Source of the DNA: Desulfomonile tiedjei
Lineage (GTDB): Bacteria; Desulfobacterota; Desulfomonilia; Desulfomonilales; Desulfomonilaceae
Reading direction: 5' to 3'
Assembly: GCA_016218715.1 (NCBI GenBank)
Contig: JACRDG010000114.1
Coordinates: 1-34,376 of the forward strand
Length of the DNA stretch: 34,376 nt
Shown here in pieces: positions 1 through 34,376 of this stretch (position 1 is the first letter of the stretch; each line of letters opens with the position of its first letter). Made by a program: the position numbers and the translations under genes. Below the pieces are notes generated by a model. That model did no database searches, was not told where the DNA came from, and worked only from the letters and a program-made list of their open reading frames with translations.

Positions 1-73
1 AGCGACTTGTGTGGCATGTGGGTGACTGCTTGGAGCACTGGTGCCCCTAATACGGTTACGAATTTGGGGGACC

Positions 74-136
74 TTGGTGGGACTGGCATCTTGCCTGTCA
101 TTTCCTGATGGACAGGCAAGATGCCTGTCCCACCAA
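74..136. repeat. Dispersed palindrome, family 2, copy 1
   Basis: Two arms of about 26 bases (74-99 and 111-136) are reverse complements with about one mismatch, around an 11-base loop. The core reads GGCATCTTGCCTGTC. The same core recurs at 642-702 and 10976-11038, and in degenerate form near 34131. A tag-like stretch at about 49-64 precedes it, as also happens upstream of the 10976 copy. It lies 3' of the TfoX-domain gene, so it could act in transcript ends, but no T-tract follows. Confidence 0.85.
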
Positions 137-179
137 TACAGCCAGAGAGGCCGCGGTGATTCACGCCGCTGTGTAGTCA

Positions 180-506
180 CTATTTCTTGGGCAGGGTCTC
201 GACGAAGAGCCTTGCCTTCTTGAGCCACTTGTCCAGCTTGGCGCCAGCAAAGCCCTTCTCCTCGACCATGACCCATCCTTTCATGGGCCGGCCGGTGATG
301 TCGAAGTCCCGGACAAAGGAGGCTTTCTTGGCTTCGGCAGCCTCCTTTTCACCCAGCCTGAGGATCAGGTAATCCTTGTACACCCCGCAGAGCATGTTGC
401 CGTTCAGGAGGTAACAGACGCCGCCGAACATCTTCTTGCGGCCGACGTTTTCCCAGGTGGAAACCGTCTGAAATATGCGTTCATCGAGACTCTCGCTGTA
501 AGCCAT
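180..506 (-). CDS. TfoX/Sxy N-terminal domain protein
   Basis: This 108-residue protein matches the TfoX N-terminal domain alone: a motif around GRKKMFGGVCYLLNGNMLCG near residues 22-41, followed by the usual KDYLILRLG strand and a basic C-terminal helix rich in Lys. Full-length TfoX/Sxy competence regulators carry a second domain that is absent here. Stand-alone N-terminal versions are common and mostly uncharacterised, so a competence role should not be assumed. The reading frame extends upstream to 605, but the ATG at 506 follows an AGGAGA ribosome-binding site, and the upstream residues overlap repeat DNA. It stands alone between two repeat copies. Confidence 0.85.
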   Translation of the reverse strand: MAYSESLDERIFQTVSTWENVGRKKMFGGVCYLLNGNMLCGVYKDYLILRLGEKEAAEAKKASFVRDFDITGRPMKGWVMVEEKGFAGAKLDKWLKKARLFVETLPKK

Positions 507-567
507 GATCTGTCTCCTGAGCGATAATGTTGCAGACCGAAGCGCATCCGATAGTCGTCCGCAAACG

Positions 568-702
568 TATTCATGAAATGGAGCACTTAGTCTCGTTTTC
601 ATCAATACGGTCTCGCTTTGAGGCTCTACTCTTGGCTGTTAGTGGGGCCGGCATCTTGCCGGTCTATCAAGAAGTGACAGGCAAGATGCCTGTCCCATCA
701 AT
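568..702. repeat. Composite repeat: inverted tags plus family 2 palindrome, copy 2
   Basis: Positions 642-702 carry the GGCATCTTGCC palindrome. The stretch 586-702 is, by eye, more than 90% identical to the reverse complement of 10976-11092 (about nine differences in ~117 positions), so the element extends well beyond the palindrome. Its left end, 568-609, is itself an inverted repeat: TATTCATGAAA at 568-578 faces TTTTCATCAATA at 596-607. It fills the gap between the TfoX-domain gene and the DUF1841-like gene. No open reading frame inside looks real. Confidence 0.85.
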
Positions 703-778
703 ACAGCCAGCGAGGCCGCTGCCATGAACCGGAACAGCGTTCAGCGGGAATGCGCGACCGTATTTCGAAAAGGAGCAG

Positions 779-1156
779 TTAACTGACGTCTCTCACCCAA
801 CTGGTCGCCGTGAGAGATCTCAGATTCTCGTAGTACCTCTCGGTCGGGTCCCCTTCGGCCGATTCCGCGTGCATCAGCTTCGAGAGATGCTCGATCAGGA
901 TCAAGCCGATCGCGTGGATCGCGTCGTGCCGGTCGAGTCCTTCGGCCATGAGCCTTTCCAGCGTCTCCCGCACGACTTCGATCTTCTCGGCGATCTGGTT
1001 CTCAACAACCACGTGCGTCACAAAATGGATCTGCGGTCTTTGAATCGTCTCCTCTATCGGCTTATGGTAGGCCGCGACAAGGCGAATCTGCTCTATCTCT
1101 TCGAGCGCCAGCCACTCGGCGGGATCTGGCGCGGTTTGCGGGTCGTAGGTAGTCAT
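779..1156 (-). CDS. DUF1841-like protein
   Basis: The product is 125 residues, mostly helical and acidic, with no signal peptide or membrane segment. The central part (HFVTHVVVENQIA, then VRETLERLM and RHDAIHAIGLILIEHL) resembles the DUF1841 family of proteobacterial proteins of unknown function. The spaced histidines could bind a metal, which is a guess. The frame stays open upstream to 1426, but the ATG at 1156 follows a GGAGG site and the family resemblance begins only after it. It is divergent from ileS, with 272 bp between the two starts. Function is unknown. Confidence 0.7.
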   Translation of the reverse strand: MTTYDPQTAPDPAEWLALEEIEQIRLVAAYHKPIEETIQRPQIHFVTHVVVENQIAEKIEVVRETLERLMAEGLDRHDAIHAIGLILIEHLSKLMHAESAEGDPTERYYENLRSLTATSWVRDVS

Positions 1157-1291
1157 AGTCTCGTGTTCCTCCGGAAAGACAGACCGGGCTCTTCCCGGTG
1201 CCGTAGTCTCCCTATAGCACTCTTCGAGCTGTTGCAGCCAGAGAAAAAGCTTGGGAGATGGAGGGCGCGGCAAGAGGACGGGTCGCGGCCG

Positions 1292-1319
1292 TTGACTTTT
1301 CGCGATTCTCTGGTAAAAA
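1292..1319 (+). promoter_or_regulatory. Candidate sigma70-type promoter for ileS-lspA
   Basis: TTGACT at 1292-1297 and TAAAAA at 1314-1319 are 16 bases apart, with TGG just before the -10 (an extended -10 pattern). It lies about 110 bases before the ileS start, in the gap between divergent genes. The match is by eye only. No T-box signature was recognised in the leader. Confidence 0.4.
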
Positions 1320-1428
1320 AGAAAGTTTATACCCCTTGCTGCGGCACGAGCCCGATGAACCGTGCGTTCGTCGGATCGTGCGGCGGCGACGGCAGCGTGC
1401 GGAGCGTCAAATCCCGCGGAGGGCATCG

Positions 1429-4233
1429 ATGGATTACAAGGACACCCTGAATCTTCCCAAAACTTCGTTCCCCATGAGGGCGAACCTGCCCAAGAAAGAG
1501 CCCGAGATGCTCAAGGCGTGGGAAGCGGAGAAGATGTATCAGAAAATCCTGCAAGCAAGCCGGGGACGGGAAAAATACATCCTCCACGACGGCCCTCCGT
1601 ACGCGAACGGGAATATCCACCTCGGGACGGCCCTGAACAAAATACTCAAGGACATCATAGTTAAATCCAAGTTCATGGCCGGGTACGATTCCGATTACGT
1701 TCCGGGATGGGACTGCCACGGGCTCCCCATCGAGCATCAGGTGGACAAGGAACTGGGCGAGAAGAAGCTCCGCATGACCAGTCTTCAGGTGCGCCAGCGG
1801 TGTCGCAAGTACGCAGAGAAATTCATCGACATCCAGAGAGAAGAATTCAAGCGGCTCGGCGTATTCGGCGAATGGGAAGACCCGTACCTGACCATGAAGT
1901 ACTCCTATCAGGCCACCATCGTCAGGGAACAGGGGAAGTTCTTCTCCAGCGGTGCGGTCTATCGCGGCAAGAAACCGGTTTACTGGTGCGCTTCGTGCGT
2001 TACCGCGCTGGCTGAGGCTGAAGTCGAATACATGGACGCTGCCTCGCCGTCCATCTACGTCCGGTTTCCCGCTCGGGAAGACTTTTCCCGGCTAATCCCC
2101 GAAACCAAGGGCAAGCGCGTCTATGTGGTCATCTGGACCACCACCCCCTGGACGATTCCCGCCAACCTCGCCATCGCGGTCCACCCGGACGAGTCGTATG
2201 CAGCAGTGGAATCGGGCGACGATGTGTACATCCTGGCCGAGAGACTTGTCCCCATCAACATGGAACTCTTCGGCATCACCGACTATCGTATCGTAGCAAC
2301 CTTCCCCGGAACCGCCCTGGAAGGACTCGTCTGCTCGCATCCTATCTACGACAGGGCGTCGCAGCTCATCCTCGCGCCTTTCGTGACGCTCGACACCGGC
2401 ACCGGCTGCGTCCACATCGCTCCGGGGCACGGCCAGGAAGACTACGAGGTCGGCCTCAAATACAACATCGACGTGTACGCTCCTCTGGACGATCACGGCA
2501 GATTCACGGACGAAGTGGAGTTCTTCAAGGGAAAATTCGTCTTCGACGCGAATACGGACGTGATCGCCAAGTTGAAAGAGCTGGGCGCGTTGATGGCCTC
2601 CGAAAGGATGGAACACAGTTATCCGCATTGCTGGCGGTGCAAGCAGCCGGTGATCTTCCGCGCGACCCATCAGTGGTTCATTTCCATGGAAAAGACGGGG
2701 CTTCGCAAGAAGGCACTGGAAGCGATCGACACGGTGAGCTGGATTCCGAGATGGGGGAGAGACCGCATCTACGGCATGATCCAGCACCGGCCGGACTGGT
2801 GCATATCCCGCCAGCGGAGCTGGGGCGTTCCGATCGTCGCGCTGCGCTGCGCAGATTGCGGCGAAATCGTGGCCCCTCCGGAGCTGTTCGAACGGGTCGC
2901 TCAGCTCTTCGAGCAGCAGGGCGCGGACGCGTGGTTCGAGACCAAGTTGGAAGATTTACTCCCCAACGGGCCGGCCTGTCCTTCCTGCAACAGCTCTGCC
3001 TTGGTCAAGGAGACCGACATCCTGGACGTCTGGTTCGATTCCGGGGTGAGCTGGGCCGCGGTCTGTGAAGCACGCTCGAATCTCGGCTATCCGTGCCAGC
3101 TCTACCTCGAGGGGAGCGATCAACACCGCGGGTGGTTCCACAGCGCGTTGCTCACGTCGGTGGGCACGCGAGGCCGAGCCCCTTATGCGGCAGTGCTCAC
3201 CCACGGGTTCGTGGTGGACGGCCAGGGGAAGAAGATGTCCAAATCGCTGGGCAACGTGATCCAGCCCAGTGAAATCATCACGAAGTACGGCGCGGACATC
3301 TTGCGGCTTTGGGTATCCGCGGAAGATTATCGAGACGACATCCGGATTTCACCGGAGATACTCGAACGTCTGGCAGAAGCGTACCGACGCATCCGGAACA
3401 CGTGCCGGTTCCTCCTTGGAAATCTCTCCGATTTCGATCCGGCCGAGGCCATGGTCCCTGCAGATCAGCTCACCGAGCTTGACCGCTTCGCCCTGGACGG
3501 GCTGAACCGGATCATTCGCCGGGTCAGGGGGGCGTACGAGGAATTCGAGTTTCACGTAGCCTTTCACACGCTGTACAACTACTGTACAGTTGACCTCTCC
3601 GCTCTGTACCTCGATATCCTGAAAGACCGGCTCTACTGCGAGAAGACCGATGGTAGGCTCCGGCGATCTTCCCAGACGGTACTTTACCGGATTCTATCCG
3701 CTCTGGTGAGACTGATGGCTCCCCTCGTGCCGTTCACCGCGGAAGAGGTCTGGGCTCAGGTCCCACGCGGAGCCAATGAGCCCGCAAGCGTGCATTTGAG
3801 TGCATTCCCCGAGCCGATCGTCGAAGTGACCCTAAGCGACGCGGAGCGCGACCGATGGGAAACGCTGCTCGCCGTGCGCCAGGAGGCCTATCGGGCGCTG
3901 GAAGAGGCACGCGCGGGGAAACTCATCGGCTCTTCACTGGAAGCCAAGGTACTCATTGAAGGATCGGCTGAGGTCGTGCAGGCTGTCTCTGCCATGGAGG
4001 ACCCCGAGGCGTTCTTCATCGTGTCCCAGTTGGAGCTTCGGGCTTCGGAAATCCCGGCGGAACGGGCTGAAGACAAGGTAGCGGTCAGCGTGACCGTCTC
4101 CCGGAGTGAAGGAGCCAAGTGCCCTCGATGCTGGACATGGGATCCGGAAACCGGCACGGATAAGGACTATCCCGAAGTTTGCCCGCGGTGTGCCGGCGTG
4201 CTGAAGGAGTCCGGGATCACTCTGAAGGAGTAG
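1429..4233 (+). CDS. ileS: Isoleucyl-tRNA synthetase
   Basis: Class Ia synthetase that charges tRNA-Ile in the cytoplasm. At 934 residues it is close to the 938 of E. coli IleRS. Visible parts are the [16 protein letters not shown] region (HIGH-type motif at residues 64-67), the [13 protein letters not shown] block, the CP1 editing domain with [13 protein letters not shown], the KMSKS loop at 602-606, the anticodon-binding domain, and a C-terminal zinc finger with Cys898, Cys901, Cys918 and Cys921. The fourth residue of the HIGH motif is Thr, not His. The frame is open upstream to 1258, but ATG 1429 follows a GCGGAGGG site and gives the normal N-terminus. The zinc finger marks the bacterial, mupirocin-sensitive subtype. 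It is followed about 100 bp later by lspA. Confidence 0.97.
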
Positions 4234-4332
4234 CGCCGAACGGCTCTCAAACAGGGACCATCCCGCCCGTGCTTACCTCATCGCGTCCGCAGCGAGAGGA
4301 CGAACTACACCACGAGGTCGGTGCCCCACAAA

Positions 4333-4860
4333 ATGACCAGCATGCATCGCGGCAGAAGGATTCTCATATTTGGAATCATATCGGTACTGATCGTGGTCGC
4401 GGATCAGGTGACGAAGTACCTGATCGTGGCCTGGCTGCCGGTGAACAGCGGCCTGACCGTCATCCCCGGATTCCTCGATATCATCCACGTGCGAAATACA
4501 GGAGCCGCGTTCGGAATCGGTGCTGACAGCGCCTGGACCTTCCGAGGCGGGTTCTTCATTCTCATGTCGTTTGCGGTACTTGCGGTGATCGTTTGGATGC
4601 TGATTTCCGGGCCTGCTGTCGATACGTTGCTCGTGACCACGTACGCCCTTTTTTGTGGCGGAGCGGTGGGGAATCTCGTGGATCGGTTGCGGTTCGGCGC
4701 GGTGGTCGATTTTATCGACGTGCATTGGGGGGACCTTCACTGGCCCGCGTTCAACGTGGCCGACTCAGCGCTCTGTGTGGGGGTCGCGCTGTTCTTTGTG
4801 CACTTTCTCTTGGCAAAGGATACGGTAAGGGTTGATACCGTTTCACATGGAGAGAAGTAA
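4333..4860 (+). CDS. lspA: Lipoprotein signal peptidase (signal peptidase II)
   Basis: Inner-membrane aspartyl protease that cuts the signal peptide of prolipoproteins after lipid attachment. Counting from ATG 4333 (175 residues), there are four hydrophobic segments, ADQVTKYL near residue 23, the NTGAAFG motif at 55-61, and the two catalytic aspartates: Asp126 in VVDFID and Asp144 in FNVAD. The order ileS-lspA is a common bacterial arrangement. A GTG at 4321 and an ATG at 4342 are alternative starts; none has an ideal ribosome-binding site. Several lipoproteins in this window (29120-32610) would be substrates. Confidence 0.95.
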   Translation: MTSMHRGRRILIFGIISVLIVVADQVTKYLIVAWLPVNSGLTVIPGFLDIIHVRNTGAAFGIGADSAWTFRGGFFILMSFAVLAVIVWMLISGPAVDTLLVTTYALFCGGAVGNLVDRLRFGAVVDFIDVHWGDLHWPAFNVADSALCVGVALFFVHFLLAKDTVRVDTVSHGEK

Positions 4861-5080
4861 TCCGGGGAGCGCCTTTTTGACAATGAATTTTATCCTTAGC
4901 TCAGCTTCGCCCGGCATCGAAAATCTGGTTCAGGCCGTGTGCCTGGATCGTCGTAGGGGAGGCGTTTACCCCATCCTTGCTCTCATTGCAGTCTCGGAGC
5001 TGGCGGACGATAAGCCCTGCCCCTACTACGGTCTCCCTCTGTCAGGCGCGTGTCCCATTCCTAAGTACAGGTATTCATAA

Positions 5081-5220
5081 GTACGGTCGCAGATTCTCCG
5101 ACGTCACCCCGGCGAAGGCCGGGGTCCAGAAATCCTGGATTCCGGCCTTCGCCGGCGTGACGAACGAAGATTCCAGCAAGCAAGGCAAGCGGCACCGAAC
5201 TTACGAAAACGTGTACTAAG
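5081..5220. repeat. Composite repeat: tags around a family 1 palindrome (copy A)
   Basis: The inner palindrome at 5102-5162 pairs CGTCACCCCGGCGAAGGCC with the matching CCTTCGCCGGCGTGACG arm around a TCCAG...CTGGA core. The left tag at 5081-5095 (GTACGGTCGCAGATT) matches 10952-10966 at about 13 of 15 bases. The right tag at 5205-5220 (GAAAACGTGTACTAAG) matches 11077-11092 at 15 of 16. The palindrome core recurs at 10841-10911 and 17980-18060. The rest of 4861-5295 holds no gene that I can support; GGGGAGCGCCTTTTTGA just after lspA may be a remnant of the hairpin family seen at 11113. Confidence 0.8.
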
Positions 5221-5295
5221 CTCTCGTGGCCGAATCTTTGCCTTAATTTGTGCGGGTCCAAACGAAAGAACATCCGGATCTTCACTCCAAACTTC

Positions 5296-7515
5296 TCACA
5301 ACAACTTGTCGAGCGTTATCGGCAGGTCTCGGATGCGTTTGCCGGTGGCGTGGAAAACGGCATTGGCGATCGCCGCTGCAACGCCGACTATGCCGATCTC
5401 ACCCAGCCCTTTGGCACCGAGCGGGTTGACGGCCTCGTCTTGTTCTTGAACGAAGATCACCTCGATGTCATGCACGTCGGCGTTGACCGGGACGTGGTAG
5501 TCCGCCAGGTTGTGGGTCATGATCCGCCCGAAGGTGTGGTCGATCACGCTCTCCTCTTCCAACGCGGTGCCGATGCCCATGACGATCGCGCCGAGAACCT
5601 GACTCCGCGCCGTCTTCGGGTTCAGGATGCGCCCGGCCGCAACAGCGCCGACGACCCGCATAACGCGAATCGTGCCGAGGTCTTCATCGATCCGCACCTC
5701 CGTGAACACCGCCGAATGGGCGAAGCGCGAGTATTGCATCTGTTCCGGGGTGGGTCCGGCGGACGCTTTCTCTTCGATAGCGCTGAGCCCGCCATGCCGC
5801 ATCGCCTCGATGAGAGAAACGGCCCGAGACGAGTCGTTGTGCGATCGAATTTGTCCGTCGACAAACCTCACGTTGTCCAGCTTGGTGTTGGCGAGCGGCG
5901 AGCCATCGATCTTCCGCGCTAATTGGAATAGCTTTTTGCGTATTTTCTCACAGACGGCCTTGACCGCTGATCCGACCGTGGATGCCGTGAACGATCCGCC
6001 TTCCACAGGCGATTTCGAAAGGGACGAATCGCCGAGCTTGAACGTCACATCCTCGATCGGCAGCCCGAGCATCTCTGCGGCAATCTGGGTCATGATCGTG
6101 TACGTGCCGGTGCCGATATCCGCCGTTGCACTGCTGACCGTGAGCCTGCCGTCGGCAGTCAGCGTTGCTTTCGCGTCCGCCGTGATATGAAATGCCTCCC
6201 AGACGCCTCCCGCCATCCCCCAGCCGATCAGCACATTGCCCTCCCGCATTGACCGGGGCTGGGGGTTGCGTCTCGCCCAGCCGAACTTCTCCGCTCCGAG
6301 CCGGTAACAGGCGCGGAGTTCTTTGCTAGAGAACGGCTTGCCTTCGTTCTGGTCCCTTTCGGCGTAATTCTTCAGCCTCAGCTCGATCGGGTCGATGCCC
6401 ACCTTGAAGGCAAGCTCATCCATGGCGCATTCAAGCGCGTGCAAGCCCCACACAGCCCCAGGCGCACGCATATCGCCCGGCGTGTGCAGGTCGAGCTTCA
6501 CTACCGTATGGCTAAGCTCGACGTTGTCGCAACGGTAGAGCAGGCCCGACCAGTTGACGACGGTCTCGCTGTAGTCTTCGAACTGCGAGGTCTCAGCTAT
6601 CGCCTTGTGAGTGATAGCCTCGAGCGTGCCGTCGGGCGCGGCTCCCAGAGCGACGCGCTGCCAGATAGCGGGACGGTGCGTGAAGGTGAACATCTGCTGA
6701 CGCATGAGCGAAACTCGGACCGAGCGCTTCAACTCCCGCGCGGCCAAGACGGCCAAGAATACCTGATACACGGGGCGCAGCCCCGCACCAAATGCCCCGC
6801 CGACGAACGGCGAGAGAACGCGCAGGTCTCCCTTTGAGTAACCGAACACGTTACAAAGGTAGTTTTGAACGTTCTGCACCCCTTGGGTTTTATCGTACAC
6901 GAGGAGCCTGCCATTCTCCTCCCGAAGTACGGTCGTTGCAAACGGCTCCATCGGGTTGTGATGCTCAATTGGCGCACTATACTCCTCTTCCAGGCGCACA
7001 ATGGCCTCGGCAAAGGCCTTCTCCGCGTTGCCGCGCGACTCCGGCGGCGGAATGAATTCCCTGGGTCTCGGTTGATAAGCCCTTTCCCGCTCCTCATTCA
7101 GATTCGTGGCATGCGCGTCGCGCTCGTACCCGATCCGAACGAGTGACGCCGCGTAATGTGCGAGTTCAAAGGTGTCAGCGACGACCAGAGCGACAGGTTG
7201 GGCGCTGTACCTGATCTCGCCGTCGTGCAGCGGGCGAAAAGGGGATCCGGGAGGTGCGACCTCGTCGCTATAGCTGTTGTCGGACTGTGCGAGCAGCGGG
7301 CTGTTTTCATGGGTGAATACTTGCAACACGCCCGGCAGTCGGAGCGCCTCGGCGACGTCGATCCGGGTGATCCTCCCTTTCGCAATGGCGCTGGAAACGA
7401 CAACACCGTAGACAAGACCGGGGACGTTGTACTCGGCTGCGTACTTCGCTGCGCCGGTCACCTTGGCACGTCCATCAACGCGGCTGATCGGCTTTCCGAT
7501 GTGCTCGGTCCTCAT
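5296..7515 (-). CDS. paoC: Molybdenum hydroxylase large subunit, PaoC-type aldehyde oxidoreductase
   Basis: Molybdopterin-binding catalytic subunit of a xanthine dehydrogenase-family enzyme. Members oxidise aldehydes or N-heterocycles, passing electrons to FeS and FAD subunits. Its 739 residues are close to the 732 of E. coli PaoC. It starts with the usual GKPISRVDGRAKVTGAAKYAAE, has a Gly-rich GGAFGAGLRP Mo-cofactor segment and EGGSFTAST, and ends with GAKGLGEIG, where Glu706 is the expected catalytic base. ATG 7515 follows AAGGAGG and overlaps the end of the FAD-subunit gene by four bases. Similarity runs along the whole length to PaoC rather than to CO dehydrogenase CoxL, whose active-site Cys loop is not seen. 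Substrate is unknown; aromatic aldehydes are a guess by homology. Confidence 0.93.
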   Translation of the reverse strand: MRTEHIGKPISRVDGRAKVTGAAKYAAEYNVPGLVYGVVVSSAIAKGRITRIDVAEALRLPGVLQVFTHENSPLLAQSDNSYSDEVAPPGSPFRPLHDGEIRYSAQPVALVVADTFELAHYAASLVRIGYERDAHATNLNEERERAYQPRPREFIPPPESRGNAEKAFAEAIVRLEEEYSAPIEHHNPMEPFATTVLREENGRLLVYDKTQGVQNVQNYLCNVFGYSKGDLRVLSPFVGGAFGAGLRPVYQVFLAVLAARELKRSVRVSLMRQQMFTFTHRPAIWQRVALGAAPDGTLEAITHKAIAETSQFEDYSETVVNWSGLLYRCDNVELSHTVVKLDLHTPGDMRAPGAVWGLHALECAMDELAFKVGIDPIELRLKNYAERDQNEGKPFSSKELRACYRLGAEKFGWARRNPQPRSMREGNVLIGWGMAGGVWEAFHITADAKATLTADGRLTVSSATADIGTGTYTIMTQIAAEMLGLPIEDVTFKLGDSSLSKSPVEGGSFTASTVGSAVKAVCEKIRKKLFQLARKIDGSPLANTKLDNVRFVDGQIRSHNDSSRAVSLIEAMRHGGLSAIEEKASAGPTPEQMQYSRFAHSAVFTEVRIDEDLGTIRVMRVVGAVAAGRILNPKTARSQVLGAIVMGIGTALEEESVIDHTFGRIMTHNLADYHVPVNADVHDIEVIFVQEQDEAVNPLGAKGLGEIGIVGVAAAIANAVFHATGKRIRDLPITLDKLL

Positions 7516-8507
7516 GAGTGTGCCTCCTTGAAAGACGCCTGGCTCAGGGCGCGCACAATGGCGAGCTTCGCCAGCTCGATCTTGAACCTGTTGCGGCCGA
7601 AACCCTTGGCGTCGCGAAGCAGCGCTTCGGCGACTCGCTTGAAGTTCTCCCGGGTGGCGCTCTGACCGTGCAGCATTGTCTCGGTCTGGGGGTCACGCCA
7701 CGGCTTGTGCGCCACACCACCCAGCGCGAGCCTGGCTTCCGTAATCGTGTTGCCGTCCATTTCCAGCGCGGCGGCCACCGAAACCAGAGCGAAGGCGTAT
7801 GACGCGCGGTCACGAATCTTCAGATACGCGTGGTGTTCTGCAAAACCTCTTGCGGGCAGATCGACACCCGTGATGATCTCGTCGGCTTGCAGGTTTGTGT
7901 CGATATTCGGCGTGTCGCCGGGAAGGCGGTGAAACGCGGCGAAGGGGACGACGCGCTCTCCCACTGACCCGGTAACCCGGACGACCGCCTCCAGTGCAGC
8001 CAGCGCGACGCACATGTCGGATGGGTGCGAGGCAATACAGGCCGCGCTCGTCCCCAGGATAGCGTGAGCGCGGTTGAACCCCGCGATGGCGGAGCAGCCC
8101 ACCCCGGGCGTGCGCTTGTTGCAGGGCGTAGCAGTGTCGTAGAAGTAGCAGCAGCGCGTCCTCTGCAGCAGGTTGCCTCCTACCGTCGCCATGTTGCGGA
8201 GCTGTGGCGATGCGCCGGCCAGGATAGCCTTCGACAGCAACGGATAGCGCCGCTCGATCTCTTTATGGTAGGCGACATCTGTGTTCGTCGCGAGCGCACC
8301 GAGCCGCAATCCGCCGTCTGATCTTGGGCGAATTCCCCCCAGGGTAAGGCGAGTGATGTCGATGAGCCGGCTCGGACGCTCTACGTTCTCCTTCATCAGG
8401 TCGATCAAATTCGTGCCGCCTGCAATGAACTTGGCCGCTCCGTCCGCGGCGACCTCACGCAAGGCGGTTGCCACGTCGTCGGCTCGGGTGTAGCTAAAAC
8501 TGTTCAT
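7512..8507 (-). CDS. paoB: Molybdenum hydroxylase FAD subunit, PaoB-type
   Basis: FAD-binding medium subunit of 331 residues (E. coli PaoB has 318). The FAD signatures are AKFIAGGTNLIDLMK near residue 30 and ATVGGNLLQRTRC near 108-119. Beyond the usual fold it carries the extra cysteines typical of PaoB: Cys120, Cys129 and Cys138 at equal spacing, plus Cys157, which in PaoB hold an additional [4Fe-4S] cluster. This places the operon in the PaoABC subgroup rather than with generic xanthine dehydrogenases. The frame runs upstream to 8579, but ATG 8507 gives the family start and a four-base overlap with the iron-sulfur subunit gene. The gene is translationally coupled on both sides. Confidence 0.93.
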   Translation of the reverse strand: MNSFSYTRADDVATALREVAADGAAKFIAGGTNLIDLMKENVERPSRLIDITRLTLGGIRPRSDGGLRLGALATNTDVAYHKEIERRYPLLSKAILAGASPQLRNMATVGGNLLQRTRCCYFYDTATPCNKRTPGVGCSAIAGFNRAHAILGTSAACIASHPSDMCVALAALEAVVRVTGSVGERVVPFAAFHRLPGDTPNIDTNLQADEIITGVDLPARGFAEHHAYLKIRDRASYAFALVSVAAALEMDGNTITEARLALGGVAHKPWRDPQTETMLHGQSATRENFKRVAEALLRDAKGFGRNRFKIELAKLAIVRALSQASFKEAHS

Positions 8508-9040
8508 TCTTCGTCCCCCCGTTCCCCCATCCGACTCACTTGTTCGATTGCGGCGACGATATTGGCGTAAGCCCCGCATCGGCAGATGTTCCCACTCATC
8601 AGTTCGCGGATGTCTTCGGGCGATTTTGCTTTGCCTTCACGGAGCAACCCTACGGCAGAACAGATCTGGCCTGGAGTGCAGTACCCACATTGGAAGGCGT
8701 CGTGCTCGACGAAAGCCTTCTGCAAGGGGTGGAGCACTTCTCCCTCTGCAAGGCCTTCGATCGTCGTCACCTCTGCGCCGTCGTGCATGATCGCCAGGGT
8801 CAGGCAGGAGGTGATTCGCTTGCCGTTCACGAGGACCGTGCAGGCCCCACATTGGCCGTGATCGCACCCCTTCTTCGTCCCGGTCAGACCAAGGTGTTCG
8901 CGCAGGGCGTCGAGCAGTGTTGTCCAGGGAGCGATCTCTATCTGTTTTACTGCTCCATTGACCTTGAGGGTAATTCCATTTTTCGTGGGCAACGAAACTG
9001 TCGCCTTCGTGGCGGCGTCAGCCTTTGGCTTGCTGTTCAT
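8504..9040 (-). CDS. paoA: Molybdenum hydroxylase [2Fe-2S] subunit, PaoA-type, without a Tat signal
   Basis: Small subunit with two [2Fe-2S] clusters, 178 residues. Cys59, Cys64, Cys67 and Cys79 form the plant-ferredoxin-type site (GCDHGQCGACTVL), and Cys118, Cys121, Cys153 and Cys155 form the second (QCGYCTPGQ ... NICRCGAYANI). E. coli PaoA begins with a twin-arginine signal that exports the complex to the periplasm. Here the N-terminus is a short Lys/Ala-rich stretch with no RR motif and no hydrophobic core, so a cytoplasmic enzyme is inferred. ATG 9040 sits five bases after AAGGAG; the GTG at 9046 overlaps that site and is unlikely. First gene of the three-gene operon. No PaoD/XdhC-type chaperone gene is in the window. 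Confidence 0.93.
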   Translation of the reverse strand: MNSKPKADAATKATVSLPTKNGITLKVNGAVKQIEIAPWTTLLDALREHLGLTGTKKGCDHGQCGACTVLVNGKRITSCLTLAIMHDGAEVTTIEGLAEGEVLHPLQKAFVEHDAFQCGYCTPGQICSAVGLLREGKAKSPEDIRELMSGNICRCGAYANIVAAIEQVSRMGERGDEE

Positions 9041-9799
9041 ACTCACTCCTTATCCGCCCTGTTAAATGTACACCGGAATTAAGCGCCGGTCTTGTCATTG
9101 TGGAGCGTCTTGGTGCTGGTGGGGGTGGGGGAGGCAACTTTGACGCCGAGTAGGCCCCTGCTTGGGCCCGCACAACGCAGGAGGACTGCAAGATCGTCGT
9201 CATGTTGATGAAAAAGCCTAATTCTTCCTCTTCTTGAGCGTACCGCACCGTAGGCCCCTCAGTCAACCAAAACTCAGGAGACCTCACCCGAACACGCCTC
9301 AATGGTTTCGGGGCAAGTCAAAGGCTGAATCCACATGAACTTGTCACTTCCGACCGTAACCTGACACCCTCGCTCCCACCTTGATCAGACGCTCGACAAG
9401 TTATTCCATTTATTATCCTGTACCAAATCAACTAATAGTCTGAAAACACATGCATTTCTTTAGTTCCTCGCCTAATAATCCGGGTACAATTCTCCGATCT
9501 GCAGTTTAGGCTGGCATCTGCAATCCGAATCCCCCGTGGATGGTCGATGACATTCTCGTTTGCTGGATTAAGTCAACAATCCGTTTGAGAAAAGGTTTCC
9601 CGCCAGGTTCCTATCCACAAACCTCTAGTTTCTTGGGAGGGCTAAGACTCTTCGACGGGGGGCCACCTGTTCCTGTCACACTGGCGAGCCTTCGAGCAAC
9701 GACCCCGGTCGCGCGGAACGAAGTATTCGCCCTGTGTGGAGCAGCTTGTTCGCCCACAGAAGCTCCCCCAAAATTTTCTCATTGGAATGCAGCGGGAAT
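9041..9799. other. Gene-free stretch between prmA and the pao operon
   Basis: About 760 bases lie between the 3' end of prmA and the start of the pao operon. The reading frames here are short, Pro-rich or without ribosome-binding sites, and none resembles a known protein. The base composition turns AT-richer around 9390-9500, and a regulator site or promoter for paoABC would be expected close to 9041-9150, but I could not fix one by eye. No repeat of the families listed elsewhere was seen. Confidence 0.6.
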
Positions 9800-10696
9800 T
9801 CAGGATCTCTTGTGGAACATACCACAGCCCCACTCGGCGCGGGTGATCTCCCGGACGAGGATCAGCCCCTGAGCGAGAAAGGCTTCTCTGACCTCCTCCC
9901 ACTGCTCGATGGTGATCCCCGAAACGATGAGGAAGCGTCGGAACAAAGAAACCAGTCGATCCCGGTTTGCCAGGAGCGTCAGGCGGTCGAGGTTGGCGGT
10001 GACGATGTCCGCGGGCTTGGCCAGAGCGGCCAGTTCGACGCATGCCAGGTGAACGCGATCTTCCACGCCATTGAGGGCCGCGTTATGGAGAGCAGCTTGC
10101 ACAGCCACGGGATCGTTGTCCACCCCGGTTACGTCGGTCGCGCCGAGCTTGACCGCGGCGATGGCGATGATCCCCGTGCCGCATCCCACATCCAGGAGGC
10201 TCACACCTTCTGACAGGCTACCAAGCCGCTCCATGGCCTCTTCGAGCAGAATCAAACACCCCTGCGTGGTCTCGTGGGTCCCGGTGCCGAACGCGTCCGC
10301 GGGTTCGATGACGAGGATCTGTCTCCCGTACGGTTCCGGCTTGAGCCAGGGAGGGGTCACGATCAGCCGTTTGCCCACGGGGAAGCTGGTGAAATAGCTC
10401 TTCCAGACGGTGGACCACTCCTCTTCCTTGAACGGAGTAACGCGAACCACCGGAACATCCGAAACGGAAAAGAGATCGCACAGCCTGGCCAGGTAATTCT
10501 TTAGCTCCGCGTAGACCGCTTCCCACGCGTCGCGAGGAAAATACGCGATAACCGAGGGGTGCTCGGGGTTCTCATCGTCAAGAACGACGCCCCTGGAGCC
10601 GCGTTCATGCAAGAAATTCGCGACCCCGTCCATCATGACGGGAGGAACGCCGACGTGCAGGGCGATCCATTCTTCCGAATGCGCAGAGCTGTTCAT
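9800..10696 (-). CDS. prmA: Ribosomal protein L11 methyltransferase
   Basis: SAM-dependent enzyme that trimethylates residues of ribosomal protein L11. Its 298 residues match the usual length of about 295. The N-terminal half is the L11-recognition domain. The methyltransferase half begins with the PrmA hallmark EPADAFGTGTHETTQ near residues 131-145, then the SAM-binding LLDVGCGTGIIAIAA near 167-181 and the acidic GVDNDPVAV. The NPP-type catalytic segment is replaced by TANLDRL, as in other PrmA proteins with a TANL pattern. The frame is open upstream into the repeat at 10841, so ATG 10696 is preferred although its ribosome-binding site is weak. It stands alone. Confidence 0.93.
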   Translation of the reverse strand: MNSSAHSEEWIALHVGVPPVMMDGVANFLHERGSRGVVLDDENPEHPSVIAYFPRDAWEAVYAELKNYLARLCDLFSVSDVPVVRVTPFKEEEWSTVWKSYFTSFPVGKRLIVTPPWLKPEPYGRQILVIEPADAFGTGTHETTQGCLILLEEAMERLGSLSEGVSLLDVGCGTGIIAIAAVKLGATDVTGVDNDPVAVQAALHNAALNGVEDRVHLACVELAALAKPADIVTANLDRLTLLANRDRLVSLFRRFLIVSGITIEQWEEVREAFLAQGLILVREITRAEWGCGMFHKRS

Positions 10697-10840
10697 AGGA
10701 GTGTTGTGCGGTCGAGGGTCAACGCGCTGTTGCTCCTCTGCACCGGCCAAGCGAGAAGTTTTTGGAGAGGGGCATGGGGCATAGGCGCTGACTTTCAGGA
10801 CACGCCTTCGTGATTGCAGCCGGCTGCTTCGAGCAGGCGA

Positions 10841-10911
10841 CGTCACTCCGGCGGAGGCCGGAGTCCAGAAGGCGTTGAAAGACCTGGATTCCGGCTCTCG
10901 CCGGAATGACG
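10841..10911. repeat. Dispersed palindrome, family 1, copy B
   Basis: CGTCACTCCGGCGGAGGCCG at the left pairs imperfectly with GGCTCTCGCCGGAATGACG at the right, around a core containing TCCAG and CTGGA. It shares its ends and core with copies at 5102-5162 and 17980-18060. Like copy C it has a GTTGAAAGACCTGGATTCCGG-like inner segment that copy A lacks. It lies 5' of prmA. Confidence 0.85.
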
Positions 10912-10951
10912 GACGGAGGAACCGCACAGCCTTAATACACCATTTCAGAAG

Positions 10952-11092
10952 TCCGGTCGCGGATTTTAGGTTTCTTGGTGGGACAGGCATCTTGCCTGTC
11001 ACTTCTTAATGGACCGGCAAGATGCCGGCCCCACTGAACAGCCAAGAGCAGAGCCTCCAAGCGAGACCGTATTCATGAAAACGAGTACTAAG
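10952..11092. repeat. Composite repeat: tags around a family 2 palindrome, copy 3
   Basis: Left tag GTCCGGTCGCGGATT at 10952-10966, palindrome 10976-11038, right tag GAAAACGAGTACTAAG at 11077-11092. The palindrome arms differ from each other (CAGGC on one side, CCGGC on the other), and copy 2 at 642-702 shows the same asymmetry in reverse orientation, which points to a common ancestor. The tags are the ones that surround the unrelated palindrome at 5102-5162. Confidence 0.85.
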
Positions 11093-11112
11093 GTTAGTGC
11101 TTATGGGGGTAT

Positions 11113-11145
11113 GGGGAGAAATTCCTTTTCAAAAAGGTTCTCCCC
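11113..11145. terminator. GGGGAGAA hairpin 3' of the small secreted protein gene
   Basis: GGGGAGAA at 11113-11120 pairs perfectly with TTCTCCCC at 11138-11145, and an inner CCTTTT/AAAAGG pair extends the stem. It begins about 70 bases beyond the stop codon of the minus-strand gene at 11218. Similar hairpins sit just after two other genes (14463-14497 and 23471-23506). No long T-tract follows, so it may be an RNA-stabilising or factor-assisted end rather than a classical intrinsic terminator. Confidence 0.55.
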
Positions 11146-11217
11146 GTGTGACTTTCTTGAAACCGCGTCCAACCCCGCTGCCGGCAGCCGGCATATCCCG
11201 CGACCGCCGACACCTGG

Positions 11218-11565
11218 CTATTGAGCGGTCTTCATGCACTTGTCGGATTCCTCGGTTGCCTGACGATACATTAACTGAAACTTGCCCTCGAGAGCCCGAT
11301 TTTCATCGTACTGAGCGAACAGGGCGTCCATGCTCGCCATGGTAGCCTGGCTCTTGGGCAGCGCGGCCACGCTCTGGATCTGGGCCATGAGTGATTTCGC
11401 GATTCGACCGTGCGCTGTGGCCCGGGCTTCGTACGTGCGAGCCTGGTTGACCAATTCCTGACACACACTGAGGTAGACGGTTCTCTCACAGTACGCAGGT
11501 CCGCTTGCGATTACGGTCAGGACAGCGAGGAGAGTGGCGACTATGAAGGGTGCTCTGAGGCTCAT
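11218..11565 (-). CDS. Small exported protein of unknown function
   Basis: The product is 115 residues. The first 25 form a signal peptide: a basic start, a hydrophobic core LLAVLTVIASG and a small-residue region before a Cys. The mature part is helical and rich in Ala, Gln and Met, with a Cys near each end of the predicted mature chain (CQELVNQA and DKCMKT), which could form a disulfide. I do not recognise the family. ATG 11565 is preceded by GAGAGG. It faces away from mtnA, and a good promoter candidate lies 30 bases upstream. A periplasmic location is inferred. Confidence 0.7.
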   Translation of the reverse strand: MSLRAPFIVATLLAVLTVIASGPAYCERTVYLSVCQELVNQARTYEARATAHGRIAKSLMAQIQSVAALPKSQATMASMDALFAQYDENRALEGKFQLMYRQATEESDKCMKTAQ

Positions 11566-11594
11566 CGGTAACCTCTCAGATAGTTTTGTGCAAG

Positions 11595-11623
11595 CATATA
11601 GCAGGAATGTAATAGTTTTACAA
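11595..11623 (-). promoter_or_regulatory. Candidate promoter of the small exported protein gene
   Basis: On the minus strand TTGTAA (11623-11618) and TATATG (11600-11595) are separated by exactly 17 bases, with the start codon 30 bases further on. Each hexamer matches four of six sigma70 consensus positions. Confidence 0.4.
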
Positions 11624-11820
11624 GATATTTGTGAAGAAAATCATACAACCAAGGGATTATGAAAGATAATCTTGAGTTAAGCGTTCAGGGCTTGCCCGAG
11701 CGGTAATTCAGCGAATCATTGACTATTCTGCGACCGGCCGTTACCTTAGGGCTCACTGAGTGCCGGCCACCGGGCCGAGCGCGCTCGGAAATATTTGAAA
11801 CCTTCAGTCGGGGAAGAACG

Positions 11821-12882
11821 TTGAAAGATCCTTTTAGAACGATCGAATGGAAGCAAGACCACATCAGGCTCCTGGACCAGACGCTCCTGCCATTGCGCGA
11901 GGAGTACATCGAGATTCGTACGGTACCTGAGATGTGCGACGCCATCAGGCGTCTGGCCGTGAGAGGCGCTCCGGCCATTGGGGTCGCAGCAGCCATGGGG
12001 ATAGCGCTGGGAATTCTGAACGCGCGCGACGACGATCGCGGCGCCTTCGACACCTTGTTCGGGCAGGTCTGCAGCGAGATCGCCGCGACGCGACCCACCG
12101 CGGTAAACCTGTTCTGGGCGGTGGAGCGGATGAAGGCGAAGGCTGCTGCCAATCTGGATGTATCGGAGCTGAAGAAGGTGCTCGTGGCCGAGGCGGTGCT
12201 TATGGAGCAGGAGGACCGCATGCTCTGCGAGAGCATCGGCCGGATCGGCTCCATCCTGCTGGATGAAGGCGATACGGTGCTGACTCACTGCAACGCGGGC
12301 GGGCTGGCCACCGCGGGGTACGGCACCGCGCTCGGAGTAATCAGGGCCGCCTTCGAGGAGGGGAAGAAGATCCGCGTCTTTGCCGATGAGACCCGACCCT
12401 TGAATCAGGGGGCTCGCATCACGTGCTGGGAGCTGCACAAGCTCGGGATTCCTGTCACGTTGATCCCGGACAACACAGCCGCCACCCTCATGCAGCGGGG
12501 CAGGATCCAGAAGGTTATCGTGGGGGCGGATCGCATCGCGGCAAACGGCGATGCTGCCAACAAGATCGGCACGTACTCCGTGGGAGTGCTTGCCAAATAT
12601 CACGGCATACCCTTTTACGTGGCTGCGCCGCTCTCCACGGTGGACCTGGCGACTCCATCCGGCAACGGAATCCCCATAGAGGAGCGTGATCCGTGTGAAG
12701 TGACCCACATAGCCGGGGTGCGGATCGCTCCCGAGGGGGTCCCTGCTTGCAACTTCGCCTTCGATGTAACCCCTCATCATCTGATCGCGGGGATCGTCAC
12801 CGAGAACGGCATTGCCACCGAACCGTACGAGGAGTCGTTGCGGGCTCTCTTCGCGCAGAAAGGAAGTCCGGTCAGATCATGA
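11821..12882 (+). CDS. mtnA: S-methyl-5-thioribose-1-phosphate isomerase
   Basis: Methionine-salvage enzyme that converts methylthioribose-1-phosphate to methylthioribulose-1-phosphate. The 353 residues cover the family from TIEWKQDHIRLLDQTLLP at the start. RGAPAIG is at 48-54, the catalytic Cys157 is in THCNAGGLAT and Asp237 in VGADRIAANGDAANKIGT, matching Cys160 and Asp240 of the B. subtilis enzyme. The start is TTG 11821, eight bases after GGGGAAG; an upstream TTG at 11719 would add 34 residues unlike the family. The gene ends in an ATGA overlap with the next one. No other methionine-salvage gene is in the window, so the later steps must be encoded elsewhere or differ. MtnA also acts in the related DHAP-shunt type pathways. 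Confidence 0.94.
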   Translation: MKDPFRTIEWKQDHIRLLDQTLLPLREEYIEIRTVPEMCDAIRRLAVRGAPAIGVAAAMGIALGILNARDDDRGAFDTLFGQVCSEIAATRPTAVNLFWAVERMKAKAAANLDVSELKKVLVAEAVLMEQEDRMLCESIGRIGSILLDEGDTVLTHCNAGGLATAGYGTALGVIRAAFEEGKKIRVFADETRPLNQGARITCWELHKLGIPVTLIPDNTAATLMQRGRIQKVIVGADRIAANGDAANKIGTYSVGVLAKYHGIPFYVAAPLSTVDLATPSGNGIPIEERDPCEVTHIAGVRIAPEGVPACNFAFDVTPHHLIAGIVTENGIATEPYEESLRALFAQKGSPVRS

Positions 12883-14456
12883 AGCCGATCCTTCGAGACC
12901 CGTCCACCGGTCGGCTTCTGCAAGACGTGGAACTGATCGACTCCGATTCTGGAGCATCTCTCGGCCTGATCGACCCTCAACGGGCGTTGGGCGGCCTGAA
13001 ATGCAGGAACCTGACCCTGGACACGGACCTCTACGAACTGACCATGGTGGCCGGCTATCGAGTGCTGGGGCGTCACAGGCAGCAAGCCTGTTTCGACCTC
13101 TACTACCGCAGGAATCCGGACGAGGGGGCATTCTGCGTCTGTGCCGGGCTGGAAAGCGTGATCGAGTACGTCAAGAATCTCGGGTTGTTTCCTGATGACA
13201 TCGCGTACTTGAAGAGCCTCGGGTTCTTTTCTCCCGCAGCGCTCGACGCGCTGGCTACCGGTATGACCTTCACCGGGGACTTGTGGGCAGTACCCGAGGG
13301 GAGCGTGGTTTTCCCCAACGAGCCGCTCATTCGTGTGGTGGCTCCCATTGACGAGGCTCAGATCCTGGAAACCACGATGCTCGCTTTGGTAGGACATCAG
13401 ACGCTTATTGCCACGAAAGCCGCTCGGCTTAACATTGCCACGCGAGGGGCGCCGGTCGTGGACTTCGGAACCCGACGGGCGCATGGGGTGCAAGCCGCGT
13501 TGTACGGAGCCCGAGCCGCCTACATCGGGGGCTGTGTGGGAACGTCGAACGTCCAGGCAGGCAAGCTGTTCGGGATACCGGTGAAGGGGACCCACGCGCA
13601 CAGTTGGGTCGAGAGCTTCGACAACGAGATCGATGCCTTCGAGGGTTTTACGACCGTGTTTCCTGACAATTGTGTCCTGTTGGTGGACACGTACGACACC
13701 CTGGAAGGGATCAACACTGCGATCCAGGTGGCACGCCAGCTGGCGGAGCAAGGAAAACCGCTACTCGGCATCCGGATCGACAGCGGCGACCTCGCCTATT
13801 ACTCCAAGGCCGCGCGCAAGATGTTGGATGAGGCGGGCTTCCCTGACGTTAAGATCCTCGCCAGCAGCGATCTCGACGAGTGGATCATCGAAAGCCTTCG
13901 CGACCAGGGGGCCAAGATCGACATCTGGTGCGTTGGCACGCGACTCATGACGTCGTACCAGACTCCCGCGCTCGGAGTGGTCTACAAGCTTATGGCCGCG
14001 GGAGATGCTCAGGGCCGGCTGACACCCAAGATCAAGATCTCGGAGAATCCGATGAAGGTCACCAATCCGGGAGTGAAGAAGATCTTCCGGTTCTGTAATG
14101 GCGGGGGCCGCATGATCGGGGACCTGTTGGCCGACGAGCAAGAACCTCTTCCTTCCGGCCAGTACGTGCGGGCCCACCATCCTATGTACGATTACATGAA
14201 GATGACTTACCGCCCGCCGTACACTGTGGAGGAACTCCTGGTCCCCGTGTTCGTCGGAGGAAAACAGGTCTACCAGTCACCCGACCTGGAAGCAATGCGA
14301 AACAGAGCGGCCGAACAGATGGCCAGCCTGGAACCTGAGTACAAACGATTCTCCAATCCCCATATCTACAAGGTCTCCCTGTCCGACACCGTATTTCAGA
14401 CCAAGAAGGAGCTGCTGAGCTACTATCACGAGAAGAACTCCACGGCCAAGAAATGA
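12879..14456 (+). CDS. pncB: Nicotinate phosphoribosyltransferase
   Basis: NAD-salvage enzyme that joins nicotinate and PRPP to nicotinate mononucleotide, usually with ATP hydrolysis. The 525-residue product shows TDLYELTMVAGY at 49-60, VDFGTRRAHG near 194-203, GTHAHSWVESF at 237-247 (His241 aligns with the phosphorylated His of AHEW in the Salmonella enzyme), and RIDSGDLAYYSKAAR with SSDLDEWII in the PRPP-binding half. The 40-odd residues before TDLYELT are longer than in most relatives and look like a lineage-specific extension. ATG 12879 overlaps the mtnA stop by four bases, so the two are probably translated from one message. Confidence 0.93.
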   Translation: MKPILRDPSTGRLLQDVELIDSDSGASLGLIDPQRALGGLKCRNLTLDTDLYELTMVAGYRVLGRHRQQACFDLYYRRNPDEGAFCVCAGLESVIEYVKNLGLFPDDIAYLKSLGFFSPAALDALATGMTFTGDLWAVPEGSVVFPNEPLIRVVAPIDEAQILETTMLALVGHQTLIATKAARLNIATRGAPVVDFGTRRAHGVQAALYGARAAYIGGCVGTSNVQAGKLFGIPVKGTHAHSWVESFDNEIDAFEGFTTVFPDNCVLLVDTYDTLEGINTAIQVARQLAEQGKPLLGIRIDSGDLAYYSKAARKMLDEAGFPDVKILASSDLDEWIIESLRDQGAKIDIWCVGTRLMTSYQTPALGVVYKLMAAGDAQGRLTPKIKISENPMKVTNPGVKKIFRFCNGGGRMIGDLLADEQEPLPSGQYVRAHHPMYDYMKMTYRPPYTVEELLVPVFVGGKQVYQSPDLEAMRNRAAEQMASLEPEYKRFSNPHIYKVSLSDTVFQTKKELLSYYHEKNSTAKK

Positions 14457-14462
14457 GCCATT

Positions 14463-14497
14463 GGGGAGAAACCCCTTATCCGCAATGGCTCCTCCCC
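14463..14497 (+). terminator. GGGGAGAA hairpin directly after the pncB stop codon
   Basis: GGGGAG at 14463-14468 pairs with CTCCCC at 14492-14497. It starts six bases after the pncB stop and belongs to the hairpin family seen at 11113-11145 and 23471-23506. There is no clear T-tract, so its terminator role is inferred from position. Confidence 0.55.
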
Positions 14498-14577
14498 GGG
14501 TGGACTGAAATTGCGCGGGGCTCCCACTTGACAATCGGGGTGATGGTGTCCAAATGCATTGAAGGGCAGTTCCCGGG

Positions 14578-14606
14578 TTAACTACGAGATATCAAGGCAT
14601 TATAAA
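14578..14606 (+). promoter_or_regulatory. Candidate promoter upstream of grpE-dnaK
   Basis: TTAACT at 14578-14583 and TATAAA at 14601-14606 are 17 bases apart, about 170 bases before grpE. No CIRCE element or convincing heat-shock sigma consensus was found. An imperfect inverted repeat (14687-14698 with 14718-14729, 9 of 12 positions) lies between this site and grpE and might bind a regulator. Confidence 0.35.
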
Positions 14607-14772
14607 ACCATTTTCTCTGCATCCTCGGGAGCCGCAGGCGGGAGGAACGAGCGATCTCAAGGGATTCGCTTTCAGAGAATTCATGCCGAGTGATGTTCTT
14701 TAAGCGGAGAAGTTCCCGAACAGTGCTCGTTGGAAGGAGAAACGGTGTCTGCAGGGCCGACGGGAGGTAAGC

Positions 14773-15405
14773 GTGAGCGATCAACGCGAGATTAAAGTCA
14801 ACTTTCACGCATCAAATGGATCCAAGCAGGATAAGCGAGCCGATGAGCCAACGGCGCTCCAGGAGCACCCGCCGACAGAGCCTGCCGTGGTGGCCCAGCC
14901 CGCGGGAGAGCCACAGCCCGGTGGCGCACCCGAGCAGCAGCCTCCTTCCATGGAGGAAGCGGTCGCGGAAGCGGCTCTGAATCGTGATCGCTGGCTACGA
15001 GCAGTGGCTGACCTCGAGAATTACAAGAAACGTGTCGCGCAGGAGAGGAGTAAGCTGCTGAAGTACCGGAACGAGGATCTCCTCAAGGACCTCCTCGCCA
15101 TCGTCGACAACATGGACCGAGCTTTGGCGCACTGTACGGAAGACACGAGGGGCGACTCCCTGGCAGAAGGGGTGTGCATGGTAGCGGAGATGTTTCGGAA
15201 CGTGCTGGAACGTTACGGGGTAACGGAAATCAAGGCTCTCGGCCAACCGTTCGATCCGTACGTCCACGAGGCTCTGGCCAAAATTCCTGACGCGAGCCGT
15301 CCTCCGAACCAGGTTATCGAGGTGCTGGAAAAAGGATACCTGTACCACGACCGTCTCCTGCGCGCAGCCAAGGTGGTCGTTTCCACAGAACCGACGGAAG
15401 TGTAG
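14773..15405 (+). CDS. grpE: Nucleotide exchange factor GrpE
   Basis: Co-chaperone that releases ADP from DnaK. The 210 residues have a disordered Pro/Glu/Gln-rich N-terminus (to about residue 60), then the long dimerisation helix with NRDRWLRAVADLENYKKR, and the C-terminal beta domain with FDPYVHEAL and GYLYHDRLLRAAKVVV that contacts DnaK. The start is GTG, preceded by GGGAGGT. dnaK follows after 134 bases. No hrcA or dnaJ gene is visible in the window. Confidence 0.96.
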   Translation: MSDQREIKVNFHASNGSKQDKRADEPTALQEHPPTEPAVVAQPAGEPQPGGAPEQQPPSMEEAVAEAALNRDRWLRAVADLENYKKRVAQERSKLLKYRNEDLLKDLLAIVDNMDRALAHCTEDTRGDSLAEGVCMVAEMFRNVLERYGVTEIKALGQPFDPYVHEALAKIPDASRPPNQVIEVLEKGYLYHDRLLRAAKVVVSTEPTEV

Positions 15406-15539
15406 CTGGTAACCGTTCGCCGTGGCGAGGAACTCCCTCGGAATCACGACAGAGAGATTGCGAGAGCCAAAAAAGATAACAAGGAATGTATCTTATATGA
15501 ATATCGTCGTCGCATGCCCGCGGCGACCAGGAGGAGACA

Positions 15540-17480
15540 ATGCCGGGGAAAGTTATAGGGATAGATCTGGGGACGACTAACTCGTGTGTGGCGATACTGG
15601 AGGGGGGAGATCCGGTCGTGATGCCGAACTCCGAAGGCGGCCGTACGACGCCGTCCATGGTCGCGTTCACCGATTCCGGCGAGCGACTCGTGGGACAGGT
15701 GGCCAAACGACAGGCCATAACCAACCCAGAAAATACGCTCTTCGCCATCAAGAGACTCATCGGAAGGAAGTTTCAATCGAGCGAGGTTCAGGGCGACCTG
15801 AAGGTCCTTCCGTACAAGATCGTCGAAGGTAACAACGCCGACGCCTGGGTCGAGGTTCGAGGCAAGGGATACTCGCCGGCCGAGATCGCTGCAATGGTGC
15901 TCCAGAAGATGAAACAGACCGCTGAGGACTACCTCGGAGAAGAGGTCACGGACGCTGTGGTGACGGTGCCGGCCTATTTCAACGATTCCCAGCGCCAGGC
16001 AACCAAGGACGCGGGCCGGATTGCGGGCCTCAACGTGCTGCGCATCATCAATGAGCCTACTGCCGCCTCCTTGGCCTACGGATTGGACAAGAAGAAGGAT
16101 GAAAAGATCGCGGTCTTCGACCTGGGCGGCGGAACCTTTGATATTTCCATCCTGGAACTTGGCGAAGGAGTGTTCGAGGTCAAGTCCACCAACGGCGACA
16201 CGCACCTGGGTGGCGAAGACTTCGACCAGCGTCTCATCGATTATCTGGCAGACGAGTTCAAGAAGGACCAGGGGATCGACCTTCGCAGGGACAAGATGGC
16301 CCTCCAGCGCCTGAAAGAGGCAGCTGAAAAGGCCAAGATCGAGCTGAGTTCCTCGATGGAAACCGATCTCAATCTGCCGTTTATTACGGCAGACGCATCC
16401 GGGCCCAAGCACCTGACCATGAAGTTGACGAGGTCCAAGTTCGAGACCCTCGTGGCAGACTTCATCGAAAAGACCGTCGGCCCCTGCCGTACCGCCATGA
16501 AAGATGCCGGTCTCACTGCGGCTCAGATCGACGAAGTGATCCTCGTCGGCGGCATGACCCGCGTACCCGCGGTCCAGGCCAGGGTCAAGGAGCTTTTCGG
16601 AAAAGAGCCGCACAAAGGGGTCAATCCAGACGAGGTGGTCGCCATAGGCGCGGCTATTCAGGGCGCGGTTCTCAGAGGTGAAGTGAAGGACGTGCTGTTG
16701 CTCGACGTGACACCGTTGTCTCTGGGTATCGAGACCCTTGGAGCGGTTTTCACCCGTCTGATCGAAAAGAACACCACGATTCCCACTCGCAAGAGCCAGA
16801 TCTTTTCGACAGCGTCGGACAACCAGCCCTCCGTGTCGATTCACGTGCTACAAGGCGAGCGGCCGATGGCTGGGGACAACAAGACTCTGGGACGGTTCGA
16901 GCTGGTGGGGATTCCTCCTGCGCCGAGAGGGGTGCCGCAGATCGAGGTGACATTCGATATCGATGCCAATGGCATCGTCCACGTCGCAGCCAAGGATCTC
17001 GGGACCGGGAAGGAGCAGTCGATCAAAATCACGGCATCGAGCGGTCTGAAAGAGGAAGAGATCCAGAAGATGGTCCGCGACGCAGAGCTCCATGCCGAAG
17101 AGGATCGGCGCAAGCGCGACCTGATTGAGGCTCGCAACCAGGCGGACTCACTGGTCTACTTGACCGAGAAGACCCTGAAAGAGCATGGCGACAAGGTGGA
17201 CAGCTCTACTCGGAGCGCCATCGAGGCGGCGGTCACGCGAACCAAGACCGCGATGGAAGGGAACGACGCGCAGGAAATCAAGACCGCGATGGAGGAACTG
17301 CAACAGGCTTCGCACAAACTTGCCGAGGCAATGTACCAGCAGGCTTCGGCGAGTGCCGGTGCAGGGCCTGGCGGCCCCGATGCCGGCGCCGGCCCCGCGG
17401 GTGAAGCAGGAACGTCAGCCCGCCGAGAAGAAGATGTCGTGGACGCGGACTTCACGGAAGTGAAAGAGGATAAGAAGTAG
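15540..17480 (+). CDS. dnaK: Chaperone DnaK (Hsp70)
   Basis: ATP-driven Hsp70 chaperone, 646 residues, complete. The nucleotide-binding domain opens with [20 protein letters not shown] and contains [16 protein letters not shown] and [14 protein letters not shown]. The linker is [17 protein letters not shown], followed by the substrate-binding beta domain and helical lid. The tail is Gly/Ala/Pro-rich and ends in an acidic VVDADFTEV, as in bacterial DnaK. ATG 15540 follows AGGAGGA. It is presumably cotranscribed with grpE; the 134-base gap may hold a second promoter. Confidence 0.98.
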
Positions 17481-17505
17481 ACAGGACGTTTGGCGGCGCG
17501 GTGAT

Positions 17506-17940
17506 ATGAGACGGAACCTCTTGTCCCTTGTGGCATCTGTTCTCCTGGTGGCCTCGTTTTCCACCGCGCCCGCTGCCGCGATCGAGGCCAGCCCCGAAGA
17601 TCTCCGCCTCCAGGCGACGGATACACTCCAAGGAATCCTTGACGGGCTCGCCGAAGGGGATTACGGCAAGTACACCGAACACTTTTCAAAGAGCCTCAAG
17701 GCTGAAGTGGACCGGGATACGTTCCTTCAAATACAGGGGAACATGCAGCGGAAGCTGGGAAAGTTTAAGTCGCAGGAATATCTCGGCTTCTATGCTCGGG
17801 GAGGCAACGTGATCGCACTCTTCAAGGCGCGCTTCACCAAAGAGAAGGACGATGTCCTGATCAGCCTCGTCCTCGAGCAAGCAAAGCGCAACCCCAAGGT
17901 GGCCGGCATCTGGTTCGATGCACCGTCGCTTCAAAAGTAA
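17506..17940 (+). CDS. Small exported DUF3887-like protein
   Basis: The product is 144 residues, with a cleavable signal peptide ending at about residue 25 (APAAA-IEAS). The mature part, with EGDYGKYTEHFSKSLKAEV, QRKLGKFKSQEYLGFYARGGN and a run of beta strands ending in VAGIWFD, resembles DUF3887, an NTF2-like fold of unknown role in envelope proteins. It begins 25 bases after dnaK and is likely in the same transcript, although its ribosome-binding site is poor. Periplasmic location is inferred. Confidence 0.72.
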   Translation: MRRNLLSLVASVLLVASFSTAPAAAIEASPEDLRLQATDTLQGILDGLAEGDYGKYTEHFSKSLKAEVDRDTFLQIQGNMQRKLGKFKSQEYLGFYARGGNVIALFKARFTKEKDDVLISLVLEQAKRNPKVAGIWFDAPSLQK

Positions 17941-17979
17941 GATCCTGGGACAAAATAACCACTTCAATTCAGGCTACAT

Positions 17980-18060
17980 CGTCACCCCGGCGTAGGCCGG
18001 GTCCAGTCCCGCGACTCACGGGATTGAAAGACCTGGATTCCGGCCTCCGCCGGAATGACG
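17980..18060. repeat. Dispersed palindrome, family 1, copy C
   Basis: CGTCACCCCGGCGTAGGCCG on the left pairs with CGGCCTCCGCCGGAATGACG on the right. A nested CCCGCGACTCACGGG hairpin sits in the middle, followed by ATTGAAAGACCTGGATTCCGG-like sequence shared with copy B. It lies between the convergent ends of the DUF3887-like gene and the minus-strand gene at 18158, where it could serve both transcripts. Confidence 0.85.
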
Positions 18061-18157
18061 GGAGGGGCTTCCGGCAAAGTGGTTGGCTTCAAGAGAGGCA
18101 ACACTTGTCTGGGGAGAACGTCGCAACTCCGCCCGCGGCCAGACCTCCGTTCACCCT

Positions 18158-19021
18158 TCACATCCTCTTGAAATCGACGCGGAGTGCCGTATTGTTGACG
18201 TACCGCTGAAGCGTGAATCCTGTCTCGACCTGTTCCAGCGTCACAGAGAGCCCTACCTTCTGCATCTCCTTGAGAATCAGCTCCGCAGAGTGCCGGAAGT
18301 TCATCCGCTCGATCACTTGGTGCATGGTCAACGCGGAAGCGTTTCCCGGCGGAGGCACGCAGATTTCTTCATCAGTCGGAATGTAGTGGACGTGGAGATG
18401 AACGGAATAGTCTCCCACGATGCAGGAAATATTCACTTCCGGCCTGGCGGAAGGGTCCGCGAGACGTCCCTGCCCTTGATAGCGCTGAAAGATCGCCTCG
18501 GTCTCGTCCTGCTTGCTCAAGTAGAGTGTGGAAGAGAGATCGTACACGTCCAGGGGCCGGTTCTCTGCCTGCTCGATGAACGAGGTTCCACGAGGCCGCT
18601 CAGGGCTGCCCCCAGGGGGGTCGTTCCTGTGAATGATGAGGTCAATGATCGTGTCACCCAAGGAACAGGAGAGTGAGATCGGATTTTCGCCCGTATCGAT
18701 CCCTTGCTGGCGGATCTTCTCCATGATCAATGCGTGGTCGTGGAGCGCCATGATCCTCTGAACGACCTGCTGCATGAAGAAAGGATTGGTGTTGAACTTC
18801 TCTGTCAGGATGATCCGCTGCATCCTTTGGATGTGAGTCTCGACGAAATAGGGATCAGCAGACACGTACATGCTGATGCTCTCAGTGGCCGACTCGGCAG
18901 GGAGATAACGCCGCCAGATTTCCTGGCGATTGTATTCCTTCATTAGCCCGAGCACTTCAAGCAGGTCAAAGCCGTCGATCTCCCGATTTTCGCTTAGCCC
19001 GATCGGGGAGGGTAGGTTCAT
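18158..19021 (-). CDS. Unrecognised protein with an internal tandem duplication
   Basis: The 287-residue soluble product has no signal peptide or membrane segment, and I do not recognise the family. It is built from two diverged copies of one unit, about residues 15-131 and 157-287. DL-x3-L-x-L-x-K at 19-28 recurs at 161-170, IWRRY at 35-39 recurs as IFQRY at 177-181 (both offset 142), and the helix MQQVVQRI...H...LIMEKIRQQGI at 83-108 recurs as MHQVIERM...H...LILKEMQKVGL at 233-258 (offset 150, no gaps). Two strands share SC-x2-GD-x4-L-x2-H (Cys119 and Cys200). ATG 19021 has AAGGA nine bases upstream. It lies 200 bp after the phosphatase gene on the same strand. Confidence 0.8.
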   Translation of the reverse strand: MNLPSPIGLSENREIDGFDLLEVLGLMKEYNRQEIWRRYLPAESATESISMYVSADPYFVETHIQRMQRIILTEKFNTNPFFMQQVVQRIMALHDHALIMEKIRQQGIDTGENPISLSCSLGDTIIDLIIHRNDPPGGSPERPRGTSFIEQAENRPLDVYDLSSTLYLSKQDETEAIFQRYQGQGRLADPSARPEVNISCIVGDYSVHLHVHYIPTDEEICVPPPGNASALTMHQVIERMNFRHSAELILKEMQKVGLSVTLEQVETGFTLQRYVNNTALRVDFKRM

Positions 19022-19084
19022 AGGTTTCGATCCTTGCGTTGCTTTCTTGACCTCACAGCGGAATCAGGCGCCAAGACATGACAA

Positions 19085-19103
19085 AGGCAGGCTGAGCCTG
19101 CCT
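19085..19103 (-). terminator. Possible terminator after the SpoIIE-type phosphatase gene
   Basis: AGGCAGGCT and AGCCTGCCT form a perfect nine-base inverted repeat around one base; a realistic hairpin has a seven-base stem and a CTCAG loop on the minus strand. A short TTTGT follows. It lies in the 200-base gap between the phosphatase gene and the unrecognised gene, and may separate or attenuate their transcripts. Confidence 0.35.
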
Positions 19104-19221
19104 GAAGTCCAGTCGCCACGTGCCGGCGCGCGGTTCCGATTGATAACTCCTGCGCCAACTCCCACATCTTACAGCGAAACACGCTCGCCGCGCAAGTTCG
19201 GCACACGGGATCTCGAGAAAC

Positions 19222-20379
19222 TCAATGAATTTCCAGTCGTACCTCTTTCCCTTTCGATCGCAAGAGGTTCGCGATGGCCTGCACGCTACGGCTCTTGAAT
19301 CCCATTTCCTGCGGCAGGTTGGGGTTCAGGTGAGCCGGGTTGATCGCCTGACCGAGGTAGATGTCTATGCTGTCCGCATACAGGAACTCCCACGCCAGCT
19401 TGCTTGCGCCGTCCCGTTTGCCGACCAGTTCGTCCACATCCTGAACGCTCTGGAGGATTTCCAGCGTCGCATTTACCGTGTGAACCCCTTCGGTCACGAG
19501 TTCAAGCCCATCCAGTTTGCCGATCGGAGGAATCTTCTCGGTCATCGACGACAGGTCCACTACCACGTCTTGTCCGAGGATTTTCGCAACGATCCCCGCG
19601 GTGGTGCCCCCGCTCAGGATCCTGCGACCCGGGGCTTCCAGAAACTTTTTCACCACCGCTCCGTCGTCGTCGCGCTTGACGGGCGGACCGATCATAAAGG
19701 ACCCGAAACGCTTGGGACGTACCTTGAGCACCCCGACCGTGGTGTCATCGCCGGGCTTGTCCTGGTAGAGATCATTGGCCTGGTCGACCAGGATCTGGGC
19801 AACTTTCTGTGCGGACGCGTCTTCATGAATCTGGGTCTCCAGAAACTTGGCGATCTTGTCCCAGTCCCATCCGAGGTTGAGCAGTCCGCCGATTCCTGCG
19901 TGGATTTCGCCGTCGCTCACGGTTACGAGCCAGTCCCCCGCATTCGCATGGACATGGGCTTCGCGGATCTTGCGGCTGCCGATGACCCGGTCCTTGTATT
20001 GCAGCTGGCTCTTGTAACCCTGTTTCATAAAAAAAGTCGGCGGGTTGTCGAACTCCGCGAGGTAAACCCGGCCGTCATCCAGCACCTTCAAGAGGGTAAA
20101 CGTACTGTATGCGATCTTCCGCACCTTGCACTCCGGCAAGGTATCGGTCAGGGTGGCAACCACCTCTTCCAGGGGCAGCCCCCGTTCCATGAGCCGCAGC
20201 GCGATCTTGGTGGTGAGGGTTGCGAGGATGTTCGCCTTGACTCCGCTGCCAAGCCCGTCGGAGAGGACCATGAGCTTGCCTCCGCTGATGCCCGCGACGG
20301 AGAGCGAGTCTCCGCACAGGATCTCTCCGTACTTGCAGACGTGAGCACCTCCAGATTCGATGAACAGCGGCTCGCTCAT
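19222..20379 (-). CDS. SpoIIE-family PP2C-type serine/threonine phosphatase
   Basis: The product is 385 residues. Residues 15-220 are a PPM/SpoIIE phosphatase domain with metal-binding acids in the expected places: Asp24 (CGDSLSVAG), Asp41 (LSDGLGSG), Asp156 (SDGEI) and Asp211-Asp212 (GDDTTVGV). Residues 230-385 form a second domain with GRRILSGGTTAGIVAKILG, which I recall from phosphatases encoded beside [FeFe]-hydrogenases in clostridia; that link is from memory. The start overlaps the end of the sensor gene by four bases and has GAGGGAG before it, so sensor and phosphatase are coupled. A role in reversing phosphorylation on a partner or anti-sigma antagonist is inferred. No kinase partner is in the window. 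Confidence 0.88.
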   Translation of the reverse strand: MSEPLFIESGGAHVCKYGEILCGDSLSVAGISGGKLMVLSDGLGSGVKANILATLTTKIALRLMERGLPLEEVVATLTDTLPECKVRKIAYSTFTLLKVLDDGRVYLAEFDNPPTFFMKQGYKSQLQYKDRVIGSRKIREAHVHANAGDWLVTVSDGEIHAGIGGLLNLGWDWDKIAKFLETQIHEDASAQKVAQILVDQANDLYQDKPGDDTTVGVLKVRPKRFGSFMIGPPVKRDDDGAVVKKFLEAPGRRILSGGTTAGIVAKILGQDVVVDLSSMTEKIPPIGKLDGLELVTEGVHTVNATLEILQSVQDVDELVGKRDGASKLAWEFLYADSIDIYLGQAINPAHLNPNLPQEMGFKSRSVQAIANLLRSKGKEVRLEIH

Positions 20380-22682
20380 CGCACTGCTCCCTCACGGGCG
20401 AGCTTGATCAACTCGAAAAGGGCTGCTTTGGTTTCAGCCGTCGTCTCTCCCAGCAGACCTGCGATCTCCTGGGCTACGCGCATCTGCTGGTGAATGACCT
20501 GCTGGGCCTTGGAAATGGTCTCCGCTTTGAAAACGTCAGCTTGCTGGTCTTTGATGACGGTCTCGGTGATATCCAGGAGCATGAGAACTCTCAGATCCTC
20601 TTCGGGTATCTTGAAGTTGTAGAGTTTGGCTGTCCTGCCGACCTTCTCAAGCTGTAGCCATCGCGACCCGGCAGCTTCCTCTTGCCCTTTGAATTGCAGG
20701 AGGGGATCTTGGCCGAAGAGTTCTTCGAAGGTCTTCCCCCTGACCTGGTCCGGTTCCTGCCCGCTGTGAGCTGCCAGTTCCAGGAAGGCCCGGTTGTGGT
20801 AAACCACCCGATGCTCCTTGTCGGCAAGAGCTATGGCCACCGGGAGCCGCTGGAAAATGGTTTCGGCCCGTTGTTCCGCGTGTTGACGCCGTGTCTGTTC
20901 CAGCATCTGCCTTGTCTGCAGGGCGGTGTAGACCATAAGGAGAATCTGGTGCGGGCCGAAGGGCTTGGGGATATAATCGTACGCGCCCATCTTTACCGTT
21001 TCTATGGCGGCTTCCGTGGATTTGAACGGTGCGGTCATGATGACCTGCACTTCAGGCTGGCGGTATTTGATCTCCTTGAGAAGTTCTTTTCCGCCCATGT
21101 CGGGCATGTCGATGTCCGCGACCACCACGTCCCAGAATTCCTTCTCCAACTCCTTGAGAGCCTCCTGGACCGACGTGGTTACCTTGACGCCGAAGCCTTC
21201 GCTCACCAGAATACGCTCGCAGACGTCGAGGACCTTCTCGTCGCTGTCCAGGACGAGCACACGGCTGGTGGAACTGATCTCCTCCGATCCGGAGACTCGA
21301 AGCATCGGATCTGAAATGTGCGCCATAAGGTGCGCCATGCCGTCTGCCATCTTCTCCAGAGAGGCCAACTTCTTGACGCGAGCTACCTGCTCCCGTGCCT
21401 GGTCCAGCTCGCCAACCTGCTCGGCCACCTTGGTGGCGAGCTGCTTGCCCCATTCTTCAAGTTTGCGCTGTGATTCTGCAAGGTTGCGAATCATGAGGTT
21501 GAACGTGGCTGCAAGTTCTCCTATCTCGTCCCGAGCGAACACCGGCACCGCGTGACTGAGGTCCCCTTCCGCGGCGCGCTTTGCCGCGTGGAGCATTTGT
21601 TCCAGCGGACGGTTGATCCATTTGACCAGGAAATAGGAAATGGCCCCCATGAGGAGAGCCCCGAAAAGGGCTACCACCATGAAGGTGGCCACGAGTGTGT
21701 CCGCAACTGAACTGATCGGCCGCTCAAGCGTCGCCACCTGGATCGCGCCCACGATGTTCTTATCAAGGTCGAAGAGGGGTTCGGTAGCAGCCAGGTAGGT
21801 CGATCCTTGAAGATCTTCCCAGGTCATGCCCACTTCCCCTTGTGTCAGGACCTTGGTACCCACCGTTCCCGAAGCGGCAAGACCGGCGAGCGGAAGACCG
21901 TCACTCCCGCGCAAGGTCGTCGAAATGCAGTTGGAGCCCTGGAAAACCGTCACCTCACCGATCGGTTTATTGCCGTAGGTCTCGCCCCTGAAGACCTCCC
22001 GTGAAATCCGGTTCACGACGTAATCATTATTGTTGAGGAGGATCCCGCCATACAGGACGCCCAAGACTTTGCCGCCGCTCATGATCGGCTGGGCAGCCTC
22101 CATGACCATGCCGTCGGTGGTTTTGTCCCCCAGCCTTTTGCCGAGCGCGGGGTTTTCTCGGGCCAGACGTGCTGCAGGCAAGATTCGCAGGCCGGCAGCG
22201 CCCTTACCCTCCAACGCTCTTTTGATAAGGGGCCCGGTGGAGACGTCAACAGGTTTGCTCTCCGCAACATAGGCCTGGGCTACCACCTGGCCCTTTTCGT
22301 TGATCATGGAAAGAAAATCCATATCGTTCTCCGCGGCAACCATTGCCAGGCGGTTCCGTATTTCCTCTGCATTCCCTCGTGCCAGAGCCTCAGCGACTCT
22401 CTCCGAGCCGGCCCAGAGTCGTATCTTGAGTTGCAGGTTCTCGAGGGAGTTCTTTAGGATGAAACTCGCGGTGGAAAGATTCCCCTGAAGCTCTCTGCGT
22501 GCACGATCCATGATGGTTTCCCGAGCAAGTCGGGTACCGATGAAGCTCGTGAAAATGCCCACGAGCACTACGACGCCGAGGAATCCTCCCAGGACTTTTT
22601 GTTTGAGGGAAAAATCCTGTGCCCAGCTCGTGAAGGCGCTCCAACTCTTCCATGGAAGGGGCCTGGGTGCGGGTCGGTCCAT
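20376..22682 (-). CDS. Membrane sensor protein: Cache, HAMP, HisKA-like helix, receiver and PAS
   Basis: The product is 768 residues. TM1 is at about 30-50, an extracytoplasmic double-Cache-like domain at 51-328, TM2 at about 330-353, HAMP at 354-406 and a coiled coil at 407-455. A HisKA-like segment follows (SLEKMADGMAHLMAHISDPM, His451), but no HATPase domain comes after it. A receiver domain spans 474-590 with Asp523, Thr550 and Lys573, then PAS at about 605-712. The tail at 725-760 (QMRVAQEIAGLLGETTAETK) resembles, from memory, the C-terminus of PAS-linked [FeFe]-hydrogenases. ATG 22682 has GAAGGTGG upstream. It is coupled to the phosphatase gene. It probably senses a ligand outside the cell and a redox or small-molecule state inside. 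Confidence 0.87.
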   Translation of the reverse strand: MDRPAPRPLPWKSWSAFTSWAQDFSLKQKVLGGFLGVVVLVGIFTSFIGTRLARETIMDRARRELQGNLSTASFILKNSLENLQLKIRLWAGSERVAEALARGNAEEIRNRLAMVAAENDMDFLSMINEKGQVVAQAYVAESKPVDVSTGPLIKRALEGKGAAGLRILPAARLARENPALGKRLGDKTTDGMVMEAAQPIMSGGKVLGVLYGGILLNNNDYVVNRISREVFRGETYGNKPIGEVTVFQGSNCISTTLRGSDGLPLAGLAASGTVGTKVLTQGEVGMTWEDLQGSTYLAATEPLFDLDKNIVGAIQVATLERPISSVADTLVATFMVVALFGALLMGAISYFLVKWINRPLEQMLHAAKRAAEGDLSHAVPVFARDEIGELAATFNLMIRNLAESQRKLEEWGKQLATKVAEQVGELDQAREQVARVKKLASLEKMADGMAHLMAHISDPMLRVSGSEEISSTSRVLVLDSDEKVLDVCERILVSEGFGVKVTTSVQEALKELEKEFWDVVVADIDMPDMGGKELLKEIKYRQPEVQVIMTAPFKSTEAAIETVKMGAYDYIPKPFGPHQILLMVYTALQTRQMLEQTRRQHAEQRAETIFQRLPVAIALADKEHRVVYHNRAFLELAAHSGQEPDQVRGKTFEELFGQDPLLQFKGQEEAAGSRWLQLEKVGRTAKLYNFKIPEEDLRVLMLLDITETVIKDQQADVFKAETISKAQQVIHQQMRVAQEIAGLLGETTAETKAALFELIKLAREGAVR

Positions 22683-22696
22683 GATATGTCCACCTT

Positions 22697-22945
22697 CTAT
22701 GCCTGCTTCTTCAGTATCTCCGTTTCGAAGATCTCGCGGGCATCGTCAATCGAATTGGCATGGAAGAGCCGGTCGTCAATGAGAAGGTTGGCTCCGTGGG
22801 TACACTCGTCCATGCAAAAACAGCCTTTCAGTTCTACCTGCGCATCAAGGTTCGCCTCTTTAATTGCGTCCTTGAAATACCCAATGATCTGGTGGGAGCC
22901 CTTGAGATGGCATGCGCTTCCCACGCAGACGGTGATAACTCGCAT
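22697..22945 (-). CDS. Thioredoxin-fold [2Fe-2S] ferredoxin-like protein
   Basis: The product is 82 residues, of the family related to the C-terminal domain of NuoE/HydC subunits. Cys7 and Cys12 (CVGSAC) and Cys44 and Cys48 (CMDEC) give the C-x4-C and C-x3-C pattern of a thioredoxin-like [2Fe-2S] cluster; Cys42 is extra. ATG 22945 follows AAAGGAGT; the longer frame to 22981 would add 12 residues unlike the family. It is the first gene of the signalling cassette, with only 14 bases before the sensor gene. In hydrogenase clusters such proteins pass electrons to or from the H-cluster subunit. Here no such subunit is adjacent. Confidence 0.88.
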   Translation of the reverse strand: MRVITVCVGSACHLKGSHQIIGYFKDAIKEANLDAQVELKGCFCMDECTHGANLLIDDRLFHANSIDDAREIFETEILKKQA

Positions 22946-23470
22946 CGATCGAAACTCCTTTCGTGACAAACCAAACGCCAAACCGCCCTGCCGTCTGGGA
23001 GCGGACGACCGCGACGGTACGAACGAACATGCGCATGGTTCTGTTCAACGGTGGTCTCTACATCGGCTACCGGTGCGCGTTCAAAAAACCGGAAGCGCAG
23101 ACCGGCATTTTTCTCAGTTCCAGGTTCAGTATCCCCTTCATCTCGTTTCAGAGTTAGAGAACAGACAGGGGAATCTGCTCCGGCCCCGGTGGCCGGTTAA
23201 TCTCGGCAATGTGACGCGTATGCCCGTACTTTGGTGTGGCGTGCCGGGGTCCGACCTGCGGCTGACTCGCATCGCCGCCTCTTCCTCGGCTCCGTGCGGA
23301 CAGGACAGACCGTGAGATCCTGCATTCCTTGCCGCGGAACGCTCCGGAATGTTCCGGTTTGAACCTCGATCGCAGCCTGATACTCGTCTCCAACCCGTCA
23401 TAGTATATATGTTGATTTACCAACGCGAAAGACGTTTCTTTCCTCCCGATTCGCTTCGCAAAAAGTAATC
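22946..23470. other. Gene-free stretch upstream of the signalling cassette
   Basis: About 520 bases between the activase gene and the cassette. The longer frames here have no ribosome-binding site and overlap real genes in another frame. The promoter of the cassette should lie here, on the minus strand, but I could not fix it by eye. Confidence 0.5.
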
Positions 23471-23506
23471 TGGGGAGAATCCTTGTGAAAAAGATTTCTC
23501 CCCAGC
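23471..23506 (-). terminator. GGGGAGAA hairpin 3' of the activase gene
   Basis: CTGGGGAGAA at 23471-23480 pairs perfectly with TTCTCCCCAG at 23497-23506, a ten-base stem, 32 bases beyond the stop of the minus-strand activase gene. It is the best-formed member of the hairpin family also present at 11113 and 14463. Flanking GCTCTCTTTCCAAAAACC recalls the flank of the 11113 copy. Confidence 0.55.
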
Positions 23507-23538
23507 TCTCTTTCCAAAAACCTCTGTCGTCTTTGGCG

Positions 23539-26500
23539 TCACGCGACACCCTGTCGGGTCAGTCGGTGGTGAAAACGGTCCCAGACCTGTTCCATAAAGG
23601 CTTCCAGTCGGGTTTTCTCATTGGTCTTCTTAAGCCCGTCGAAAATCAGGGTCAGCATGGGAGCGTCGTATCCTTGTTTCAGCGCTCTGGCGAGCGCGGC
23701 GGTCACGACGGTCCCATAGGAACAATTCAGCGTCATCAGATTGAGCACGCCGTCCGCTCCGAGTTCCGCCTGGCGCAATGCGGTAGCCATGGGCGCGGTC
23801 ATCCCCGAGGGTAGGCCGGTGTGAGCGAGAGAACTCGCGGTTTTCCACATGGTCAAGCCGAGTATGTCCAACGGCGCGTCGAGCGCACGTCTGGCCGTCT
23901 TGGAACCCTTGACCTTGAATTCCGAGAAGGCCATCAAGGCGAACATGATCCCGTCCCCCGCTGCAGCGAGCCTTCGTCCCCCGCGCAGGTTCCAAACGGA
24001 GTCTCTCATCACGCCCATCTTAAAGCAATCGGAAAGGGTCGGCGGCGGCCACAGTATGCCGCCCAGAGCTTCGATATCACGGTATACGTCGTTGTTGGCG
24101 TACGGTACGACCCGCGTATAATAGTCCCCGGTGACAGCCACCTCGGGTTTGGGCGACGATTCGTCGGTCTCGACCGCGTAGAGTTCGTGCAAGGCTTCTT
24201 CCATGCCTATGCGAATGCGCCCCTGGCAGAGCGCTTGGAAAACCGTGAGGCAAGCACGACGGTAGGCTTCCTCTGCCGCGTCTTTTTGCCGAGCGAACGG
24301 CCGAAGCCTCAAGAACAGCCGCATGAGGACGTCATACGCATTGAGTCCTTCCCAGGTCTTGAGCAGCAGACTGTACCGGTTGCTCGAGGACAGCCCGAAT
24401 GCCGTGAGCCCTTCGTTCAGGTTGGTTATGACGCGTAGGGACAGGCCGAGCTGCTGCCGCACCTTGTCGATGTACACCGAGAATTGTCCCAAGCGACACG
24501 CGTCCGCGTTCAGGAAGTAGAACAGAGACCGCTCGGCCTCCCCAGAGGGTAAAGTCCGCGCCAGCTTCAAATAGTCGCCCAAGACCAGCACGTACGGATG
24601 ACATTCACCTCCCACCGTGTGGGGGCGGCCGATCCGCTCGGATTCCTCGTCAGGCGGTTCCAGAACTCTGGCATCGACCCCGAAGGATCTCGCGGCTGCT
24701 ACCATCGCGTAGGAGTGTTCGCAGAAATAGGGGATATAGAGCACCTCGGGAAGGGGAAAGCTCGAGGAAACGGACGCTGCCGCCGGTTCCGGCAAGGCTC
24801 CTACAGGAACCGCACACGGAGAATGCTCCTCCGCTGTCCGCTCCAGGGTGGCCGGGCTTTCGGTGCCGCTGCGGGCACCGAGCGCGAATACCTTCGCCGC
24901 TTCCGCTGTGCGTGGATGCCTCCGCAGCCGCGAATCGAGACGGATCTGTTCGAGAAAGGCCTCGATGCGGGTAATCATGCCAGCTCTGGACGAATGGGCG
25001 TCCATCTCAAGCACCAGGAGAGGTTTGCTCCCGAGTGCTTCCTTGATGTGCCGCCGCGTGAAGGGGTCCGGGCTGCAGCCGAAGAACGTGATCAACACGG
25101 GGAAGAGCCGGCTATCTTCCCTGATCTTTCCGGCGAGTCGGATCATCTGGTCCTGGTATTTCCAGGAAACTACAGGCTGATGATCTTCCTCGCTCATGGG
25201 GTACAGGTCCGAAGGGATCGCTTTGACGCCGAGCCGCTGGAGGAGGCTCCCGAGGTTCATGTTCAAGAAGCTGTCGGCTGTGTGATAGGGCTTCCCGAGG
25301 ACGACGAGGGCCCGTTCATCATCTCTCAGATCGCCCAACAGACGTTTCCCCTCGTTCCTTAGTTCCTGGCGGAAGCGGTTGAGGTCGTGGAGCCCCTGTT
25401 CGACGGCGTCTGCAGTCTGTTCGCGAGAAAAGCCCAGATCGCGGGCCAGCCGGGCGCATTCATGGCGCAGGGAGTCCGCGTCGAACTCGTGACTGATCAC
25501 CGGCTCTTTCCATTCCAGGTCGAGCGTTCCCTTGAAGAATTGCGATGAGGCCTGGATGTACGGGCAGTACCCGAGTGGCGCCTTTCCCACTCCTGAAGAC
25601 GGCTCCCACAGGATGCACGGGTGAAAGATCGTCCTCACACCGCGGGCCTGGAGATCCGCCACCTGCCCCGCCAACACCTTCATGGGAAGACAGGTCTCCA
25701 CATGGAGAAAACTGCTCCCCTCCTCGAGCTGGCGTCTATCCGACGGGTGGCCGGTAACGAGCGAAATCCCCAGTGCCCGGCAAAACGATTGCCAGAAGGG
25801 GAACCATTCGTAGAACTGTGGGGATCGGATCATCCCCCATTTCACCGTGGAATCTACTTCTCGTTCCGTCCATTGTTCGAGGAGTCGCGAGCGGAAGGAG
25901 AACGGATTCGGCTCAGAAGGCCGTTTGTCTGAGGGGGTCTCCCTTTCCCAACGTTCGCAGAGCCCTCCGTGGAAGACGATCCGATCCTGGCAGTGGTACT
26001 TCCGAACCTGGCAGTTGTTCGTGCACCCGCGGCAGGAAAACTGTTCTACCCTGATGTCCGAAGGGACCTGAGCAACCGTACTGCGCGTGGTCGCAACGAT
26101 CGTTCCGTTGCGCAAGCCCTCCAGGGCGTTCAGAGCTGCACCGAAAGCGCCCGACACCTTGAAGAATGCCGGGGTGTGAAACCGGTGCCCGGTCTGCTGC
26201 TCAAACGCAGCCTTCACTGCGGGTGTCGCGGCAACTCCACCGAGGAACATGACGCGCTCACCCAGAGGCCGATGGTTGGCGACTCGCTCCAGATAGTTCT
26301 GAACGACGCTCATGCAGACTCCGGCTGCAAGATCTTCTACGGATGCACCCGAATTCTGATGGTGAATCAGGTCCGATTCCATGAACACCGTGCATCGGTT
26401 TCCAAGGTCAGCCGGCATCCGTGCCGCAAAGGCAGCGCCGGAAAATTCCGCGCCCATTTGCAGATCAAGCCGATGAGCCTGGGCCATGAGGAAACTGCCA

Positions 26501-27843
26501 GTACCCGCAGCGCAGACCCGGTTCATCTCGAAATCCTCGATCGCGCCGTTCTGGAGGGAGATCCATTTGGAATCTTGTCCTCCGATTTCGACCACGGTAT
26601 CCACCTGCGGATCGAAACTCAGCGCGGCTCCAGCCTGCGCGATGATCTCGTTGACGATCAGCTCCGCGCCGAGTATCCGGCCGATGAGATATCTGCCGCT
26701 TCCGGTCACGGCAACGGCATCCGGGACGAGGTCGTCCCCGGTGAGGGCCCCTATGACCTCCCGGACACCCTCCAGAACGCGGGACTTGGAGAGGCGATAG
26801 TCTTCCCTCACCACCCGGCCCGCTCCATCGATGATGACCCCCTTCACCGACACCGATCCAACGTCCAACCCCATCACGAGCGGAGGCTGTACGGTTTTTC
26901 TCTCATGGGCGAGATGGTTGGGAGGAACATCCTGTTTCAGGCGTTCGTCCAGTCGCGGGAGGAACGACCGTGCGATCGGCGCCTCCAGCGCTCGTTGAGC
27001 CCTTTCTCTCAGCCTCTCGATTGTCAATCCCGGTATGCTTTCCTTCTGTCGCGCCAGATGGGCACATCCAAGGGCACCCATCACGTCGAAGTGCGGGGGA
27101 ATCGTTATCTGCTCCTCCGAGAGGCCCAACAGTTCCCGAAACGCCTTTACCACCGCCTGGTTGTGCATGACTCCGCCCTGAAGAGCGACCAGTGGCACAA
27201 GCGGCTCGCCCTTCACGAGGGTGGCAATGTAGTTCCGAACGAGCGCAAACGCCGACCCCAGGAGAATGTCCGGAATCGGCGTCCCCTCCTGAGCCTGGTG
27301 GATCATGTCCGTTTTGGCGAAGACCGCACAGCGGCCGGCGATAGGTGCGGGTTTCTCACTCTGAAGAGCGAGCGGGCCGAAGGACTCGACACGGACACCC
27401 AGCCGCTCCGCCTGTTCGTCGAGAAAGGCTCCGGTCCCCGCCGCACAGATCTCGTTCATGCGAAAAACTGCGATCCGAGGACAATCTCCATCCTCAGGGG
27501 GTTCCACCCGCATGAATTTCGAGTCTTGCCCGCCGATCTCGATAATGGATCTCACCTGCGGATTAACCCGAAAAACCCCTGCGGCATGCGCAGTTATCTC
27601 ATTGATGCACGGCACCTGCAGCACGCCGGAGAGCAGCTCCCGACCGCTCCCGGTGATCATGGCCGACTCAAACCGCAGATCGTTGCCGCACTCGGCACAG
27701 AGTTCATCCAACGCGTCGATGAACGTCTGGAGGGCCTTTCCGCGAGTTCTGAGGTAGATGGAGATCGGCCGATCCGCTCCCTCGTTTACCAGAAAAAGAT
27801 TCAAGCTGACCGATCCGCAATCTATGCCGAGGAATCCAGGCAT
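23539..27843 (-). CDS. Giant acyl-CoA dehydratase activase (tandem BadF/HgdC ATPase with DUF2229)
   Basis: The product is 1434 residues. Two ASKHA-type BadF/BadG/HgdC ATPase domains lie in tandem. The first (about 1-285) starts FLGIDCGSVSLNLFLV and has IEIGGQDSKFM and the cluster cysteines Cys133 (EICAAGTGAF) and Cys172. The second (about 322-580) repeats GLDVGSVSVKG, VEIGGQDSKW, Cys444 and Cys484. A Cys-rich linker follows (Cys604, Cys607, Cys611, Cys618), then the DUF2229 and C-terminal regions of the large CoA-activase family (ETCLPMK, TVGGECHPYVLVLGDY). HgdC-type activases use ATP to push an electron into a 2-hydroxyacyl-CoA dehydratase or benzoyl-CoA reductase. This large form is common in strict anaerobes but its target is unknown. 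ATG 27843 follows AAGGAGGGG. No dehydratase gene is adjacent. Confidence 0.93.
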   Translation of the reverse strand: MPGFLGIDCGSVSLNLFLVNEGADRPISIYLRTRGKALQTFIDALDELCAECGNDLRFESAMITGSGRELLSGVLQVPCINEITAHAAGVFRVNPQVRSIIEIGGQDSKFMRVEPPEDGDCPRIAVFRMNEICAAGTGAFLDEQAERLGVRVESFGPLALQSEKPAPIAGRCAVFAKTDMIHQAQEGTPIPDILLGSAFALVRNYIATLVKGEPLVPLVALQGGVMHNQAVVKAFRELLGLSEEQITIPPHFDVMGALGCAHLARQKESIPGLTIERLRERAQRALEAPIARSFLPRLDERLKQDVPPNHLAHERKTVQPPLVMGLDVGSVSVKGVIIDGAGRVVREDYRLSKSRVLEGVREVIGALTGDDLVPDAVAVTGSGRYLIGRILGAELIVNEIIAQAGAALSFDPQVDTVVEIGGQDSKWISLQNGAIEDFEMNRVCAAGTGSFLMAQAHRLDLQMGAEFSGAAFAARMPADLGNRCTVFMESDLIHHQNSGASVEDLAAGVCMSVVQNYLERVANHRPLGERVMFLGGVAATPAVKAAFEQQTGHRFHTPAFFKVSGAFGAALNALEGLRNGTIVATTRSTVAQVPSDIRVEQFSCRGCTNNCQVRKYHCQDRIVFHGGLCERWERETPSDKRPSEPNPFSFRSRLLEQWTEREVDSTVKWGMIRSPQFYEWFPFWQSFCRALGISLVTGHPSDRRQLEEGSSFLHVETCLPMKVLAGQVADLQARGVRTIFHPCILWEPSSGVGKAPLGYCPYIQASSQFFKGTLDLEWKEPVISHEFDADSLRHECARLARDLGFSREQTADAVEQGLHDLNRFRQELRNEGKRLLGDLRDDERALVVLGKPYHTADSFLNMNLGSLLQRLGVKAIPSDLYPMSEEDHQPVVSWKYQDQMIRLAGKIREDSRLFPVLITFFGCSPDPFTRRHIKEALGSKPLLVLEMDAHSSRAGMITRIEAFLEQIRLDSRLRRHPRTAEAAKVFALGARSGTESPATLERTAEEHSPCAVPVGALPEPAAASVSSSFPLPEVLYIPYFCEHSYAMVAAARSFGVDARVLEPPDEESERIGRPHTVGGECHPYVLVLGDYLKLARTLPSGEAERSLFYFLNADACRLGQFSVYIDKVRQQLGLSLRVITNLNEGLTAFGLSSSNRYSLLLKTWEGLNAYDVLMRLFLRLRPFARQKDAAEEAYRRACLTVFQALCQGRIRIGMEEALHELYAVETDESSPKPEVAVTGDYYTRVVPYANNDVYRDIEALGGILWPPPTLSDCFKMGVMRDSVWNLRGGRRLAAAGDGIMFALMAFSEFKVKGSKTARRALDAPLDILGLTMWKTASSLAHTGLPSGMTAPMATALRQAELGADGVLNLMTLNCSYGTVVTAALARALKQGYDAPMLTLIFDGLKKTNEKTRLEAFMEQVWDRFHHRLTRQGVA

Positions 27844-28125
27844 AGGTGGTACCCCTCCTTCCACTGAATGCCTTTTTCAATGTGACCGTTCACTTATGCG
27901 CGGGGCAGAGTAGCTCGTCTGAATATTTCGGGTTTCTTCAACGCTCAAAATCTCCCTAACCCCCATTTACTAAGTGCGGAACTGCACAATGCCCTTTCGT
28001 CCCCTTTTTCTAAAGGGGGGCCGGGGGATTGTTTCCCCGGCTGCCCAAATAGTTACTTCTCAATCGGACATTACTTCCGGCAACTGCTGTGCGAGAGGCG
28101 AGCAAGCACTGCTCCACCCCTCCGG
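27844..28125. other. Intergenic stretch with a C4T3/A3G4 hairpin
   Basis: About 280 bases without a gene. CCCCTTT at 28001-28007 pairs with AAAGGGG at 28012-28018. The flanks (CTCCCTAACCCCCATTT to the left, GGGGGGCCGGGGGATT to the right) look like a degraded dispersed palindrome of a fourth family. It lies about 110 bases 3' of the radical SAM gene and may end that transcript. The activase promoter is expected near 27870-27950 on the minus strand; TTGAGC with TATTCA at 17 bases spacing is a weak candidate. Confidence 0.5.
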
Positions 28126-28998
28126 TTACAGGGCCCGCAAGAACTCGGGCCTCAGGCGTGCTTGATCCCGAGAACGGAGCACCGAGTCGATCGCGGCCAG
28201 AATCGCCTCCTTGTCACGCGGCAAGGTCGCCTTGACCGGCAAGTAGTTGGACGCGTGATTGGACCGGAAAACACAATGGGTGAATGAGGATTCTCCGATC
28301 ATGATCCGCAACTCGTTGATGAGGCCGAATGGGTCCGGCAGCCGGAACCGGCCTTCAGCGAAGTCTTTGTGGAGCGGTGTTCCGGGAACCAGGATCAAGC
28401 TCAACGCGCCCACGTAGTCGGGGTCCATGTCCGTCAGGATCCTTGCAGTCTCCCGGGCATGCCGCTCGCTCCCTTCGATTCCGCCTATCCCGAGGAGCAC
28501 GGTCACGGAGAGGGCTATTCCCGCCTCCTTCACTCTCCGGGCAGCTTCCACCATTTGCTCGTACGTAGCGCCCTTGCAGATCTTTTCGAGTAGCTGGCCG
28601 TCGCCGGTCTCGAGGCCGAGGTAGATGATGCCGAGCCTCAGGGCATGGAGTTCCTGGAGATCCTGCACAGATTTCTTCAAAATGTTCTTGGCGTTGGAGT
28701 AAATGCCGATCCGCTGAACCGAAGGGATATACCGGTTTACTTCCGAGAGTATTTCCTTGAGCCGGCGCTGTGGAATACACAAGGCATCGCCATCGGCAAG
28801 GAAAACTCGCTCCACCGGCCCCATCTGGCGGGCGTCTTCCAAATCCTCTCTGATCTCTTCGATACTTCGGATGGCGAAAGATTTGTCTCGATAGCTGCCG
28901 CAAAAGGTACACCTGTTGTGATTGCAACCGATGGTCGCCTGAATTATCAGGCTATAAGCCTCGCTCGGTGGACGATATATGGCACCGACGTATTTCAC
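28126..28998 (-). CDS. Radical SAM protein
   Basis: The product is 290 residues. The cluster motif is IGCNHNRCTFCGSY: Cys25, Cys30 and Cys33, that is C-x4-C-x2-C rather than the standard C-x3-C-x2-C, a variant I recall from a subgroup of anaerobe proteins. The rest fits an Elp3/MiaB-like TIM barrel: VFLADGDALCIP, then GIYLGLETGDGQLLEKICKG-type and SVTVLLGIGG segments. No second cluster domain or B12-binding domain is present. Such proteins are often annotated only as radical SAM; the substrate is unknown. The start is GTG 28998 with AAGGGGA upstream. It is monocistronic as far as can be seen. Confidence 0.87.
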   Translation of the reverse strand: MKYVGAIYRPPSEAYSLIIQATIGCNHNRCTFCGSYRDKSFAIRSIEEIREDLEDARQMGPVERVFLADGDALCIPQRRLKEILSEVNRYIPSVQRIGIYSNAKNILKKSVQDLQELHALRLGIIYLGLETGDGQLLEKICKGATYEQMVEAARRVKEAGIALSVTVLLGIGGIEGSERHARETARILTDMDPDYVGALSLILVPGTPLHKDFAEGRFRLPDPFGLINELRIMIGESSFTHCVFRSNHASNYLPVKATLPRDKEAILAAIDSVLRSRDQARLRPEFLRAL

Positions 28999-29053
28999 GA
29001 TCGTTCCCCTTCGTACCTGTGTTTTCTCTTGCTCTTGTCACGCCGGCGAATAG

Positions 29054-29074
29054 GGGCGGGTTTGAAACCCACCC
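29054..29074. repeat. GGGCGGGTTT/AAACCCACCC palindrome
   Basis: The two ten-base arms pair with one mismatch around a single base. It is a further short palindrome type, located between the radical SAM gene start and the end of the lipoprotein gene at 29120, so it could end the lipoprotein transcript on the minus strand. Only one copy is in the window. Confidence 0.5.
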
Positions 29075-29119
29075 ATACGGCGAACGGCCATGATGCAAAG
29101 GTCGTAACGTGACAGGCGT

Positions 29120-29734
29120 TTATTGATAGTCGATTCCTTCTCGCACGAATTTCTCAAATTCCTTCTGAGCATCCTTTATGGCGTCACCGTCAGCCCTTAG
29201 CAAAATATAATATACACTCGAGTTCCCTTCCACAAGGTACAGGACCTTCTGAGTGGGAATCACGGGACTGAACATGGCCTGAATAGGCTTCGCGGTGTGT
29301 GGATCGCGTATAACCGCCAGTTTCCAACCTTTTGCGATCTCTGCAGGTGTAAGCTTTCTGGAATCGTCGCAGCGTATTCTCTTGCGGATGTACTTCGATC
29401 GGAACGTGACCTTGTACGCGTTCTTCCCGCCAATCTTGACGTATTCTTCCGTATCGCCAGGTCTGATCACCTCTCCGTCGGGGAAGAGCGTGACGTAATG
29501 TACTGCAAGGTTGTCGACCGGCCGGTCGATCTTTGCCTTCCGCACTTCGATGGCCACGTCGTCTTCCGGGTTACCGAACCGGCTTGCCGTATCGTCTTGT
29601 TCGATCAAAGGATACGGATTGCGGACAATCTCCCGCAGGGAGTGAGTACTGAAACAGCCCGTGAGAATCCCCGGCAGCAGCAAACAGAGGATTGCCTCGA
29701 AACTCACACGCATCCTTGGCCAGTGCTCAAACAT
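29120..29734 (-). CDS. Predicted lipoprotein of unknown function
   Basis: The product is 204 residues. A lipobox LTGC puts the lipidated Cys at residue 27, after a hydrophobic stretch (FEAILCLLLPGI). The mature part has a conserved-looking, charged beta-rich domain (VEEDVAIEVRK-like strands, KNAYKVTFRSKYIRKRIR, then VLYLVEGNSSVYYILLRADGD) with a helical tail. I do not recognise the family. ATG 29734 is chosen because GGAAG lies just upstream; ATG 29713 would also give a lipobox. The reading frame continues upstream to 29812 without a signal sequence. Envelope location is inferred, with processing by LspA from the gene at 4333. Confidence 0.7.
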   Translation of the reverse strand: MFEHWPRMRVSFEAILCLLLPGILTGCFSTHSLREIVRNPYPLIEQDDTASRFGNPEDDVAIEVRKAKIDRPVDNLAVHYVTLFPDGEVIRPGDTEEYVKIGGKNAYKVTFRSKYIRKRIRCDDSRKLTPAEIAKGWKLAVIRDPHTAKPIQAMFSPVIPTQKVLYLVEGNSSVYYILLRADGDAIKDAQKEFEKFVREGIDYQ

Positions 29735-29983
29735 CAGCTTCCAGCTTTTCGTGGTTCTTGGAGAGGAGCGGCAGGAGAATCGGTCGGGTCGATCCTCGCG
29801 AGATCGGCCCACTCTGAAACGCCGGTCCCATCACCAGAAATCGGGTGAGTAACCGTACACCGGAATAGGTCCAACCGGCCGGAATCACGATGAGGGAGGC
29901 TTGGAGGGGGAGATGCGTCTCCTCCTCTATCCTCACCGGGTGCCGAGCCACTTCAAGCCCGGTGAACGATTACTCGGGTGAGC

Positions 29984-31684
29984 CTACTCTCTGATGTATT
30001 TGATCAAGTCCATCCTGTCGAGAGGATCCGGGAGGTGAATCTCGGCCGTGTCCACCTTCTCACTCTCCTTCTTGCCCTTTGCCTGTACGAAGGCTTTCAG
30101 AGTCTCGAACCGTGCCTTGCGCAGGACCGTGTCTTCCGGTTCCGCTGTCAGAGCCTCGGTAAAATCATCCACTGCTAGAGAGAGGTTCTGCTTGAGCCCC
30201 GTTTTCACGTACGCGCACCCGCGCAAGAGTTTGGCCACGGGTGTTCGGGGAGCGACGAGCAACACCTCCCTGTAATCCGCTAGAGCTGGTTCGGGGTCTC
30301 CGGCTTCGAAATGGATCAGTCCCCGGAACAGCAACGCTTCCGGGTCTTTCGGTCCTCGTTTCAACACCGCGGAGAAATCCACACGTGCCCTTCCAAGGTC
30401 GTGGCGTTGTTCGGAGGTCCCTCGTTTCGCGACCTTGCTCATGCCCAGATAAGCAAGTCCTCGGTCGAATTGAACCTTGGGCATGACCGATGCCGGCTCC
30501 TCGTCTTCCGCAGCAATCTGCGCCATCTGTTCCGCCAGATTGTACGCGGATACCGCATCCTGAAACTTCTTTTGCTCCTGGAGTGACTTGGCTTCTGCCA
30601 TGGTCTGCGAAAAACAGCGGCTCATATCCACCCGGTAGACCCCCGGCGCCTGAGCCGATAGGACGTTCCCTTTGTCGTCGGTGACCACCAGTCTCAGCGA
30701 AAAAGATCCCTTCGCAATGTTCAAATCGGAGGGAGAGGGGAAGGTCACCTTCAACGTGCGGGACTCGGGAGCGGCAGGTTCCTCTGCGCCCTTCGAGGCC
30801 GGCGCCACGCGCTCGCATCTTATCAGATCTTCGCTCTTGGGGCCTGTCCGGACGAGCAAAGCCTCATAGCTTACCGGCTTGTTGGCAGTCTGGAGTTTGA
30901 GCGTGAGGAGGGCGTCGTCGCTCGGGCAAACCTCTGTTTTCTGCTCGGTACCATTCGGTTTTTTCACCAGCTGTAGGTCGGTTATTTCCCCTTCGCTTCC
31001 GACGAACCGGAGGTCCGTGGGCGGCGGGCTGGACTTCACATACCGACGGTACGGCGCAAAGGAGAGTCCAGCCTTGTGGGGAGTTACGACCACGTAATCG
31101 CTCGTAGAGAAAGTTACGACGAACGTTCCGTCATCACGAGACTTGAGCGAGCCGATCTCACTTCCGGTTTCCGGATCCAACGCTTTAAGGTCCACCCCCG
31201 GAATTCCAGTGCCCGCCCGGGAGACGACTTTACCGGTCACACTCGGCGCCACGGAGAAGCTCACCCGAGCCTGTCTCGTTTCCGAACCGTACTGCAGTGA
31301 TGCGTCTACCCGGTACGTGCCCGGCGATAGAGCTTTGCTGACCGAAACGCCTTGACCGACCGGACCGAGAGGCTTCCCCTGCCCATCGAACAGCGTCCAG
31401 GTGACGCCCGGCTGTTCGGCCTTGTCCAATCCTTCAGTCTTTACGTTGGCCTTGAAGGCGACCGGCTCGCCGGAAGAGTAAGCAGCGTCCTTCTTGGGCA
31501 CGGCGATCTCAATGCTCGCGACAACTGGCTTGGCCTGACCCGTCCCTGCTCCCGCGGACCCAAAGGTGAGCGCACTCTTCAGGGGCTCGGGGACTTTCTC
31601 CTTGACCAAGGCCCCGGGATCGCACCCTAAAAGAATGAGCAGGCTTCCGATGACGCCGGCAGTCCTGGCATATCTCCACATCAT
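29984..31684 (-). CDS. Lipoprotein with Ig-like domains and C-terminal TPR repeats
   Basis: The product is 566 residues. A lipobox LLGC sets Cys21 as the lipid anchor. Residues about 45-150 look like a beta-sandwich domain (VASIEIAVPKKDAAYSSGEP, PGTYRVDASLQYG). A carboxypeptidase-regulatory-like segment follows (VTGKVVSRAGTGIPGVDLKA). The last third is helical with TPR-like units (FQDAVSAYNLAEQM, ALLFRGLIHFEAGDPEPALADYREVL, LRGCAYVKTG). It was probably an envelope scaffold or stress-response protein; no exact family is recognised. ATG 31684 follows GGGAG; a second ATG is at 31681. The frame is open to 31825 but without a signal sequence. Confidence 0.75.
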   Translation of the reverse strand: MMWRYARTAGVIGSLLILLGCDPGALVKEKVPEPLKSALTFGSAGAGTGQAKPVVASIEIAVPKKDAAYSSGEPVAFKANVKTEGLDKAEQPGVTWTLFDGQGKPLGPVGQGVSVSKALSPGTYRVDASLQYGSETRQARVSFSVAPSVTGKVVSRAGTGIPGVDLKALDPETGSEIGSLKSRDDGTFVVTFSTSDYVVVTPHKAGLSFAPYRRYVKSSPPPTDLRFVGSEGEITDLQLVKKPNGTEQKTEVCPSDDALLTLKLQTANKPVSYEALLVRTGPKSEDLIRCERVAPASKGAEEPAAPESRTLKVTFPSPSDLNIAKGSFSLRLVVTDDKGNVLSAQAPGVYRVDMSRCFSQTMAEAKSLQEQKKFQDAVSAYNLAEQMAQIAAEDEEPASVMPKVQFDRGLAYLGMSKVAKRGTSEQRHDLGRARVDFSAVLKRGPKDPEALLFRGLIHFEAGDPEPALADYREVLLVAPRTPVAKLLRGCAYVKTGLKQNLSLAVDDFTEALTAEPEDTVLRKARFETLKAFVQAKGKKESEKVDTAEIHLPDPLDRMDLIKYIRE

Positions 31685-32001
31685 TGAACCTGGCTCCCCG
31701 TTGACGAGGGACAAACGCAAGCCCCTCGAATCGTGTGACCACTCTGGGCATCCGCCGAATCCTCTCGGGAGAACCGGCGCCTCGCCAACCCTGTCTAAGC
31801 TGAGATTAGACCGTTTTTCGGTCACCCGTCAAGGAATGTCTCGATCCGGCCCACGGTGCCGTCGAAGTTGCCGCAAGCGATATCCCATCGTCGCAGGCAC
31901 GGCAGGGCCGATCTGAAACGCGAGCTTGACCTTTGGAGTTTAGTATGATAAATAAGCATGGAATTATAAGATGTTGTTAGTAAAGCCTAAGCAGATGTGA
32001 C
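31685..32001. other. Divergent intergenic region before rlpA
   Basis: About 320 bases between two divergent lipoprotein genes. TTGACC at 31926-31931 and an AT-rich TATGATAAATA at 31944-31954 could form an rlpA promoter, with TAAATA at 17 bases or TATGAT at only 12 bases spacing; neither is convincing. The part next to 31825 is open reading frame without coding support. The last 80 bases before rlpA are clearly AT-richer than their surroundings. Confidence 0.4.
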
Positions 32002-32610
32002 ATGAAATACTTACAACGGCTTGCCTTAAATGCTGTTATCATCGTCACTCTCGCGGGGTGTGCGGGCCCGCTCCGAACGGTCAAGCAAGAACCGCCTCCA
32101 GTGGAGAAAGGCTCCTCGTATACGATAAAGGGAAAGACCTACCAGACCCTGAAGAAAGTGGAACCCGGCCGCATCGAACACGGAGTCGCGTCGTGGTATG
32201 GACCGGGGTTTCACGGCAAGAAGACCGCGTCGGGGGAGGTCTACAACATGTTTGACCTGACGGCCGCTCACAGCGCACTCCCCATGAAGACCCTCGTCAA
32301 GGTAAAGAATCTGCAGAACGGCAAGGAGATCCGTGTACGAATCAACGACCGAGGGCCTTTTGTAGACGATCGGGTCATCGATCTGTCTTTGGCGGCTGCC
32401 CGGGAGCTTGGTATGGTCAGGCCCGGCACCGTTCCGGTCAAGTTGACCGTGTTGAAGGGGAGCGACACCCTCGTTGCTTCCCGGCTGAAGGAGAAACCCT
32501 CTGATTTAGGCAAGCAGGCTTCAGCCAAGGGTGAAAAGGATCGGAGTCCGGGAACTCCGAATCCGTTCTTCAGCGGCGAGCGATGGGGCCTCCTCGCGTT
32601 GATTCGGTGA
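32002..32610 (+). CDS. rlpA: RlpA-type septal ring lytic transglycosylase
   Basis: Outer-membrane lipoprotein that acts on peptidoglycan lacking stem peptides at division sites (known for P. aeruginosa RlpA). The product is 202 residues: signal with lipobox LAGC (Cys20), a short Pro-rich linker, then a double-psi beta-barrel at about 58-155 with GVASWYGPGFHGKKTASGE, NMFDLTAAH and RINDRGPFVDDRVIDLS. The C-terminal SPOR domain of many RlpA proteins is absent; instead there is a basic 45-residue tail. Septal targeting by SPOR is therefore unlikely. ATG 32002 is the only plausible start. Confidence 0.92.
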   Translation: MKYLQRLALNAVIIVTLAGCAGPLRTVKQEPPPVEKGSSYTIKGKTYQTLKKVEPGRIEHGVASWYGPGFHGKKTASGEVYNMFDLTAAHSALPMKTLVKVKNLQNGKEIRVRINDRGPFVDDRVIDLSLAAARELGMVRPGTVPVKLTVLKGSDTLVASRLKEKPSDLGKQASAKGEKDRSPGTPNPFFSGERWGLLALIR

Positions 32611-32722
32611 CCCGCCAGATGGTATAGTACAGCGCCCTGGAAATTGCGGGAGACAAAACCGGTTGCCAAGAATGACGTCCGAATGGCCCGCGCTTGAGAA
32701 AGGCTGTTGATAGGAAGCGGAG

Positions 32723-34042
32723 ATGGCGATTACCGTTCTCGGTGGGGGGCTGGCCGGATCGGAAGCTGCGTGGCAACTGGCGAAGATGGGGATACCGGTA
32801 CGCCTTATTGAGATGAAACCCCATCGTTACTCACCTGCCCATGGGTCGCCGGATCTTGCGGAACTGGTCTGTTCCAATTCTCTCAGATCCTCTGTGCTCC
32901 AATCTGCCGCGGGGCTGCTGAAGGAAGAGTTGCGCTGTCTGGGATCGCTGATCATGGAGGCAGCCGACGCGACCGCGGTTCCCGCGGGGAAGGCGCTTGC
33001 GGTAGATCGGGGGGCCTTCTCGCGTTTCATTACCGAACGGCTCGTTGCGGAGCCGCTCGTCTCTCTCGAGAGGCGCGAGCTGACACGAGTGCCCGGTGCC
33101 GAGGAAGGCGCGGTCATCGTGGCGACAGGGCCGCTGACCACGGATGCTCTCGCTCAGGATGTCGCCCGCATTCTCGGATCGGGCGGGCTGTATTTTTACG
33201 ACGCCATTGCCCCGATCGTGACCGCGGAGAGTCTGGAGCCGAGCAAGCTCTTCTCCGCGTCCCGGTACGCAGACGGGGAGGGGGACTATCTGAACGCCCC
33301 TTTTGATGAGCCGGCCTACCGGAGGTTCGTGCAAGAGATCCTGGAAGCGGACAAGGTCGACCCGTATCCCTTCGACAACATACCTCACTTTGAAGGGTGC
33401 CTGCCGGTAGAGGAGCTGGCACGCCGAGGACCGGACACGCTGGCCTTTGGACCCATGAAGCCCGTCGGGCTGACCGACCCCGCCACAGGAGCGAGGCCTT
33501 TTGCGGTCGTTCAGCTCCGTGCAGAAAACAAGGATCGAACCCTGTACAACCTCGTCGGCTTCCAGACGAAAATGACCCATCCGGCACAGGAGCGGGTGTT
33601 CCGCCTCATACCAGGCCTCGAGAACGCGGTCTTTGCCAGGCTGGGGTCGATACACCGGAACACGTATTTGGAGGCACCCTCGCTGCTGGACCGCTTCTCT
33701 CGATCGCTGACCCACCCGCACGTCTTCTTTGCAGGTCAGATCACCGGAGTGGAAGGGTATATCGAGTCTACTGCTTCGGGACTGGTGGTGGGTATTATGG
33801 CGGGTCTGCTGTCACTGGGGATCACCCCTGAGCCTCCACCATCGGAGACGGCAGTGGGTGCGCTTTTGAAGCATACACGGGACAAGCCCTCAGGGAAGTA
33901 CGAGCCCATGAACGTCAACTTCGGCATCATCGATCCGCCACCCCCGGGAACACCGAAAAAGCGCAAGAAGGAATTACTCGCGGACCGAGCGCTTGCAGCG
34001 CTGCGTGTATGGAAAGCCGAAATAGAACGGCTGTACCCCTGA
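32723..34042 (+). CDS. trmFO: Folate-dependent tRNA (uracil-54) methyltransferase TrmFO
   Basis: FAD enzyme that makes m5U54 in the T-loop of tRNA with methylene-tetrahydrofolate as methyl donor. The 439 residues are the usual length. The N-terminal FAD motif is ITVLGGGLAGSEAA, followed by RLIEMKP and ELVCSNSLRS. Cys50 and Cys226 (PHFEGCLPVEE) match the two catalytic cysteines of the B. subtilis enzyme (Cys53 and Cys226). The C-terminal part shows FAGQITGVEGYIESTASGL and FGIIDPPP. ATG 32723 is preceded by GGAAGCGGAG. It is 112 bp downstream of rlpA and may share its transcript. Its presence implies the folate rather than the SAM (TrmA) route for m5U54. Confidence 0.96.
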   Translation: MAITVLGGGLAGSEAAWQLAKMGIPVRLIEMKPHRYSPAHGSPDLAELVCSNSLRSSVLQSAAGLLKEELRCLGSLIMEAADATAVPAGKALAVDRGAFSRFITERLVAEPLVSLERRELTRVPGAEEGAVIVATGPLTTDALAQDVARILGSGGLYFYDAIAPIVTAESLEPSKLFSASRYADGEGDYLNAPFDEPAYRRFVQEILEADKVDPYPFDNIPHFEGCLPVEELARRGPDTLAFGPMKPVGLTDPATGARPFAVVQLRAENKDRTLYNLVGFQTKMTHPAQERVFRLIPGLENAVFARLGSIHRNTYLEAPSLLDRFSRSLTHPHVFFAGQITGVEGYIESTASGLVVGIMAGLLSLGITPEPPPSETAVGALLKHTRDKPSGKYEPMNVNFGIIDPPPPGTPKKRKKELLADRALAALRVWKAEIERLYP

Positions 34043-34130
34043 GCGGCTTACCAAGCCATTTCACAAATACTGTCGAGCACTTCTGTAGGACGCGGTTGCC
34101 GCTTGTCGCCGTTGCCCCAGCGGCTGTTAG

Positions 34131-34205
34131 GTGGGACATGCGTTCCGCCTGTCATTTCCTAGCTTCCCGAAATGCGTCGCAGTATTGGTGAAACGGTGCA
34201 CTTAG
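34131..34205. repeat. Degenerate family 2 palindrome with tag, copy 4
   Basis: GGTGGGACATGCGTTCCGCC followed by TGTCATTTCCT recalls the left arm and loop of the palindrome at 74-136, but the right arm is lost. At 34183-34205 TATTGGTGAAACGGTGC then ACTTAG matches the tag at 568-590 at most positions. It looks like an old, decayed copy. The rest of 34043-34269 holds nothing I can support. Confidence 0.55.
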
Positions 34206-34269
34206 AAAAAGCAGTCGGGGAAGGGCTTGCACTGGACCGGAAGAATCAATGAATCCGAGAATCGGTACC

Positions 34270-34376
34270 TTAGAAGAAGAGCGTGACATCGAGCCCAAGG
34301 ACCGCGAAGCTCTCCCGCAGGTTCGCCTCCATGCTCCCATGCGTATTGGTTTCTGGACTGGTGGTAACATCAAATG
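34270..34376 (-). CDS. C-terminus of a protein cut by the window edge, possibly an outer-membrane beta-barrel
   Basis: On the minus strand a frame enters from beyond 34376 and ends at TAA 34272-34270, giving 34 residues. The last twelve, FAVLGLDVTLFF, alternate hydrophobic and small residues and end in Phe, as the terminal strand of Gram-negative outer-membrane barrels does. The preceding SPETNTHGSMEANLRES could be a loop. There is too little to name a family, and the frame could be chance, although it runs unbroken to the edge. Confidence 0.4.
   Translation of the reverse strand, partial: FDVTTSPETNTHGSMEANLRESFAVLGLDVTLFF

Follow-up and report, generated by a model that had tools for sequence, protein, structure and literature searches.

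A hydrogenase-free gene trio of Desulfomonilaceae resembling phosphatase-linked sensory [FeFe]-hydrogenase cassettes

The window analysed in this study is a stretch of 34,376 nucleotides of Desulfomonile tiedjei DNA (contig JACRDG010000114.1 of assembly GCA_016218715.1), in which three minus-strand genes at positions 19222-22945 follow one another in the order [2Fe-2S] protein, membrane receptor and phosphatase (Table 1). The [2Fe-2S] gene is separated from the receptor gene by a gap of 14 bases, while the receptor and phosphatase open reading frames share 4 bases (ATGA), and this overlap cannot be attributed to chance because it is kept in all 15 Desulfomonilaceae loci that were measured, the window included. 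Pfam identified 2Fe-2S_thioredx in the first product, sCache_3_3, HAMP, Response_reg and PAS in the second, and SpoIIE in the third; dCache_3 was detected in the receptor only below the Pfam cut-off. Open reading frames, spacing and domains thus all confirm the three tightly coupled genes described by an earlier reading made from the letters alone (the sequence-only reading). That reading had drawn the cassette over 18158-22945, which holds for the trio and not for the fourth gene included, encoding an internally duplicated protein: this gene adjoins the trio in only 5 of the 18 family genomes, and the structure model of its product (mean pLDDT 63) gave no Foldseek match at E <= 0.001. By domain annotation alone, the trio would appear as three unrelated genes.

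Table 1. Features of the locus and its surroundings in the window
Feature	Position	Strand	Basis or remark
Internally duplicated protein, not core	18158..19021	(-)	Downstream neighbour in 5/18 family genomes
SpoIIE-type (PPM/PP2C) phosphatase, 385 aa	19222..20379	(-)	ORF, Pfam, alignments, structure model and searches
Phosphatase second C-terminal domain, residues 225-385	19225..19707	(-)	Alignments, model
PP2C catalytic domain, residues 1-223	19711..20379	(-)	Alignments, structure search
Chimeric membrane receptor, 768 aa	20376..22682	(-)	ORF, Pfam, family alignment, hydrophobicity windows
C-terminal tail common with hydrogenase cassettes, residues 701-760 (bounds set by the authors), holding QMRVAQEIAGLLGETTAETK	20403..20582	(-)	Alignment
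PAS domain, residues 605-700 (bounds set by the authors)	20583..20870	(-)	Pfam and comparison
Receiver domain, residues 475-584, atypical acidic pocket	20931..21260	(-)	PF00072, E 2.7e-23
HAMP domain, residues 351-402	21477..21632	(-)	PF00672, E 1e-15
Periplasmic Cache region, residues 61-325 (bounds set by the authors)	21708..22502	(-)	Pfam and family alignment
[2Fe-2S] thioredoxin-fold protein, 82 aa	22697..22945	(-)	ORF and Pfam PF01257
CoA-enzyme activase-type protein, 1441 aa, facultative neighbour	23539..27864	(-)	Pfam, neighbourhood survey
Radical SAM protein, 290 aa	28126..28998	(-)	Upstream neighbour of the trio, 13/14 judgeable family genomes
230-aa protein, function not assigned	29120..29812	(-)	Conserved beside radical SAM gene

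The receptor is composed of a transmembrane segment, a periplasmic Cache domain, a second transmembrane segment, HAMP, a linker, the receiver, PAS and the conserved tail containing QMRVAQEIAGLLGETTAETK, the candidate transmembrane segments being hydrophobic 19-residue windows that start at residues 26-35 and 322-338. By eye, the linker has some likeness to an H-box. Within the family, the tail (0.91) and HAMP (0.87) have the highest mean identity to the window sequence and Cache (0.48) the lowest; at E <= 0.01, the window's genome contains a single PAS-tail region. With positions set by eye against the receiver consensus, the receiver Lys is kept in 15 of the 15 family sequences and the phospho-acceptor Asp in 13, while the usual second acidic position carries a non-acidic residue in all 15; since the acidic pocket is incomplete, phosphorylation of this domain appears doubtful. 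Pfam gave no match to the H-cluster hydrogenase domain PF02906 in the receptor. In group C and D sensory hydrogenases a C-terminal [4Fe-4S] cluster is reported to precede the PAS domain (PMC13104023); no such cluster was recognized ahead of PAS in the 15 family receptors, each of which contains 1-4 Cys. Scanning of viral contigs with the receptor as query gave no lead.

The 82-aa protein matches PF01257 (E 1.1e-7) and carries the four cluster cysteines of a NuoE-like [2Fe-2S] thioredoxin-fold protein in the motif CVGSAC...FCMDxC, which is present in 13 of 13 family sequences recovered. Its best match among solved structures is a part of the bifurcating Fe-hydrogenase subunit alpha (7p5h_A, E 2.6e-11), and its gene adjoins the trio partners in all 15 family genomes where its place was readable, the window's among them. 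The phosphatase has the PP2C fold and the metal-binding aspartates of SpoIIE/RsbU-type PPM phosphatases (D24, D41, D156, D211 and D212, invariant in both alignments), and the structure search retrieved 3pu9_A (Z 24.7) and SpoIIE (5ucg_A, Z 24.0). Both of its domains align end to end with homologues from outside the family at 34-49% identity, and the second is common to this phosphatase and the hydrogenase-linked phosphatases; whole-protein structure searches, which are a weak test of this domain, gave no fold match for it. The N-terminal sensor or linker of SpoIIE/RsbU-type enzymes was found on the same chain neither in the open reading frame nor in the model: both begin at the PP2C domain, and because the model opens directly with a strand at residues 5-14, the phosphatase appears to have no N-terminal linker helix of its own. 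RsbU activation is reported to run through a coiled-coil linker, and exchangeable sensors are proposed by the authors of that study (PMC12143880).

The phosphatase was detected in all 18 Desulfomonilaceae genomes and the trio in 15, including G001, whose phosphatase gene is divided between two contigs; in the other three genomes the locus is cut by contig ends. No PF02906 [FeFe]-hydrogenase was found in 17 of the 18 genomes, ten of these being less than 90% complete or more than 5% contaminated. The window's genome (5.55 Mb, 124 contigs, 99.99% complete, 3.71% contamination) belongs to these 17, so that the earlier remark on the lack of an H-cluster protein now extends to the whole assembly, and the idea that a hydrogenase had been missed elsewhere in this genome was rejected. 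The single family genome with a match is G005, where contig coordinates place the hydrogenase about 5.4 Mb from the cassette; the 16 kb surrounding this hydrogenase match gave no hit to the [2Fe-2S] protein, the PAS-tail or the phosphatase. A hydrogenase gene near the cassette in relatives, which the sequence-only reading had named as an objection to itself, was found in none of the family genomes.

The neighbourhood survey once proposed for the 385-residue phosphatase comprised 98 non-family loci, namely three plasmid-collection records, 17 loci of the window's phylum and 78 from the best 80 of at least 574 confirmed loci; being mostly drawn from these best 80, they represent the nearest relatives of this phosphatase and not a random sample. 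The phylum survey covered 395 genomes drawn from a larger group, the phylum assignment being inferred from that of Desulfomonilaceae. Among the loci listed, the middle slot of 86 of the 98 is taken by a protein in which PAS and a related tail follow a fused [FeFe]-hydrogenase core, where the fused class is defined by a tblastn match of more than 450 bases to the hydrogenase core and not by checked H-cluster residues; a loose H-cluster motif search was also run on the loci. All 86 fused loci listed have a tail match, with the tail core alike in 70, diverged in 15 (mostly distant loci of the same phylum) and without an open reading frame in one, and the [2Fe-2S] gene lies upstream in 79 of the 84 with complete locus; three fused loci (L117, L119 and L126) gave no clean single open reading frame. 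Ruminococcus albus and Monoglobus show the identical slot order with HydA fused in the middle protein, and a further genome of the same class (G419), outside the 98-locus count, is also fused. The fused hydrogenases of these loci thus prove right the earlier statement that phosphatases with this second domain, and proteins with this tail, occur beside PAS-linked [FeFe]-hydrogenases, and a lack of similarity to hydrogenase-linked proteins, the other objection foreseen, did not turn up: both phosphatase domains and the tail are clearly similar.

PAS, HAMP, receiver and SpoIIE domains are each widespread, and a chance or generic likeness to the hydrogenase cassettes might be suspected on this ground. 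We rejected this explanation as having a negligible probability, given that the tail, the second phosphatase domain, the [2Fe-2S] partner and the gene order agree together, and that the 385-aa phosphatase has a single match in the window's genome at E <= 0.001, against six further SpoIIE-domain matches there.

Trees were built from 68 and 54 chosen rows, not from all loci, and are unrooted. In both the phosphatase and the PAS-tail tree, Desulfomonilaceae form one clade (100/100) placed among hydrogenase-linked rows, on a long branch (of length 1.89 in the PAS-tail tree). In that tree the family's nearest relative is a Cloacimonadota locus (97/97), and in the phosphatase tree the family groups with the Cloacimonadota and a Delongbacteria locus (88/61). 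Because PAS-tail is a protein of its own in the Cloacimonadota locus, where no [2Fe-2S] gene was found upstream, the family probably passed through a non-fused stage, and the history of the [2Fe-2S] gene would be less simple. As the trees are unrooted, the direction of the swap follows from parsimony only; with the family among hydrogenase-linked rows, we infer, in line with the sequence-only reading, that the cassette moved away from the hydrogenase.

Non-fused PAS-tail proteins were found in 5 complete loci among those listed, and three of these represent a second hydrogenase-free form beside CO dehydrogenase (CODH) genes (L096 of Spirochaetota, L102 and L104 of Planctomycetota), with no PF02906 match in their genomes, for which completeness is not given; our literature search found no paper on this form matching all terms. 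Such loci, together with the unrooted tree, would suit an ancestral unit that was a general redox module ([2Fe-2S] protein, PAS-tail and phosphatase) without hydrogenase, to which the core was added in one large branch, while the CODH-linked and Desulfomonilaceae forms kept or re-acquired other inputs. We regard this history as improbable, because both groups drawn deepest under midpoint rooting are made up of fused loci, and such loci come from Bacillota, Bacteroidota, Calditrichota and Planctomycetota as well as from genomes of the window's own phylum. Loci with a separate PAS-tail are few, moreover, and the sister of the CODH group (100/99), L080, belongs to the fused class.

The explanation that we favour, and consider rather probable, is that the trio is a hydrogenase-free descendant of a phosphatase-linked sensory [FeFe]-hydrogenase cassette, in which a receptor replaced the hydrogenase core and the tail acts in trans. 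The ancestral cassette would have consisted of the [2Fe-2S] protein, HydA-PAS-tail and the SpoIIE phosphatase; in the ancestor of Desulfomonilaceae a Cache-HAMP-receiver front end would have taken the place of the core, with PAS, tail, [2Fe-2S] partner and two-domain phosphatase retained through the swap. Signalling would start with the binding of a ligand to Cache in the periplasm, perhaps joined by a partner or phosphoryl group acting on the receiver, and would shift the conformation of HAMP, receiver and PAS. The conserved tail, presumably a helix, would then play the part of the built-in linker helix of SpoIIE/RsbU-type phosphatases: acting in trans, it would bring about dimerisation and activation of the PP2C domain. 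Cytoplasmic redox state may be reported to the receptor-phosphatase complex by the [2Fe-2S] protein, and the activated enzyme would dephosphorylate a putative Ser/Thr-phosphoprotein controlling transcription or metabolism.

Two other views of the input were weighed. The receptor might answer a periplasmic ligand only, redox sensing having been lost and the [2Fe-2S] protein being a passenger or having another role; the scarcity of Cys in the receptors, and the fastest divergence of Cache, as may be expected for ligand-specific sensors, agree with this. We hold it to be unlikely, since a passenger is expected to decay, whereas the [2Fe-2S] gene stays adjacent wherever its place is readable, and the cluster motif is intact in the 13 sequences recovered. 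The sequence-only reading had suggested instead that the cassette senses electron flow to CoA-dehydratase via the neighbouring activase, and in 7 family genomes, the window's among them, the activase gene does lie on the same strand upstream of the trio. This link was rejected and must be rated very improbable: the activase adjoins the trio in only 7 of 15 informative family genomes, whereas in 7 others the radical SAM gene is directly upstream with no activase in between, and in one more it was not found within the 1.4 kb available. Even where the activase is present, its distance from the trio, taken from match borders, is 222-724 bases; in the window it is 593 bases. In a scan at E <= 1e-100 it was absent or distant in 5 of 18 genomes, with no match in G009 and only distant homologues of 28-30% identity in G002, G004, G007 and G013, several of these five assemblies being incomplete.

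Returning to descent from a hydrogenase cassette, we tentatively extend it, with somewhat less confidence than in the descent itself, to a portable redox output unit of [2Fe-2S] protein, PAS-tail and phosphatase, which could be joined to an [FeFe]-hydrogenase, to CODH/NuoEF-like proteins or to a Cache receptor, the tail being the linker helix in trans. The inputs would then be H2, CO or NADH redox, and, in Desulfomonilaceae, an outside signal joined with the inside redox state. The onward transfer of the signal from sensory [FeFe]-hydrogenases is called unclear, assumed, or proposed but untested in the published accounts consulted. A natural form keeping everything except the hydrogenase shows which parts can be separated, and it singles out the tail as the candidate output element. 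The output parts look exchangeable, and the signalling step becomes open to tests on soluble proteins for which H-cluster maturation is not required. For Desulfomonilaceae, the finding adds a conserved signalling system to the whole family; among the records listed by our literature search, no title or abstract opening describes this receptor-linked variant.

Among known systems, hybrid sensor kinases (Cache-HAMP-HisKA-HATPase-REC) share with the receptor the order of Cache, HAMP and receiver, but HisKA and HATPase gave no Pfam match in it at E <= 0.01. RsbU, RsbP and SpoIIE share the PP2C fold and the invariant aspartates of the metal site; they carry sensor and linker on the same chain, whereas here sensor, PAS and tail reside on the partner protein, and a further C-terminal domain is added to the phosphatase. 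The CODH-linked form has the [2Fe-2S] gene, the PAS-tail and the same phosphatase, likewise without fused hydrogenase, but its PAS-tail is a separate protein of 169-171 aa, not part of a membrane receptor, and its neighbours are ferredoxin-like, NuoE/NuoF-like and CO dehydrogenase genes. Judged from sequence comparison, the output half is that of the phosphatase-linked sensor of HydDB group C3 (HfsB/HydS). In Thermoanaerobacterium saccharolyticum, deletion of hfsA and/or hfsB is reported to give a higher ethanol yield and raised adhE expression, an effect not seen when hfsC and/or hfsD, or the complete operon, are deleted (PMC5707799). With group C3 (R. albus HydS; Thermoanaerobacterium HfsB/HfsC) the trio shares the [2Fe-2S] gene, PAS followed by the conserved tail (QMRVAQEIA-LLGETTAETK type, a feature of the loci studied here and outside the HydDB definition), the same order, and the linked Ser/Thr phosphatase, here of the two-domain SpoIIE type, in an overlapping or adjacent gene. 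It differs from group C3 in that neither the receptor nor the window's whole genome gave a match to the H-cluster domain PF02906, in having no iron-sulphur motif in the middle protein and no downstream hydrogenase, and in that its middle protein is anchored in the membrane and carries Cache, HAMP and receiver.

The trio of Desulfomonilaceae, composed of a [2Fe-2S] gene, a membrane receptor gene and a SpoIIE-type phosphatase gene, is most likely an established sensor cassette in which the input device has been exchanged. In the window the three genes are spaced by a 14-base gap and then a 4-base overlap, and the receptor shows an additional dCache_3 match in its first half, below the Pfam cut-off, with hydrophobic segments bordering its Cache region on both sides. 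The receptor linker (window 21306-21377, residues 436-459, KKLASLEKMADGMAH..HISDP) gave no Pfam match at E <= 0.01; by eye it resembles a degenerate histidine-kinase H-box, without HATPase.

Features of the window and of the CO-dehydrogenase-linked loci
Source	Feature	Position	Strand	Assignment or remark
Window	[2Fe-2S] thioredoxin-fold protein gene	22697-22945	minus	Pfam 2Fe-2S_thioredx
Window	Membrane protein (receptor) gene, 768 aa	20376-22682	minus	Pfam sCache_3_3, HAMP, Response_reg, PAS
Window	SpoIIE-type phosphatase gene, 385 aa	19222-20379	minus	Pfam SpoIIE
Window	Internally duplicated protein	18158-19021	minus	Without family; fourth gene in the range of the sequence-only reading
Window	Radical SAM protein (C-x4-C-x2-C motif) and 230-aa unknown protein	28126-29812		Jointly conserved upstream of the trio
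Window	Molybdopterin-binding and FAD-binding subunits	5296-8579	minus	Xanthine-dehydrogenase-type molybdenum hydroxylase
L096, Spirochaetota assembly	CO dehydrogenase, 4Fe-4S ferredoxin-like, [2Fe-2S], PAS-tail, phosphatase, NuoE-like, NuoF-like, Fer2 protein	2747-10309		
L102 and L104, Planctomycetota assemblies	Phosphatase	6001-7140		Related ferredoxin-like gene upstream, CO dehydrogenase gene downstream

Phosphatase orthologues (76-84% identity) were identified in all 18 family genomes, including that of the window (5.55 Mb, 124 contigs), and the complete trio in 15; in G001 the phosphatase is split across two contigs and was counted as present, and in the remaining three (G012, G014 and G016) a contig end falls inside or beside the trio. 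The ATGA overlap between the receptor and phosphatase genes is retained in all 15 loci measured. The exchanged-input cassette is conserved across the whole family as far as its genomes are readable. Using PF02906, for which the Thermotoga maritima positive control matched in both searches, we detected no match in the whole genome of the window and a match in one of the 18 family genomes; 10 of the 17 genomes without a match are less than 90% complete or more than 5% contaminated, and among the better-quality genomes the match was in one of eight. This sole [FeFe]-hydrogenase, in G005 (L025/L026, about 5.96 Mb), lies far from the cassette, with no PAS-tail or phosphatase found in its surroundings. 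All 18 genomes carry genes of [NiFe]-hydrogenase type (PF00374 matches), although some of these matches may be complex-I-like relatives.

The comparison with hydrogenase-linked cassettes drawn in the sequence-only reading was correct and is now supported over several phyla. Records of Ruminococcus albus and Monoglobus carry the same gene order, with an extra 4Fe-4S protein downstream and a middle-slot protein that is annotated as [FeFe]-hydrogenase-PAS-type and aligns with the hydrogenase core. Among 395 genomes of the phylum (phosphatase E <= 1e-30), 20 were positive, 5 within the family and 15 outside, and all 15 of the latter have a hydrogenase-PAS match directly upstream; within the same class outside the family, the phosphatase occurs in 3 of 24 genomes, each time with a fused protein. 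After combining the phylum survey with a named-genome scan, giving 98 outside-family loci that represent the best-matching relatives (those of the scan taken from its best 80 of 574), the fusion of hydrogenase core, PAS and C-terminal tail was found in 86, the tail without the fused core in 9 (4 of them at contig ends, the other 5 on sufficiently long sequence) and no tail in 3 (2 at contig ends and one Acetoanaerobium orphan). The [2Fe-2S] gene lies upstream in 79 of the 84 fused loci with enough sequence. The tail stays close to QMRVAQEIA(G/S)LLGETTAETK from Bacillota through Planctomycetota and is diverged in 15 of the 86 fused loci, mainly distant ones of the same phylum; the phosphatase is alignable with its outside-family relatives across both domains, and the metal-site aspartates of PP2C do not vary. 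The orphan of Acetoanaerobium noterae (L002:8001-9176) is a two-domain phosphatase without tail protein or [2Fe-2S] gene, and its upstream neighbours look by eye like CoA transferase subunits.

Two unrooted trees, of the phosphatase (68 rows) and the PAS-tail (54 rows), both with a long family branch, place the family in a single clade (100/100 each). In the former it stands weakly beside one Delongbacteria and one Cloacimonadota locus (88/61), within a branch (98/93) outside which two groups of fused same-phylum loci fall; in the latter it stands beside the same Cloacimonadota locus (97/97), where the PAS-tail is a separate 170-aa protein ahead of NuoE/NuoF-like and [FeFe]-hydrogenase genes. 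The simplest history would lead from a fused ancestor through a separate PAS-tail to fusion with the Cache-HAMP-receiver front end. Neither of the two fused loci from the same class that the tree includes is sister to the family, so the cassette is probably not their direct descendant.

Desulfomonilaceae seem not to be alone in having lost the hydrogenase link, because a CO-dehydrogenase-linked form, with a separate PAS-tail protein and NuoE/NuoF-like genes, was found in Spirochaetota and Planctomycetota (see table). TIGR01702 scored 674 bits (cut-off 478) in the Spirochaetota locus, whose PAS-tail protein has 171 aa, and was above cut-off in both Planctomycetota loci. PF02906 gave no match in these three genomes, which are assemblies of unstated completeness, and three matches in a related Planctomycetota genome (L089). 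A unit without the hydrogenase link can adjoin another redox enzyme.

The proposal that the cassette perhaps senses CoA-dehydratase electron flow is unsupported, as the activase lies between the radical SAM gene and the trio in only 7 of 15 informative family genomes; in one of these 7, G010, the contig begins within it. In 7 others it is absent there, and in the last, G007, neither it nor the radical SAM gene was found within 1.4 kb. The radical SAM gene is upstream of the trio in 13 of 14 judgeable genomes. The radical SAM and 230-aa proteins may belong to the pathway of the trio. Activase homologues G008:C257:24359-28678 and G007:C235:11306-14794 contain one in-frame TGA each; codon recoding, an error in the assembly or a disrupted gene could account for it. 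Of the 18 family genomes, only 5 were found to have the duplicated protein beside the trio, and one of the others, G017, offers little downstream sequence; the halves of the protein are identical in 28 of 107 aligned columns, and a low-confidence model suggests four helix-helix-strand-strand units.

Within the family, receptor conservation is highest in the tail and HAMP and lowest in the Cache domain. The receiver retains Lys in 15 of 15 sequences and the acceptor Asp in 13 of 15, and its second acidic position is non-acidic in all 15, so that, judged from these residues, it may work without phosphorylation. The predicted phosphatase model (mean pLDDT 88.6) has a PP2C fold, best matched by 3pu9_A (Z 24.7, rmsd 2.7, 217 aligned) and close to SpoIIE 5ucg_A (Z 24.0, rmsd 2.9, 215 aligned), and its first element is a strand spanning residues 5-14. 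The flexible linker of RsbU is described as forming a coiled coil through which the phosphatase dimerises and becomes active, and the authors of that work suggest that one sensor domain can be exchanged for another (PMC12143880); by analogy, the tail of the partner protein would supply an RsbU-type linker helix to the phosphatase in trans.

The hydrogenase-linked loci correspond to HydDB group C3, entered there as 'Phosphatase-linked (putative)' (PMC5037454), and also to HfsB/HfsC (PMC11837493, PMC5707799). As reported for T. saccharolyticum, removal of HfsA and/or HfsB raised ethanol yield and adhE expression, and removal of HfsC and/or HfsD, or of the whole operon, was without that effect (PMC5707799); these reported deletions fit a signal passing from the hydrogenase-PAS protein through other hfs products. 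The phosphatase-linked hydrogen-sensor cassette is a known system, and what is new is the variant with an exchanged input device, family-wide in Desulfomonilaceae.
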